The notes beneath the pieces are model-generated. The model saw nothing but the letters and a program-made list of their open reading frames with translations, ran no database searches and was not told where the DNA came from. A stretch of 64,000 nucleotides of DNA from Sulfurivirga caldicuralii (GTDB lineage: Bacteria > Pseudomonadota > Gammaproteobacteria > Thiomicrospirales > Thiomicrospiraceae): NCBI RefSeq assembly GCF_900141795.1, contig NZ_FSRE01000002.1, forward strand, positions 1 to 64,000, read 5' to 3'. This document shows positions 1 through 64,000 of this stretch, in pieces (positions within the stretch are counted from its first letter, which is position 1; each line of letters opens with the position of its first letter). The position numbers and the translations under genes were made by a program.

Positions 1-66
1 GTGAAACGCGCCAGCGCCGATGGTAGTGTGGGAGGTCCCATGCGAGAGTAGGTCATCCCCAGGCAT
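1..66 (+). rRNA. rrf: 5S ribosomal RNA, 3' part
   Basis: This is the last half of a 5S rRNA gene cut by the window edge. The segment GTGAAACGC..AGCGCCGATGGTAGTGTGGG and the later CATGCGAGAGTAGG match the highly conserved 3' domain of proteobacterial 5S rRNA, and the product should end near the AGGCAT at 61-66. It places the end of an rRNA operon immediately upstream of the pilus-like gene block. A strong terminator follows within ten bases. Confidence 0.95.
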
Positions 67-74
67 TAAATACC

Positions 75-108
75 AAACCCCGGTCGTCACAAACGACCGG
101 GGTTTTTT
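75..108 (+). terminator. rRNA operon terminator
   Basis: A 13-bp perfect stem (AAACCCCGGTCGT at 75-87 pairing with 93-105) with a 5-base loop is followed by a T run at 103-108. It lies just after the 5S gene and should end rRNA transcription before the downstream AT-rich gene block. Confidence 0.95.
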
Positions 109-132
109 ATTGGCTAGAGAAAATGTCTCATC

Positions 133-141
133 TGCTATACT
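133..141 (+). promoter_or_regulatory. Extended -10 promoter candidate for the pilus-like cluster
   Basis: TGCTATACT (TGn at 133-135, TATACT at 136-141) fits an extended -10 element. No -35 hexamer at normal spacing is convincing; TTGGCT at 110-115 is 20 bases away. Transcription from here would start near 148, only three bases before the ATG at 151, which argues for translation from a later ATG. It is the only promoter-like site between the rRNA terminator and the first gene. Confidence 0.45.
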
Positions 142-177
142 TGCAAGCTGATGTCGTATATGGCTGAGGATATGACG

Positions 178-1095
178 ATGGAGGTTGGCCGGGTTAAATT
201 GCATAAGGCTCAGTCAGGTTCAGCTCTGATTGTTCTTGTGCTGGGGATGAGCATAGGCATGCTGGTATGGTTTGGGGTCTCTGGGTTCAATTCCTTATTG
301 GAAACCAAGCGTCTTTATGAAGATATCCGCACCCAGCAGCTACTGGAAATCAAGTCTGCCTTGCTCGCCGGTTCCCTTTTTGTTCCAGAAGTGTATCAAA
401 GTAATGCTGATAAACAGCTCAAACCCTATCAAATAATTCCTGGCATTGGTTATCTGCCCTGTCCTGCCAATGAGTCAGGGGTTTGGGATGGTGCACCATG
501 CGGCAACCCCAGGCAGGGTTACATATCATCTTCTAACCCTGGCGACTCTCATACTGGCATCACCGCACTAGGCTATGTTCCCTTAGCACTTAAGAATCGT
601 AATCAGTTTTTTGCACAGGTTTTGAGAAAGGCAGAGTACAGATATATCTTGGATGAGCGTTTTGTTGCTTTTAACCAGTGTTACTACGATGAAGGAACGG
701 AATACCTTCCATATCCCGTTAATTATCTCTTGAAAATCACAAGCCCGCCTGCGCCTGTCTCTTCATGTGGGGGATCTGCCTTACCTCTTACGAATGGGAG
801 TCTGCCCGTGCCCTTTCTTTCCGTCGACAACCGAACCGGGTACGTTGCGCTGCTAATCGATCCTGGGGCTGATCTTCAGTTGGCACCTGAAAATGTCGAT
901 GGTGATGATTATTTCACCCATAAGGATAATGACGACATTATTGTTGGCATTCATTTCGGCGAGTGGTCTGAAGTTGTCAGCCAACGTTGGGTGAATGAAC
1001 GACGCTATTGGAAAAGCTTTAATAATGAGAATGGCTGGCCGTGGGCTTATGACAAGGCTAGTAATCCTGTCGGGCAGGAGTGGGCACTTAATTAA
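178..1095 (+). CDS. Pseudopilin-like membrane-anchored protein, first gene of the MSHA-like cluster
   Basis: The frame is open from ATG 151, with further in-frame ATGs at 160, 172 and 178. I prefer 178 because GAGGA at 166-170 is spaced seven bases before it and the promoter candidate leaves no leader for 151. The N-terminus is a short basic segment, then SGSALIVLVLGMSIGMLVW, a single hydrophobic helix placed like that of PilX/MshP-type minor pilins, but without the usual Glu at +5. The rest looks extracytoplasmic and has four Cys. A stretch near residues 87-97 (PGIGYLPCPA) resembles the G-x-LPCP motif that follows an ALxA helix in some pseudopilin-like proteins; that likeness is from memory. 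It sits nine bases before the ATPase gene. Function is unproven: a minor pseudopilin or a pilus tip/adhesin component is my best guess. Confidence 0.6.
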   Translation: MEVGRVKLHKAQSGSALIVLVLGMSIGMLVWFGVSGFNSLLETKRLYEDIRTQQLLEIKSALLAGSLFVPEVYQSNADKQLKPYQIIPGIGYLPCPANESGVWDGAPCGNPRQGYISSSNPGDSHTGITALGYVPLALKNRNQFFAQVLRKAEYRYILDERFVAFNQCYYDEGTEYLPYPVNYLLKITSPPAPVSSCGGSALPLTNGSLPVPFLSVDNRTGYVALLIDPGADLQLAPENVDGDDYFTHKDNDDIIVGIHFGEWSEVVSQRWVNERRYWKSFNNENGWPWAYDKASNPVGQEWALN

Positions 1096-1103
1096 GGTGT
1101 TTC

Positions 1104-2495
1104 ATGTATAAGGCCTTTTACAATCTCAATTACGATCCTTTTAGAAACACGCCCGACTCAGCTGTTTTTTTTGAGGGGGGGGATCGTAAAGCCATTGCTG
1201 ATGCACTGATTTATGTGATAGATCGGAGTGAAGGCATCACCAAGGTGGTGGGTGATGTTGGCAGCGGCAAGACCACGCTGTTGCGAACTGTTGCACAACG
1301 TCTGCTTGAGCTGGGTTATCAGGTCGCATATGTGCCCAGCCCTCTTTTGCAACCCGAGGATATGCTGCGCTTTATCCTTCGGGAGCTGCGCCTTTCCACC
1401 ACGGTTTCTTCCAAGTTTGAGATGTATGACTTACTTTATCACTATTTTACGGAGCAGCCTTCAGCAAAGGGGCTAGTTATCCTGATTGATGAGGCCCACC
1501 TGATTCCCCGGGATACTTTGGAAGAAATCAGGCTACTGACCAATCTCGAAAGCAATTCACAAAAGTTCGTTCAAATCGTGTTATTCGGTCAGCAGGAATT
1601 GGATGCGCTGCTGGATCGACACGAAAATCGTCAACTCAAGTCACGGATAGCTCATCAATTTTATTTGGGGCACCTTAACCAGGAAGAGGTGTATCAATAC
1701 CTGAACTATCGCATGCGCATAGCTGGCTACAGGGGGGAGCGGCCTTTTTTCGACCATCGTACAGCAAGAAAGATTTTTCGCCTCACGCGAGGGAACCCAA
1801 GAGAGATCAACAACCTGGCTGACAAAACGGCGCTTAACGCTTTTATGCGAAAAGGTCAAACAGCCACTGCGAAGGATGTTCCCATTCATGGGGGTATTGA
1901 TGCTATTGGATCCATGAAGTGGATGCTTGCTTCTATTTTTTTCGTTGTACTTTTGGGGGTATGGCTATATCATAGTCATTCAAATTTCTTTAGTTTGTTT
2001 GCACCACCTGATTTTGAAACTTCTCTTGCCTCCAATTCACCCTCGGATATGAATCCTCATTCTGTCGGGGCTATGAAAGAGTTAGGCCGGACATCACCAG
2101 CTGAAACGGTCATGAAGCAGGATGTGGCCCAAACGTTTGCACCGCCGGAAACTGACGGACAGGAAGAAAGGAAAAACTACTCTGTGGAAGGGGTCGCTGA
2201 CAAGGGTTACTATGTTGTGTTGGCAACGTCGCCATGTAAGGATATGAAGTTCATCTCAAGTGTGATGAAGTCCTTGAGTGCTGATTCAGCTTCATTGCTG
2301 ACCATAAGCTATGGGGAGCCACAACAGTGCAAGCTTCTGATGGGGCCATATGAGGGGTACTCGGTTGCTAAAAATGTTCTTGCAAAGCTCCCGGACAAAT
2401 TCAAACGCTTGGGTGCATATGTGATCCCGGCCGCCAAGTTGAACAAAATGGTTGATAAGCGTGATGCCAAGGTTTACCGTGGAATTTATCAATAA
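1104..2495 (+). CDS. mshM: ExeA/MshM-family AAA ATPase with transmembrane segment and C-terminal SPOR-like domain
   Basis: The N-terminal two thirds is an AAA ATPase of the GspA/ExeA/MshM group: the opening FYNLNYDPFRNTPD is characteristic, Walker A is GDVGSGKTT (residues 50-58), and Walker B ends in ILIDEAH (126-132). One hydrophobic helix follows around 272-290, then a linker, then about 100 periplasmic residues (from GYYVVLA) that resemble a SPOR/peptidoglycan-binding fold. ExeA-type proteins use ATP to help secretins assemble through peptidoglycan, which fits the secretin gene directly downstream; that gene's start lies inside the last codons here. The mshM symbol is by homology to MSHA clusters; exeA/gspA would be an equally fair name. 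Confidence 0.85.
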   Translation: MYKAFYNLNYDPFRNTPDSAVFFEGGDRKAIADALIYVIDRSEGITKVVGDVGSGKTTLLRTVAQRLLELGYQVAYVPSPLLQPEDMLRFILRELRLSTTVSSKFEMYDLLYHYFTEQPSAKGLVILIDEAHLIPRDTLEEIRLLTNLESNSQKFVQIVLFGQQELDALLDRHENRQLKSRIAHQFYLGHLNQEEVYQYLNYRMRIAGYRGERPFFDHRTARKIFRLTRGNPREINNLADKTALNAFMRKGQTATAKDVPIHGGIDAIGSMKWMLASIFFVVLLGVWLYHSHSNFFSLFAPPDFETSLASNSPSDMNPHSVGAMKELGRTSPAETVMKQDVAQTFAPPETDGQEERKNYSVEGVADKGYYVVLATSPCKDMKFISSVMKSLSADSASLLTISYGEPQQCKLLMGPYEGYSVAKNVLAKLPDKFKRLGAYVIPAAKLNKMVDKRDAKVYRGIYQ

Positions 2496-4068
2496 TTCAA
2501 CAAAAGTCATCCTCCTCCTCCTTTTCTTTTTGGCGGGTGGGTGCACAAGTGTGATGACTGGTGCCCGAGACGAGGGTCCATTGATCAAGAAACCGCCCAA
2601 AATGGATTCGCTCCCAATCGCAAAAAGGTCGGAGGTTATAAGAACCCATAAGCCTTTGCTGATTCCCAGTGTGTCTGCTCCAGGCTCAAAACTCATCGTT
2701 GTGCCACCCGGACCATTGGATAAGCCGATCACTATCAATGCGCATGGAATGTCTGTTTCCGATGTGATCAATCTGCTTGCTGAGCAGAGTGAGTTGCAGT
2801 TGGATGTTCGGCAGTTGCCTCCCAAGAAAATTACGCTTTTTCTAAAGGAGGTGCCTCTGCGGATGGCGATCAAGAAAATAACTGAGCAGGCCGGCCTAAC
2901 CTATACCTATCATAATGGGATTTTAACTATCGATGCCGATCGCCCTGTTTGGAAGCCCTATGTAATAGACCGTATTAATATCAAAAAGTCAGTTAAAGAG
3001 GCAATTTCCCTCAATATGTCAGTTGGTAGCGCTGTTTCAGGGGAAGAGGGTGGCGGTTCGGCCATTCAGGGAGGCCACAATACAAGCGAGGTGCAGCTGG
3101 AGTCTGAACAGGATCCTTGGAAAGAGATTGAGGAAAACCTCAAAGCCATCCTTGGATTAAATAATGCTGTTGAGCAGCAGCAAGGGACAGAAAGCGTTTC
3201 TATATTACCGATGCAGCCGGTGCAGAAGAATGCCTATTCCATTAACCGGCATGCCGGCATTATCATGGTGTACGCACCATCTCAACTTCAGAAAAAGGTG
3301 GCCGCATATCTAGATCGTGTAAAGCAGCGGTCCAAGCGTCAAGTACTTATAGAGGCGATGGTGGTAGAGGTGCAATTATCTGATACCCATCAGGCTGGTA
3401 TTGACTGGTCCTCCTTTCAGGTGACTAATGGTACTTCTGCTCAACTTTCGAATACATATCCAATTCGTATTGTGACAGCAAATAATCAACTTTCTCAGTT
3501 GTTCAATATGAATCTCGGTATCAAGTTCTTGCAAAAGTTTGGAAAAACACGGGTCATATCGCAACCCAAGATTGTAGCGCTTAATAACCAGTCTGCCATT
3601 CTTAAGGTGGTCGATAATCAGGTTTATTTCACAACTTCCGTTAGTGCAGACTCAAATCAGTCTACGACTACAATTACTTTTGAAACAGAGGTCCATACAG
3701 TTCCGGTCGGGTTTATGATGACAGTTACACCATTTGTAGCAGACAATGATCGTGTAGAGCTGTATGTACGCCCCAACATTTCGCGTATTCTTGGTTACGT
3801 AGCTGACCCTCATCCAGAGTTGGCTCGAGCAGGGGTTAAAAGTGAAATTCCAATTATTCAGGAGAGAGAAATTAGCACGACGCTACAACTCAAGAGTGGC
3901 GAAACAGTTGTGATAGGCGGCTTGATGCAGTCAGAGAATGCAGATACCTCCAATGGGCTGCCAGGCTTGGCTGACGCACCTGGCTTTGGTTCATTGTTTA
4001 AATCCATTGACAACTCTAGTTCGCGGTCTGAACTTGTGATTTTCCTGCGTCCGGTATTGGTCGAGTAG
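2464..4068 (+). CDS. mshL: Outer-membrane secretin lipoprotein (MshL/GspD/PilQ family)
   Basis: This forms the outer-membrane channel of the apparatus. Starting at ATG 2464 (an upstream TTG at 2452 is also in frame) gives a lipoprotein signal peptide ending in the lipobox LAGG-C with Cys27. N-domain-like sequence follows (SVSDVINLLAEQSELQLDV), then a low-complexity Gly/Ser-rich insert, then the secretin domain: VLIEAMVVEVQLSDTHQAGIDW and the C-terminal VVIGGLMQ ... GLPGLADAPGFGSLF ... LVIFLRP, all classic secretin signatures. It overlaps the end of the ATPase gene by 32 bases and is followed four bases later by the TPR gene, so the three are probably co-translated. The lipidated N-terminus suggests it may not need a separate pilotin. 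Confidence 0.92.
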   Translation: MPRFTVEFINNSTKVILLLLFFLAGGCTSVMTGARDEGPLIKKPPKMDSLPIAKRSEVIRTHKPLLIPSVSAPGSKLIVVPPGPLDKPITINAHGMSVSDVINLLAEQSELQLDVRQLPPKKITLFLKEVPLRMAIKKITEQAGLTYTYHNGILTIDADRPVWKPYVIDRINIKKSVKEAISLNMSVGSAVSGEEGGGSAIQGGHNTSEVQLESEQDPWKEIEENLKAILGLNNAVEQQQGTESVSILPMQPVQKNAYSINRHAGIIMVYAPSQLQKKVAAYLDRVKQRSKRQVLIEAMVVEVQLSDTHQAGIDWSSFQVTNGTSAQLSNTYPIRIVTANNQLSQLFNMNLGIKFLQKFGKTRVISQPKIVALNNQSAILKVVDNQVYFTTSVSADSNQSTTTITFETEVHTVPVGFMMTVTPFVADNDRVELYVRPNISRILGYVADPHPELARAGVKSEIPIIQEREISTTLQLKSGETVVIGGLMQSENADTSNGLPGLADAPGFGSLFKSIDNSSSRSELVIFLRPVLVE

Positions 4069-4072
4069 TTCA

Positions 4073-5917
4073 ATGAGTGTTTTATTAGAGGCATTAAAAA
4101 AGGCTGCTGAGCAACGAGCTGCTGCTGATGCCAAGGTGGAAGCCTCAGATGATGGTGGGGTTTACACTGCGGTCGAACAGCCTCATACGGCTTCGTCGAA
4201 TGGCTGTCCGATAAACAAGGATGACGAGCTTCCTCTACATTCTGCAATGCAGCCTCAGCAGGCTGATGATTCTGATGTACCAGAAGCTAATGAGACTGGG
4301 GCGTCACCTTCAGGTATTCCGTTAAAAATAAAATTTCCCATTTCCGAAGCGCCAGATGACAAGGCTGCTGGTGAACGACAGGCTGTTTTCTCTTCGGATG
4401 ACATAGAGGACAATAAACATAAATCCAGCTTTGAAAATGCCCAAACGCTACAGCATTACAAACCTTTCACCGAATTACGCCAGGCAGATTTAGAGCCGTC
4501 AGATACCGCTTATGGGTTTGCTGAGGCCGATAAGGTAGCAACAAAACCACTTGGTTCGCACCCTGGCAGGGATGAGTCTGTTAGGGGTTCTGCATTCAGT
4601 GATGCATTGAGAGAAAGTGAGGGTCTTAAGTTTGTTGAAGAATCGGAGCTTTTATCTTCCAGCGACAGTGAAGAATGGGGGGTGCCGGATGCTGATAATA
4701 CTGCTACTTCACCGGAAGATATAGACTTCGTACCCTCACAACTGAGTGAAGATAAAGTGGGGTCTACTACCCCTGCAATGCCAGATAAGGCCGCCGCCTC
4801 CACTTCACACGAAGAAATTGGCACGGATGGAGGCTTTCAAGTTCAGGACCCAAGTGTATTGCTTCGGTCCCGAAAATCAGGGCGCCGCATCAGCCCATCG
4901 GTCTTATTGCTTGCCCTGCTCATTGTTATGGCTTCGGTTGCGGTCATTTGGGGTTATTACCAAAACACACAGCCGGCTCTACCTAATCGCTACGCCCATA
5001 TTGCAGACAGACACGAGCACGAACTGACAGTTTTATCTGATGCAGGCAAACCCAAGGAGGTACCTGAGCGTTCGCCATCACCCCAGGAAGTTCATTCTCC
5101 AGTGATGTCAGAACGGGGGCAGGAACCTCTATCAATGCCTAACGTTGAAAAAATAGGCGATGATACTCAAAGTGAAAGCCAAGAAAATCCGACCGAGAAT
5201 AAAAAGCTTTCTGAAGCGGCTACACACAAAGCCCCCCCCATATTAGCTAGAACGGATGCTGTTAAAAAGAAGGAAGCAGAGGAAAAAGCACCCTCGGGTG
5301 TTGCTCAACTGAATCGACGTGAAGATGGGAAACCTCTAACCTCTTATCCTCGTCTTAAAAAGGCGGCGACGAATCAAACACAAATCGTTTCACTCGAGCA
5401 ATGTTTTGAGCAGCTTATTAGAGAAGCCACTCAAGGGGATGCATGTAATCACATTGATAATGCTTCTATACGTTTGGCTTTTGAGGCGTATCGTTTGTTT
5501 AGCGCGGGCCAAGTGGAACGGGCAAGGCGGCTGGTTCATCAGGCTTATAGTACGGCCCCCTATAATATTTATGTTGCACAAATCTATGCACTGATTGGGG
5601 GGGAAGCAATCCCGCTTGAGCAGTTAGCGTCCCTGCATGAAATATTCCCGGGAGCCGTCACTATTGCATTGCAGCTTGCTAATCGTTATGTTCTGTCAGG
5701 AAATCTGAATAAGGCTCTCGATGTCCTAATGTTGGCACTCGAGGAGCACCCCCGCAATGGCTATCTGCTGTATAACGCAGCACTTGTGGCCTATGAGATG
5801 GATAAGAAAAACTTGGCTTCTGATTTGCTAAGCAGGATTCCGGCTAATCATCTTCAAATAGATTCACAGCTTGGTCAGGCGGTCCACGATCTGGAGGCAG
5901 TGATCGGCAATGGTTAA
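4073..5917 (+). CDS. mshN: TPR-containing single-pass membrane protein, MshN-like
   Basis: The 614-residue product begins MSVLLEALKKAAEQRAAADA, a start shared by inner-membrane MshN/GspB-like subunits. It continues with about 240 acidic, Ser-rich, probably disordered residues, one transmembrane helix around 275-298 (SVLLLALLIVMASVAVIWGYY), a second charged linker, and a helical C-terminus (about 440-614) with tetratricopeptide-like periodicity (QVERARRLVHQAY, NLNKALDVLMLALEEHPRNGYLLYNAA). The topology, cytoplasmic tail plus periplasmic TPR, matches MshN. It starts four bases after the secretin stop and overlaps the mshE start by eight bases. The family call rests on topology, the N-terminal tag and neighbours; the long acidic cytoplasmic segment is unusual. 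Confidence 0.7.
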   Translation: MSVLLEALKKAAEQRAAADAKVEASDDGGVYTAVEQPHTASSNGCPINKDDELPLHSAMQPQQADDSDVPEANETGASPSGIPLKIKFPISEAPDDKAAGERQAVFSSDDIEDNKHKSSFENAQTLQHYKPFTELRQADLEPSDTAYGFAEADKVATKPLGSHPGRDESVRGSAFSDALRESEGLKFVEESELLSSSDSEEWGVPDADNTATSPEDIDFVPSQLSEDKVGSTTPAMPDKAAASTSHEEIGTDGGFQVQDPSVLLRSRKSGRRISPSVLLLALLIVMASVAVIWGYYQNTQPALPNRYAHIADRHEHELTVLSDAGKPKEVPERSPSPQEVHSPVMSERGQEPLSMPNVEKIGDDTQSESQENPTENKKLSEAATHKAPPILARTDAVKKKEAEEKAPSGVAQLNRREDGKPLTSYPRLKKAATNQTQIVSLEQCFEQLIREATQGDACNHIDNASIRLAFEAYRLFSAGQVERARRLVHQAYSTAPYNIYVAQIYALIGGEAIPLEQLASLHEIFPGAVTIALQLANRYVLSGNLNKALDVLMLALEEHPRNGYLLYNAALVAYEMDKKNLASDLLSRIPANHLQIDSQLGQAVHDLEAVIGNG

Positions 5918-7643
5918 TTCATCGAAGCATTCAGGACACTCAATGCAGGGGCGTGGGGAACGCAAAAGGCTGGGTGAGCACCTTGTCGAGGCGGGCATTA
6001 TTCGGCCAGATCAGCTGCAGGTTGCACTCGTTGAGCAGAAGCGGACCGGAAAAAAACTGGCAGAAATGCTCCGAGAACTGGGGTTCATTTCTGAAGAGCA
6101 GGCTAAAAATGTTCTGGGCGAAGTGACCGGTCACAGTGTGGTTGATCCAAATGCCATGCTGGTCGACCCCGAGTTGATCCGTCTTATTCCTGAATCACTG
6201 GCACGGCAATACCTTGTTTTTCCTATCTCTTTTGACAAAAAACGACTTCATGTGGCAGTTGCTGATCCCGATGATATTATTTTGCTTGACAAGATCAAGC
6301 GCGCCATTGGGAATGATGCAATTGAAGTCGTTCCATTTATTGCAAATCCTGATGCTATTCGGCAGGCAATTGAAAAATATTATGGGTTTGATTTTGTCAT
6401 AGATCATATTCTCGATGAGTTAACACACGATACCAGTGCGGTTGGTGGCGTTGAAATAGATGGTACTTATGAGCATCCAATTGTACGGCTTGTCGATTCC
6501 ATTTTGTCCGATGCCGTAAAGAAGGGGGCTTCAGATATTCATATTGAGCCGGAGGAAAAGTTTGCACGACTCCGCTATCGTATAGATGGGGTTCTACAGG
6601 AAATCAAGGTATTTCACAAATCACTTTTTTCCCCAGTTACGGTACGCATCAAGATACTTTCTGAGCTGGATATTTCTGAGTCCCGCCATCCGCAAGATGG
6701 GCGGATGCAGTTGAATATCTTGGGACGAGAAATTTTCTTTCGTGTTTCCACTTTGCCCACGATTCACGGCGAGAATATTGTTCTGCGTATTCTTGATCGC
6801 AACAAGGGAATTGTTCCGCTTGATAAGTTGGGACTGGACAAGCATGCAACCTCAGAACTTCAGCTGGTCCTGGCTCGCCCGGTAGGTATTATATTGGTGA
6901 CAGGACCGACCGGATCAGGTAAAACAACGACGTTATACTCCATCCTGAATGAGCGGAATTCACCGGAAATCAATATCATGACGCTTGAGGATCCGGTCGA
7001 ATACCCCTCCCAACTGATTCGTCAGACCCAAATCAATGAAGATATCGGGTTTACATTTGGTTCCGGCGTAAGAGCACTGCTTCGCCAGGATCCGGACATC
7101 ATTCTTATTGGTGAAGTGCGGGACCAGGATACCGCTGAAATGGCATTCAGAGCAGCCATGACAGGACATCAGGTCTTGGCCACTCTGCATACTAACTCAG
7201 CCATCGGTGCTATTACCCGCTTGATAGATTTGGGTGTAACGAAGACCGTTTTGGCCGGGAATATTGCGGGTATTCTCGCACAGAGACTGGTACGAAGGCT
7301 TTGTAACCTGTGCAAGGTGCCCTATGAACCGGATAGCATGGAACGCAAGCTGCTGGGGATTCCGGACTCGCAGGAAAGTATTGTTCTATATGCTCCAAAG
7401 GGATGCCCCGCTTGTAATGGTACAGGTTACTCCGGTCGTATTGCAGTGGTAGAGATTCTCCGCATGAACAAGGAGCTCGATGACTTGGTGTTGAAGGAGG
7501 CCTCATTAAGCGACTTTATGGAGGTGGCGAAGGCAAATGGTTTTCGTCCGCTGGTTGAATCAGCCATTAATAGAGTCTTGTCCGGCGAAACGTCACTTCA
7601 TGAGATTGCACGTGTTATTGATCTGAGCGAGCAGATCGGCTGA
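5910..7643 (+). CDS. mshE: Type II/IV assembly ATPase, MshE-type, with N-terminal c-di-GMP-binding domain
   Basis: This is the cytoplasmic motor that drives pilin or pseudopilin assembly. The N-terminus has the MshEN cyclic-di-GMP motif: R20-LG-xxL-xxxG-II-xxxxL-xxxL-xxQ43 matches the published consensus at each fixed position I can check; the second repeat (K49 to V72) is degenerate. The ATPase core has Walker A GPTGSGKTT (332-340), an Asp box, Walker B RQDPDIILIGEVRD (392-405) and a His box. A tetra-cysteine zinc site, C465-x2-C468 and C499-x2-C502, follows. The start overlaps the end of mshN. All catalytic elements look intact, so it should be active, probably gated by c-di-GMP as known for V. 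cholerae MshE. Confidence 0.93.
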   Translation: MVNSSKHSGHSMQGRGERKRLGEHLVEAGIIRPDQLQVALVEQKRTGKKLAEMLRELGFISEEQAKNVLGEVTGHSVVDPNAMLVDPELIRLIPESLARQYLVFPISFDKKRLHVAVADPDDIILLDKIKRAIGNDAIEVVPFIANPDAIRQAIEKYYGFDFVIDHILDELTHDTSAVGGVEIDGTYEHPIVRLVDSILSDAVKKGASDIHIEPEEKFARLRYRIDGVLQEIKVFHKSLFSPVTVRIKILSELDISESRHPQDGRMQLNILGREIFFRVSTLPTIHGENIVLRILDRNKGIVPLDKLGLDKHATSELQLVLARPVGIILVTGPTGSGKTTTLYSILNERNSPEINIMTLEDPVEYPSQLIRQTQINEDIGFTFGSGVRALLRQDPDIILIGEVRDQDTAEMAFRAAMTGHQVLATLHTNSAIGAITRLIDLGVTKTVLAGNIAGILAQRLVRRLCNLCKVPYEPDSMERKLLGIPDSQESIVLYAPKGCPACNGTGYSGRIAVVEILRMNKELDDLVLKEASLSDFMEVAKANGFRPLVESAINRVLSGETSLHEIARVIDLSEQIG

Positions 7644-7644
7644 T

Positions 7645-8835
7645 ATGTTGTTTCGATATGCTGCATACAAGGATGGCAAGCGTATTACAGGGGAGATGGA
7701 TGCGAGCTCACCTCGCGAGGTCATTAATCATTTGCGTTCTTCCGGCTTGATACCCATCAAGGTAAAGCCTAAACATAACCCTTTATTTAGTTCAGGCAAG
7801 CCGACGCGGCAACAAATCATTTCCTTCTCAATCCAGCTGAAGCAGCTTATCTCTGCGGGTGTTCCCATTATCAGTGCATTAGAGAACATTCGCGACTCTT
7901 CTATGGGGACCATGCGGACAATTATTGCCGATATTGTGGAACAGCTGAAGGCTGGGCAGTCATTTTCACAAGCACTGGAATCTAAGAAAGATATTTTTGG
8001 TGAAGTATATGTCTCGTTGATAAAGGTTGGTGAAAAAACGGGGCGTATCGAATCCTCTCTGCAAGAACTGATTGATCTGCTGGAGTGGGAAGAAGATGTG
8101 GCTGCGAGGACCAAGAAAATAGTTATTTATCCTTCTATTGTTCTTGTGGTGGTTACTGCAGTCGTTATCGTGCTCATGATTTTTGTTGTACCCAAGCTAA
8201 CCAACTTTATTCAGGAAATGGGCGGGGAAATACCGTGGACGACGCGAGCATTGATCGCCACTTCTGAGTTTATCTCCAATAATATGATACTCATAATTGC
8301 AGCCCCCTTGTTATTGCTGGTCCTGTTGCGATATTTATATAAAAGAAATGATAAAGTCAGGTATAAGCTGGATTGTATTATTTTGAAAATCCCACTGATT
8401 GGGGAGGTGCTAAAGCTGCTTAAACTGGCCAGATTCTCTAAAGCAGTGGCCCTCTCGTTTTCTGCGGGGATCGGGTTTGTAGACTCCCTTGACCTTGCCA
8501 GGCGTGTTGTTGCTTCACGCTGTATAGAGCTTCAAGTCGTTGATGCAATGAAAAAAATAGAAGAAGGTGCCAGCATCTACGAAGCAATATCCAATCAGGA
8601 TTTTTATAATCCTATATCACTTAATATTATAAAGGCTGGAGAGGAATCCGGTCAGCTGGATGCGTCATTCAAGGTAATTAGCTCAAACTATGACTTTGAT
8701 GCAAAGCGAAAAATTGATAAGCTGGAACCTGCCATTGAGCCCCTCCTGATAATAGTGCTGGCTGCAATCGTGTTGTGGATTATGATGGCTGTTATGGGAC
8801 CGGTATATGACACTATAAGCAAAATACAGATTTAA
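7645..8835 (+). CDS. mshG: Inner-membrane platform protein (GspF/PilC/MshG family)
   Basis: At 396 residues this has the normal length for GspF. An N-terminal segment (FRYAAYKDGKRITGEMDASSPREVINHL) matches the family start, then come two T2SSF domains, each with a helix-rich cytoplasmic part followed by hydrophobic helices: VVVTAVVIVLMIFVVPKL, MILIIAAPLLLLVLLRYL and the C-terminal PLLIIVLAAIVLWIMMAVMGPVY. The motif IKVGEKTGRIESSL and its second-repeat partner IKAGEESGQLDASF are diagnostic. It begins one base after the mshE stop. The partner ATPase is expected to dock on its cytoplasmic domains. Confidence 0.93.
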   Translation: MLFRYAAYKDGKRITGEMDASSPREVINHLRSSGLIPIKVKPKHNPLFSSGKPTRQQIISFSIQLKQLISAGVPIISALENIRDSSMGTMRTIIADIVEQLKAGQSFSQALESKKDIFGEVYVSLIKVGEKTGRIESSLQELIDLLEWEEDVAARTKKIVIYPSIVLVVVTAVVIVLMIFVVPKLTNFIQEMGGEIPWTTRALIATSEFISNNMILIIAAPLLLLVLLRYLYKRNDKVRYKLDCIILKIPLIGEVLKLLKLARFSKAVALSFSAGIGFVDSLDLARRVVASRCIELQVVDAMKKIEEGASIYEAISNQDFYNPISLNIIKAGEESGQLDASFKVISSNYDFDAKRKIDKLEPAIEPLLIIVLAAIVLWIMMAVMGPVYDTISKIQI

Positions 8836-8843
8836 TAACGTAT

Positions 8844-10403
8844 ATGAATGATATTAACACAATTATTCTTACTGACTCGGATCTGTTTTTTGTTCCGGCT
8901 GCCTCAACAGACTCTGTTGTCTCCTTTTCATATGATGAGATGGAGCATATACAGGCCTTTTTGATTGAGTTGGATACTGTATATGCACGCCAGGAATTTA
9001 ATATCCTTTTTTATTCCAAGTCCGATGAATTGATTGTGTCTGATGCGCCTGCACTGATGCCATGGGAGGTGTCGTCGTTTGTTGCAACCCACTGTGGAGA
9101 AAGATACGGATCACAGGAAAGAGTCATCGCGCATGCAGACTACATGCGTTGCAGCGGCAAGCCTATTCTAAGGGACTGGGTAGTTACACTTAATGATCAA
9201 ACCTATTCCGTCTATGAATCCTTGCTGGCCAGAGATATTCTGGTTTTGTCCGTTTACTCTTTTCCGTCAAGTCTCGCCTATGCACTATCCCACCCTGGAA
9301 AAGGATTAAAGGCCAGCCTCAATGGTGTTGCAAAGCTTGCGGGCTCCCAATTAACAAAAAAATTAACGGTTGTATATGACTGCGAATTCATCCATTTTTT
9401 TATAATCGATCAATGTGGGACTGTTTTTTTTCGCCATACCCCAATTAAAAGCAGTCAGAAGGGCGTTGTGGAATCCCTGATCGTACGGGAGGTTGACCTG
9501 ACCTTGAGGTTTGTGTTGGCAAAAGGGGTGATATCAGAGTCTGATCCTATTAATTTTAACCTGATTCTGCCTGATGAGCTACTTGGTCGCGCTCATCTGT
9601 GTAGTGAGAAGTCATTTGTGGGTCTTTCTTTGCTCTCAAATCTTGACTCTTTTAATTGTAGTTCTTTTAAGGCCCTATTAAAAGGTGTTGAGGTAAGCGG
9701 TTGCAATGGACTGCCAATCCCATTATTCAAAGCGGTAGTTAATAAGTATCCAGGTTTCCCTCTTTTAAAAACGCGGGCAGGCAAGAATAAGCGCGCTCTG
9801 GTGCAACTTGGTGCCATAATATGGGCTGGCCTTTTTGTAATTGGGACCCTTTTTTCATACTATTTGGGAAATACCGTTTCAAGGCTTATTAGTCTTCAGG
9901 AGGGAGTATCTACGTTAGAGTATCAAAAGGCCAAGCTCGTATATTTAAGGAATAATATTCAGTCTAAACTGAATCTACATTATGATCCTTCTGATATGTA
10001 TCAGCTTGTATTGTTCAATGATGCCTTCACAAAAGCACAGGCTAATAATCGATTGACAGCAGTCTATTTGCCTTTGCTGGCTGTTCTTGAGCGGTTTGCA
10101 CCACAAGTAAAAATACGTGAGTTTACTTTTGAAGATGAACAATCCAACCTCCTTGGAGAGCCGGTATACAAGATTAAGGTTTTGCTGGCGTTGCCTGTTG
10201 AGGAGTATTCCCTAGCCCAGGTCGATATCTTGATGGAAACCATAGCCAGCCATCTTCAGCGTTCAAAAGGCGTTAAATCGGTTAAACAGATTAAGCAGCC
10301 TTTTGATGATGATACTAAGAAGCTGTTAAAGATTAATATTGAGGATTATGAAAAGGATTACTATTTTTATATAGTTAGTTATAAATTTGCGCCTCCTGAA
10401 TAA
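8844..10403 (+). CDS. GspL/PilM-PilN-like assembly protein (putative MshI equivalent)
   Basis: No close family is recognisable from sequence alone. The 519-residue product has an N-terminal soluble part of about 320 residues, one transmembrane helix around 322-345 (AIIWAGLFVIGTLFSYYLG), a coiled-coil-like stretch, and a C-terminal periplasmic domain of about 130 residues. That is the layout of GspL and of a PilM-PilN fusion, and the gene sits where MSHA and T4P clusters carry mshI or pilM/pilN, directly before the PilO-like gene (the ATG of that gene overlaps this stop, TAATG). The region is particularly AT-rich. Function as a cytoplasm-to-periplasm connector for the ATPase is inferred from layout and context only. 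Confidence 0.55.
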   Translation: MNDINTIILTDSDLFFVPAASTDSVVSFSYDEMEHIQAFLIELDTVYARQEFNILFYSKSDELIVSDAPALMPWEVSSFVATHCGERYGSQERVIAHADYMRCSGKPILRDWVVTLNDQTYSVYESLLARDILVLSVYSFPSSLAYALSHPGKGLKASLNGVAKLAGSQLTKKLTVVYDCEFIHFFIIDQCGTVFFRHTPIKSSQKGVVESLIVREVDLTLRFVLAKGVISESDPINFNLILPDELLGRAHLCSEKSFVGLSLLSNLDSFNCSSFKALLKGVEVSGCNGLPIPLFKAVVNKYPGFPLLKTRAGKNKRALVQLGAIIWAGLFVIGTLFSYYLGNTVSRLISLQEGVSTLEYQKAKLVYLRNNIQSKLNLHYDPSDMYQLVLFNDAFTKAQANNRLTAVYLPLLAVLERFAPQVKIREFTFEDEQSNLLGEPVYKIKVLLALPVEEYSLAQVDILMETIASHLQRSKGVKSVKQIKQPFDDDTKKLLKINIEDYEKDYYFYIVSYKFAPPE

Positions 10404-11041
10404 TGAATTACGTACTTATTAAAAAATATCTTCTCCTTCCAGTTTTGTCCCTGGTTGTTTTGTCTGTTATAGACTATCAGGCATATTTACACCTCAGCCA
10501 TCGTTTAGAAAGAACTCAGCATCGGCTCGACTCCCTGATAGCAGAAGTTAACCGGCTTGACAAAGAGGTTTCCTTTTTGCGCCAGAAGCTGGTTTACTAC
10601 CTTCGTTATGGTGAGCAATATAAGAAGATTTCAGTCTGGCTTGTCAAACCTCTGGATCGTTTGTTGTTTTCTGATCAATTTTATCGTCTGTCTCAGATCT
10701 ACAACATTTCCAATTTTGCCATTACTTTCATGCCTCGTCGCCCTATATCTGGTCTCCGAGCCGGCAATACAGCTATCAGAGAGGGCCTGTTGGTTGCTGA
10801 CCCTGTTAGGTTGCGTTGGGATGGGCCGAGTGATGTAGATCATTTCCGTATTGTTAATTTTTATAATCTACACACATCCCCATATTTTAGAGTTAGTAAC
10901 TGCAGCATGGTATTCTCCGGCGATATTGCCTCATTTGATTTTGCCAAGGCTGTCAAGGAAAGGCCTGGTCTTATTTCTTTCGACTGTGAGCTTGTATTTA
11001 TTGTTGCGATGCCAAGAGAGCTTGATTATGCTTCAGATTAA
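10403..11041 (+). CDS. PilO/MshJ-like inner-membrane protein
   Basis: A 212-residue protein with a single N-terminal transmembrane helix (about 8-28, LLLPVLSLVVLSVIDYQAYL), a predicted coiled coil (HRLERTQHRLDSLIAEVNRLDKEV and on) and a periplasmic alpha/beta domain. This is the PilO/GspM/MshJ plan. It shares its start with the stop of the GspL-like gene (TAATG) and overlaps the next gene by 14 bases, so the three membrane-complex subunits are likely translated as a coupled set. Sequence similarity to named families is weak, so the assignment depends on topology and order. Confidence 0.6.
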   Translation: MNYVLIKKYLLLPVLSLVVLSVIDYQAYLHLSHRLERTQHRLDSLIAEVNRLDKEVSFLRQKLVYYLRYGEQYKKISVWLVKPLDRLLFSDQFYRLSQIYNISNFAITFMPRRPISGLRAGNTAIREGLLVADPVRLRWDGPSDVDHFRIVNFYNLHTSPYFRVSNCSMVFSGDIASFDFAKAVKERPGLISFDCELVFIVAMPRELDYASD

Positions 11042-11501
11042 TAGAGTGATATTACATTCTCTTGTTTTTATTTTGGTTTTTTTAAAACCAGCCTTTTCAG
11101 ACGATGTTCCGGTATCGCTTTTTTCTGATCCTGTCTTCTCTGATCCACTCAAGTTTTTTAACGATAATTTGAATCAGCGTTTCCCCCCTTTTTTTCTCAC
11201 TCCTGATCAACGTGATATGATTGATAGACTGCGTAAAAATCGCTTGGGCATTAAAATTCGGTCAGAATCGCTCGGGCATGGTAAACCTGTTATGCGCAAG
11301 TATAAAATAGTTGGATTTGTGGAGGTTGGCGCCGGAAAGGTTTTTGTAGCGTTGGAGGGCGTTGGGCTTGTTTCGCTAACTCGGATTTTCGGAAGGAATA
11401 AGTTGATAGTCAATAAAGTTGGCTACCGAACTCTTTCTGTTTCAGTTAATGGAGTTCGCCAAGAGTTGACAGTCGGCGAGAAGGTGGCTCTGAAGATGTG
11501 A
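11028..11501 (+). CDS. Secreted PilP/GspC/MshK-like protein
   Basis: The frame is open from further upstream, but ATG 11028 is the likely start: AGAGAG lies nine bases before it and the product then begins with a clean signal peptide (MLQINRVILHSLVFILVFLK-PAFS). The mature part of about 130 residues ends in a small beta-rich domain (KVFVALEGVGLVSLTR..VNGVRQELTVGEKVALKM) similar in plan to the HR domain of PilP/GspC and to MshK. Those proteins link the inner-membrane PilN/PilO pair to the secretin, consistent with its place at the end of the cluster. The assignment is by context and domain plan. It is the last gene before the strand switch to trxB. Confidence 0.6.
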   Translation: MLQINRVILHSLVFILVFLKPAFSDDVPVSLFSDPVFSDPLKFFNDNLNQRFPPFFLTPDQRDMIDRLRKNRLGIKIRSESLGHGKPVMRKYKIVGFVEVGAGKVFVALEGVGLVSLTRIFGRNKLIVNKVGYRTLSVSVNGVRQELTVGEKVALKM

Positions 11502-11518
11502 GACTGGCTTATAAGTTA

Positions 11519-11547
11519 GAGGGGAGTTTCCTTGTTCTTCTCCCCTC
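11519..11547. terminator. Hairpin between convergent genes
   Basis: GAGGGGAG (11519-11526) pairs with CTCCCCTC (11540-11547) around a 13-base loop. It sits between the end of the pilus-like cluster and the end of trxB, which converge. There is no strong T run, so termination activity is uncertain. Confidence 0.5.
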
Positions 11548-11563
11548 CATGGACGTTAAGAAA

Positions 11564-12559
<996 letters not shown>

Positions 12560-12636
12560 CTATCCTCATATATGGATGCAACCTATCAAAGCATGAATCA
12601 ATAATAAGATTTTACGCGCTTTTGGCATCGGAGACA

Positions 12637-12674
12637 GGGGGGTCCCCGACTTTTTCGCAAACCATAAAAATGCG
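12637..12674 (+). repeat. Dispersed GGGGTCCCCGACTTTTT element, copy 1
   Basis: The core GGGGGGTCCCCGACTTTTT spans 12637-12655 between trxB and ftsK. It is followed by CGCA (12656-12659) and TGCG (12671-12674), which can form a short stem around an A-rich loop. Five other copies occur in the window. Confidence 0.85.
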
Positions 12675-12755
12675 CTGTGCTGCCAAGCCGTTCAGAGCGC
12701 TTTGAAGAGCCTTTTTACACGTTCAGGACTTGTTTTGAGCCATTCGAGGAGCATC

Positions 12756-15095
12756 ATGCAGGATTCCGACTCCATGTCGCTATGGCGCTGGCTATTGCGG
12801 GAAGGCGCGTGGCTGGGTGCCCTGTTGCTCGCAACTTTTCTGTTTCTGATTCTGTTCAGCTATACCCCCAGCGACCCCGGCATCAACCAGAGTGGAAGCG
12901 ACCACCCCATTCATAATTACGGGGGGCGCTCCGGCGCCTGGGTGGCCTCAGTCATGTTCTATCTGATCGGTGCCTGGGCGTTGCTTATCCCTTTTTTCCT
13001 GCTTGGGCTGGCGTGGCGCGCCTTTCGTCAGGCACGTGATCTGGACGAATCGGCGGACACATTGACGCGTGGCTTGCTGGGCGGCACCATGGTGCTGGTG
13101 GCGGGCGCTGCGCTAACAGCCCTTTACTTGGATCCCAAGGCATTCATCGTGCCATTGCCCCATTCCGGTGGCGGTGTGCTGGGGTATGCATTGGCACAGA
13201 CGCTGGTCAGTGGCATCGACCGGCTCGCCACAACTCTGTTGTTGCTGCTAGTGGGGGCGCTGGGGGTTGCTTTGCTGCTCGGGCGCAGTTGGCTGAACAT
13301 CTTTGAGTCGACCGGTGCGCGTGCCTGGTGGCTGTGGGAATGGCTGAGAAACCGGCCAGCACAGGACGGTCAGCGTTGGAGCATGGCAGCGCTGAAGGCG
13401 CAGTTCCTGCAACGGTTACGTGGGGATAAGAGCGCGCCTGTTGTGGAGGCTAGGTCGCCTGCTCCAGCCAAAACAAAACGTTCCGCTGCCAATCCGCCGG
13501 CTTCACAGGCGAAAAAAGTGGAGGCGGTGACTGCGCCCGCTTCCACTGCCAGTGTTAACACCCAGGCGCAGGTCAATACCGTTTATACCGGGGGAGAGGG
13601 CGGCTTGCCGCCTGTCGATCTGCTTGATCTGCCGCAACCAGCCCAGGACAACTATGGTGAATCGGAGCTGGCGGAGATGTCTGCCCTGCTGGAGAAGAAT
13701 CTGCTCGACTTCGGCGTCAAGGCGCAAGTGGAGTCGGTGCAGGCCGGCCCCGTGGTGACCCGCTTCGAGATTCTGCCGGCCCCTGGCGTAAAGGTCTCAC
13801 AGATCAGCAACTTGGCCAAGGATCTGGCGCGGGCACTTTCCGTGCGCTCGGTGCGTGTCGTGGAGGTGATCCCCGGCAAGTCTACCGTGGGCATTGAAAT
13901 TCCCAATCCGACTCGTGAAGTGATCGCCCTGCGGGAAATTATCGCGTCCGACCTGTTTGCGCACGCGCGTTCGCCGTTGACACTGGCGCTGGGCAAGGAT
14001 ATTGCCGGCGAACCGGTGGTGGCCGATCTGGCCAAGATGCCACATCTGCTGGTGGCCGGGACCACCGGTTCCGGCAAGTCGGTGGGTATCAACTCCATGA
14101 TCGTCTCCATGCTCTACAAGTCCACACCCGAGCAGGTGCGGCTGATTATGGTGGACCCCAAGATGCTGGAACTGTCGGTGTATGAAGACATTCCCCATCT
14201 GCTTACGCCGGTGGTGACCGACATGAACGAAGCGGCGCAGGCGTTGCGTTGGTGTGTCTATGAGATGGATCGTCGCTATCAGCTGATGGCTAAATTGGGC
14301 GTGCGCAATATCGCCGGTTTCAATGAAAAGGTTCAGGCAGCGATCGACCGTGGCGAGCCGTTGGTCGATCCTCTGTGGAAGCCTGATCCCAACTTTGGCC
14401 ATGAACTGAGCGAAGAGGTCCCGACACTCCAGCCGCTGCCCTATATCGTGGTGGTCATCGATGAGTTCGCCGACATGATGATGGTGGTGGGCAAAAAGGT
14501 GGAGGAGCTGATCGCGCGCCTGGCGCAAAAGGCCCGTGCAGCGGGCATCCACCTGATTCTTGCCACTCAGCGTCCGTCGGTGAACGTGATTACCGGCCTG
14601 ATCAAGGCGAATATTCCCACACGCATCTCCTTTCAGGTGTCGTCCAAGGTGGATTCACGCACCATTCTGGATCAGATGGGCGCCGAGCAGCTTCTGGGGC
14701 AGGGGGACATGCTCTATCTGCCGCCGGGCAGCGGCGTGCCGCGGCGCGTACATGGGGCCTTCGTGTCGGATGACGAGGTGCATCGCGTGGTGGATTACGT
14801 GAAGCAGCAGGGAGCGCCGCAGTATCTGGACATGATCCTGCAACAGGGTAATGAAGGCGGCAGTGCTTCGGCACTGGAGGGCATGGGTGGCGATGCCGAA
14901 AAGGACAGCCTGTATGATGCGGCGGTGGCGTTTGTGATCGAAAAGCAGCGGGTATCCGTCTCCCTGATTCAGCGTCAGTTCAGCATCGGCTACAATCGTG
15001 CCGCACGCATTGTAGAAGCAATGGAGCAAGCAGGCGTGGTGTCCCCCATGGAAAGCAACGGTGGCCGCAAGGTACTGGTGCCGAAGGAGTCGTAA
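12756..15095 (+). CDS. ftsK: DNA translocase FtsK (short form)
   Basis: Septal membrane ATPase that pumps DNA and activates XerCD at dif during division. An in-frame TTG exists at 12702, but GAGGAG (12746-12751) points to ATG 12756, giving 779 residues. The N-terminal domain has about four membrane helices; a short Ala/Pro/Lys-rich linker replaces the long linker of E. coli FtsK (1,329 residues), as in SpoIIIE and many other proteobacterial versions. The motor has Walker [14 protein letters not shown] and Walker [15 protein letters not shown], and the C-terminal winged-helix gamma domain ends in [16 protein letters not shown]. Its stop overlaps the lolA start (TAATG). Confidence 0.97.
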
Positions 15096-15721
15096 TGCGT
15101 TTTATTCTCTCACTCTGCGTGGCGTTTATGGTGTTGCCCACCTGGGCTGGCGTGGAGCGCCTGCAGGCCTTTGCCGATCAGCTGCGCACCTTCGAGGCGG
15201 ATTTTGTACAGGAAACCCCGCGCGACGAGAGTGATATCCTTGGTGTGGACATCCATACTGGCCATGTGGCGCTGCAGCGCCCCGGCAAGCTGTACTGGCG
15301 CTATGACAAGGCGCCGCAGGGGCCCCAGTTGCTGGTGGTGGATGGTCGCGCCCTATGGGCATGGGATCCCGACCTCGAGCAGGTGACGGTCCAGCCCATC
15401 GAACAGGTGATCAAGGATATTCCCCTCAACTGGCTGCTGTATCAGATTCCCATTGCCAGCAAGTTTCGCATTATCGATGCAGGCGAAGCCGATGGCCTGC
15501 ACTGGTACAACCTGCGCCCCAAGAAGGATACCTATTTCGAAAGCATGGATGTGGGTCTGGATGCCGCCAACCGCCTCAAGGCGATCACCCTCTATCAGAG
15601 CAACGACCGTGTCGAGCGGGTGCGTTTCGAGCATGTGCGCGTCAATCAGCCGGTGGATGCGAGCCTGTTTGTGTTCCACATTCCCGAGGGGGCGGACGTG
15701 GTGGGAGAGCTGCCACGATGA
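15095..15721 (+). CDS. lolA: Outer-membrane lipoprotein carrier protein LolA
   Basis: Periplasmic chaperone that ferries lipoproteins from the LolCDE complex to LolB. A signal peptide ([18 protein letters not shown]) precedes a beta-rich domain with the family features FEADFVQE near the start, GKLYWRYDKAP, and LLVVDGRALWAWDPDLEQVTV. Its 208 residues are the normal length. It is coupled to ftsK upstream and overlaps the rarA start by four bases (ATGA), the conserved ftsK-lolA-rarA order of many gammaproteobacteria. Confidence 0.96.
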   Translation: MRFILSLCVAFMVLPTWAGVERLQAFADQLRTFEADFVQETPRDESDILGVDIHTGHVALQRPGKLYWRYDKAPQGPQLLVVDGRALWAWDPDLEQVTVQPIEQVIKDIPLNWLLYQIPIASKFRIIDAGEADGLHWYNLRPKKDTYFESMDVGLDAANRLKAITLYQSNDRVERVRFEHVRVNQPVDASLFVFHIPEGADVVGELPR

Positions 15722-17028
15722 GTCAGCCGTTGGCAGAGCGCCTGCGTCCGCAGACCCTTGAGGAATATGTGGGTCAGCAGCATCTATTGGGAGAGGGCAA
15801 GGCGCTCAGCCGCATGTTTGCCAGCGGTCGGCTGCATTCCATGATTTTCTGGGGGCCGCCGGGCACGGGCAAGACCACGCTGGCGCGGCTTATCGCCCGG
15901 CAGTCCGATTTGCAGTTTCTGCAGCTGTCGGCGGTGCTCGATGGGGTCAAGGAGGTGCGCAAGGCGGTTGAGCAGGCGCGCAGTCATCTGCAGACCGCGG
16001 GGCAGGGCACGCTTCTGTTTGTGGATGAGGTGCACCGCTTCAACAAGGCGCAGCAGGATGCCTTTCTGCCGTTTGTGGAAGATGGTACCTTTGTATTTAT
16101 CGGCGCCACCACCGAGAACCCCAGTTTCGAGCTGAACAACGCCCTGTTGTCCCGTGCGCGCGTCTATGTGCTCAAGCCGCTGGATGCCGAGGCGCTGCAG
16201 ACCGTGCTGCAGCGTGGGCTGGATGCGCTGGGTGAGGATCTGGGCCAGCCGCTGGACATCGACGCGGACGCGGCACAGGCGCTGATTCAGGCAGCGGACG
16301 GTGATGCGCGCCGCCTGCTCAACTATCTGGAGCAGGCCAGTGATTTCGCCGAAAGCGATGGGCCTGTGGCGCGTCTGACGCTCGAGGGCGTGCGTGAAGT
16401 GATTCAGGCCGGCACACGCCGTTTCGACAAGGGTGGCGATGCCTTCTACGATCAGATTTCCGCCCTGCACAAGGCGGTGCGCGGCTCCAGTCCGGACGCG
16501 GCGCTCTACTGGCTGACGCGCATGCTCGACGGCGGGGCCGATCCGCGCTATCTGGCACGGCGGCTGATCCGCATGGCCTCCGAGGATATCGGCAATGCCG
16601 ATCCTAAGGCACTGCCGCTGACCATCGCCGCTGCGGAAGCCTACGAGCGTCTCGGCAGCCCGGAAGGGGAGCTGGCGCTGGCGCAGGCTGCGGTCTATCT
16701 GGCGGTGGCGCCCAAGTCCAACGCGGTCTACAAGGCGTACAATACCGCGCTGAAGGATGTGAAGAAGCACGGATCCTACGAGGTGCCTATGCACCTGCGC
16801 AATGCGTCTACCAAGCTGATGAAGCAGCTGGGCTATCACGAGGGCTATCGATACGCCCACGATGAGCCGGAAGGCTATGCGGCGGGTGAAGACTACTTCC
16901 CCGCCGAAATGGCGCCGCGCAGCTACTATCAGCCGGTGCCCCGTGGTATGGAGCGCAAGATTCTGGAAAAGCTTGAATATTTGAAACAGCTGGATGCGGC
17001 TGCGCCGCACAAGAGGAGACCGTCATGA
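15718..17028 (+). CDS. rarA: Replication-associated recombination protein A (MgsA/RarA)
   Basis: Clamp-loader-like AAA ATPase that acts at stalled replication forks. The open frame extends upstream into lolA, but ATG 15718 is the real start: it gives [24 protein letters not shown], the conserved N-terminus, with ATGA overlap to lolA. The 436-residue product has Walker [14 protein letters not shown] and Walker [13 protein letters not shown], sensor 1 [10 protein letters not shown], and the C-terminal tetramerisation domain ([14 protein letters not shown]). The stop overlaps the crcB start. Confidence 0.97.
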
Positions 17029-17408
17029 TGCAGTGGGTGGCCGTTGCAGCGGGCGGGGCGCTGGGCGCCATGAGCCGCTTCTGGATTTCGCATCACGTCT
17101 ATCAGCTGCTGGGCAAGCAGTTCGCCTGGGGGACACTGGCGGTGAATGTGCTGGGCTCCTTCATCATGGGGTTCATGGCCGTGTGGCTGATCGACAAGCT
17201 GGGTGCTTCCAGCGAATGGCGCCTGTTTGTCATGACCGGTTTTCTTGGCGCACTGACCACCTTTTCCACCTTTTCCTTCGAAACCCTGCAGTACCTGCAG
17301 GTGGGCGAAGTCAACAAGGCGCTGGCCAATATCGTCATCAGTGTGGTGGTCTGCCTGATTGCGGTGTGGCTGGGCTTCAATACCGGAAAACTGACCTTGA
17401 CGGAGTAA
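17025..17408 (+). CDS. crcB: Fluoride exporter CrcB/Fluc
   Basis: A 127-residue, four-helix membrane channel that exports fluoride as an antiparallel dimer. Family motifs are clear: GGALGAMSRF at the start, GTLAVNVLGSFIMG (the conserved Asn helix) and GFLGALTTFSTFSFE (the Phe-box helix). Two adjacent ATGs at 17025 and 17028 are possible; GAGGAG at 17012-17017 serves either. It lies inside the rarA-serS run; I see no fluoride riboswitch upstream, so it seems to be expressed with its neighbours. Confidence 0.96.
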   Translation: MMQWVAVAAGGALGAMSRFWISHHVYQLLGKQFAWGTLAVNVLGSFIMGFMAVWLIDKLGASSEWRLFVMTGFLGALTTFSTFSFETLQYLQVGEVNKALANIVISVVVCLIAVWLGFNTGKLTLTE

Positions 17409-18698
<1,290 letters not shown>

Positions 18699-18702
18699 CA
18701 GA

Positions 18703-18742
18703 GGGGGGGGGCCCCGACTTTTTGCGAGCCGCAAAAAACGGC
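18703..18742 (+). repeat. Dispersed GGGGTCCCCGACTTTTT element, copy 2
   Basis: Nine G, then CCCCGACTTTTT, at 18703-18723: a variant lacking the central T of GGGGTCCCC. GCCG (18728-18731) and CGGC (18739-18742) flank an A-rich loop downstream. It begins four bases after the serS stop and precedes the tRNA-Ser promoter. Confidence 0.8.
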
Positions 18743-18766
18743 GCAGGGGCGCCTGCCCTGTTTTGC

Positions 18767-18794
18767 TTGAAAAAATGGCGGTTTCCCCTATAAT
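18767..18794 (+). promoter_or_regulatory. Sigma-70 promoter of tRNA-Ser
   Basis: TTGAAA (18767-18772), 16-base spacer, consensus TATAAT (18789-18794). Predicted start near 18801, about 12 bases before the mature tRNA 5' end. A GAGCGCC sequence follows the -10, GC-rich as in stringently controlled promoters. Confidence 0.85.
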
Positions 18795-18812
18795 GAGCGC
18801 CGTCAATTACCC

Positions 18813-18903
18813 GGTGGGGTGGCTGAGCGGTTGAAAGCACCGGTCTTGAAAACCGGCGTGGGTTGATAGCCCACCGTGGGTTCGAATCCCACCCCCACCG
18901 CCA
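18813..18903 (+). tRNA. tRNA-Ser (anticodon UGA)
   Basis: A class II tRNA of 91 bases with encoded CCA. The acceptor stem GGTGGGG pairs with CCCCACC before G-CCA. The anticodon stem CCGGT/ACCGG holds the loop with TGA, read by UCA and related Ser codons. A long variable arm (GTGGG..CCCAC) and the T arm GTGGG-TTCGAAT-CCCAC are present. It has its own promoter and terminator downstream of serS. Confidence 0.97.
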
Positions 18904-18914
18904 TCTTGTGGAAG

Positions 18915-18937
18915 AAACCGCCTCGGGCGGTTTTTTT
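18915..18937 (+). terminator. Rho-independent terminator after tRNA-Ser
   Basis: AAACCGCC (18915-18922), loop TCG, GGCGGTTT (18926-18933), with T run to 18937. It lies 11 bases after the CCA end. Confidence 0.95.
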
Positions 18938-18953
18938 GTTTCTGCCTTCCATC

Positions 18954-18959
18954 TATAAT
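18954..18959 (+). promoter_or_regulatory. -10 element candidate for the DUF302 gene
   Basis: TATAAT at 18954-18959, 37 bases before the ATG, right after the tRNA terminator. Only a T-rich stretch lies at the -35 position. Confidence 0.45.
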
Positions 18960-18995
18960 AATTTTTTATTTGCGCATAAGTAAAAGGAGTGGAAG

Positions 18996-19388
18996 ATGGC
19001 ATTGAACTATGCAGTCAACAAGGATCTGGCACTGAACGATATGGAGGCTGCGGTAGAGCGCGTGCAGGATGTGGCGCAGAGCATGCAGCTGGGCGTGGTG
19101 TTCGATATCGATGTACAGAAGACCATTGCCACCAAGTTGGGCGAGGACTTCCGTCCCTACCGCATTCTCGGTCTGTGCAACCCTGGTCTGGCCAAGGCGG
19201 CAATTGAGGCGGACGCGGACTTTGGTGCACTCCTGCCCTGCGCCATCGCACTGCACCAGACGGAAAACGGCATTCGTGCCAGTGTTTACAATTTGCCGGC
19301 CATTGTGGACCAGCTGGACAACGCGGCACTGGCTGCCTGGAATGAAACCGTAAAGGAGAAGCTGGCAGCGTTTGTTAACGCGCTGTAA
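18996..19388 (+). CDS. DUF302 family protein
   Basis: The 130-residue product matches the DUF302 pattern: AAVERVQDVAQSMQLGVVFDIDVQKTIATKLGEDFRPYRILGLCNPGLAKAAIEADADFGALLPCAIALHQ, with the conserved FRPYRILGLCNP block and its Cys. Members are small cytoplasmic proteins of unknown biochemical role. AAAGGAG lies before ATG 18996. It is a single-gene unit, with its own -10 candidate upstream and a terminator downstream. I infer nothing further about function. Confidence 0.9.
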   Translation: MALNYAVNKDLALNDMEAAVERVQDVAQSMQLGVVFDIDVQKTIATKLGEDFRPYRILGLCNPGLAKAAIEADADFGALLPCAIALHQTENGIRASVYNLPAIVDQLDNAALAAWNETVKEKLAAFVNAL

Positions 19389-19411
19389 GGCTACACCACT
19401 GCGCTAGAATG

Positions 19412-19435
19412 AAGTCCTCGTTCGAGGGCTTTTTT
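19412..19435 (+). terminator. Terminator after the DUF302 gene
   Basis: AGTCCTC (19413-19419), loop GTTC, GAGGGCT (19424-19430, one G-T pair), then T run to 19435. Confidence 0.85.
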
Positions 19436-19450
19436 GTATTCGGGAGGCAC

Positions 19451-19843
19451 ATGATTCTGGGGATCGGCAGCGACATGGTGGAAGTGGCACGCATAGCGGC
19501 ACTGCAGCAAAAGCATCCGACCTTTGCGCAGCGGATACTGTGCGAACAGGAATATGCCCAGTGGCAGTCACGCAAGGCGTGTGTGGCATTTCTTGCCAAG
19601 CGCTGGGCGGCCAAGGAGGCGGTCTTCAAGGCGCTGGGTACCGGCCTGCGTGATGGCATGCGTTTTCAGCAGGTGTGCATTGAAAATGACGCGCTGGGCA
19701 AGCCGGAGGTATGCTTGCACGGTGCGGCGGCACAGCGCGCGGCGCAGATGGGGATTCGTGTCATCCACCTTTCTCTGAGCGATGAGCGCAACTTTGCGCT
19801 GGCCTTTGCGGTGGCGGAAGGGGACTTGACAGGCACCGTATAA
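19451..19843 (+). CDS. acpS: Holo-[acyl-carrier-protein] synthase
   Basis: Transfers phosphopantetheine from CoA to the serine of apo-ACP; its substrate AcpP is encoded near 58 kb. The upstream-extended frame (19409) runs through the preceding terminator; ATG 19451 with GGGAGG (19442-19447) gives 130 residues beginning MILGIGSDMVEVARI, the standard family start. The Mg-binding Asp of GIGSD and the motif FLAKRWAAKEAVFKALGTG are present. In E. coli acpS follows pdxJ; here it stands before sspA. Confidence 0.97.
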   Translation: MILGIGSDMVEVARIAALQQKHPTFAQRILCEQEYAQWQSRKACVAFLAKRWAAKEAVFKALGTGLRDGMRFQQVCIENDALGKPEVCLHGAAAQRAAQMGIRVIHLSLSDERNFALAFAVAEGDLTGTV

Positions 19844-19880
19844 TAGCTATCACACTCTTAAGAAGGAAAGGAGCCGAACA

Positions 19881-20519
19881 ATGAGCGATCTGCCTCTGGC
19901 GAAACGTGCGGTCATCACCCTGTTTTCAGACCCCAAGGATCCCAATTCCCACCGCATTCGCTTCCTGGCAGTGGAAAAGGAGGTACCATTGGAGATCGTG
20001 TCCGTGGACAGCAACGCCGTCCCGGAAGAGCTGTACGAGCTGAATCCCTATGGCACCATTCCGACGCTGGTGGATCGGGACCTGGTCCTGCACGACGCCC
20101 AGGTGATTCTTGAATACCTGGATGAGCGTTTCCCCCATCCGCCGATGATGCCTGTGGATCCCATTCAGAAGGCGTTGATCCGCCAGCAGTTGCGTCTGAT
20201 CGAGACGGAATGGTATCCGCTGATCCGCACCATTACCCAGAGCGACGACAAGAAGGCAGTGAATGCGGCGCGCAAGCACCTGTTCGAGCGTCTGATTCAG
20301 CTGATCCCCATCGTCTCCGAGCAACCCTACTTCCTCAGCGAGGAATTCACACTGCTGGATCTGAGCATGGCACCCATTTTCTGGCGCCTGCAGTATTTGG
20401 GGATCGAACTGCCCAAGTCCGCCAAGCCGGTGATGGACTATGCCGACAAGCTGCTGAGCCGCCCTGAGTTCAAGAACAGTCTCAGCGACGATGAACTGGA
20501 CATGCGGGATATTCTCTGA
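19881..20519 (+). CDS. sspA: Stringent starvation protein A
   Basis: RNA-polymerase-associated regulator with a glutathione-S-transferase fold and no expected GST activity. The 212-residue product shows the N-terminal thioredoxin-like domain (ITLFSDPKDPNSHRIRFLAVEKEVPLEI), the NPYGTIPTLVDRDLVLHDAQVILEYLDERFPHPP stretch typical of SspA, and a helical C-terminal domain. AAGGAAAGGAG lies upstream. Its stop overlaps the sspB start (TGATG), the usual sspAB operon. A TATAAT at 19839-19844, at the acpS stop, could be the -10, but no good -35 is seen. Confidence 0.96.
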   Translation: MSDLPLAKRAVITLFSDPKDPNSHRIRFLAVEKEVPLEIVSVDSNAVPEELYELNPYGTIPTLVDRDLVLHDAQVILEYLDERFPHPPMMPVDPIQKALIRQQLRLIETEWYPLIRTITQSDDKKAVNAARKHLFERLIQLIPIVSEQPYFLSEEFTLLDLSMAPIFWRLQYLGIELPKSAKPVMDYADKLLSRPEFKNSLSDDELDMRDIL

Positions 20520-20932
20520 TGATTTCCAACCGGCCCTATTTGATTCGTGCCCTGTACGAATGGATCGTTGATAACGGCTGGACGCCCTATGTTCAGGTGG
20601 ACGCCGAGTGGCCCGGCGTTCAGGTGCCGCAGCAGTTTGTGCACGATGGCGTGATCGTGCTTAATATTGGCCCATTGGCTACACGCGACCTGACGCTGGG
20701 CAATGATGAAATCCGTTTTCGTGCCCGCTTTCAGGGGGAAGAGCAGGTTGTGCATTTCCCGCCGCAGGCGGTTCTGGCAATCTTTGCCAAAGAAAACGGA
20801 CAGGGTATGCCCTTTCCGCCGGAGCCCTATCCCGAGGAGGCTTCGGAGCCCGTGGCTGAAAAGCCTGCGGCAACTGCCGCCTCGGAGGCGGGTAGCGAGA
20901 AGGTGGTGCAGTTCAAGCCCCGCCGCAAGTAA
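20519..20932 (+). CDS. sspB: ClpXP adaptor protein SspB
   Basis: Delivers ssrA-tagged proteins to ClpXP. The 137-residue product starts MISNRPYLIRALYEWIVDNGWTPYVQVD, the conserved ssrA-peptide-binding domain, followed by an acidic, Ala/Glu/Pro-rich flexible tail, and ends in VVQFKPRRK, which resembles the short C-terminal XB module that binds ClpX. Coupled to sspA. Transcription probably ends at a hairpin lying inside the 3' end of the opposite-strand lipB gene. Confidence 0.96.
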   Translation: MISNRPYLIRALYEWIVDNGWTPYVQVDAEWPGVQVPQQFVHDGVIVLNIGPLATRDLTLGNDEIRFRARFQGEEQVVHFPPQAVLAIFAKENGQGMPFPPEPYPEEASEPVAEKPAATAASEAGSEKVVQFKPRRK

Positions 20933-20950
20933 GCGATTCGAGGAATTCTT

Positions 20951-21634
20951 TTAACAGACGCCCGCACTCCTTGCGGGCGTTTTGCTTTCAGCCTCATCGA
21001 TCCATGTAATGCGCTCGGGTTTGTACCCGCTGGCAGCGAGGGTGCAGGCGAGCCAATCGTGCAGCAGGGCGTCGGGCTCAGGCAGAGGCGTCACAAGATC
21101 GGCCAATTGCGTCATCGGCTGCTGTGTCAGTCCGCAGGGATTGATGCGCGTAAATGGGGACAGGTCCATGTCCACATTGAGCGCGATGCCGTGGTAGCAG
21201 CCCTTGCGGGTTACCTTGAGTCCCAGAGAGGCCAGCTTGGCCGCGCCCACATACACGCCGGGTGCATCGTCGCGGGCATGGGCGTCAATGGAGCGGGTGG
21301 CCAGATAGTCGATGAGCCCCTGCTCCAGACTGTGTACGAAGTGGCGGGCCTCCAGTTGGGCACGCTTGAGATCCAGTAGCGGGTAGAGAATCCATTGCCC
21401 GGGGCCGTGATAGGTGACCTGACCACCTCGGTCGGTCTGTACCACCGGAATATCACCCGGGTTCAGCAGGTGTTCAGGCTTGCCATTGAGACCCTGGGTA
21501 AAGACAGGCGGATGTTGCACCAGCCAGACCTCATCTGGCGTGGTGTGGTTGCGGTCATATGTAAAGGCTTTCATGGCCGACCATGTCGGTTCATAAGGGC
21601 GCTGCCCCAGAACGCGCACGATCAGCTCGGCCAT
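20951..21634 (-). CDS. lipB: Octanoyl-[ACP]:protein N-octanoyltransferase
   Basis: Transfers octanoate from ACP to lipoyl domains in lipoic acid synthesis. The 227-residue product has the family features: [22 protein letters not shown], the [13 protein letters not shown] motif, and the catalytic pair in NPCGL (Cys) and [10 protein letters not shown] (Lys). Its last nine or so codons are formed by the sspB terminator hairpin, giving a tail of [10 protein letters not shown]. It lies two bases after ybeD in a minus-strand run; I see no lipA in the window. Confidence 0.96.
20958..20984 (+). terminator. sspB terminator, inside the lipB 3' coding end
   Basis: ACGCCCGCA (20958-20966), loop CTCCT, TGCGGGCGT (20972-20980), then TTTGC. 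It overlaps the last codons of the convergent lipB gene. Confidence 0.85.
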
Positions 21635-21636
21635 GA

Positions 21637-21930
21637 TCAGAGGGTCATGTGAACGTCAGGGTGGTCGTTCAGATCCTTGTAGAGCTTTTCCAACTGCTCG
21701 CGGCTTTTGGCATTCATCTTCACGTTGACGGACTGGAACTTGCCGCCGCTGGAGGTCTTCACGCTCATATCGCCCTCCTGCAGTTCCGGAATGTGCGTCT
21801 TGCAGATGTCGTAGATTTCCGCGGCAAAGCTGTCGGTGTTGTTGCCCATCGCCTTGACGGTGATATCGCACGGAAACTCGAGCTGGCCCGGGTTTTCGGG
21901 TGTGTTGGTATTGGTGTCATCAATACTCAT
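21637..21930 (-). CDS. ybeD: YbeD/DUF493 family protein
   Basis: A 97-residue protein with the DUF493 pattern ([14 protein letters not shown] ... [42 protein letters not shown]). The fold is a small ferredoxin-like regulatory domain; the role is not established. It lies between the transaminase gene (overlap of four bases) and lipB, the same placement next to lipB and dacA as in E. coli. Confidence 0.94.
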
Positions 21931-22802
21931 GAGGCGCCCCCTCGCTGTTGGACAAGACGTTGTTTTTCCTGTTGATAGTGGCTGCGCATCGCCTGCCAGA
22001 CAGGGCCCGGCGTGCCATCTCCAACGGAGCGTTCATCCAGCTCCACCACGGGCAGGGCCTCCTTGGTGGAGGAGGTGAGCCAGATCTCATCCGCCTGGTA
22101 GAGGCGCTGTATGCTGATGGGTTCTTCCACCGGCAGCAGGCCAATGGCGGGTGCGCAGTTCAACAGGATCTGGCGGGTAATGCCGCCCAGCAGATGGTGA
22201 TCCAGCGGCGGCGTGACCAGCGACTGGCCTTCCACGATCATGACGTTGCTGGCCGTGCCTTCCGACACCATGCCGTTGCGGATCAGAATGGCGTCGTCGG
22301 CGCCAGCCCGCTGCGCCTCCAGTTTCATCATCACATTGGCCAGCAGGGTAATGGCCTTGATGTCGCAGCGCTGCCAGCGGATGTCCTGGGTGGTAATGCA
22401 GCGTACGCCACGCTGCAGCACGGCCTCATCCATGGGCTTGAGTTCGCTGGTATAGGCAAACACTGTGGGCACGAGGCAGTTCTGGGGCAGGTGATCCCGC
22501 TTCGGTTGAACACCCCGTGTCACCTGTATGTAAAGATACTGATCCGTCCACGGGTGGCGCTCTACCAGGCTATTGCACAACGCTTCCCACTCCTCGTCAG
22601 TATGCGGGTTGGGAATGCCGGTGGCCTCCAGGCTGTGCTTCAGGCGCTGGAGATGGGGTTTGAAAGCAAAAACGCGGCGCTCATAGACCGGAATGACTTC
22701 GTACACGCCGTCCCCAAAGAGAAAGCCACGGTCCAATGGCGAAACGCGCGCCGCCTCCAGTGGTTGCCACTCCCCATTCAGCCAGGCGGTTTGTGTGCTC
22801 AC
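21927..22802 (-). CDS. dat: Class IV aminotransferase, D-amino-acid transaminase-like
   Basis: PLP enzyme of fold type IV. The 291-residue product contains SPLDRGFLFGDGVYEVIPVYERRVF (the class IV start), the catalytic Lys149 in CDIKAITLLANV, SEGTASNVMIV, and the cofactor-binding GGITRQILL. The FGDGVYEVIPVY region and context next to dacA fit D-alanine transaminase supplying D-amino acids; branched-chain aminotransferase is less likely at this length and with these motifs. It overlaps dacA and ybeD by four bases each. A second class IV enzyme (pabC) is near 61 kb. Confidence 0.88.
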   Translation of the reverse strand: MSTQTAWLNGEWQPLEAARVSPLDRGFLFGDGVYEVIPVYERRVFAFKPHLQRLKHSLEATGIPNPHTDEEWEALCNSLVERHPWTDQYLYIQVTRGVQPKRDHLPQNCLVPTVFAYTSELKPMDEAVLQRGVRCITTQDIRWQRCDIKAITLLANVMMKLEAQRAGADDAILIRNGMVSEGTASNVMIVEGQSLVTPPLDHHLLGGITRQILLNCAPAIGLLPVEEPISIQRLYQADEIWLTSSTKEALPVVELDERSVGDGTPGPVWQAMRSHYQQEKQRLVQQRGGAS

Positions 22803-24013
22803 AGTCCCAGGCTCTCCATCATTTGGGCGAACAGCAGCTTCACCTGATCCATCAGTTTCTTGAAGAAGCCACCTTCCTGCACGTCATTGAGTGCAATCAG
22901 CGGTTTTTCCACCAGCACCTTGTCGTGCAGCATCACTTTCAGTGTGCCCAGCTGCTGACCCTTTTGAATGGGCGCATGCAATTCCTTGGGAATTTCCATC
23001 ATGGGCTGCACATTCTTGTACTCGCCGCGCGGAATGGTGATGTAGACATCTTCCGGCGTGCCGATGGCGACCGTATCCGTGGCACCTTCCCACACCCTGT
23101 GGTCGGTCAGGCGCTGATTCGCCTTGTAGAGGGGGTGGGTTTCATAGAAACGGAAACCATAGTTGAGCAGCTTGCGGCTTTCACTGATGCGCTTGCGGTC
23201 GGAGTCGGTACCCAGTACTACGCTGATCAGGCGCATGCCGTCACGCTTGGCAGAGGCAACCAGACAGTAGCCGGCAGACTGGGTATGGCCGGTCTTGATG
23301 CCGTCCACGCTGGGGTCTTGCCACAGCAGCTTGTTGCGGTTGTACTGGGTGATGCCGTTATAGGTGAAAACTTTTTCCTTGTACCAGTCGTAATGATTGG
23401 GGAATTCCCTAATCAGCGCACGCGCCAGGATGGCCAGATCCCGAGCGGTGGTGTAGTGGTTGGGGTCGGGCAGGCCGGTGGCATTGACAAAATGCGTGTG
23501 GGTCATGCCCAGCTTCTGCGCGTACTGGTTCATCAGCTGGGCAAAGACCTCCTCGCTGCCGGCCACATATTCGGCCAGTGCCACGGTGGCGTCATTGCCG
23601 GACTGCACGATCATGCCCTTGAGCAGGTCCCGCACCGGCACCTTCTTGCCCACTTCGATGAACATCTTCGACCCTGGCATCTTCCAGGCCTTTTCGCTGA
23701 TAGTGACCTTGTCGTCCAGGTGGATCTTGCCCGCATCCAGCTCGTGTGCCACGATGTAGCTGGTCATCATCTTGGTCAGGCTGGCCGGTTCCACACGCTT
23801 GTCAGGATCCCTCGCAGCCAGTACGGCGCCGCTGTCGAAATCGATGAGCAGGTAGGCCTTGGCCGCGATGGAGGGCGGCGCTGGCACGATGGAAACCTGT
23901 TCGGTGACGGGCTTGGGTGCCGGCACATGGGCAGGGGCGCTCAAGCCTGTCTGGACGAACAGCAGCAGGGGAAAAAGGAGTAGTACGCGGAGGTGTTTCA
24001 TCAGCTTGTTCAT
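22799..24013 (-). CDS. dacA: D-alanyl-D-alanine carboxypeptidase (PBP5/DacA family)
   Basis: Trims the fifth D-Ala from peptidoglycan peptides in the periplasm. A signal peptide (about residues 1-25) is followed by the penicillin-binding core with all three motifs: S78-L-T-K81, S138-G-N140 and K240-T-G242. The C-terminal beta domain and a final amphipathic helix (GGFFKKLMDQVKLLFAQMMESLGL) that tethers PBP5 to the membrane are present. The 404-residue length is normal. It follows rodA by 64 bases in the cell-wall gene run. Confidence 0.97.
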   Translation of the reverse strand: MNKLMKHLRVLLLFPLLLFVQTGLSAPAHVPAPKPVTEQVSIVPAPPSIAAKAYLLIDFDSGAVLAARDPDKRVEPASLTKMMTSYIVAHELDAGKIHLDDKVTISEKAWKMPGSKMFIEVGKKVPVRDLLKGMIVQSGNDATVALAEYVAGSEEVFAQLMNQYAQKLGMTHTHFVNATGLPDPNHYTTARDLAILARALIREFPNHYDWYKEKVFTYNGITQYNRNKLLWQDPSVDGIKTGHTQSAGYCLVASAKRDGMRLISVVLGTDSDRKRISESRKLLNYGFRFYETHPLYKANQRLTDHRVWEGATDTVAIGTPEDVYITIPRGEYKNVQPMMEIPKELHAPIQKGQQLGTLKVMLHDKVLVEKPLIALNDVQEGGFFKKLMDQVKLLFAQMMESLGL

Positions 24014-24077
24014 TTTGGTTCCAGTGCGATTTTAACGCGCTAATCTAACACGGTGGGCAGGTGGGTTCAAGGCAGCA

Positions 24078-25181
24078 TCAGGTGCTCTGGCTGCCCATGA
24101 AGCGGCGATGCGTACGGATGGACATGAGCACGCCAAAACCGATCATCAGCGTGACCAGTGCGCTGCCGCCATAGCTGATCAGAGGGAGGGGCAGGCCTAC
24201 TACCGGCAGCAGGCCGCTGACCATGCCGATATTGACAAACGCGTAGGTAAACAGGGTCATGGACAGGGCGGCAGCCAGTAGGCGGCCGAAATTGTCATCG
24301 GCCGTTAAGGCGATGTAAAAGCCCCTGAAAATGACGAAGGTATAACCTGCCAGCAGCAGGGCGACACCCCACAGGCCAAACTCTTCCGAGAATACGGAAA
24401 AGATGAAATCGGTGGTGCTCTCCGGCAGAAACTCCAGATGCGCCTGGGTGCTCCCCATGAAACCCTTGCCCCACAGGCCGCCGGAGCCGATGGCGATCTT
24501 GGACTGGATGATATGGTAGCCGGCTCCGAGCGGATCCGACTCCGGGTTGAGGAAAGTCAGCACGCGCTGCTTCTGGTAGTCGTACATGAAATGCCACACC
24601 ACGGGTGCTGCCGCGACGGCGGCGACCAGCACGCCCAAAATGACCTTCCACGGCAGTCCCACAAAAAAGAGCACGAACAGCCCGCTGCTGGCAATCAGCA
24701 GCGCAGTACCCAAGTCCGGTTGCACCACAATCAGGCCGGCGGTGAGCGCAATGGAGCCGAACCCGACCGCCAGCCGCGGCCAGTTGGGCGGCATGGGGCT
24801 CCAGGCATACAGCCAGGCCAGAAACATGGGCAGGGCCAGTTTCATCAGCTCCGAAGGCTGAAAGCGAATGACACCGAGATCGAGCCAGCGCTGTGCCCCC
24901 TTGCCCACCTTGCCCGCCACCAGTACGGCTATCAGCAGGACAATGCCCAGCAGAAACAGCCACGGTGCCCACAGCATCAGCTGACGCGGCGGAATTTGTG
25001 CGAAGATGAGCATCAGAACAAAGGCGACACCGACGCGCATCAGGTGGCGTTGCACCACGGACCATTCGCCCCCGGAGGCACTGTACACCACAAGCGTACT
25101 TGTGATCAGCAGCAGCACGACCCCCAGCAACAGCCAGCCGTCAATGTGCAGTCGATAGAGCAGACCTGTTTCCTGTTTCAT
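24078..25181 (-). CDS. rodA: Rod-shape SEDS peptidoglycan glycosyltransferase RodA
   Basis: Polymerises lipid II during cell elongation, together with PBP2. The 367-residue product has about ten hydrophobic helices and SEDS signatures: LGVIRFQPSELMKLALPMFLAW, QPDLGTALLIASSG, the loop RVLTFLNPESDPLGAGYHIIQSKIAIGSGGLWGKGF, and SVFSEEFGLWG. It overlaps mrdA by four bases. Confidence 0.98.
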   Translation of the reverse strand: MKQETGLLYRLHIDGWLLLGVVLLLITSTLVVYSASGGEWSVVQRHLMRVGVAFVLMLIFAQIPPRQLMLWAPWLFLLGIVLLIAVLVAGKVGKGAQRWLDLGVIRFQPSELMKLALPMFLAWLYAWSPMPPNWPRLAVGFGSIALTAGLIVVQPDLGTALLIASSGLFVLFFVGLPWKVILGVLVAAVAAAPVVWHFMYDYQKQRVLTFLNPESDPLGAGYHIIQSKIAIGSGGLWGKGFMGSTQAHLEFLPESTTDFIFSVFSEEFGLWGVALLLAGYTFVIFRGFYIALTADDNFGRLLAAALSMTLFTYAFVNIGMVSGLLPVVGLPLPLISYGGSALVTLMIGFGVLMSIRTHRRFMGSQST

Positions 25182-26995
25182 GGTTTCTTCGCCTTCGCTT
25201 TGGGCGGGGACAACCCCAGATAGGCATTGACCAGCTGCACCGCCAGTGGCGCGGCCGCCTTGCTGCCTCCGCCACCATGCTCCACGATGACGGAAACGGC
25301 GATTTCGGGCTTGTCCACCGGCGCAAAGCCGATGAACAGGGCATGGTCGCGTTCCTGGAGCGGAATTTTGGTTTCGTCATACTCCTCTTCGGCACGCAGC
25401 CCCTTGACTTGGGCCGTGCCGGTCTTGCCCGCCATGGGGATGGGGATCATGCGGCCTGCACGGCGGGCGGTGCCATGACGCGGATCCTTGAGAACCCCCA
25501 CCATCGCCTTGATGACCAGCTCCCAATGCTTGCGGTTCTTAATGGGAATATGCCCTTCGGGCGGCACGGGCACATCGCGCAGGTGTGGGACCACCTGGGT
25601 GCCGCGATTGGCCAGGATGGCGGTGGCCCGTGCCAGTTGAATGGGAGTTGAAAGGTCATAGCCCTGTCCAATGGCGGCGATGATCGTTTCACCGTTGTAC
25701 CAGGGTTTGCCACGCACGGCGCGTTTCCACGCTTTGTTGGGGATCAGGCCGCTGCGTTCGCCTGGCAGGTCAATGCCGGTTTTGCGTCCGAGGCCGAACT
25801 GGAGCAATCCGTCGTGAATGCGGTCGATGCCCATTTTCAGCCCTACCTGATAGAAATAGGTGTCGCACGACTCCATGATGGCGTGATAGAGGTCAACCCG
25901 ACCATGTCCCTCGCGCTTCCAGTCGCGATAAGTATGCCCCTGATATTCAAAATAGCCCGGATCGTATATGTTGAAGCCGGGCGATACGATGCCGTGCTCC
26001 AGGGCGATGAGCCCCAAAAAGGGCTTGATGGTGGAGCCGGGCGGATAGACGCCGGCGATGGGGCGATTAATGAGCGGCTTGCGCCAGTCGGTAAGAAGGC
26101 TGTGGTAGGTGCTCGCGTCGATGCCATCCACGAACAGGTTGGCATCGAAGCCGGGCGCGCTGGCGATGGCCAGCACACTGCCGTCTTCGGGTTTGAGCGC
26201 CACGATGGCGCCGGGGCGTCCCCCCAGCAGCTTGTAGGCCTTCTGTTGCAGGGCAATGTCCAGTGTGAGGGTGATGTCCTCCCCGTCCTGTGGTGGCGTC
26301 GTGTTTAGCACGCGTACGATACGGCCCTGCGCATTGCGCTCCACTTCCCGATAGCCGGGATGTCCCATCAGCAGATTCTCGTACTGTTTTTCAATGCCGG
26401 ACTTGCCGATGGTATAGGTTTCCTGATAGCGCTTGGCGTCAAGGTGCTTGAGCTCATCCTCGTTGATCTTGCCCACATAGCCCACCACATGGGCGGTAAT
26501 GCTGCCATAGGGGTAGATGCGCTTCAGCCGGGTGGTCAGTTCGAAGCCGGGCCATTGATGGCTGAGCGCGGCAAAACGGGCAGCTTCGGTTTCGTCCAGG
26601 TCGAACGGCAATGGGTATGCCTTGAAGCGTTTACGGACCCGCAGATATTCGTAAAACGCATCAGCGTCGTTCTGATCGAATTTATACGGAAACTGTTCCG
26701 ACAGATCTTGCAGCGCCTTACGGAGATCACGGGTCCGTTCGGGAATGGCCGTGATGACAAAGGTGGGCCGGTTGTCTGCCAGCACCACGTGGTTGCGATC
26801 AAAGATGCGCCCGCGGCGCGGCGGAATCACTTCCACGCTAATGCGGTTGCCTTCCGCCAGACTGGCGTAGCGGTCATACAGCGTAATCTGCAGATAGGCC
26901 ATGCGTCCCAGCAGGACGCCAAAGCCCACGAGGACCGCGAGCGCCGCCCAGATGATACGCCGTTTGAACAGAAGCGCAGCCTGGGTCGATTTCAT
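25178..26995 (-). CDS. mrdA: Penicillin-binding protein 2 (elongasome transpeptidase)
   Basis: Class B PBP that cross-links lateral-wall peptidoglycan with RodA. The 605-residue product has a short cytoplasmic tail, one membrane helix (about 13-33), the pedestal domain with RRGRIFDRNHVVLADN, and the transpeptidase domain with S321-T-I-K324 in PPGSTIKPF, an S-x-N type motif in SCDTYFYQ, and KTGTAQV. It overlaps both mreD (four bases) and rodA. Confidence 0.98.
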   Translation of the reverse strand: MKSTQAALLFKRRIIWAALAVLVGFGVLLGRMAYLQITLYDRYASLAEGNRISVEVIPPRRGRIFDRNHVVLADNRPTFVITAIPERTRDLRKALQDLSEQFPYKFDQNDADAFYEYLRVRKRFKAYPLPFDLDETEAARFAALSHQWPGFELTTRLKRIYPYGSITAHVVGYVGKINEDELKHLDAKRYQETYTIGKSGIEKQYENLLMGHPGYREVERNAQGRIVRVLNTTPPQDGEDITLTLDIALQQKAYKLLGGRPGAIVALKPEDGSVLAIASAPGFDANLFVDGIDASTYHSLLTDWRKPLINRPIAGVYPPGSTIKPFLGLIALEHGIVSPGFNIYDPGYFEYQGHTYRDWKREGHGRVDLYHAIMESCDTYFYQVGLKMGIDRIHDGLLQFGLGRKTGIDLPGERSGLIPNKAWKRAVRGKPWYNGETIIAAIGQGYDLSTPIQLARATAILANRGTQVVPHLRDVPVPPEGHIPIKNRKHWELVIKAMVGVLKDPRHGTARRAGRMIPIPMAGKTGTAQVKGLRAEEEYDETKIPLQERDHALFIGFAPVDKPEIAVSVIVEHGGGGSKAAAPLAVQLVNAYLGLSPPKAKAKKP

Positions 26996-27486
26996 CGGGC
27001 TCCAGCAGGGCGGGTGAGAAAGTGCAATGTGGCTGAAATGACAGGCCAGATGAGCAGGGCAGTCAATGGCATTGCCAGCCAGTAGATGCGCGTGGCTTCA
27101 TCCAGGTTGGGGCGCAGAATAAACCAGCCGAGCGCTTCGAAGAGATACAGCAGCCCCGTAAACAGGAGGCTCTGCTGCAGCGGATGGGCCAGCCGCAGGC
27201 GCAGACGCAGGCGCAGCACGATGAACAGCAGGACTGAAAAGAGCAGGGCATGTCCGCCCAGCAGCGTGCCTTCCAGCGCGTCATAGAGCAGGCCAATCAA
27301 TACGGCGGCGACAAAATGGGTTCGGTCCAGCTGACGCAAGGCCCAGTAAAACAGTACCAGCAATCCGACTGGGGGGAGCAGCAGTCCCCAGGGATGGGGG
27401 AGCGGCAGGGCGTTGATGACCAGCGCTACGAGATAGCTCAGCAGAATCAGCCAGAAGGCATCAGTCGTTCGCGGGGGTGTCTTCAT
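26992..27486 (-). CDS. mreD: Rod shape-determining protein MreD
   Basis: A 164-residue multi-helix inner-membrane protein of the elongasome. The pattern PLPHPWGLLLPPVGLLVLFYWALRQLDRTHFVAAVLIGLLYDALEGTLLGGHALLFSVLLF, with the conserved GLLYD..LGGHAL block, is typical of MreD. It overlaps mreC by 26 bases and mrdA by four. Confidence 0.95.
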   Translation of the reverse strand: MKTPPRTTDAFWLILLSYLVALVINALPLPHPWGLLLPPVGLLVLFYWALRQLDRTHFVAAVLIGLLYDALEGTLLGGHALLFSVLLFIVLRLRLRLRLAHPLQQSLLFTGLLYLFEALGWFILRPNLDEATRIYWLAMPLTALLIWPVISATLHFLTRPAGAR

Positions 27487-28264
27487 GGTGTATCTTGAGG
27501 ACGAGAACTTCGTCGTTATTGTAGAGCTGACTGACGGGCTGGGCGATCACGCGCAGAAAAACCGCGTCACGCTGAAAGTCAATGGCGCTGATACGCGCAA
27601 CGGGGTAGCCCGGTGGATAAATGTTGCCCAGTCCACTGGTTACCAGCAGATCACCCACCTGAATGTCGGCCCCCTTGCGCAGGAAGCGAACCAGCACGCG
27701 TCCGTGTCCCAGTCCCTGGGTGATGGCGCGCTGGCCGGTCCGCTCGATACGCACCGGGATGGCCAGATCAGGGTCGGTGAGCAGGCGAACCCGGCTGGTC
27801 AGGGCAGCGGTTTCGGTAACCAGTCCGAAAATGCCGGCCGGGTCGATGACCGGGCTGTTGGGTCGGATGCCATCCAGAGCGCCCTTGTTGATGACGGCGT
27901 AGTTTTCAAATGGGCCGCTGCCATAGCGCAGCACCGTGGCGATCATCAGGTCGGTTTTTTCCACAGGCAAGCGGCCGCTGGCGTCCAGCAGCAGGCGCAG
28001 GCGGCGGTTTTCCGCCTTCAGGTCTTCCATCTGTAGCAGTTTGCTGCGCAGCAGCAGGTTTTCGGCTTCAGCGGCTGCCAGACGTCGCCGCAATACGGCT
28101 TCATCGGTCTGCGCCTCGGTGTAGCTTTCATACAGGAGTCGAGGTGTCGTGGCCAGATACTCTACCGGCTGCAGCAGCTGCACCAGGGCGACGCGCAAAT
28201 CGTCTATTAGATGGGTGTAGTGATCCACCGCCATGAGGATGGCAGAAAAAACGAAAGCCGCCAC
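27461..28264 (-). CDS. mreC: Rod shape-determining protein MreC
   Basis: Periplasmic scaffold that activates PBP2-RodA. It has an N-terminal membrane helix (AAFVFSAILMAVD), a coiled coil (about residues 50-95, AAEAENLLLRSKLLQMEDLKAENRRLRLLL) and a two-barrel domain (GPFENYAVINKGALDGI..VTSGLGNIYPPGYPVARI). The first canonical start, GTG at 28264, has no ribosome-binding site and leaves almost nothing before the helix. Fifteen codons upstream, TAGGAG is spaced seven bases from an in-frame ATC (28309), which would restore the usual N-terminal tail. The true start may therefore be the ATC. The gene ends inside mreD. Confidence 0.93.
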   Translation of the reverse strand: MAAFVFSAILMAVDHYTHLIDDLRVALVQLLQPVEYLATTPRLLYESYTEAQTDEAVLRRRLAAAEAENLLLRSKLLQMEDLKAENRRLRLLLDASGRLPVEKTDLMIATVLRYGSGPFENYAVINKGALDGIRPNSPVIDPAGIFGLVTETAALTSRVRLLTDPDLAIPVRIERTGQRAITQGLGHGRVLVRFLRKGADIQVGDLLVTSGLGNIYPPGYPVARISAIDFQRDAVFLRVIAQPVSQLYNNDEVLVLKIHHEDTPAND

Positions 28265-28326
28265 AAAATGACGGCCATCCGTGCGGGCTGATGTGGCGGC
28301 GAGAGCGATGGTTCGACTCCTAGACG

Positions 28327-29412
<1,086 letters not shown>

Positions 29413-29513
29413 TTACCCCGATTTGATGGGTTTGGGAGGATATCCATATCCCCTTGCCAAAGGGGTTAAAATACGCACTTGTTTCGCGAAGAAAAGTGAT
29501 CAGGAGGCCCGGA

Positions 29514-29801
29514 GTGGCATTGACGATTGAAGAAGTGAACAAGATCGCCGCGCTGGCGGCGATTCGCGTGGAAGAAGACGAGAAGGGCGAGTACGCCGAG
29601 CGCCTGAACAATGTGCTGGACCTGTTCGCGCAAATGGCCGCCGTGGATACTACTGGTGTAGAGCCCATGGCGCATCCCCTAGAGTTGACCCAGCGCCTGC
29701 GCGAGGATGAAGTGACCGAGCACGACCAGCACAAAAAGTTCCAGGGCATCGCGCCCAAGGTGGAAGCGGGGCTCTATCTGGTGCCGCAGGTCATCGAGTG
29801 A
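29514..29801 (+). CDS. gatC: Asp/Glu-tRNA(Asn/Gln) amidotransferase subunit C
   Basis: Small subunit of the GatCAB enzyme that converts mischarged Glu-tRNA-Gln or Asp-tRNA-Asn. The frame is open from 29454, but GTG 29514 preceded by AGGAGG (29502-29507) gives the standard start (M)ALTIEEVNKIAALAAIRVEEDE and 95 residues. Ends 53 bases before gatA. TTAAAATAC around 29465-29473 is a possible -10 region. Confidence 0.96.
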   Translation: MALTIEEVNKIAALAAIRVEEDEKGEYAERLNNVLDLFAQMAAVDTTGVEPMAHPLELTQRLREDEVTEHDQHKKFQGIAPKVEAGLYLVPQVIE

Positions 29802-29854
29802 TCTGCGACATTTTTTCCGAACATCCGAACCTGCAATTTTCATAGGGTTGAACC

Positions 29855-31306
29855 ATGCATACGCTAAGCCTGCGCGAACTGAGCGACAAGCTCCATCGCC
29901 GTGAGATTTCCAGCGTCGAACTGACGCAATATTTTCTGGGCCGCATCGAAAAACTGGATCCCGAACTCAACAGTTTCATTACCGTCACGCCTGATGTGGC
30001 GCTCGAAATGGCGAAAATGGCCGATGCGGCCATCGCCGAAGGCAGTGCCGGGTCGCTCACCGGTATCCCCATTGCCCACAAGGACCTGTTTACTACCGAT
30101 GGTATCCGCACCAGCTGCGCCAGCCGCATGCTGGACAACTTCATTGCGCCGTATGACGCCCATGTGGTGGAAAAGCTCAAGCAGGCCGGCATGCCGATTC
30201 TGGGCAAGACCAACATGGACGAATTTGCCATGGGCTCCTCCAGCGAGACCAGCTACTATGGCCCGGTGCGCAATCCGTGGGACAGGGATGCAGTGCCGGG
30301 CGGTTCATCCGGCGGCTCGGCAGCAGCGGTTGCAGCCGGCCTGACACCTGCAGCTACCGGCTCGGATACCGGCGGCTCCATTCGCCAGCCCGCCAGCTTC
30401 TGCGGCATTACCGGCATCAAGCCCACCTATGGTCTCGTGTCCCGCTACGGCATGATCGCCTATGCTTCCAGCTTTGATCAGGGCGGTCCCATGGCGCGCA
30501 GTGCCGAGGATGCCGCCTGGCTGCTCAACGCCATGGCCGGTTTCGACAAGCGCGACTCCACCTCGCTGGAACGCGAGCTGCCGGACTACACTGTCCATCT
30601 GAACGACAGCCTTGAGGGGCTGCGCATCGGCCTGCCGAAGGAGTACTTTAGCGAGGGGCTGGATGACGAGGTGGCGCAGGTGATTGAGGCAGCCATCACA
30701 GAGCTGGAAAAGCTGGGCGCTACCGTGGTGGAGGTGAGCCTGCCCAACAAGGACCTGGCTGTGCCGGCCTATTACGTGCTGGCACCGGCGGAGGCGTCGT
30801 CCAATCTGGCGCGCTATGACGGTGTGCGCTACGGCCACCGCTGCGAAGATCCGAAGGATCTGAAGGACATGTATACCCGTTCCCGTGCGGAAGGCTTTGG
30901 CGACGAGGTGAAGCGTCGCATCATGATCGGTGCCTATGCCCTGTCGGCGGGCTATTACGACGCCTATTACCTCAAGGCGCAGCAGCTGCGCCGCATGGTG
31001 CGCGACGACTTCGTGCGCGCCTTCGAGCAGTGCGACGTGATCGCCGGGCCGGTGGCGCCGACGGTGGCGTGGAACCTGGGCGAGAAGTCCGACGATCCGG
31101 TCAGCATGTATCTGGCCGACCTGTACACCATTCCGGTGAACCTGGCCGGCCTGCCCGGCATGAGCGTGCCGGCAGGCTTTGCCAAGGGGCGCCCGGTGGG
31201 GCTGCATCTGGTGGGGCCGTATTTCAGCGAAGCGAAGCTGCTGAATATCGGTCACCAATTCCAGCAGCACACCGACTGGCACACACGTACACCGGAACTG
31301 GGTTAA
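29855..31306 (+). CDS. gatA: Asp/Glu-tRNA(Asn/Gln) amidotransferase subunit A
   Basis: Amidase subunit that releases ammonia from glutamine. The 483-residue product has the amidase-signature catalytic triad context: the Lys of IPIAHKDLF, the cis-Ser in [27 protein letters not shown] and its downstream nucleophile in [17 protein letters not shown] and [19 protein letters not shown] are also typical of GatA. It lies between gatC and gatB, which follows after 12 bases. Confidence 0.98.
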
Positions 31307-31318
31307 GGAGCACGCAGC

Positions 31319-32749
31319 ATGAATTGGGAAATTGTTATTGGCCTGGAAATCCACGCACAGCTGGCCACCAAATCGAAAATCTTCTCCGGTGCGTCCACGG
31401 CATTCGGTGCTCTGCCCAACACGCAGGCGTCTGCGGTGGATATCGCTCTGCCGGGCACGCTGCCGGTGCTGAACAAGGCCGCCGTGGACATGGCAATCAA
31501 GTTTGGCCTTGCCATCGACGCCGAAATTACCCGCCGCAGCGTGTTTGCGCGCAAGCACTATTTCTATCCGGATCTGCCCAAAGGCTATCAGATCTCCCAG
31601 TATGAACTGCCGGTCATCGGCAAGGGGCAGGTGGAGATTGAGGTGGATGGCGACACCAAGACCATCGGCGTCACCCGTGCCCACCTGGAAGAGGATGCGG
31701 GCAAGTCCCTGCACGAGGACTTCGCCGGCATGACCGGCATCGACCTCAACCGCGCCGGCACACCGCTGCTGGAAATCGTTTCCGAGCCGGACATGCGTTC
31801 CGTCGCGGAGGCCATCGCCTATGCCAAGAAGATTCACGAGCTGGTGCAGTATCTGGAAATCTGCGACGGCAACATGCAGGAAGGCTCCTTCCGCGTGGAC
31901 GCCAACGTCTCCATTCGCCGTCCGGGTGAGCCGCTGGGCACACGCACCGAGCTGAAGAACATCAACTCGTTCAAGTTCCTGGAAAAGGCGCTCCAGTACG
32001 AGATCGAGCGCCACATGGACATTCTCGAATCCGGCGGCAGCATTGTGCAGGAAACGCGTCTGTACGACTCCGTCAAGGACGAAACCCGTTCCATGCGCGA
32101 AAAGGAAGAGGCGAACGATTACCGCTACTTCCCGGATCCGGATCTGCTGCCTCTGGTGATCACCGATGAGATGATCGCCGAGGTGGCCGAAACCCTGCCG
32201 GAACTGCCGGATGCCAAGCGCAAGCGTTTCATGGAACAGTATGGGCTGCCCAGCTATGACGCCGGTGTTCTGACCGGTTCACGTGCGCTGGCCGACTACT
32301 ACGAGGAGGTGGTTGCCACCGTGGGCGGCGAGTCCAAGCTGTGCGCCAACTGGGTTATGGTGGAATTGCTCGGTGCGCTCAACAAGGAGAATCTGCTGCT
32401 GTCCGAATCGCCCATTACCGCGGCCATGCTCGGCGAGCTGCTGGCTCGGATCGTGGACAACACCATCTCCGGCAAGATCGCCAAGGAGGTATTCGAAGCC
32501 ATGTGGGCCGGCGAAGGCCGTGCTGACGAGATCATTGAGGCGAAGGGTCTCAAGCAGATTACCGACACCGGTGCCATTGAGGCAATTATTGACGAGGTGA
32601 TCGCCAATAACCCGGCGCAGGTGGAGCAGTACCGCAGCGGCAAGGACAAGCTGTTCGGTTTCTTTGTGGGGCAGGTGATGAAAGCCACCCAGGGCAAGGC
32701 CAATCCGAAGCAGGTCAACGAGCTGCTGCGCAAGAAACTGGACGGCTGA
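31319..32749 (+). CDS. gatB: Asp/Glu-tRNA(Asn/Gln) amidotransferase subunit B
   Basis: Kinase/tRNA-binding subunit that activates the mischarged aminoacyl-tRNA. The 476-residue product starts [26 protein letters not shown], has [16 protein letters not shown], the [14 protein letters not shown] motif and the C-terminal YqeY-like tail domain ending in [23 protein letters not shown]. Presence of gatCAB indicates that Gln-tRNA-Gln and/or Asn-tRNA-Asn is made by the indirect route. Confidence 0.98.
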
Positions 32750-32751
32750 CA

Positions 32752-32768
32752 GGGGTCCCCGACTTTTT
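32752..32768 (+). repeat. Dispersed GGGGTCCCCGACTTTTT element, copy 3
   Basis: GGGGTCCCCGACTTTTT at 32752-32768 begins two bases after the gatB stop. The following sequence, CAAAGCCGTTTTTTCGACGCC, is similar in layout to copies 4 and 6, but its stem pairing is poor. Confidence 0.85.
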
Positions 32769-32793
32769 CAAAGCCGTTTTTTCGACGCCGTGC

Positions 32794-32829
32794 AAAACCC
32801 CGCCAGAAAAGCTTGTGGCGGGGTTTTTT
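32794..32829. terminator. Bidirectional terminator, gatB / pldA
   Basis: AAAACCCCGCCA (32794-32805) pairs with TGGCGGGGTTTT (32816-32827) around a 10-base loop, with T on the right and A on the left, so it can act for both converging genes. Confidence 0.93.
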
Positions 32830-32844
32830 ACGTGTAGCGCATTC

Positions 32845-33975
32845 TCAGCGGCTCCACTGGATGCCGATGCCGATCTTGTCCACGCTGCGGTTGTAGTCGA
32901 TCAGGCTTTCGCCATAACCGCTGAACAGCTGTACATAACCGAAGGTGTGGCGGAACTCCTTGATGGGAAAGGACCAATCCAGTTGCACGGCGCCGCGGTT
33001 GTGGGCGGTATCCAGGTTGTTGCGCAGCGTCAGACTGAGCAGATTGCGCCCGATGGGCCAGGCGACGCGCAGGTCGCCGTAGCCCAGATACTGTTCGATA
33101 TCCGGGTTGTCATCGCTGCTGCGCGCTTCGGGAATGCGCCACCAGCCACGCAGGCTGACGAAGGTGTCGTCCAGCTGAAACAGGCCGGCTGCATACAGGC
33201 GGTTCCACGAGCGCGAGCGCGTCCCGCCCTGACCATTGGACTGATGATTGAGCCCCACCTTGAGGGCGCGCAGCGGGAAGTCGCCCCATTTGAACGGCAG
33301 GGTGACAAACAGCTCCGGCTCGTAGTTGGTTTCGCGGAACGGGGCGGAGCTGGCGTAAATCTGCCAGTTTGACTGTTGGGTGTAGGCGGCAAAAAAGGTT
33401 TCTTCCAGCCCGAACAGGTTGTAGACGAGCGGTTTCATCAGGCTGAGCTGGAATTTGGCTTCGTCTGCCTTGCGGTCGGGTTTGGCATGGAAGTCATGAC
33501 TATAGGGGATGAAATAGTTGCTGCGGTAGGGGTAAAGCCCAATGCCGTCATCGCCGGCCTTGATGCGCAGCAGCGGCTTTTGGGTTGTGTCGACCAGCGT
33601 ATTGAAGGTGATGGCCAGTTTCAGCGGCGGTTCAATCTGGGCACGTGGCGGTGTGCCTGCTTTTTCAGTCGCTTGCGTTCCGGGCACCTGTGCGGATTTC
33701 TCTGTCCTCGAGGCGGCATGCACCGCTGAGCTGTCTCTTTGCAGCAATAGCTGGGCTGCACGGCTGCCCTGGGCGGCGGCACGGGTCAGCCATGCCTGTG
33801 CCCGGTTGGGATCGGCGCTCAGCCCCAGTGCACCCTCCTGGTAGGCCAGGGCGAGCGTCAGCATGGCGTCCACATCGCCGTTTTGGGCTGCTGAGCGAAT
33901 TTCGGACAGTTGCAGAGGGGCTGAGTGGGCGGGCAATGCGAGTATCAGCGAAAGAAACAGCGTCAGACGAAGCAT
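32845..33975 (-). CDS. pldA: Outer-membrane phospholipase A with N-terminal Sel1-like repeat
   Basis: Outer-membrane beta-barrel lipase (OMPLA). After a signal peptide (about 1-18) come residues 29-77 with Sel1/TPR-like pattern (NGDVDAMLTLALAYQEGALGLSADPNRAQAWLTRAAAQG), then a Ser/Thr/Ala linker, then the OMPLA barrel from about 118. The active-site block GLNHQSNGQ has H244 and S246; YTQQSNWQIY, FRETNYEPELF and RSWNRLY are the other family motifs. At 376 residues it is longer than E. coli PldA (289) because of the extra N-terminal module, which is uncommon to my knowledge. The module may hold the enzyme to a partner or to the periplasmic side; that is speculation. Confidence 0.9.
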   Translation of the reverse strand: MLRLTLFLSLILALPAHSAPLQLSEIRSAAQNGDVDAMLTLALAYQEGALGLSADPNRAQAWLTRAAAQGSRAAQLLLQRDSSAVHAASRTEKSAQVPGTQATEKAGTPPRAQIEPPLKLAITFNTLVDTTQKPLLRIKAGDDGIGLYPYRSNYFIPYSHDFHAKPDRKADEAKFQLSLMKPLVYNLFGLEETFFAAYTQQSNWQIYASSAPFRETNYEPELFVTLPFKWGDFPLRALKVGLNHQSNGQGGTRSRSWNRLYAAGLFQLDDTFVSLRGWWRIPEARSSDDNPDIEQYLGYGDLRVAWPIGRNLLSLTLRNNLDTAHNRGAVQLDWSFPIKEFRHTFGYVQLFSGYGESLIDYNRSVDKIGIGIQWSR

Positions 33976-34026
33976 TTTCGGTATCCTGGGTGAGAATTTG
34001 CGTTATTTTACGTATAGGATGCTGGG

Positions 34027-34054
34027 TTGATTTGTTATAAATAATCCTTATATT
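34027..34054 (+). promoter_or_regulatory. Sigma-70-like promoter of htpX
   Basis: TTGATT (34027-34032), 16-base spacer, TATATT (34049-34054); the region is locally AT-rich. AAGGAGG precedes the htpX ATG. Confidence 0.6.
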
Positions 34055-34089
34055 GTTTATATGCAATTGCTCATCACAAGGAGGTTTCC

Positions 34090-35016
34090 ATGAGCTTGAA
34101 GGGCATATTCCTGTTTCTTTTGACCAACATCGCTGTCATTGCGGTGGCGTCCATTTCGCTCAGTCTGCTGGGTGTGGGCGGCTATGTGAATCAGTATGGC
34201 CTTGATCTGGGCAACCTGCTGGTCTTTGCAGCGGTGTTCGGCTTTGCCGGTTCGTTTGTGTCGCTGTTGCTGTCCAAGTGGATGGCACTGCAGATGACCG
34301 GTGCCGAGGTGATTGACCCGCAGCATCCGCGCAATCAGGCGGAAGCCTGGCTGGTGCAGACCGTGCACCGTCTTGCGGACAAGGCTGGCATCGGGCATCC
34401 GGATGTAGCCATTTATCCGGATCCGGCACCCAATGCGTTTGCCACGGGCTGGAACCGCAATAATGCGCTGGTGGCCGTATCCACCGGCCTGCTGGAAAAC
34501 ATGACCCAGGATGAGATCGAGGCGGTCCTCGCGCACGAAGTGGCGCACATCGCCAATGGCGACATGATTACCATGGCGCTGTTGCAGGGCGTGGTCAACA
34601 CCTTTGTCATCTTCTTTGCCCGCATCGTCGGTTATTTCGTGGACCGTGTCTTGTTCCGTAACGAAGATGATGCGCCCGGTATCGGCTTTTACATTACCAG
34701 TTTCATCTTTGAGATCCTGTTTGGCATCCTCGCCAGCATGATCGTAATGTGGTACAGCCGCAAGCGTGAATTTCGTGCTGATGCGGGCGGTGCCTATCTG
34801 GCCGGGCGTGACAAGATGATTGCCGCCCTGAAGCGCCTGATGACCATCCACGAACCGGCCCATCTGCCGGAGCAGCTGGCGGCGTTCGGTATCAACGAGT
34901 CCGCAGGTGAGCGCATTATGGCGCTGTTTGCCAGTCACCCGCCACTGGAAAAGCGCATCGAGTATCTGATGCGCGCTGACGAGCGTCAGTTGAAGCTGGG
35001 GCTCGGCTTGAGCTGA
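34090..35016 (+). CDS. htpX: Protease HtpX (M48 family)
   Basis: Inner-membrane zinc endopeptidase that clears misfolded membrane proteins. The 308-residue product has two N-terminal helices, the zinc motif HEVAH in EAVLAHEVAHIANGD, two further hydrophobic segments, and the third ligand region REFRADAGGAYLAG. The standard start is MSLKGIFLFLLTNIAVI with AAGGAGG upstream. A monocistronic unit with its own promoter and a terminator shared with sufE. Confidence 0.97.
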   Translation: MSLKGIFLFLLTNIAVIAVASISLSLLGVGGYVNQYGLDLGNLLVFAAVFGFAGSFVSLLLSKWMALQMTGAEVIDPQHPRNQAEAWLVQTVHRLADKAGIGHPDVAIYPDPAPNAFATGWNRNNALVAVSTGLLENMTQDEIEAVLAHEVAHIANGDMITMALLQGVVNTFVIFFARIVGYFVDRVLFRNEDDAPGIGFYITSFIFEILFGILASMIVMWYSRKREFRADAGGAYLAGRDKMIAALKRLMTIHEPAHLPEQLAAFGINESAGERIMALFASHPPLEKRIEYLMRADERQLKLGLGLS

Positions 35017-35040
35017 TAAAACCGATGCTGATCCACTGAA

Positions 35041-35074
35041 AAGCCCGCTCTGGCTCGCCAGGGCGGGCTTTTTT
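35041..35074. terminator. Terminator after htpX (and sufE)
   Basis: AAGCCCGC-T-CTGGC / GCCAG-G-GCGGGCTT with a TC loop core, then T run to 35074. It lies between converging htpX and sufE. Confidence 0.92.
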
Positions 35075-35078
35075 GTGG

Positions 35079-35116
35079 CGGTGAAAAATGCCGTTTGAAA
35101 AAGTCGGGGACCCCCC
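35079..35116 (-). repeat. Dispersed GGGGTCCCCGACTTTTT element, copy 4
   Basis: On the minus strand, GGGGGGTCCCCGACTTTTT spans 35116-35098, then CAAACGG-CATTTTTCA-CCG, a 3-bp stem around an AT-rich loop (35093-35079). It begins right after the sufE stop on the same strand. Confidence 0.85.
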
Positions 35117-35581
35117 TCAGTGGGTCTGCTGTTTGGCCTTGATTTGACGAATGAGCGCTTCCTTGGCTTCCTTCTGGATGCGCTTGATCATGTGATAAAG
35201 GCCATTGGCGCGGTTGGGGGACAGGTGCTGCAGCAGGCCCATCTCTTTGAGAAAGTCCAGCGGCGCCTTGAGGATCTCTTCCGGCGTGCGCCCGTTATAG
35301 ACGCGCAGCAACATGGCGACCAGCCCTGAGACAATGGCTGCATCGCTCATGCCCTGAAAAAAGAGACGGCCATCGTGCTCTTCCGTGTGCAGCCATACCT
35401 GCGACTGACAGCCGTGGATGCGGTTGGCTTCCGTCTTGTATTCCTCGGGCATGTCCTGCAGCTTCTTGCCCATGTCGATCAGCAGCTTGTAGCGGTCCTT
35501 CCAGTTGTCGTAACGGTTGAACATTTGCACCAGCTCGCGCTGAACGTCTTCAATGTTTTTTTCCGGGACGGTGTAATCCAT
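35117..35581 (-). CDS. sufE: SufE family Fe-S cluster assembly protein
   Basis: Accepts sulfur from a cysteine desulfurase for iron-sulfur cluster assembly. The 154-residue product contains NIEDVQRELVQMFNRYDNWKDRYKLLIDMGKKL and the conserved sulfur-accepting Cys in IHGCQSQVWLH, plus RANGLYHMIKRIQKEA at the C-terminus. No sufS or other suf gene adjoins it; it could serve IscS or SufS encoded elsewhere (CsdE-like). Confidence 0.94.
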   Translation of the reverse strand: MDYTVPEKNIEDVQRELVQMFNRYDNWKDRYKLLIDMGKKLQDMPEEYKTEANRIHGCQSQVWLHTEEHDGRLFFQGMSDAAIVSGLVAMLLRVYNGRTPEEILKAPLDFLKEMGLLQHLSPNRANGLYHMIKRIQKEAKEALIRQIKAKQQTH

Positions 35582-35613
35582 TGTTGCTCTCCTGGCCTTG
35601 ATTGCGCGCTAGT

Positions 35614-36303
35614 TTACCGCAGACGGTAGCGGATCGGCACCTCAACCCAGAGCGGGTCCGACGCCATGCCAGGCGGGAAGGGGCGAAAGCGCGCACCCAA
35701 TTCATCCATGATGACGGCACGAGCCGCTTCGTCCAGCAACGCGCTGCCACTGCTGCGCTCGATGGCAAGCGCGTCGATGCGGCCATCGGCGTGGATACGG
35801 AACTGCAGCCAGACATCGCCTTCAATGCCGCGACGTCGCGCCCGATAGGGATAGGTATCTCGAGCCGCCGTCGTAATCGCCTGTCGCAATGCGGCCAGAT
35901 AGTCGGCTTTTTCCGCCTCGGCCTGGGGATTGGACGCTGTTTTGGCAGGCTGTGTGGGCGTCGCAGTGGCAGCCTTGGACGGCGCCTGATCAGCTGTTGC
36001 GGGCTTGGGCTGTGGCTTGGGCTGTGGCTTGGGCTGTGGCTTGGGCTGCGGCTTGGGCTGCGGCTTGGGCTGCGGCTTGGGCTGCGGCTTGGGCTGCGGC
36101 TTGGGCTGCGGCTTGGGCTGCGGCTTGGGCTGTGGCTTGGGCTGTGGCTGTGCAAACTCGGACAGTGTCACCGGCACCACCTGCCTCAGGGTGTCCGAAG
36201 GTGTCTGCGTTTGGCTGAGACTCATCACCATTAGACCCACGAGCGGCAGCAGCAGGGCCACGGCCAGCAGCAGGGCGAGCAGGTGGCGTTTACGGCTGGA
36301 CAT
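35614..36303 (-). CDS. tonB: TonB family energy transducer with (QPKP)n spacer
   Basis: Links ExbBD proton-motive energy to outer-membrane receptors. The 229-residue product has one N-terminal membrane helix (LLALLLAVALLLPLVGLMVM), a spacer made of 12 near-perfect QPKP repeats, and a C-terminal TonB domain (YPYRARRRGIEGDVWLQFRIHADGRIDALAIERSSGSALLDEAA). The domain is shorter and more diverged than E. coli TonB, and ends in YRLR. It overlaps exbD by 14 bases. No TonB-dependent receptor is nearby, so the substrate is unknown. Confidence 0.9.
   Translation of the reverse strand: MSSRKRHLLALLLAVALLLPLVGLMVMSLSQTQTPSDTLRQVVPVTLSEFAQPQPKPQPKPQPKPQPKPQPKPQPKPQPKPQPKPQPKPQPKPQPKPQPKPATADQAPSKAATATPTQPAKTASNPQAEAEKADYLAALRQAITTAARDTYPYRARRRGIEGDVWLQFRIHADGRIDALAIERSSGSALLDEAARAVIMDELGARFRPFPPGMASDPLWVEVPIRYRLR
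36002..36145. repeat. Tandem repeat, 12 copies of a 12-bp unit within tonB
   Basis: Twelve consecutive units of GGCTTGGGCTG(T/C) on the plus strand encode (QPKP)12 on the minus strand. Units differ only at the last base (T in the outer copies, C in the eight inner ones plus none elsewhere). Such arrays can gain or lose units by slippage, which would alter the periplasmic reach of TonB without frameshift. Confidence 0.95.
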
Positions 36304-36673
36304 GCTCGGTGAGAATCGTCAGCGGTGGGGGCGGGGTGAGGCTTTTGATACGTTCAACCACGGCGACAAAATCGCCAAAGGCGGTGCGACGGTCCACGCG
36401 CAATTCCAGGGGACGTTTGGGGTCGGCATGCAGCAGGGCACTCAACTGTGAAAGTGCAATGGGCTGCGCTTCAAAATAAAGGCGCCCCTGGGCATCGAGC
36501 GCCAGATGGCGTGTTTCGGGTAAGGGGGCGGTACTGGCGGACTGCTGCGTCTGGGGCAGCTCGATGTTCAGCTTGTCATGGACGATGAAACTGGCAGTCA
36601 CCAGCACCACCGCCAGCAGCACCAGCATGACGTCGATCAGGGGAATGACATTGATCTGGTCAATTCTGCGCAC
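36290..36673 (-). CDS. exbD: Biopolymer transport protein ExbD/TolR family
   Basis: Inner-membrane proton-channel subunit with one helix. The 127-residue product begins MRRIDQINVIPLIDVMLVLLAVVLVTASF, containing the essential Asp of the helix (PLIDVMLVLL), and continues into a periplasmic domain (ALDAQGRLYFEAQPIALSQLSALL). It overlaps exbB and tonB by 14 bases each, indicating translational coupling of the three subunits. TolR is excluded by the tonB neighbour and lack of other tol genes. Confidence 0.93.
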   Translation of the reverse strand: MRRIDQINVIPLIDVMLVLLAVVLVTASFIVHDKLNIELPQTQQSASTAPLPETRHLALDAQGRLYFEAQPIALSQLSALLHADPKRPLELRVDRRTAFGDFVAVVERIKSLTPPPPLTILTEHVQP

Positions 36674-37085
36674 GGGCTTGCACCTGCAGCTGGATTACTT
36701 CCGCCTTGCGCAGCAGCACGTTGTAGAGCAGGGTGCCGGGAATGGCCACCAGGATGCCGGCCGCCGTGGCCTTGAGGGCCATTGCCAGCCCCAGCATGAT
36801 GGCCTGTGTAGAGAGGTTGCCGGCTTCACCAATCTGCCAGAAGGTGAGCATGATGGCCAGCACCGTACCCAGCAGTCCCACATAGGGGGCGTTGGCCGCC
36901 AGGCTGGCGATCAGCGTGAGGTTGCGCGTGGTCTCGATGCGTGCCGCTTCGGGTGAGTCGAAGCGGTCAGGATCCGTGCTGCGGAAATAGAGCCAGCGCT
37001 CCAGCGACAGCCACAGCACGATAAAACCCATGGTGCCAAGGGTGCCAAAAATGAGCGGATCGAGCCAGTGAATGAGCCAGTGCAT
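36660..37085 (-). CDS. exbB: ExbB/TolQ/MotA-family proton channel protein
   Basis: Scaffold subunit of the TonB energising complex. The frame extends to 37112, but ATG 37085 with CAGGAG upstream is the likely start, giving 141 residues, shorter than E. coli ExbB (244). It has three membrane helices: GTLGTMGFIVLWLSLERWLYF, LIASLAANAPYVGLLGTVLAIMLTFW and AIMLGLAMALKATAAGILVAIPGTLLYNVLL; the APYVGLLGTV and ALxATAAGLxVAIP motifs are standard. First gene of exbB-exbD-tonB. Confidence 0.93.
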   Translation of the reverse strand: MHWLIHWLDPLIFGTLGTMGFIVLWLSLERWLYFRSTDPDRFDSPEAARIETTRNLTLIASLAANAPYVGLLGTVLAIMLTFWQIGEAGNLSTQAIMLGLAMALKATAAGILVAIPGTLLYNVLLRKAEVIQLQVQARAQN

Positions 37086-37209
37086 TATGGTTTTCTCCTG
37101 TTTGCCCATCATTATAAAAATGCGCCCCTGAAAATCCTTGCCAAAATGTGAAACTTGCAGGTCCTGCGGTTTTTGTTACAATCAGATGACTGCGATAGGA
37201 GATTGTGAT

Positions 37210-38217
37210 ATGGATAGGCGCGAATTTATTCGAATGATGGGGCTGGCTGTTGGCGCGACGGCGCTGACCCCGCTTTATGCGGCAGATGAGGACATGGTGG
37301 TGAAGGCACCGCCGATGCCGGATGTGCCGGCCACGCAACTGAGCGAAAAATGTTGGTACATTCGTGCCAAGGATCCCGAGCCCACGCCTGAGAATCACGG
37401 TTTTTTCTCCAACCCGGGCTTTATCGTCACCTCAGAGGGGGTAGTGGTGCTGGAGCCGGGCGGTTCGGTGCAGATTGGTGAAATGATCTTGCGCCAGATC
37501 CGCAAGGTGACCGACAAGCCGGTGGTGATGGTAATCAATACCCACTATCACGGTGATCACTGGCTGGGCAACCACGCTTTTGTGGAAGCCTATCCGGATG
37601 TGCCTATTTATGCTCACCCCGCCACCTTCCAAAAAATCAAGGACGGGGCTGGCGACTTCTGGCTCAATTTCTTCAACCGCGTGACCAACAATGCGGTGAT
37701 GGGCACCATCGTAACACCGCCCAACAAGGTGCTGAAAGGGGGTGAAGTGCTGAAGGTGGGCGATACCGAGCTGCGCATTCACCACTACAGCAACCCGGAC
37801 TACGAGGATAGGGTACACACCGAGTCTGACCTTATGGTGGAGGTGCCCGACCAGAAGATTGTCTACATTGGTGATGTGGCCATGCGTCGTATTGCCAATG
37901 CGGCGGACGGTTCGTTCCGCGGGACCATCGATGCCATGCAGCGCTGGCAGAAGCAGTTTGCCGGCTATACGCTGAGCCCGGGGCACGGGCACCACGACGA
38001 CATCCAGCTGTTCAAGGATCAGGAGCTGTTCTTCAAGACCATCTGGGACAATGTGGCCAAGTATTACGAAGAAGGCCTGTCGCCATTTGAGATGAAACCG
38101 AAGATCATGGCGGAGCCGTTCATGCAGCAGGTGGCCAGCAAGTGGCCGGGTTACCAGTCCACACTGGGCAAGTTCATCAGCGTGGCGGTTCAGGAGTATG
38201 AGAGCAGCATGTTTTAA
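37210..38217 (+). CDS. Tat-exported metallo-beta-lactamase-fold hydrolase
   Basis: ATG 37210 is preferred over the upstream open frame: AGGAGA is spaced well before it and the product begins with a Tat-type signal, DRREFIRMMGLAVGATALTPLYA. The mature part has the zinc-binding motif THYHGDHWLGN (H-x-H-x-D-H), and later conserved residues in YIGDVAMRR and LSPGHGHHDD. It is 335 residues long. The arrangement resembles the periplasmic quinoprotein-associated or SoxH-like hydrolases, but the substrate cannot be read from the sequence. A single-gene unit that ends at a bidirectional terminator. Confidence 0.87.
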   Translation: MDRREFIRMMGLAVGATALTPLYAADEDMVVKAPPMPDVPATQLSEKCWYIRAKDPEPTPENHGFFSNPGFIVTSEGVVVLEPGGSVQIGEMILRQIRKVTDKPVVMVINTHYHGDHWLGNHAFVEAYPDVPIYAHPATFQKIKDGAGDFWLNFFNRVTNNAVMGTIVTPPNKVLKGGEVLKVGDTELRIHHYSNPDYEDRVHTESDLMVEVPDQKIVYIGDVAMRRIANAADGSFRGTIDAMQRWQKQFAGYTLSPGHGHHDDIQLFKDQELFFKTIWDNVAKYYEEGLSPFEMKPKIMAEPFMQQVASKWPGYQSTLGKFISVAVQEYESSMF

Positions 38218-38242
38218 CTGATGCTGGCCGCAATGCCCAATT

Positions 38243-38268
38243 AAAAGCCCGCGAGTGCGGGCTTTTTT
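38243..38268. terminator. Bidirectional terminator, MBL hydrolase / serB
   Basis: AAAAGCCCGC (38243-38252), loop GAGT, GCGGGCTTTT (38257-38266), T run to 38268. It overlaps the serB stop region. Confidence 0.93.
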
Positions 38269-39101
38269 CATGCCTCGAGAAAGTCGAGAATGGCGTCCAG
38301 TCCGCGAATGTTGAGTTGGGTATCCGCCTGGGTGCGTACGGCAGGCTTGGCGTGGTAGGCCACGGAAAGGCCGGCCAGTTTCATCATTTCCAGATCATTG
38401 GCGCCGTCGCCTACGGCAATGGCCTGTTGGGGGGTGATGCCCAGCTGATCGCACAGTTCCAGCAGATATTCTGCCTTGGTGTGGGCGGCAACGATATCCC
38501 CGTCAATCCCGCCGGTAAGTTTTCCTTCCGCAACGGCCAGCACATTGGCGCGGGCAAAGTCCAGCCCCAGCTCCGCCTTCAGCCGCTCGGTAAAGAAGGT
38601 GAAGCCGCCGGAGACCAAGGCGAAGCTGATGCCTTTCTGCTTGAGCCCGGCGATGAGGGTTTCCGCACCCGGGTTGAGTTCGAGGCGTTCCTCGTAGACG
38701 CATTCGAGTTCGTGCGTGGGCAGGCCCTCCAGCAGTCCGACACGCTTTTTCAGCGAACTTTCAAAGTCCAGCTCGCCGCGCATGGCCGCTTCAGTAATGG
38801 CTGCGACTTCGTCCTTGATGCCCACCCGGTCGGCAATTTCGTCCACGCACTCGATGGCGATCAGGGTGGAATCCATGTCCGAAATCAGCAGTTTGACGGC
38901 TTTCGGGTCAAAGTCTTCCGGCAGGACGTTGATATCCAGCTGGAGGGCGTTGCGCAGGGCATCGAGGGTTTCTGGAGCGGGTGGTTCCGCCCGTTCAATA
39001 CGATAGTGGGTGGTGTGCTTTTCGGGTTTGCCGAGGGCGCGGGTCAGGGTGGTTACCTGATCGAAATTGAGCACGTTGGAATGAATGATAATGGTGGCCA
39101 T
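38268..39101 (-). CDS. serB: Phosphoserine phosphatase
   Basis: HAD phosphatase for the last step of serine synthesis. The frame runs to 39230, but ATG 39101 with AGGAGG gives the usual start MATIIIHSNVLNFDQVTTL and 277 residues. An N-terminal ACT-like regulatory domain (about 1-75) precedes the catalytic core with DMDSTLIAIECVDEIADRVG (nucleophile Asp), SGGFTFFTERL and GDGANDLEMM. The 3' end abuts a terminator. The downstream RDD gene stop is only a base away from this start. Confidence 0.97.
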   Translation of the reverse strand: MATIIIHSNVLNFDQVTTLTRALGKPEKHTTHYRIERAEPPAPETLDALRNALQLDINVLPEDFDPKAVKLLISDMDSTLIAIECVDEIADRVGIKDEVAAITEAAMRGELDFESSLKKRVGLLEGLPTHELECVYEERLELNPGAETLIAGLKQKGISFALVSGGFTFFTERLKAELGLDFARANVLAVAEGKLTGGIDGDIVAAHTKAEYLLELCDQLGITPQQAIAVGDGANDLEMMKLAGLSVAYHAKPAVRTQADTQLNIRGLDAILDFLEA

Positions 39102-39102
39102 C

Positions 39103-39522
39103 TCAGCCCTCCTTGTCTGAACAGGCGACGATTGTAGTGCCCGCAAGTTGATCGTGCAAAGTCTGACCCCGGACAAGCGCCCATAACCAGCCTGCCCCCA
39201 GCAATGCGAGCGAAAGCAGGGCGCTGCCAAAGCGCATGTTCACTTCCGCCCAGCTCAGGCGGTTACCGTACTGTCCCCGCAGGCACAGCGACCAGATTTT
39301 CTGTCCGGGTGTCAGATAGCCGTTGCGCCAGTGCCAGGCAAGCCACGCGTAGGCAACGGCAAGCAGGTAGAACTGAAAGGCAACCCTGCTGAAAGGATTC
39401 TGCTCGAAGCCTGCGCCGAACAGCAGGGGAAATGGAATGGCGGCGACAAACAGAATGACCGCAAGGATGAGTGCATCGTAGAACGCGGCGACGAGAATGC
39501 GAAAGGGTGAGGGCTGAGGCAT
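39103..39522 (-). CDS. RDD family membrane protein
   Basis: A 139-residue protein with three hydrophobic helices and the RDD arrangement: PFRILVAAFYDALILAVILF, an NGYLTPGQKIWSLCLR (the GxTPGKxxxxL motif) and a C-terminal QTLHDQLAGTTIV (the HD of the family). The canonical R-D-D is partly kept (R8, D15, and the C-terminal D). Family function is unclear; some members act in transport or ion exchange. It precedes serB on the same strand. Confidence 0.85.
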   Translation of the reverse strand: MPQPSPFRILVAAFYDALILAVILFVAAIPFPLLFGAGFEQNPFSRVAFQFYLLAVAYAWLAWHWRNGYLTPGQKIWSLCLRGQYGNRLSWAEVNMRFGSALLSLALLGAGWLWALVRGQTLHDQLAGTTIVACSDKEG

Positions 39523-39597
39523 AATGGCTACTGATGGTTCGCTGAAAACAAGCCAATATAATAGGTTGTTTTCAGCGACGCAATGAAGAGGTCGGCT

Positions 39598-40266
39598 ATG
39601 AATCTGCCTGCAGATGTTTTACCACTCTCCTGGGTTATCGCCTCGGCGCTGGTCGCGCTGGCGATTCTGTTCTGGACGGTCAAGACAGCGCCGTGGCACA
39701 AGGTGAAGGGCGACAGTCATGCGCAGCATGTCTTTTTTGGCGTCGCCGTGGCCCTGGCGCTGCTGTGGAAGTTTTCGGCCTCGATTGCCGATGGATTGAC
39801 CTTTCATTTTCTGATGATGACGTCCGTCACTCTGATGTTTGGCTGGCAGTTCGCCGTGTTGGCGGCCCTGCTGGCCTTGATCATCCTCAGCGCCTTTGAG
39901 GTCACCGGTTGGGATGCTCTGGCGCTCAACTGGCTGTTGATGGGCGTGGTGCCGGCACTGATCACGTGGTGGCTGCTCAAGCTGGCATGGCGTTGGCTGC
40001 CACACCACTTTTTTGTGTATGTGTTCTTCAATGCCTTTCTGGCGGCGGGGATCAGCACGTTTGTGGCGTTGCTGCTCACCGGCTGGGTGCTCATTGGCGC
40101 AGAAGTTCAGACGGCTGAAAAGGTGGGGCACAGTTTTATGCCCTACATTCCGCTACTGGCGGCGCCGGAAGCCTTCATAAATGGCATGCTGATGGGTTTT
40201 CTGGTGATGTTCAAGCCGCAGTGGATTGCCACCTTTACCGACGAGCACTATCTCAAGGGCAAGTAA
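39598..40266 (+). CDS. CbiM-like energy-coupling-factor permease
   Basis: The frame opens at ATG 39583, but 39598, preceded by AGAGG, gives the more usual start MNLPADVLPLSWVIASALVALAILFW and 222 residues. It has about six hydrophobic helices. QHVFFGVAVALALLWKFSASIADGLTFHFLMMTSVTLMFGW contains the GLTFHFL and tail features of the CbiM/ECF permease group, and PYIPLLAAPEAFINGMLMGFLVMFKPQW the C-terminal one. No CbiQ, CbiO or other cobalamin or nickel genes adjoin it, so it is an orphan permease; metal specificity is unknown. Confidence 0.8.
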   Translation: MNLPADVLPLSWVIASALVALAILFWTVKTAPWHKVKGDSHAQHVFFGVAVALALLWKFSASIADGLTFHFLMMTSVTLMFGWQFAVLAALLALIILSAFEVTGWDALALNWLLMGVVPALITWWLLKLAWRWLPHHFFVYVFFNAFLAAGISTFVALLLTGWVLIGAEVQTAEKVGHSFMPYIPLLAAPEAFINGMLMGFLVMFKPQWIATFTDEHYLKGK

Positions 40267-40360
40267 AGCCCCCCGCAAGGTGATCTTCTTTACGCGCACC
40301 TGCCTAGCGAAGTGTGTAGCTGTTAAGTCCCGCATGGTTATAAACCTTCTGGCAGGCACA

Positions 40361-40387
40361 AAAAAACCGGCGCGTAGCCGGTTTTTT
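40361..40387. terminator. Bidirectional terminator between permease and lipoprotein genes
   Basis: AAAAAACCGGC (40361-40371), loop GCGTA, GCCGGTTTTTT (40377-40387). It is symmetric with A on the left and T on the right. Confidence 0.93.
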
Positions 40388-40407
40388 CATCGAACGGTCG
40401 AAGGGGA

Positions 40408-40740
40408 TTACTTTTCCCACATCGGCTTTTCGTTCTTGTAGCGGTTGATCTGGTCAACTTCTGCGCGGGCAACGCGCAGTGCCAGCTTGGCGTTCTTCAT
40501 GGCAGCGGCTTCATCGCCTTTCTTCTTGGCGGCTTCAGCCTGGGCCAAGTAGTAATCTACGTAGGCCTTTTTCATCTTCTTCTGCTTCCACACGTTCTGG
40601 TGCTTCTTGGCTTCAGCGTGGGCTGCTTTGGCTGCAGCGGTGATTTCTGCGTAGGTCTTCGGCTCCGACTTGGTGCCCATGGAGCAGGCGCCCAGAGACA
40701 GGGACGCGGCGACAGCTGCAGTAACGATGATTTTTTTCAT
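40408..40740 (-). CDS. Small Ala/Lys-rich lipoprotein
   Basis: ATG 40740, with AGGAGG upstream, is the start; the frame further upstream is not used. The 110-residue product has a lipoprotein signal (MKKIIVTAAVAASLSLGAC) and then an almost wholly helical, Ala/Lys-rich body (AEITAAAKAAHAEAKKHQNVWKQKKMKKAYVDYYLAQAEAAKKKGDEAAAMKNAKLALRVARAEV) with TPR- or SMP-like character. The family resembles Lpp- or DUF4398-like lipoproteins, but I do not recognise it with confidence. It probably sits at the outer membrane and contacts peptidoglycan. Confidence 0.8.
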   Translation of the reverse strand: MKKIIVTAAVAASLSLGACSMGTKSEPKTYAEITAAAKAAHAEAKKHQNVWKQKKMKKAYVDYYLAQAEAAKKKGDEAAAMKNAKLALRVARAEVDQINRYKNEKPMWEK

Positions 40741-40930
40741 TCCGGTTTTCCTCCTGATTGAGAGCTTTGCCTGGATGGTCGCTGCCATCCTGAACCCGGC
40801 TGGGTTGTTGTTTGGCCGGTTGCATAACACTATAAAGTTTACCGGCCTTGTGTCAATCCTTATAATGACGCTCAAGTTCAGGCAATGCCTGTTCAGGGTG
40901 CCGACAGACGAATCATGTCGGACTCAAGTG

Positions 40931-40985
40931 ATTGAAATTCAATATCTTGCGATTCGTTTAACCCATTGAGTTTCAATAATTGAAA
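40931..40985 (+). promoter_or_regulatory. Two related inverted repeats upstream of guaB
   Basis: ATTGAAATTCAAT (40931-40943) and the perfect 15-bp palindrome TTTCAAT-A-ATTGAAA (40971-40985) share half-sites TTTCAAT/ATTGAAA about 40 bases apart. A TATAAA lies at 40999-41004, just before the guaB RBS. This looks like an operator pair. It is not the E. coli PurR sequence. Confidence 0.5.
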
Positions 40986-40992
40986 AATCTGA

Positions 40993-42489
<1,497 letters not shown>

Positions 42490-42515
42490 CGGGCGCAGCA
42501 TGCCGAAGAATACGA

Positions 42516-42538
42516 CGGGGGCGCTGTGCCCCCGTTTT
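42516..42538 (+). terminator. Hairpin between guaB and guaA
   Basis: CGGGGGC (42516-42522), loop GCTGT, GCCCCCG (42528-42534), then TTTT. It probably attenuates rather than ends transcription, because guaA follows at once with an SD and no clear promoter. Confidence 0.75.
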
Positions 42539-42560
42539 GCTTGAAAACCGAGGAGTTGCC

Positions 42561-44150
42561 ATGACCCATACCCCCGCCCACGACATTCATCAGGACAAGG
42601 TTCTGATTCTGGACTTTGGCTCGCAGTACACTCAGCTGATCGGCCGACGCATCCGCGAGATCGGCGTTTTCTGTGAAATCGTACCGTGGGACATCGGTGA
42701 TGATTTCGTGCGCAATTACGGCGCCAAGGCCATCATCCTTTCGGGCGGGCCGGAAAGTGCCACGGGTGACGATGCGCCGCGCATACCGGAAGCGGTCTTC
42801 GAGCTGGGGGTGCCGCTGCTGGGCATTTGCTACGGCATGCAGACCATGGCGGAGCAGCTGGGCGGCAAGGTGATTCACGCTGATACCCATGAATACGGCT
42901 TTGCGCAGGTACGGGCGCACGGGCACACGCCGCTGCTGCGGGACATTGAGGACCATGTCACACCGGAAGGCTACGGCATTCTCGATGTGTGGATGTCTCA
43001 CGGCGACCGCGTCGCACAGATGCCGCCGGGCTTTATTCTCATGTGCAGTAACGAAACCTGCCCCATCGCCGGCATGGCCAATGTGGACAAGCAGTGGTAC
43101 GGGGTCCAGTTCCATCCCGAAGTGACGCATACCAAGCAGGGCAAGCGCATTCTCGAACGCTTTGTGGTGGATATCGCCGGCTGCGAAAAGCTGTGGACCA
43201 CGAAAAACATCGTTGAAGACAGCATCCAGCGCATTCGTGAGCAGGTGGGGGATGACGAGGTGCTGCTGGGCCTCTCCGGAGGCGTGGATTCCTCGGTGGT
43301 GGCGGCGCTGCTGCACAAGGCGATTGGCGATCAACTCACCTGTGTGTTTGTGGACCACGGTCTGCTGCGCTACGGCGAAGGTGACCAGGTGATGGCCATG
43401 TTCGCTCGTCACATGGGCATCAAGGTGATCCGTGTGGATGCGCAGGACCTGTTCTTCGGGCGCCTCAAGGGGGTCACCGATCCGGAGGAGAAGCGCAAGA
43501 TCATCGGCCACACCTTTATTGAGGTGTTCGATGAGGAGGCGTCCAAACTGACCAATGTGAAGTGGCTGGCGCAGGGCACCATCTATCCGGACGTGATCGA
43601 ATCGGCAGGCTCCAAGACCGGTAAAGCCAAGGTGATCAAGTCGCACCACAATGTGGGCGGCCTGCCGGAAGAGATGAACCTGAAGCTGCTGGAACCCCTG
43701 CGCGAACTATTCAAGGACGAAGTGCGCAAGCTGGGCGTGGAGCTGGGGCTGCCCTACGAAATGGTCTATCGCCATCCGTTCCCGGGGCCGGGACTGGGCG
43801 TGCGCATTCTTGGCGAGGTGAAGAAGGAGTATGCCGATATCCTGCGTCTGGCGGACCATATCTTTATCGAGGAACTGCGTGCGGCCGATCTCTACGACAA
43901 GACTTCGCAGGCGTTTGCCGTGTTCCTGCCCATCAAGTCGGTGGGCGTGGTGGGCGATGCGCGTCGCTACGACTATGTGGTGGCACTGCGCGCGGTGGAG
44001 ACCATCGACTTCATGACTGCGCGCTGGGCGCACCTGCCATACGATTTCCTCGAGCGCGTGTCCACCCGCATTATCAATGAGATACCGCGCATTTCCCGCG
44101 TTGTCTATGACATCTCCAGTAAACCCCCTGCAACCATCGAGTGGGAGTAA
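42561..44150 (+). CDS. guaA: GMP synthase (glutamine-hydrolysing)
   Basis: Converts XMP to GMP with glutamine-derived ammonia. ATG 42561 has AGGAG just before it; an in-frame upstream start is not needed. The 529-residue product has a class I glutaminase domain (GICYGMQ nucleophile Cys, FHPEV) and the ATP-pyrophosphatase domain with [17 protein letters not shown], then the C-terminal dimerisation domain ending in PPATIEWE. Operon with guaB. The next gene starts inside its 3' end. Confidence 0.98.
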
Positions 44151-44655
44151 TTGTCCCGCTGAAGCCTTGAATCTGCCGGCCACTGTGCCGGCAGATTTGT
44201 CTGCGCAACAGGCGGACGCCTTCTGGATGCGCCAGGCGCTGGCGCTGGCCGAATTCGCCCAGTCTCAGGGCGAAGTGCCGGTAGGTGCCGTGCTGGTGCA
44301 GGGCGGGCAACGCATTGCCTGCGGCTGGAACCGGGTCATTACCGACCGGGATCCGTCGGCCCATGCAGAAGTCGTGGCTCTGCGCGCGGGTGCCCAGGTG
44401 CTGAACAACTACCGCCTGCTCGATACCACCCTGTATGTCACACTGGAGCCGTGCCCCATGTGTGCCGGTGCGCTGGTGCACGCCCGCGTGTCACGCGTCG
44501 TCTTTGCCGCGGCCGACCCGCGCGCTGGTGCCTGCGGCTCACTGTTCAATCTGTGTCGTTCGCCGCTGCTCAACCATCAGCTGCAGCTGACGGGGGGCGT
44601 ACTCGCTGAAGAGAGTCGCGCCCTGTTGCAGGGGTTTTTCAACGTGCGGCGCTGA
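44107..44655 (+). CDS. tadA: tRNA-specific adenosine deaminase
   Basis: Makes inosine at position 34 of tRNA-Arg(ACG). Zinc-deaminase motifs are complete: [11 protein letters not shown] (His and catalytic Glu) and [20 protein letters not shown] (two zinc Cys). I give ATG 44107, inside guaA; an ATG at 44077 and a GTG at 44185 are alternatives, and no RBS decides. The true N-terminus should begin a little before [26 protein letters not shown]. Length from 44107 is 182 residues, slightly longer than E. coli TadA (167). Confidence 0.9.
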
Positions 44656-44913
44656 GCTTTCTTTTCTCCTTGAAACGATGACATTGTGCGACCTCTGCCC
44701 ACCGGCTGTCCAGTTATTCGCCCGCTTGTATGGAGACGCTGGCAGCATTGTTCGCCGTCTGGCGGCAAGGATGTTTCAGTATTTGCTCATGTTCTGAAAT
44801 AAACCGCTTCGATTTTTAAATAAAAAACTTCAGCTGTTCATAATCCCCTGATATCGCTCACAATACGTGCTGCTTTTTGCATTCATACACATAGAAACAG
44901 AGGACGATTGTTC
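44656..44913. other. Intergenic region before the exported protein gene
   Basis: 258 bases without a convincing gene. The right half is AT-rich and contains weak promoter-like sites (for example CATAAT near 44839). No clear terminator for tadA is visible. Nothing else is recognised. Confidence 0.6.
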
Positions 44914-45816
44914 ATGAAACGCATGCACTGGTTCACACTGATTTTGGCCTGGCTGGCATCGGCTGCAGCGCTGGCCGGGGATCTCAAGCCCTTTATTCTG
45001 AGCACCATCAAGCCCGCTGGCATCGAAGAGGGCGTTTCCAAGATCAAGAGTGCGCTTTCCAGTGCCGGATTTACCATCGTGGGCGAGTATGCCCCCAAAA
45101 GCGAGACCCACATCATCGTGGTCACGAATGATGCGCTGAAGACCCTGGCGGCGAAAAGCGAGCGCGGCGGTTTCGGTGCCATGGAGCGTGTGGCGGTAGT
45201 GAAGCACAACGGTGCACTGGAAGTCAGCTACACCAACCCGACGTACTGGTGGAACGCCTATCGCATGGCGGGGGATATTAAGCCGGTGCAGGCTGCCATG
45301 GAAAAGGCGCTGGGCAATGCCGGTCAGTTTGGGGTGGAGCCGGGTCTGTCTGCAAGCGAGCTGCGCGATTACCATTACAAGTTCATGATGCCGTATTTCA
45401 CCGATGTGGATGAACTGGAGGAGTACGACTCTCACCAGCAGGGCATTGATGTGATCGAGAAAAACCTGGCCAAGCGGGTGGATGGCGCGCTCAAGGTCTA
45501 TCGCATCGACATTCCGGGCACCGAGATGACCGTGTGGGGCGTCGGCTTTACCCAGAGTGCCGCGGCGGACAAGTATGTTCTCGACAATATTGACCATGGT
45601 GCGCACAGCCATGCGGCCCATCTGCCGTATGAATTGCTGCTGGACGGCAAGCAGGCGGTTGCGCTCAACGGCAAGTTCCGCATTGCCATCAGCTGGCCGG
45701 GTCTGCCCATGGGCGAGTTCATGAAGATCATGCGCACGCCGGATGACATCGAAACCACGCTGGAAGACGTGGCAGACCCCATGGGGCGGGTCAAAGATGA
45801 TGAGAACGGCTTCTAA
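44914..45816 (+). CDS. Exported protein of unknown function
   Basis: ATG 44914 with AGAGGA upstream is preferred to a TTG two codons earlier. The 300-residue product has a signal peptide (HWFTLILAWLASAAALA-GDLK). The first domain (about 25-125) has the form STIKPAGIEEGVSKIKSALSSAGFTIVGEYAPKSETHIIVVT, which recalls DUF302-like folds, but no family motif is certain. A histidine- and aspartate-bearing C-terminal part (DNIDHGAHSHAAHLPYELLLDGKQAVALNGKFRIAISWPGLPMGEFMKI) looks like a conserved domain. Expected in the periplasm. It stands alone with a strong terminator after it. No function is proposed. Confidence 0.8.
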   Translation: MKRMHWFTLILAWLASAAALAGDLKPFILSTIKPAGIEEGVSKIKSALSSAGFTIVGEYAPKSETHIIVVTNDALKTLAAKSERGGFGAMERVAVVKHNGALEVSYTNPTYWWNAYRMAGDIKPVQAAMEKALGNAGQFGVEPGLSASELRDYHYKFMMPYFTDVDELEEYDSHQQGIDVIEKNLAKRVDGALKVYRIDIPGTEMTVWGVGFTQSAAADKYVLDNIDHGAHSHAAHLPYELLLDGKQAVALNGKFRIAISWPGLPMGEFMKIMRTPDDIETTLEDVADPMGRVKDDENGF

Positions 45817-45842
45817 CCGCTAAAAACGCTCATCAGATCCAG

Positions 45843-45867
45843 AAAAGGCGCCTGCGGGCGCCTTTTT
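45843..45867 (+). terminator. Terminator after the exported protein gene
   Basis: GGCGCC (45847-45852), loop TGCG, GGCGCC (45857-45862), with A on the left and T run 45863-45867. Confidence 0.92.
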
Positions 45868-45875
45868 CGTGCCTG

Positions 45876-45912
45876 CCAAAAAAATGGATCTTTAAAAAGT
45901 CGGGGACCCCCC
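45876..45912 (-). repeat. Dispersed GGGGTCCCCGACTTTTT element, copy 5
   Basis: On the minus strand GGGGGGTCCCCGACTTTTT spans 45912-45894, followed by CCA (45887-45885) and TGG (45878-45876) around a T-rich loop. It lies directly upstream of the htpG promoter region. Confidence 0.85.
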
Positions 45913-45938
45913 TTTAAAAACGGCATTTGGCCCCTATT
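45912..45938 (+). promoter_or_regulatory. htpG: Heat-shock (sigma-32-like) promoter candidate of htpG
   Basis: CTTTAAA (45912-45918), 12-base spacer, CCCCTATT (45931-45938) resembles the sigma-32 pattern CTTGAAA-N(11-16)-CCCCATnT with about two mismatches. It lies 38 bases before the htpG ATG and touches repeat copy 5. Confidence 0.5.
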
Positions 45939-45975
45939 TTTCCTGTTTGTACAGACAACAGAAAGGAGACCGTTT

Positions 45976-47850
45976 ATGGCACAAGCGGAAAAGCATGCCT
46001 TTCAGACCGAAGTCAAACAGCTGCTGCATCTTGTGATCCACGCCCTGTACAGCAACCGCGACATCTTTCTGCGCGAGCTCATTTCCAATGCCTCGGACGC
46101 GCTGGACAAGCTGCGCTTTGAGGCATTGTCCAATGATGCACTTTACGAAGGGGACAAGGAGCTGGCGATCCGTGTCAGCTACGATCCGGAGGCACGCACC
46201 ATTACCGTGGAAGACAACGGTATCGGCATGTCCCGCGATGAAGTAATCGAGAATATCGGCACCATCGCCAACTCCGGCACGAAAAAGTTTCTCGAACAGC
46301 TCAGCGGTGATCAGGCCAGGGACAGTGCCCTGATCGGTCAGTTTGGCGTGGGCTTTTATTCTGCCTTTATCGTGGCGGACAAGGTGACGCTGGAAACCCG
46401 CCGTGCCGGCGCGCCGAAAGAAGAAGGTGTGCGCTGGGAATCCGACGGGCAGGGGGAATACACGCTGGAGACCATTGAGAAATCAGGCAAGGGCACACGC
46501 ATTAGCCTGCACCTGAAAGAGGATGCGAAGGAATTCCTCGACGGCCACAGGCTGCGCCAGATTATCCATACCTATTCGGACCACATTGCCTTTCCCATCC
46601 TCATGCCCAAGGAGGAATTCAAGGATGGCAAGCCGGTCATCACCGACGAGTGGGAACAGGTGAACAAGGCCACGGCGCTGTGGCTGGAACCCCGCTCCAA
46701 GCTGAAGGACGAGGATTACATCAATTTCTACAAGCAGACCTTCCACGACTTCGAAGCGCCGCTGACCTGGCTGCACAACCGCGTGGAAGGCACGCTGGAG
46801 TACACCAGTCTGTTCTATATTCCCAAGGTGCCGCCGTTTGACCTGTACGATCGCGAGCGTCGCTATGGCGTCAAGCTGTATGTGAAGCGCGTCTTTATCA
46901 TGGACGACGCGGAGCATCTGCTGCCCACCTATCTGCGGTTCGTGCGCGGCATCATCGATTCCAACGACCTGCCACTGAACGTTTCCCGGGAGATCCTGCA
47001 GGACAATCAGGTAGTGCGCAAGATTCACAGTGCCTCCACCAAGCGTATTCTTGACCACTTGAGCAAGTTGGCCAAGGAGGATGCGGACAAGTACGCCACT
47101 TTCTGGGATGCCTTTGGCAATGTGCTCAAGGAAGGGGTGGTGGAAGACTTCAGCAACCGGGAGAAGATCGCCTCCCTGCTGCGCTTTGCTTCCACCCACA
47201 ACGATACGCCCGAGCAGCGGGTCAGTCTGGATGATTACATTGAACGTATGCAGCCGGATCAGGAGGCCATCTATTACATCGTGGCCGACAGCTATCAGGC
47301 AGCGAAAAACAGCCCGCATCTGGAGATCTTCCGCAAGAAGGGCATCGAAGTGTTGCTCCTGTATGACCGCATTGACGAGTGGCTGGTAGCGCACCTCAAC
47401 GAATACGCCGGCAAGCCGCTGAAATCCGTGGCTCAGGCTGATATTGAGCCGCCGGAAAACGAGGCCATTTCTGAAGAGGAGAAAAAGGCGGCCGATGAAC
47501 TGATCGAGCGCCTGCAGAAGGTGCTGGCCGAGCGTGTGGAAGCGGTACGCACCACGGCGCGCCTGACCGATTCACCCGCCTGTGTGGTGCCGCCTAAAAA
47601 CGGCCTCAGCCCGCACATGATCCAGATGCTCAAGCAGATGGGACAGGAGCCACCCAAGCAGAAGCCGGTGCTGGAGATCAACCCTGCACATCCGCTGATC
47701 AAAAAGCTGGAAAACCTTAGCGACGAAGAGAAGCTGAAGCTGTGGGGCGAAATCCTGCTGGATCAGGCCGAGCTGGCCGAAGGGGTGCAGCCGGAGGATC
47801 CGGCCGGATTCGTCAAGCGTCTCAACAGCGTACTCGCCGACGCGTTATAA
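45976..47850 (+). CDS. htpG: Chaperone protein HtpG (Hsp90)
   Basis: ATP-dependent cytoplasmic chaperone. The 624-residue product is of normal length. The GHKL ATPase domain has [18 protein letters not shown], the [27 protein letters not shown] motif and [17 protein letters not shown]; the middle domain contains [10 protein letters not shown] with the catalytic Arg region; the C-terminal dimerisation domain ends [20 protein letters not shown] is upstream of the ATG. Confidence 0.98.
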
Positions 47851-47880
47851 GGCACGCGAGCGCTTGGTGTATAAAAAGAA

Positions 47881-47916
47881 AACCCGCCATGGCCTGAGAT
47901 CGTGGCGGGTTTTTTA
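47881..47916. terminator. Bidirectional terminator, htpG / rne
   Basis: AACCCGCCA (47881-47889) pairs with TGGCGGGTT (47903-47911), T run to 47916. It lies between two converging genes. Confidence 0.92.
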
Positions 47917-47941
47917 TTGCCAGAGGCTTGGGTTGCAGTGA

Positions 47942-50677
47942 TTAACTGCCACTCGCCGCCTTGGGCGTCTCGTCAGCAGCCGTGTTCTGCTCGGCTACGG
48001 CCTCCTCTACGTTTTCGGTAGCAGGGGGTTCAGACGTTGCCTCTTTCGTTTCTTCGCTGTCAGCTGACGCCACCGTGTTCTGTGCACCTGTCTCAGCAGA
48101 TGACTCAGACTCAGTCTGTTCAGCTGCCTCGGCAGGTGTTGCAGGGGTTTCCTCTGTCGGTGCAGCATCAGGTGCCTGAGACGCCGGTGAAGCAGAGGCG
48201 CTAGCCGAAGCCTGCTCTGCGGACTCGATGCTCGTTTCAGCCGGTTGTGCCGACGTAGCCGCGTCCGCTGATGCTTCAGCCGGTACCGTTTCGGGCTGTT
48301 CGGACATTGCCGTTGCCTGCGGTGCTGAGGTGGGCGCACCCGTTTCTGCGTCCGTAATCATGGGGACCCGAACCGGCTCGGGAGTTGCCACTGGTGGTTC
48401 TTCGGCGGCCTGCGCCATCACATCTTCAACCGTGAGGCTAGCGGCATCCTGCGGGGCGCGCCGGCGACGTACGGCATAGCGTCCCTGACGCTGATAGGTG
48501 CGGCGCTTGTTAAGGGTGCGCGGCGCTTCTTCTACCGGCACATTGTCCCCGGATGATTCGGACTCAACTGCACCCGCTTCGGTTTCGCTATCTACAACAG
48601 TTTCAGCCTTTTTCGGTTCTGCGGCTTCTGGTATGGCCGCTTTCTCCATTTCAGCTACTGCAGCGGATGGCGTTTCGCTTGCCGCGGCATCCACAGCCGC
48701 AGTTTCGACGGCTTCCGTGGTCGCTTCCTGACTGCGGTTGTTGCGATTGCGGTTGCGATTACGGTTGCGATTACGGTTGCGCCCGTTTCCGCCGTTCTCG
48801 TTATTGCCACTTGCAGGCGCTTCCTGAGTGGTTTGTTCACCCTGCGCGTTCACATCGGCGCTGCTGGCGCCTTCCTCCAGTGGCCGGTTGTTGCGGCGGC
48901 GGTTGTTGTTGCGACGTCGATTATTGCTATTGCTACGGCGGCGGTTGTTATTGCGCGTGCGTGCCGGTTTTTTTTCCTCTTCCTCGGCCGGTGCGGGGGC
49001 AAACAGCGCCTGCCACAGGCGCGTCAGCAGACCCGGTTTGGGGGCTTCGGCCTTGGGTGCGGGCGGTGGCGGCGGTGCAGTGGGCTGAATCTGCTGCACC
49101 ACCGGTGTTTCCTTGGCAATGGTTTCGGCGGTGGGCTCCTCGATGGCGGGAAGCTCCGGCGTTTTTTCAGTTTTCTGCGCGTAGCTGGCGCCCTGCTGCA
49201 CTTCCTCTTCGTTGAAGCGTACACGCTCCATCAGGTAATCCGGCGTCTGCAGGTGCTCGTTAGGCACGATGAGAATGTGCAGGTTGTGGCGCTCTTCGAT
49301 GCGGGTGAGGTGATTGCGCTTTTCGTTGAGCAGGAAGGTGGCTACATCCACGGGCAGCTGTACAGTGACCCGCTTGGTGTTTTCCTTCATCGCCTCTTCT
49401 TCCAGCAGGCGCAGAATGGAGAGCGCCATGGATTCCACGCCGCGGATGACACCGACACCCTTGCAGCGCGGGCAGACGATCTGCGTGGACTCCTCAATGG
49501 AAGGACGCAGGCGCTGACGGGACATTTCCAGCAGGCCAAAGCGGGAGATGCGGCCGATCTGCACGCGGGCACGGTCGCTCTTGACCGCTTCGCGCAGGGT
49601 ATTTTCCACTTCGCGCTGGTGCTTGTTGGCGTGCATGTCGATAAAGTCGATCACGATCAGGCCACCCAGGTCGCGCAGGCGCAGCTGGCGTGCGATTTCC
49701 ACCGCCGCTTCCATATTGGTGTTGAAGGCGGTCTCCTCGATATCGCCGCCCTTGGTGGCGCGGGAGGAGTTGATGTCGATGGCGGTCAGCGCTTCGGTAA
49801 TGTCGATGACGATCACGCCGCCGGAGGGCAGGGTCACCTCCCGCTGATAGGCGGTTTCGATCTGGGATTCGATCTGGAAGCGGGTAAACAGGGGGATCTT
49901 GTCCTGATAGGGCTTGATGCGACCGACGAACTGGGGCATGACATGCTGGACGAAGTCGCGAGCGCGGTGGAAAGCCTCCATGTCGTCGATGAGGACTTCG
50001 CCGATGTCCTGGCGCAGGTGATCGCGAATGGCGCGGGTGATGATGTCCGACTCCTGATAGATCAGGAACGGCGCCGGCTTGCTTTCGGCAGCCTTCTTGA
50101 TGGCTTCCCACAGTTGCACCAGATAGTTGACATTCCACTGCAGCTCCTCGCTGCTCTTGCCGATCCCGGCGGTGCGCACGATCAGGCCCATGCCTTCCGG
50201 TACGTCCACACCATTGAGGGCATCGCGCAGTTCAGCGCGTTCTTCGCCTTCGATGCGGCGGGAGATGCCGCCGGCGCGGGGGTTGTTGGGCATCATGACC
50301 ACATAGGGGCCGGCGAGGGTGATCTGCGTGGTGAGCGCCGCACCCTTGTTGCCGCGCTCTTCCTTCTGCACCTGAACAATGATTTCCTGCCCCTCCTTCA
50401 GCACATCGCTGATGGACAGGCGGCCGTCCTTGCGATCCTGGGGGTAGTATTCCTCGGCGACTTCCTTGAAGGGCAGAAAACCGTGGCGTTCAGCGCCATA
50501 ATCGACGAAGGCGGCTTCCAGACTGGGCTCGATGCGGGTCACCTTGCCCTTGTAGATATTGGCCTTTTTCTTCTGGTGCCGGGTGGTTTCAATGTCCAGA
50601 TCATAGAGCTTCTGGCCATCGACCAGCGCAACGCGGATCTCTTCCGGCTGCGTGGCATTGATGAGCATTCGTTTCAT
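47942..50677 (-). CDS. rne: Ribonuclease E
   Basis: Main RNA-decay and processing endonuclease, membrane-associated core of the degradosome. The 911-residue product has the S1 domain ([33 protein letters not shown]), the DNase I-like catalytic domain with DxxxxD residues in [15 protein letters not shown] and [12 protein letters not shown], and the zinc-link CPRCKGVG. The catalytic half ends near 500; the remaining 400 residues are a low-complexity tail with Arg/Asn-rich RNA-binding segments ([28 protein letters not shown]) and long acidic Ala/Glu/Pro stretches. The tail distinguishes it from RNase G. It is preceded by a long leader with its own promoter. Confidence 0.97.
48737..48784. repeat. 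Short tandem repeat in the rne tail
   Basis: The plus strand reads TTGCGATTGCGGTTGCG... in roughly 6-bp steps, encoding alternating Arg and Asn on the minus strand (NRNRNR). Part of an RNA-binding low-complexity segment; probably slippage-prone. Confidence 0.8.
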
Positions 50678-51148
50678 GGTTGAATGTCCTGTTATCTGTC
50701 GGTTAAACGGCGTACACCGACACTGCGGACAGGCGTTCCACAGCAGGACTTAAAAGGCGGGTCAGCGTCTTGATAAGGTGTCAGTCGCGCAGGCACACGC
50801 CGCCGCCCAACAGGTGCTTGCCGGGTGGCGGTAAGCAGTTGGTGGTCAGATGTGTCAAATGAATGCGCGTGGTGATCAAACCTTATCCTTTTTCTCAAGC
50901 TGAACCTGTACCCAGCTCAGCTCTCAGCTTGTATTCGGTTGTTTTTAAGTTCTGCTTCGGCCAGCGTCTTATCCCGATAGTGTTATGAGCGGGTGCGCCG
51001 GTGAGTTCCTGTTGAACTCGGGATCGCATGTCTGCAGATCGTGTACGGTCTTCAAATCAATCTTGTCTGCTCGGGCGTGTGCCCGTTCGGGTGAATCCTT
51101 ATTGATCGACCCGGGGTCTGATGCCTGTGCATGTTGACCCATATTGCC
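50678..51148 (-). promoter_or_regulatory. Long 5' leader of rne
   Basis: About 470 bases between the predicted rne start of transcription and its ATG contain no credible gene and several possible stem-loops. In E. coli the rne leader (361 nt) binds RNase E and represses its own synthesis. The length and position suggest an equivalent here. No sequence match to the E. coli hairpins was checked. Confidence 0.6.
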
Positions 51149-51153
51149 TGTGA

Positions 51154-51182
51154 AATATATCACGCGCTTGAACGCTTGACAA
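51154..51182 (-). promoter_or_regulatory. Promoter of rne
   Basis: On the minus strand TTGTCA (51182-51177), 17-base spacer, TATATT (51159-51154). Predicted start near 51147. Confidence 0.75.
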
Positions 51183-51296
51183 TGTAAAGGTGTGATTGCA
51201 GGACAGGGCTGCCGCATTTCGGTGTATGAGCCTGGCAGGATGGGACGCGGGCATTGCCGCTACAATAGGCGCCAGCTTACTGTATGGAAACTCCCC

Positions 51297-52250
51297 ATGG
51301 CCTATCAGCAGGTGCAGAAAGTGCGTGTCGGCGAGGAAGACGCCGGACAACGACTCGACAATTTTCTCATGCGCCGACTGCGCAAGGCGCCCCGAGCACT
51401 CATCTACCGAATCGTGCGCAAGGGGGAGGTGCGCGTCAATGGGCGCCGTGCCAAGGTCAGCGACCGCCTGCAGGTCGGTGACGAAGTGCGCATTCCGCCA
51501 ACACGACTGCCGGAAGCGGAGGGCAAGCCTGTCTTTCGCGATGATGCGGTGGCGCGTTTTGAAGCGCTGGTGCTGTATGAGGATGCGGATATTCTTGTGC
51601 TGAACAAGCCTCCCGGCATGGCGGTGCATGGGGGCAGCGGCCTGAGTTGGGGCGTGATCGAGCTGGCCCGCGCGGCAAGGCCGCACGCGCGTCGGCTGGA
51701 ATTGGTGCATCGCCTGGATCGGGATACCTCAGGGGTGCTGTTGCTGGCGAAAAAGGCGTCGGTGCTCAAGGCATTGCATGAGCAGGTGCGGGGTCAGGGC
51801 ATGACCAAGCTTTACCGCGCATTGGTAGCCGGGCAGTGGCCTGCTCAGCGCCGCAAGGTGGCGCTGCCGCTACGCAAGAATACGCTCAAGTCGGGCGAGC
51901 GCATGGTGGTGGTCGCGGACGACGGCAAGCCCTCGCTAAGCTATTTTCGGCTGGTACAAGGGTGCGAGCGGGCGTCGGATGTGGAGGTTAGTCTGAAGAC
52001 GGGCCGCACCCATCAGATTCGCGTGCATGCACAGGCCAGCGGCCATCCATTATTGGGCGACGAAAAATATGGGGATCGGGCAGCCAACCAGATGGCGCGC
52101 CGCTGTGGCCTGAAGCGTCTGGCGTTGCATGCGTGGCGGCTGGGGTTCATCCATCCTGCGACCGAGCAGCGAATGGAAGTAGAAGCGCCGCTACCCGACC
52201 TATTTCCACAGACATTAACATGCTTGTGCAGAAAGGATCACAATGACTGA
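51297..52250 (+). CDS. rluC: 23S rRNA pseudouridine synthase RluC
   Basis: Modifies U955, U2504 and U2580 in E. coli 23S rRNA. The frame is open from 51192; ATG 51297 gives a 317-residue product starting MAYQQVQKVRVGEEDAGQRLDNFLMRRLRKAPRALIYRIVRKGEVRVNGRR with the S4 domain. The catalytic Asp is in LVHRLDRDTSGVLLLAKK, and LKTGRTHQIRVHAQASGHPLLGDEKYG is the usual second block. Divergent from rne exactly as in E. coli. TACAAT near 51261-51266 may be its -10. Confidence 0.96.
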   Translation: MAYQQVQKVRVGEEDAGQRLDNFLMRRLRKAPRALIYRIVRKGEVRVNGRRAKVSDRLQVGDEVRIPPTRLPEAEGKPVFRDDAVARFEALVLYEDADILVLNKPPGMAVHGGSGLSWGVIELARAARPHARRLELVHRLDRDTSGVLLLAKKASVLKALHEQVRGQGMTKLYRALVAGQWPAQRRKVALPLRKNTLKSGERMVVVADDGKPSLSYFRLVQGCERASDVEVSLKTGRTHQIRVHAQASGHPLLGDEKYGDRAANQMARRCGLKRLALHAWRLGFIHPATEQRMEVEAPLPDLFPQTLTCLCRKDHND

Positions 52251-52974
52251 AGCGTCGGACACCTCGCGTTGCTATCGGCTGGTCATCTTTGACTGGGATG
52301 GCACGCTCATGAATTCACAGGATCGCATTGTGGATGCGATTCAGCAGGCAGCCCGAAAAACCGGATTGCCGGTACTGGATGATCGCACCAGTGCCAGCAT
52401 TATCGGATTGAGCCTGACGAAGGCAATTCAAACCCTCTATCCCGAGGCGGATGAGGCGCAGGTGCGGCGCATGGCAGAAGCCTATTCGCACCACTTCCTC
52501 AATGACTCGCTGGTGCCCATGGTGCCGTTTGCGGGGGCCGAAGGCTTGCTGCGCGCCCTCAAGGCGGCGGGTGCCATTGTGGCGATTGCGACGGGGAAGA
52601 GCCGCCGCGGCCTGAATCAGGTGCTCGAGGAGAGCGGGCTGGGTCCCTATTTTGATCTGACCTATACCCCGGAAGAGTCTGCGTCAAAGCCCGACCCGTT
52701 GATGTTGCAGCGCATCCTTGAAGAGACCGGCGTGCCGGTATCGCAGGCAGTCATGGTAGGGGATACAACGTTCGACATGGAGATGGCGCAGCGCATTGGC
52801 ATGGATCGGATTGCGCTGAGTCACGGCGTGCACGACAGCGCCGAGCTGGACCGCTATGGGCCGGTGGCGCACCTGCACGACCTGGAGGGTCTCAAGGCGT
52901 GGCTGTTGCCGCGCCTGTGTCCCTCTTCCATGGAAAGGGATAATCCAGCGCACTCAACAGATCGATCAGCTTGA
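52243..52974 (+). CDS. HAD-superfamily phosphatase (phosphoglycolate phosphatase-like)
   Basis: HAD subfamily IA hydrolase: nucleophile DWDGTLMNSQDRI, motif II IATGKS, motif III KPDPLML, and motif IV GDTTFDMEMAQ. The start overlaps the rluC stop by eight bases, with AAAGGA upstream. At 243 residues it is near the length of Gph or of the rluC-linked HAD in Pseudomonas. Its last 27 codons overlap the oppositely oriented maf gene by 83 bases; that tail (LCPSSMERDNPAHSTDRSA) may be a neutral extension. Confidence 0.9.
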   Translation: MTEASDTSRCYRLVIFDWDGTLMNSQDRIVDAIQQAARKTGLPVLDDRTSASIIGLSLTKAIQTLYPEADEAQVRRMAEAYSHHFLNDSLVPMVPFAGAEGLLRALKAAGAIVAIATGKSRRGLNQVLEESGLGPYFDLTYTPEESASKPDPLMLQRILEETGVPVSQAVMVGDTTFDMEMAQRIGMDRIALSHGVHDSAELDRYGPVAHLHDLEGLKAWLLPRLCPSSMERDNPAHSTDRSA

Positions 52975-53494
52975 TCAGCGGCAGGCCGATGAGGGCGTTG
53001 GGGTCGTCATTTTCGATGCGCTTGATCAGAATGATCCCCAGCCCTTCCGACTTGATGGCGCCGGCGCAATTCCAGGGCTGTTCGTGATCCAGGTAATAAT
53101 CGATCAGGGCGTCGTCGAGGGTGCGGAACTGTGTCCAGGTGGTATCCAGTGTGGTCAGGCAGTGATCGCCATGACACACGCTCAGGCCGGTATGAAAGGC
53201 GACGCGCTGTCCGGATAGCAGCTTCAGCTGCTGGCGGGCCCGTCCCCGCGTGCCGGGCTTGACGAGTTGCTGCCCCGCGACGGTCGCGCTTTGGTCGGAG
53301 CCGATCACCCAGGCGTTCGGGTGGTTCGTTGCAATGGCGCGCGCCTTGGCTTCGCTGAGGCGCTGCACCAGCTGCTCGATGGGCTCGTCCGCGGCCGGGG
53401 TCTCATCCACCTGTGGTGCCATGCATTCGAACGGCAGCTGTAGTTTTTCCAGCAGGGCGCGTCGGTAGGGTGAGGTGGAAGCCAAAATAAGCAT
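52892..53494 (-). CDS. yceF: Maf-like nucleoside triphosphate pyrophosphatase (YceF type)
   Basis: Hydrolyses modified nucleotides such as m7GTP. The 200-residue product begins MLILASTSPYRRALLEKLQLPFE, has DETPAADEPIEQLVQRLSEAKARAI, VIGSDQSATVAGQQLVKPG and the DEPWNCAGAIKSEGLG-like block that places it in the YceF branch. Convergent with the HAD gene, overlapping its 3' end by 83 bases, and divergent from yceD. Confidence 0.94.
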   Translation of the reverse strand: MLILASTSPYRRALLEKLQLPFECMAPQVDETPAADEPIEQLVQRLSEAKARAIATNHPNAWVIGSDQSATVAGQQLVKPGTRGRARQQLKLLSGQRVAFHTGLSVCHGDHCLTTLDTTWTQFRTLDDALIDYYLDHEQPWNCAGAIKSEGLGIILIKRIENDDPNALIGLPLIKLIDLLSALDYPFPWKRDTGAATATP

Positions 53495-53514
53495 TCGGTT
53501 TTTATTCCGTATTG

Positions 53515-53530
53515 CTGTTATAATTAACAG
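53515..53530 (+). promoter_or_regulatory. Extended -10 with overlapping inverted repeat, yceD-rpmF-fab operon
   Basis: TGTTATAAT (53516-53524) is an extended -10. The arms CTGTTA (53515-53520) and TAACAG (53525-53530) form an inverted repeat around it, so a repressor could cover the promoter. No -35 of note was found. Confidence 0.5.
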
Positions 53531-53554
53531 CTTAACAAAATTCAGGGCTTCGGC

Positions 53555-54061
53555 GTGAGCAAGCGATTACCTGATTTGATCGAGCCGTCACAGGCGGCGC
53601 GCAACGGGCAGCAGTACCGGCTGGCCATTGCCCAGTCGCGCTTTCCGCGCTTGATGGAAATGCTTCAGGACGATGGCGCACGCGAGGTGGATGTGGCGCT
53701 CGACTTTTTCGAGGAGCCGGAAACCGGTTATCCCGCCTTTACGCTGACGCTGAAAACGCCTTTGTCCCTGCAGTGTCAACGTACGCTGGAGGCGTATGAC
53801 GAACCGGTGGATGAAACCTACACCGCCGTGGTCGTCAACGATGAGGCAGAAGCGAAGCTGGTGCCCGAGCAATACGATACCTGGTTGCTGGAGGCGCCCA
53901 AACTGAATCCCTGGCAGATGATTGAAGACGAACTGCTACTGGCCATTCCACAGGTCCCCCGCAAGCCGGGTGAGCCGCTGGTGTGGCTGGATGGAGACGC
54001 GGCGGCTGAAGCGGAAGAAAACCCCTTCGCTGCCCTGAAAGACTTGATGAAAAAACACTGA
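53555..54061 (+). CDS. yceD: YceD/DUF177 family protein
   Basis: Large-subunit rRNA accumulation protein; binds or promotes 23S rRNA stability. GTG start at 53555. The 168-residue product has the DUF177 pattern ending in [49 protein letters not shown], with the C-terminal [12 protein letters not shown]. First gene of the yceD-rpmF-plsX-fab operon, as in most proteobacteria. It lacks the paired cysteines of some members. Confidence 0.93.
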
Positions 54062-54074
54062 AAAGGAGCTGATC

Positions 54075-54245
54075 ATGGCTGTTCAACAGAACCGTAAAAC
54101 CCCTTCCAAGCGTGGCATGCGCCGTTCACACGATGCGATTTCCGGCCCCAAGCTGAGCACGGATCCCACCACCGGTGAACTGCACCGTCGTCATCACGTG
54201 ACTGCGGACGGCTACTACAAGGGCAAGAAAGTCATCGAGAAGTAA
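54075..54245 (+). CDS. rpmF: 50S ribosomal protein L32
   Basis: A 56-residue protein beginning [21 protein letters not shown] and ending [14 protein letters not shown]. It is a zinc-independent type: the CxxC-CxxC sites are absent, as in E. coli L32. AAAGGAG precedes the ATG. The stop overlaps the plsX ATG (TAATG). It lies within the fatty-acid operon, coupling translation and lipid gene expression as known in E. coli. Confidence 0.97.
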
Positions 54246-55309
54246 TGGCTGCGTCGCACGCAACCATTGCCATCGACGCCATGAGCGGGGATCACGGCCT
54301 TCGGGTCACGATCCCCGCGGCGCTTCAGGCCCTGAAAACCTGGTCGGACATCACGCTGGTGCTGGTCGGCCGCGAAGCTGAGATTCTCGAAGCGCTGGCC
54401 GAGCACAACGAAACGCCGAACGAGCGCCTGCGTGTGGTGCATGCTGATCAGGTGGTGGAAATGGACGATCTGCCGTCCAAGGCCCTGCGTCAGAAACGGC
54501 AGTCCTCCATGCGTGTTGCCCTGAATCTGGTCAAGGACGACCAGGCGGACGCCTGCGTCAGTGCCGGCAATACCGGTGCGCTGATGGCCATGTCCAAGTT
54601 TGTGCTCAAGACCCTGCCTGGCATCGAACGTCCAGCCATCTGTACCGCCATGCCGACCATGAAAGGGCATGTACACATGCTGGATCTGGGCGCCAATGTG
54701 GGCGTGGATGGCGAGAACCTGCTGCAGTTTGCATTGATGGGTTCTGTGCTCGTCAGCCAGCTGGACGACAACCCGGCGCCCAGGGTCGGCCTGCTCAATA
54801 TCGGCGAAGAGGAGATCAAGGGGCCGGAACGGATTCGCCATGCGCATCGCCTATTGCTGCAGACCCCGCTCAATTACATCGGCTACGTGGAAGGTGACGA
54901 CATCTTCAAGGGGGATACCGATGTGGTGGTATGCGACGGCTTTGACGGCAATATCGCCCTCAAGGCTTCCGAAGGGGTGGCCAAGATGATCAGCTTCCAC
55001 CTCAAGAAGGCGTTTGGACGCAGTTTGCTCACCAAGCTCGCCGGCATGGTGGCATTGCCGGTTCTGCGTCATTTTCAGCAGACCATTGATCCGCGCCGTT
55101 ATAATGGCGCCAGCCTGTTAGGTCTGCGCAAGATCGTCATCAAGAGTCACGGCGGCGCAGATGAATTTGCCTATTTCCATGCGATTGGTCAGGCGCGCCT
55201 TGAGGTGCAGAAGGCGATTCCGCAGATGATCAGCGAGCAGCTGGCGCAGCTGATGGCCACGCTGGAACAACAAGACACCGTTCATGAATCAGAGCAGCAA
55301 GCAGTTTAG
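54245..55309 (+). CDS. plsX: Phosphate acyltransferase PlsX
   Basis: Converts acyl-ACP to acyl-phosphate for phospholipid synthesis. The 354-residue product has [11 protein letters not shown] at the start, the [18 protein letters not shown] motif, [20 protein letters not shown] and [20 protein letters not shown]. Translationally coupled to rpmF; the fabH start lies within its end. Confidence 0.97.
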
Positions 55310-56267
55310 TCGCATTGTCGGCACCGGCGGTTACCTGCCGGAAAAAATCCTTACCAATGCGGATCTTGAGCAGATGGTGGATACTTCCGATGCCTGGATA
55401 CGTGAACGCACCGGCATCGAGCAGCGTCATATCGCTGCCGATGATCAGACCACATCCGATCTGGCCGAGCAGGCCGCCCGCCAGGCACTGGATATGGCCA
55501 ATCTGGCCCCAGAGGATCTACAGCTGATCGTGGTGGCGACCACCACGCCTGATAAGATCTTCCCCAGTACCGCCTGTCTGCTGCAGCAGCGTCTGGGCAA
55601 TCATGGTGCCCCCGCATTTGACGTACAGGCGGTCTGCTCCGGTTTTATCTACGCCCTGAGCGTTGCGGATCAGTTCATTCGTGCCGGCATGGTGCGCAAT
55701 GCACTGGTGGTCGGCGCAGAAACCCTGTCGCGCATCATCGACTGGTCCGATCGCAACACCTGCGTACTGTTCGGCGATGGGGCCGGGGCTGTCGTGCTGG
55801 AGGTCGGCGAAGAACCCGGTGTCATCAATACCCATATCCACGCAGATGGCCAGTATGAGAACCTGCTGCACGTGCCGTCCGGCGTGTCCAAGAAACCCAT
55901 TACCGACAGCATCTCCGAGCGCAGCATGCACATGCGCGGCAGCGAGGTGTTCAAGGTGGCGGTCAATACTCTCAGTCAGGTGGCCACCGAAACGCTGGCT
56001 CGCAACGGCGTGGCACCGGAAGAGCTTGACTGGCTGGTGCCGCATCAGGCCAACAAGCGCATTATCGACGCCACCGCACGCAAGCTGAAAATGAAGCCGG
56101 AACAGGTGGTGCTGACGGTAAACCGTCATGCCAATACTTCAGCCGCCTCCGTGCCGCTTGCCTTGAACGAGGCGGTTCGGGACGGTCGTATCCAGCCCGG
56201 GCAGCTTATTCTCATGGAGGCCTTTGGCGGCGGCTTTACCTGGGGCTCCGCCCTGGTTCGTTATTGA
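55284..56267 (+). CDS. fabH: Beta-ketoacyl-ACP synthase III
   Basis: Initiates fatty-acid synthesis from acetyl-CoA and malonyl-ACP. The catalytic Cys118 in [13 protein letters not shown], the His of [15 protein letters not shown] and the Asn of [16 protein letters not shown] are all present. 327 residues. The start overlaps plsX by 26 bases. Confidence 0.98.
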
Positions 56268-56283
56268 GGGAGTATTCCATTCG

Positions 56284-57219
56284 ATGAACTATGCAATCGT
56301 TTTTCCTGGGCAGGGCGCACAATCTGTGGGCATGCTCGCAGAGCTGGCCGCCGTCTACCCTCAGGTCCAGCAAACCTTTGAAGAAGCCTCGGATGCGCTT
56401 GGCTACGATCTGTGGGCGCTTACGCAGAATGGTCCTGAATCTGAATTGAACAAGACGCAGATTACGCAGCCGGCCATGCTCACGGCGGGCATGGCAGTAT
56501 GGCGCGTGCTCGACAGCCAGATCGATATGGCACCGGCGGCGCTGGCCGGCCATTCGTTGGGTGAGTATACGGCACTCACGGCCGCCGAGGTCTGGCCGCT
56601 TGCGGATGCGGTACAGTTGGTAGCCCTGCGCGGCGAGCTGATGCAGAATGCCGTGCCGGAAGGGGCGGGTAAGATGGCCGCCATCCTCGGCCTGAGCGAC
56701 GAAGACGTGATCGCGTTGTGTGAGGAAGCGGCCCAGGGACAAGTCTGTGAGGCGGTGAACTTCAATTCCCCGGGGCAGGTGGTGATTGCCGGTGATGCGC
56801 CGGCCGTCGAACGCGCCATGGCGTTGGCGGAAGCCAAGGGTGCTAAGCGTGTCGTGCCGCTGGCGGTAAGCGCGCCGTCTCATTGCTCACTGATGAAGCC
56901 AGCGGCAGAGAAGCTGGCGGAAAAGCTGGCGGACATGCCCCTGAATACACCGCGTTTCCCCGTGCTGCACAATGTGGATGTGCAGAGTCATGCGGACGTG
57001 GATGCACTGCGCAACGCGCTAGTGCAGCAGCTTTACAAGCCGGTACAATGGGTGAAAACCATCGAGGCCCTCAAGGTGCAGGGGGTGGAGCAGCTGTTCG
57101 AGTTTGGCCCGGGCAAGGTGCTCACCGGCCTGAACCGCCGCATCGACCGCCGCTTCCCCATTGCGGCCGTCATGGATCCCGCCTCGGTTGAGGCCGCCAT
57201 TGAAGCCATGGAGTCATGA
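56284..57219 (+). CDS. fabD: Malonyl-CoA-ACP transacylase
   Basis: Loads malonyl groups onto ACP. The frame is open from 56224, but ATG 56284 gives the family start MNYAIVFPGQGAQSVGM (311 residues). The active-site Ser is in LAGHSLGEYTALTAA, the His in VSAPSHCSLM. Its stop overlaps the fabG start (ATGA). Confidence 0.98.
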   Translation: MNYAIVFPGQGAQSVGMLAELAAVYPQVQQTFEEASDALGYDLWALTQNGPESELNKTQITQPAMLTAGMAVWRVLDSQIDMAPAALAGHSLGEYTALTAAEVWPLADAVQLVALRGELMQNAVPEGAGKMAAILGLSDEDVIALCEEAAQGQVCEAVNFNSPGQVVIAGDAPAVERAMALAEAKGAKRVVPLAVSAPSHCSLMKPAAEKLAEKLADMPLNTPRFPVLHNVDVQSHADVDALRNALVQQLYKPVQWVKTIEALKVQGVEQLFEFGPGKVLTGLNRRIDRRFPIAAVMDPASVEAAIEAMES

Positions 57220-57962
57220 AGATGTTTGCAGGAAAAGTTGCTCTGGTTACGGGCGCCAGTCGCGGTATTGGCAAGGCCATCGCCCTTGAGCTAGCCGCAA
57301 AGGGCGCCACCGTTGTGGGCACGGCTACCTCGGAAGCGGGAGCCGAAGCCATTTCGCTTTATTTCAAGGATGCCGGTCTGGAAGGCTACGGCAAGGTGCT
57401 GGATGTCACTCAGCCCGAGCAGATCGATGAACTGGTCAGCTGGGTCAATGCCGAAGTGGGCGTGCCCACCATTCTGGTCAATAACGCCGGCATCACCCGC
57501 GACAACCTGCTGATGCGCATGAAGGACGAGGAGTGGGAGGCCATCATCCAGACCAACCTTACCTCCGTGTACCGCATGAGCAAGGCGGTCCTGCGCGGCA
57601 TGATGAAGGCCCGTGAAGGGCGCATCATCAGCATTGCCTCTGTGGTGGGGCTGATGGGGAATGCAGGCCAGACCAACTATGCCGCCGCCAAGGCCGGCAT
57701 CATGGGCTTTTCCAAGTCACTGGCCCGTGAAGTGGGTCCGCGCGGCATTACTGTCAATGTGGTGGCACCGGGCTTTATCGATACTGACATGACGCGCGCA
57801 TTGGGCGAAGATCAGCGTGCCGCGCTGACAAGCCAGATTCCTCTGCAGCGTCTGGGTGAGCCGGAAGACATCGCCAAGGCGGTGGCCTTCCTGGCCAGCG
57901 AAGATGCCGCTTACATTACCGGGCAGACGCTCAGCGTTAACGGCGGTATGGTCATGTGCTGA
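57216..57962 (+). CDS. fabG: 3-oxoacyl-ACP reductase
   Basis: NADPH-dependent short-chain dehydrogenase of elongation. TGASRGIGKAIALEL (cofactor), NNAGITRDNLLMRM, the Ser of SIASVVGLMGNAGQ and the Y-A-A-A-K pair are intact, and the C-terminus ITGQTLSVNGGMVMC is normal. 248 residues. Followed by a 75-base gap before acpP. Confidence 0.98.
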   Translation: MKMFAGKVALVTGASRGIGKAIALELAAKGATVVGTATSEAGAEAISLYFKDAGLEGYGKVLDVTQPEQIDELVSWVNAEVGVPTILVNNAGITRDNLLMRMKDEEWEAIIQTNLTSVYRMSKAVLRGMMKAREGRIISIASVVGLMGNAGQTNYAAAKAGIMGFSKSLAREVGPRGITVNVVAPGFIDTDMTRALGEDQRAALTSQIPLQRLGEPEDIAKAVAFLASEDAAYITGQTLSVNGGMVMC

Positions 57963-58037
57963 TTGGTGCTTGCAAAGCGCACGCAATCCGCAGAAAATAG
58001 CAAAAGATTTTTCCTTAACAACAACTGGAGACTTTCA

Positions 58038-58277
58038 ATGAGCAGCATTGAAGAACGCGTCAAGAAGATCGTGGTAGAACAGCTGGGTGTGGAAGAAGAT
58101 CAGGTAACTCCTGACGCATCTTTCGTTGACGATCTGGGCGCTGATTCCCTGGATACCGTTGAGCTGGTCATGGCGCTGGAAGAAGAATTCGACTGTGAAA
58201 TTCCAGACGAAGAAGCTGAAAACATTCAGACACTGGGTCAGGCAGTAGCTTACATCGAAGAGCATTGCGAGAAGTAA
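58038..58277 (+). CDS. acpP: Acyl carrier protein
   Basis: 79-residue central carrier of fatty-acid synthesis. ATG 58038 after ACTGGAGA gives [28 protein letters not shown], with the phosphopantetheine serine at S37 in [12 protein letters not shown]. An upstream-extended frame has no support. Its holo form is made by AcpS, encoded at 19.4 kb. A terminator lies 24 bases after the stop. Confidence 0.99.
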
Positions 58278-58301
58278 TGCCCTGCGTTTGAACACCCATG
58301 C

Positions 58302-58328
58302 AAGAGCCGTTTTCATACGGCTCTTTTT
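58302..58328 (+). terminator. Terminator after acpP
   Basis: AAGAGCCGT (58302-58310), loop TTTCAT, ACGGCTCTT (58317-58325), T run to 58328. It may end only part of the transcripts, giving acpP its high level, while fabF is reached by read-through or a separate promoter. Confidence 0.92.
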
Positions 58329-58391
58329 GTAAGTGCGTCCTGAAAACGGCCGAGGCCGTCAGGATGGATACTAGTTACAGGAGTGAAAGCC

Positions 58392-59630
<1,239 letters not shown>

Positions 59631-59639
59631 CGGGTTTCC

Positions 59640-60959
59640 ATGCAGCCGGCCATTGTTCGTCAGGCATGGCCTGAACAGCTCGATCTGCTGAATCTCTACC
59701 GCGCCAATCCGGCGCGGTATCCGTTTCTGCTACAGAGTGTCGCTAGAGGCCCGCTTGGGCGCTATGACATTCTGTTTGCCTTTCCACAGGATACGCTGAC
59801 CCTTACGGAAGAGGGGGTCCCCGACTTTTTCAAACGCGCATTTTTGCAGCGCTGGGAAAAGCGCCCTCAGCTGTCCCCCGAGGCGGACATTCCCTTTCTG
59901 GGCGGTTTTTTTGCCTTTTTTGCCTATGAATACGCCCGCGTGGTAGAGCCGACGCTGCAGTTGCCGCGCGGGCAGGGCCCTCTGGCCCAGCTGGTGCACT
60001 GTCCGGCCGCCATCATCGTCGATCATGCCACGGCTTCGTTGCTGCTGGTCGCAGAACCCGGCGCCGAAGATCTGATCGAGCCCATGCAGGTGGATATCAA
60101 GGCGGCTTTGCAGCAGCGGGCGAGTGGTTCAGCGCCGCTGTCGGTGCGCAAGCTGATGGAAGAACCGCCCGCGCAGTTTCTGGAGGGGGTGGAGACCATT
60201 CGCGACTACATTTTTGCCGGCGACGTGTTTCAGGTAAACCTGTCGCGGGCGTGGCAGGCCGAGGTTGAAGGCGCGCCTGCCGACCTTTATGACCGACTGC
60301 GACGTGCCAATCCGGCGCCCTTTGCGGCGCTGGCTGATTTTGGCGACTGGCAGGTGATCAGCTCCTCGCCCGAACGGCTGCTGCGTTTTGACGGCACCTG
60401 GCTGGAGACGCGCCCGATTGCCGGCACGCGCAAGCGCGGCGCCACCCCCGATGCTGATGCCCGCCTGAAGGCCGAACTGCTGGAAACGGTCAAGGAACGC
60501 GCCGAGCACATCATGCTTATCGACCTGGAACGCAACGATCTGGGGCGCATCTGTCAGCCTGGTACGGTTGAGGTCAACGAGCTGATGGTGCTGGAAAGTT
60601 ATCAGCATGTGCATCACATCGTTTCCAACGTACGTGGGCGTCCGCGCGACGGCCTGAGTCCGCTGCAGCAGATCGAGGCGCTTTTTCCCGGTGGCACCAT
60701 TACCGGCTGCCCCAAGGTGCGCTGCATGGAAATCATTGCTGAGCTGGAAGCGGCACCCCGGCAGGCCTATACTGGCAGTCTCGGGTATATCAGCTGGGAC
60801 GGGCGCATGGATCTGAACATTCTGATTCGCACCTTGGAGCGACATGGCAGCCGCGTGCACTTTCGTGCCGGCGCCGGTATCGTGGCGGATGCCCAGGCCG
60901 AGCAGGAGCTCAAGGAAACCCGCCATAAGGCTGAGGGTCTGCTGAGGGCATTGGGATGA
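59640..60959 (+). CDS. pabB: Aminodeoxychorismate synthase component I
   Basis: Makes 4-amino-4-deoxychorismate for folate synthesis. The C-terminal chorismate-binding domain is clear: AGDVFQVNLSRAW, SSSPERLL, ETRPIAGTRKRG, LIDLERNDLGRIC, GTITGCPKVRCMEIIAELE and GSLGYISWDGRMDLNILIRT. The Lys of some PabB enzymes is replaced by the typical PIAGT Pro/Ile-Ala-Gly. 439 residues. Codons for EEGVPDFFKRAFLQRW coincide with repeat copy 6. It lies between fabF and pabC, an insertion compared with E. coli. Confidence 0.94.
   Translation: MQPAIVRQAWPEQLDLLNLYRANPARYPFLLQSVARGPLGRYDILFAFPQDTLTLTEEGVPDFFKRAFLQRWEKRPQLSPEADIPFLGGFFAFFAYEYARVVEPTLQLPRGQGPLAQLVHCPAAIIVDHATASLLLVAEPGAEDLIEPMQVDIKAALQQRASGSAPLSVRKLMEEPPAQFLEGVETIRDYIFAGDVFQVNLSRAWQAEVEGAPADLYDRLRRANPAPFAALADFGDWQVISSSPERLLRFDGTWLETRPIAGTRKRGATPDADARLKAELLETVKERAEHIMLIDLERNDLGRICQPGTVEVNELMVLESYQHVHHIVSNVRGRPRDGLSPLQQIEALFPGGTITGCPKVRCMEIIAELEAAPRQAYTGSLGYISWDGRMDLNILIRTLERHGSRVHFRAGAGIVADAQAEQELKETRHKAEGLLRALG
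59813..59852 (+). repeat. Dispersed GGGGTCCCCGACTTTTT element, copy 6, inside pabB
   Basis: GGGGGTCCCCGACTTTTT (59813-59830) followed by CAAACGCGCATTTTTGCAGCGC, which can form a GCGC/GCGC stem. The only copy in a reading frame: it encodes VPDFFKRAFLQR in the N-terminal part of PabB. Confidence 0.85.
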
Positions 60960-61798
60960 AGGAAAGCTGGCTGAACGGCAAAAAAGCGTCGAGCTTGAGC
61001 CTATGGGATCGGGGGCTTCACTATGGTGATGGTTTTTTTACTACCATCCGTGTTGAACAGGGTGCGCTGCTGAATTGGTCAGCGCATAAGCAGCGCATCA
61101 TTCAATCCCTGAAGGCGATGCATATGCCGCCTGCCAATGCGGTCTGGCTCGAAGCCGATCTGAAAACCATTCTGCCGCAATTGAAAAAAGGATCGGGCGT
61201 TTTGAAATGCATTCTGACCCGCGGCGAGATGGGAGGGCGGGGCTATCGACCGCCTCAGTCCCCGAAACTGACGCGGCTGGTGATGTTTCAGTCCGGTCTG
61301 CCCAGGGCCTCAACCGAGGCGCTGACGCTGACAATCAGCTCTGTGCTCTGGCCGACGCCCGATGTCTATCCGGGTATCAAGCACCTGAATCGCCTTGCGC
61401 AGGTGGAGGCTTTGCGAGTTCTGCCAGAAAATGCGCCGGAGGCGTTGATGCTGGATGCGAAACAGAATGTGGTCAGTGGCGTTGCCTCGGCTGTGGTCGC
61501 CAAGCTGGGGCGGACGCTCTATCTGCCGGAGCTGAGCGAAGCGGGTGTGGAAAGCACGACCGTTTTTGCCTTGCGTCAGTGTGCCCAGGTGCTGGGGTAT
61601 CAGGTTCATACCATCCCCCTCTCTCTGGGACGGGTGATGCATATGGATGGTCTGGCACTGGCTAATGCGGTCAGGCTGCTGCAGCCGGTTGGTGCGGTGA
61701 AAGGGGGCATCGAGAAGCGGTTTGAAACGCAGGCGTGGGCGCCTCTGGCTGATATCCTGCACGATTTCATCACAGAAACGGCCTGGCGTGAGGCATAA
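60956..61798 (+). CDS. pabC: Aminodeoxychorismate lyase
   Basis: PLP enzyme giving p-aminobenzoate and pyruvate. 280 residues of class IV fold: LWDRGLHYGDGFFTTIRVEQG, PGIKHLNRLAQVEALR with the catalytic Lys, and SGVASAVVAK near the cofactor site. Four-base overlap with pabB. Its product and pabB complete the folate branch; pabA or a shared trpG must be elsewhere. Confidence 0.94.
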   Translation: MKESWLNGKKASSLSLWDRGLHYGDGFFTTIRVEQGALLNWSAHKQRIIQSLKAMHMPPANAVWLEADLKTILPQLKKGSGVLKCILTRGEMGGRGYRPPQSPKLTRLVMFQSGLPRASTEALTLTISSVLWPTPDVYPGIKHLNRLAQVEALRVLPENAPEALMLDAKQNVVSGVASAVVAKLGRTLYLPELSEAGVESTTVFALRQCAQVLGYQVHTIPLSLGRVMHMDGLALANAVRLLQPVGAVKGGIEKRFETQAWAPLADILHDFITETAWREA

Positions 61799-61801
61799 CG
61801 G

Positions 61802-62809
61802 ATGGTGATCAGGCGCAAGGTGCTCTTGCTGGGCGGCGCAGGGCTGCTTGTTTTTACTGCTTTGGCTCTGAGTGTATACCTCTACAATCTGTATCGCCAC
61901 CCGCTCCTGCCAGTTGCTCAGGGACAGGTGCTGGCCGTGGCACCGACGGTGCATGGAACATTGAAACGTCTGCACGACGCAGGCCTGCGCAGTCCGACCC
62001 TGTTTCGCCTCTATCTGAGCTGGCAGGGCCTGGATCGCCGCATACAGCCCGGCGAGATCCGCCTCGATAGCCAATGGACCATGGCGCAACTGGCACAGGC
62101 GCTGGTCAGCGGGCCCCGCGTCCAGTATCGAGTGACCCTGATTCCGGGCATGCGCTTCCGGGAAGCACTGCAGGCTATCCAGCACGCAGAAAAGGTCAAG
62201 GTGACGCTCACGGATGCGAAAGCCATCGCAGCGCTGCCCGAACGGCTGGGGAGCGACAAGCCCATGGAAGGGCAGCTGTTGCCGGAAACCTATTTTTATA
62301 CCGCCGGCACCAGCGATTTCGAGCTGGTCAAGCGTGCCTACGAGGCATTGTGGCGCTATCTCAATGCGGCCTGGCCCAGGCGGGATGCGGATCTGCCGCT
62401 GAAAACGCCTTACGAAGCACTGATTCTGGCCTCCATCGTGGAAAAGGAGACGGGGCGTGCCGATGAGCGCACCCAAATTGCCGGTGTGTTTATCCGCCGC
62501 CTGAAAAAGGGCATGCGCCTGCAGTCGGATCCAACGACGATTTATGGACTGGGCGAGGCGTTTGACGGCAATCTGACCCGTGCCGACCTGCGCCGCAAAA
62601 CCCCGTACAATACCTATCGCATCAACGGGCTGCCGCCCACTCCCATCGCTCTGGCGAGCAAGGCCAGTATCGATGCGGTGTTGCATCCGGCACCCGGCAA
62701 GGCACTCTATTTTGTTGCCAAGGGGGACGGCAGTCACGAATTTTCCAACACGCTCAGGGAACACAATCGAGCTGTGCAACGCTATCAGTTGAAAAGGTCA
62801 CATCGGTGA
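61802..62809 (+). CDS. mltG: Endolytic peptidoglycan transglycosylase MltG
   Basis: Inner-membrane lytic transglycosylase that cuts nascent glycan strands. One N-terminal helix (VLLLGGAGLLVFTALALSVYLYNLY), a LysM-like segment (VTLIPGMRFREALQAIQHA) and the YceG domain with the catalytic Glu in ILASIVEKETGRADERTQIAGVFIRRLKKGMRLQSDPTTIYGL. 335 residues. Follows pabC and overlaps tmk, as in E. coli. Confidence 0.96.
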   Translation: MVIRRKVLLLGGAGLLVFTALALSVYLYNLYRHPLLPVAQGQVLAVAPTVHGTLKRLHDAGLRSPTLFRLYLSWQGLDRRIQPGEIRLDSQWTMAQLAQALVSGPRVQYRVTLIPGMRFREALQAIQHAEKVKVTLTDAKAIAALPERLGSDKPMEGQLLPETYFYTAGTSDFELVKRAYEALWRYLNAAWPRRDADLPLKTPYEALILASIVEKETGRADERTQIAGVFIRRLKKGMRLQSDPTTIYGLGEAFDGNLTRADLRRKTPYNTYRINGLPPTPIALASKASIDAVLHPAPGKALYFVAKGDGSHEFSNTLREHNRAVQRYQLKRSHR

Positions 62810-63423
62810 GTCGCTTTCTGGTTCTGGAAGGCGTGGAAGGTGGGGGCAAGTCCACCGCGCAGCAGTTCATCGCTGACTGGCTGCGCGCCCGTGGCAAGGC
62901 GGTGCTGACCACCCGCGAGCCCGGTGGCACCCCCATCGGCGAGCAGATCCGCGCCATTCTGCTGGATCCGGCCAATGCGGCCATGACGGTAGATACCGAA
63001 GCGCTGCTCATGTTCGCCGCCCGTGCCCAGCATGTGGAGGAAAAGATCAAGCCGGCACTGACGGCCGGGCAGTGGGTGGTGTCGGACCGCTTTGTGGACG
63101 CCAGCTATGCCTATCAGGGCGTAGGACGTGGGATGCCCTTCGAGCGTCTTGATGCCCTGGCCGACTGGACGCTGCAGGGATTCCATGCCGACATGACCTT
63201 CATCTTTGACCTGCCGCCGGAAGTGGGACTGGCACGCGTAGCCGCCCGGGGCGAAGGACACGACCGTTTTGAGCAGGAAAAGCTGGACTTTTTTGAGCGC
63301 GTACGCGAAGCCTACCTGCAGCGTGCGGCGCTGGCACCGCAACGCTATGCCATTATCGATGCCAGTCAATCCGTGGAGGACGTGCAGGCACAGCTGGTAC
63401 AGGTACTGGAGAGACTGCTGTGA
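62806..63423 (+). CDS. tmk: Thymidylate kinase
   Basis: Phosphorylates dTMP to dTDP. GTG start at 62806, overlapping the mltG stop. The P-loop is LEGVEGGGKSTAQQF; the DRX motif is VVSDRFVDASYAYQGVGRG and TREPGGTPIGEQIR is present. 205 residues. Followed by holB with a four-base overlap. Confidence 0.97.
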   Translation: MSRFLVLEGVEGGGKSTAQQFIADWLRARGKAVLTTREPGGTPIGEQIRAILLDPANAAMTVDTEALLMFAARAQHVEEKIKPALTAGQWVVSDRFVDASYAYQGVGRGMPFERLDALADWTLQGFHADMTFIFDLPPEVGLARVAARGEGHDRFEQEKLDFFERVREAYLQRAALAPQRYAIIDASQSVEDVQAQLVQVLERLL

Positions 63424-64000
63424 ACCTGCCGTGGCTTGAGCCCATTCTTACTCAGTGGCAGGCGGTGCAGCCGGCCCCGCAGAATACGCTGCTACACGGG
63501 CCTGCCGGCATGGGCGGGGTTGAACTGATGGAGGCGATGGCGCGCCAGCTGTTGTGTCCGCAGGGCGGCTGCGGCACGTGCCCGGCCTGTGCCATGCTTG
63601 ACGCCGGCACCCACCCCGACCTGCTGCGCTGCACGCCGGAGCAGGGCAAGAAGGACATTCGCGTCGAAACCATTCGCGATCTGAACACCTGGGTGTATGA
63701 AGCAGCGCATCAGAGCGGCGCCAAGGTGGTGCTGCTGTGGCCGGCTGAAGCCATGAACCGCTCGGCCGCCAATGCACTGCTGAAAACGCTGGAAGAGCCG
63801 CCGCAGGATACTCACTTCATTCTACTGACTCACCAGCTGGGTGCGCTGCTGCCTACCATTCGCAGCCGCTGCCAGCTGTGGCGCCTGCCACGTCCGGATG
63901 CAGCGACAGCGCTTGCGTGGCTGCAGCAGGCGATGCCGCAGGCAGAGCCTGAGCAACTGCAGACGGCGCTGGCAATTCACCACGGCATGCCATTGGCCGC
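63420..64000 (+). CDS. holB: DNA polymerase III subunit delta', N-terminal part
   Basis: Clamp-loader subunit. GTG 63420 overlaps the tmk stop (GTGA), and the frame stays open to the window edge (193 codons). LLHGPAGMGGVELMEAMARQLL is a degenerate P-loop in which the usual Lys is absent, as expected for delta'. The four Cys of CPQGGCGTCPACAML make the zinc module, and NRSAANALLKTLEEPPQDTHFILLTH is the family block. The C-terminal collar is outside the window. Confidence 0.95.
   Translation, partial: MNLPWLEPILTQWQAVQPAPQNTLLHGPAGMGGVELMEAMARQLLCPQGGCGTCPACAMLDAGTHPDLLRCTPEQGKKDIRVETIRDLNTWVYEAAHQSGAKVVLLWPAEAMNRSAANALLKTLEEPPQDTHFILLTHQLGALLPTIRSRCQLWRLPRPDAATALAWLQQAMPQAEPEQLQTALAIHHGMPLA

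What the first reader, a model, noticed from the sequence alone, without database searches (positions are those of the whole stretch)
109..11501. AT-rich MSHA/T2SS-like island abutting an rRNA operon
The nine genes from 178 to 11501 are packed on one strand with overlaps or gaps of a few bases. Hand-counted rows illustrate the base difference: 22/60 G+C at 8281-8340 against 45/60 at 30481-30540. The block starts just after the rRNA terminator, ends at a hairpin before trxB, and is followed by conserved GC-rich core genes. This suggests horizontal acquisition beside the rRNA operon.
Basis: partly seen in the sequence, partly recalled or inferred. Interest (0 to 1): 0.75.

Follow-up and report, generated by a model that had tools for sequence, protein, structure and literature searches.

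The report
Ancestral MSHA pilus locus beside rRNA
The AT-rich block is the assembly machinery of an MSHA-type pilus that this bacterial family has long carried next to a ribosomal RNA operon, so it is not a newly acquired island, although why it stayed so AT-rich is not explained.

Summary
Nine tightly packed plus-strand genes lie between a 5S rRNA terminator and trxB. At 41-48% G+C they form the lowest 10-kb stretch in the 1.33 Mb of this 59% G+C genome that was read. The block encodes the assembly half of an MSHA-type type IV pilus, in the order ORF1-mshM-L-N-E-G-I-J-K. It holds the only platform protein found in the genome.

Acquisition beside the rRNA operon is not supported. In 11 genomes of three other genera of the family, the same mshM-to-mshK block follows a 5S gene, mostly within about 250 bp. 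In the MSHA tree this genome is a deep branch of its own inside the family. New here are ORF1 at the front (linked to the pilin operon in relatives) and the junction with trxB. Three same-genus draft genomes lack the machinery, but also lack trxB and part of ftsK, so missing contigs are likely.

The low G+C is unexplained. The second most AT-rich 10 kb is the pilin and adhesin locus, probably of the same system. In-situ replacement from an unsampled relative is not excluded.

The parts
1..60 (+). 3' end of the 5S rRNA gene (approximate end), at the start of the contig
   Evidence: Exact 95-base overlap with the rRNA contig C2, where Rfam finds 16S, 23S and 5S
75..105 (+). rRNA terminator hairpin followed by T run
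   Evidence: 13 pairs, then TTTATT; folds at about -25 kcal/mol in a 52-base segment
178..1095 (+). ORF1, pilin-operon-associated protein with a hydrophobic N-terminus and an LPCP motif; start may be 151
   Evidence: Homologues sit beside the pil1-pil2 pilin genes in relatives, E down to 7e-19; no Pfam hit
1104..2495 (+). mshM, AAA ATPase of the ExeA/MshM kind
   Evidence: Pfam AAA_22 2e-22; orthologues at the same place in relatives
2464..4068 (+). mshL, outer-membrane secretin (start codon uncertain: TTG 2452 or ATG 2464)
   Evidence: Secretin 6e-41; TIGR02519 pilus_MshL 248.9 bits, cut-off 250.2
4073..5917 (+). mshN, TPR protein
   Evidence: TPR at the C-terminus; weak orthologues at the same place in relatives
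5910..7643 (+). mshE, extension ATPase with an MshEN domain
   Evidence: T2SSE 1e-127 and MshEN 6e-21; 51-58% identical to family orthologues
7645..8835 (+). mshG, inner-membrane platform protein
   Evidence: T2SSF 2.5e-42; the only T2SSF protein found in the genome
8844..10403 (+). mshI-like protein (PilM/PilN kind, by synteny)
   Evidence: Same place and length in relatives, 15-18% identity; no Pfam hit
10403..11041 (+). mshJ-like protein (PilO kind, by synteny)
   Evidence: 20-28% identity to relatives at the same place
11028..11501 (+). mshK-like protein (PilP kind, by synteny)
   Evidence: Weak similarity to relatives at the same place
11519..11548 (.). hairpin between the convergent mshK and trxB; right edge of the block
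   Evidence: 8-pair G+C-rich stem; the 58-base segment folds at -16.4 kcal/mol

Best explanation
The block is the assembly operon of an MSHA-type type IV pilus, inherited with the family and long placed behind an rRNA operon. MshE extends the filament through the MshG platform, MshI/J/K align it in the periplasm, and MshL with MshM/N carries it through the outer membrane. Candidate pilins, retraction ATPases and the prepilin peptidase are encoded elsewhere in the genome. Identity and position are shown; the working of the machine is inferred from the family. In this lineage ORF1 came to lie in front of mshM, and the far end came to abut trxB. The low G+C is most likely a persistent local bias in surface-filament genes within a lineage that became G+C-rich, not a mark of recent import; that step is inferred.
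For: Domain hits for secretin, extension ATPase, platform and AAA protein. The same order mshM-L-N-E-G-I-J-K in relatives, behind 5S in 11 genomes of three other genera. Deep branch inside the family in the MSHA tree, supports 0.98-1.0. MSHA genes are lower in GC3 than trxB across 24 family genomes (p 0.001). A prepilin peptidase, prepilins and PilT/PilU-type ATPases are elsewhere in the genome. The pilin-adhesin locus on C7 is also AT-rich.
Against: By genome G+C the block is lower than the family trend predicts (0.462 against 0.552, p 0.009). In two high-G+C relatives of g7 the block follows genome composition. This genome has the longest branch in the MSHA tree. The block was not found in three same-genus drafts. 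No mshA was pinned down.
Confidence: 0.78

Rival explanations
1. In-situ replacement: the ancestral block was exchanged for a homologous one from an AT-richer, unsampled relative, perhaps by recombination anchored in the rRNA operon, leaving the position unchanged.
For: G+C and GC3 typical of lower-G+C family members; longest branch in the MSHA tree.
Against: No sampled lineage groups with this genome as a donor. ORF1 and the separate pilin locus are AT-rich as well, so several exchanges, or one followed by a split, would be needed.
Confidence: 0.15
2. Recent island insertion: a foreign block newly inserted between the rRNA operon and trxB.
For: AT-rich block with sharp edges; a junction with trxB seen only here; absent from three same-genus drafts.
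Against: Same position behind 5S in three other genera. The same drafts lack trxB and the 5' half of ftsK and any platform protein, while two keep a prepilin peptidase and all three keep PilT-type ATPases, so contigs are probably missing. The nine genes form an ordered pilus operon, with no integrase seen among the ORFs and no tRNA in the block.
Confidence: 0.05

Closest known systems
MSHA pilus assembly operon of Vibrio cholerae (mshI-mshF; PMC4624765)
   Same: Same set of machine parts: extension ATPase with MshEN domain, platform, secretin, MshM AAA ATPase, MshN TPR protein, and MshI/J-like proteins.
   Different: Order differs: mshI/J/K come last here, and L and M are swapped relative to my recollection of the Vibrio order. 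Pilin genes are not beside the machine genes; ORF1 stands at the front.
MSHA blocks of the other genera of the same family (handles g3, g4, g6)
   Same: Same gene order and strand, directly after a 5S gene.
   Different: No ORF1 in front of mshM in the loci read; rmuC-like or other genes, not trxB, after mshK; G+C closer to that of the host genome.

Membership tests
MSH system (type IV filament model of PMC6668835) | mshE, extension ATPase | tested here: met
   T2SSE and MshEN domains; in the MSHA clade with family orthologues
MSH system (type IV filament model of PMC6668835) | mshG, platform protein | tested here: met
   T2SSF, next to mshE
MSH system (type IV filament model of PMC6668835) | mshL, secretin | tested here: met
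   Best NCBIfam model is pilus_MshL, 248.9 bits, just under its cut-off of 250.2; Pfam Secretin 6e-41
MSH system (type IV filament model of PMC6668835) | mshM, AAA ATPase | tested here: met
   AAA_22; orthologues in front of mshL in relatives
MSH system (type IV filament model of PMC6668835) | mshA, major pilin (may be a loner) | tested here: inconclusive
   Three N-methyl prepilins on contig C7; none was identified as MshA
MshEN c-di-GMP receptor (PMC5013675) | Two intact 24-residue binding motifs | tested here: inconclusive
   Motif I perfect at residues 20-43; motif II degenerate, with R, G, L and Q changed; NCBIfam c-di-GMP_motif 63.3 bits, cut-off 38
Horizontally acquired genomic island | Composition unlike the host genome | tested here: met
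   Lowest 10-kb G+C of the part of the genome read
Horizontally acquired genomic island | Absent from the same site in near relatives | tested here: not met
   Present behind 5S in three other genera; same-genus drafts are uninformative
Horizontally acquired genomic island | Phylogeny that points to a donor outside the lineage | tested here: not met
   Deep branch of its own inside the family

The most novel reading that the evidence does not exclude
This MSHA machine is the cell's only type IV filament and builds a filament that includes a pilin fused to calcium-binding RTX repeats like those of the giant adhesin encoded beside it, and the two separate loci are kept AT-rich by a shared pressure such as silencing or repeated exchange.
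Probability: 0.2. Interest if true: 0.55.

Novelty: new member of a known kind. Interest (0 to 1): 0.3.

Why it matters
It shows that an AT-rich block with sharp edges beside an rRNA operon can be an old, inherited locus, so composition alone misleads. It also suggests that draft genomes assembled from metagenomes may lose such blocks together with neighbouring core genes. That the two AT-richest 10-kb regions read are probably the two halves of one surface filament is a pattern worth testing elsewhere.

Tried and rejected
Naming the organism: two scans of the named genome collection (MshI and FtsK queries) returned no recognisable member of the family, so relatives are given by handle; a guess of Thiomicrospiraceae/Sulfurivirga is from memory and untested. 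IQ-TREE did not give a tree; FastTree was used. A G+C gradient away from the rRNA operon was considered and dropped, as it runs one way in g3 and the other way here. A sigma-70 promoter scan of the region gave fewer hits than shuffled sequence. The held library gave one incidental paper for MSHA with Thiomicrospira, and none of the listed papers for pilin, RTX and MSHA had a title about RTX-fused pilins. Structure prediction was not used.

Full report
What is there. The window begins at the start of a contig, in the last bases of a 5S rRNA gene, followed by a strong terminator hairpin at 75-105. The rRNA operon itself sits on a separate 5.5-kb contig that overlaps this one exactly by 95 bases. 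Nine plus-strand genes then run from 178 to 11501 with gaps of 1-8 bp or short overlaps. They end at a hairpin before trxB, which faces them, and trxB is followed by ftsK.

Composition. The block is 41-48% G+C in 1-kb windows. Over the 1.33 Mb read, 79% of the 1.67-Mb genome, the mean of 1-kb windows is 59.0%, and the block gives the lowest 10-kb value, 0.455. The next lowest separate region, 0.507, is the start of contig C7, and no 10-kb window outside these two regions falls under 0.53. GC3 is 0.38-0.49 in the block against 0.71 in trxB and ftsK.

Identity. The genes are ORF1, mshM, mshL, mshN, mshE, mshG, and three genes recognised as mshI-, mshJ- and mshK-like mainly by synteny and weak similarity. 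MshG is the only platform protein found in the genome. A prepilin peptidase, PilT/PilU-type ATPases and three prepilins lie elsewhere. In the model of PMC6668835, mshE, G, L and M are mandatory and are found here; mshA, also mandatory but allowed to be a loner, is not pinned down. MshE has a perfect first c-di-GMP half-motif and a degenerate second one, so control by c-di-GMP is possible but not established; many relatives also depart from the strict pattern.

Relatives. The genomes held are unnamed; g1 is the window's genus and f1 its family. An mshE of this type, 51-58% identical, is found in most f1 genomes outside g1. In the relatives read, the order around it is mshM-L-N-E-G-I-J-K. In G018, G011, G034, G022, G005, G014 and G028 (g3), G006 (g4) and G019, G023, G032 (g6) the block follows a 5S gene; in G028 mshM is about 1.7 kb away, in the others roughly 80-250 bp. 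In g7 it mostly follows a gene for an IlvC-like protein, and in g2 it lies elsewhere. The trxB-ftsK pair is conserved in most relatives, but the mshK-trxB junction was seen only here. ORF1 is new in front of mshM: its homologues in relatives sit next to the pil1-pil2 pilin pair.

Descent. In a tree of mshM+L+E+G this genome is a deep branch within f1, with SH-like supports of 0.98-1.0 around it, and has the longest branch; TrxB also places it deep, with weak support for pairing with g2. No sampled genus looks like a donor. The shared rRNA position is most simply ancestral to g1, g3, g4 and g6, and lost in g7.

The same-genus drafts. G001-G003 lack mshE, but also trxB and any DNA match to window bases 11500-13700, which covers trxB and the 5' part of ftsK; two of their contigs end inside ftsK. 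They have no T2SSF protein at all, yet two have a prepilin peptidase and all three have PilT-type ATPases. I read this as contigs missing from the bins; true loss is not excluded.

Why AT-rich. Across 24 f1 genomes MSHA genes have lower GC3 than trxB (p 0.001). By trxB GC3 this genome is within the family trend (p 0.17), but by genome G+C it is under it (0.462 against 0.552 expected, p 0.009, 11 genomes sampled by one or two 20-kb stretches each). Part of the low G+C is therefore a family habit and part is special to this genome. A persistent local bias and replacement from an unsampled relative both remain possible; I favour the first because the separate pilin locus shows the same bias. These tests were chosen after seeing the data, treat related genomes as independent, and use modest samples.

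Verdict. The claim of acquisition at this site is not supported.

Noticed in passing
L067:7498-12044 (contig C7 of the same genome): Two prepilin genes in tandem. The second encodes 1157 aa: a pilin-like N-terminus followed by RTX calcium-binding repeats (Pfam HemolysinCabind) that are 48% identical to repeats in the adhesin gene upstream. In most relatives the pilin is 250-570 aa without them; G007 has a 677-aa form with similar repeats.
   Followed up: partly
L067:59-7541: A giant cadherin/Ig-type adhesin cut by the contig start (at least 2044 aa), then a Ser/Thr protein kinase with TPR repeats, directly upstream of the two pilin genes; also AT-rich.
   Followed up: partly
L314:1-1095 and L315:1489-2235 (G002, G001): RTX-repeat protein ends resembling the tail of the 1157-aa pilin, each cut off by a contig end, in two same-genus drafts.
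   Followed up: partly
C4:1-4736 and the left end of C3, same genome: Contigs C3 and C4 share repetitive ends; the C4 end encodes a large repeat protein with RTX-like motifs, probably where the assembly broke.
   Followed up: no
C7:478001-480000, same genome (in L211): Another AT-rich spot (43% G+C), in a gene for a multi-membrane-span protein next to an epimerase gene, likely surface polysaccharide.
   Followed up: no
window 48001-49000: Strong AT skew (-0.42) inside a minus-strand gene of at least 820 aa that looks like an RNase E-type protein.
   Followed up: no
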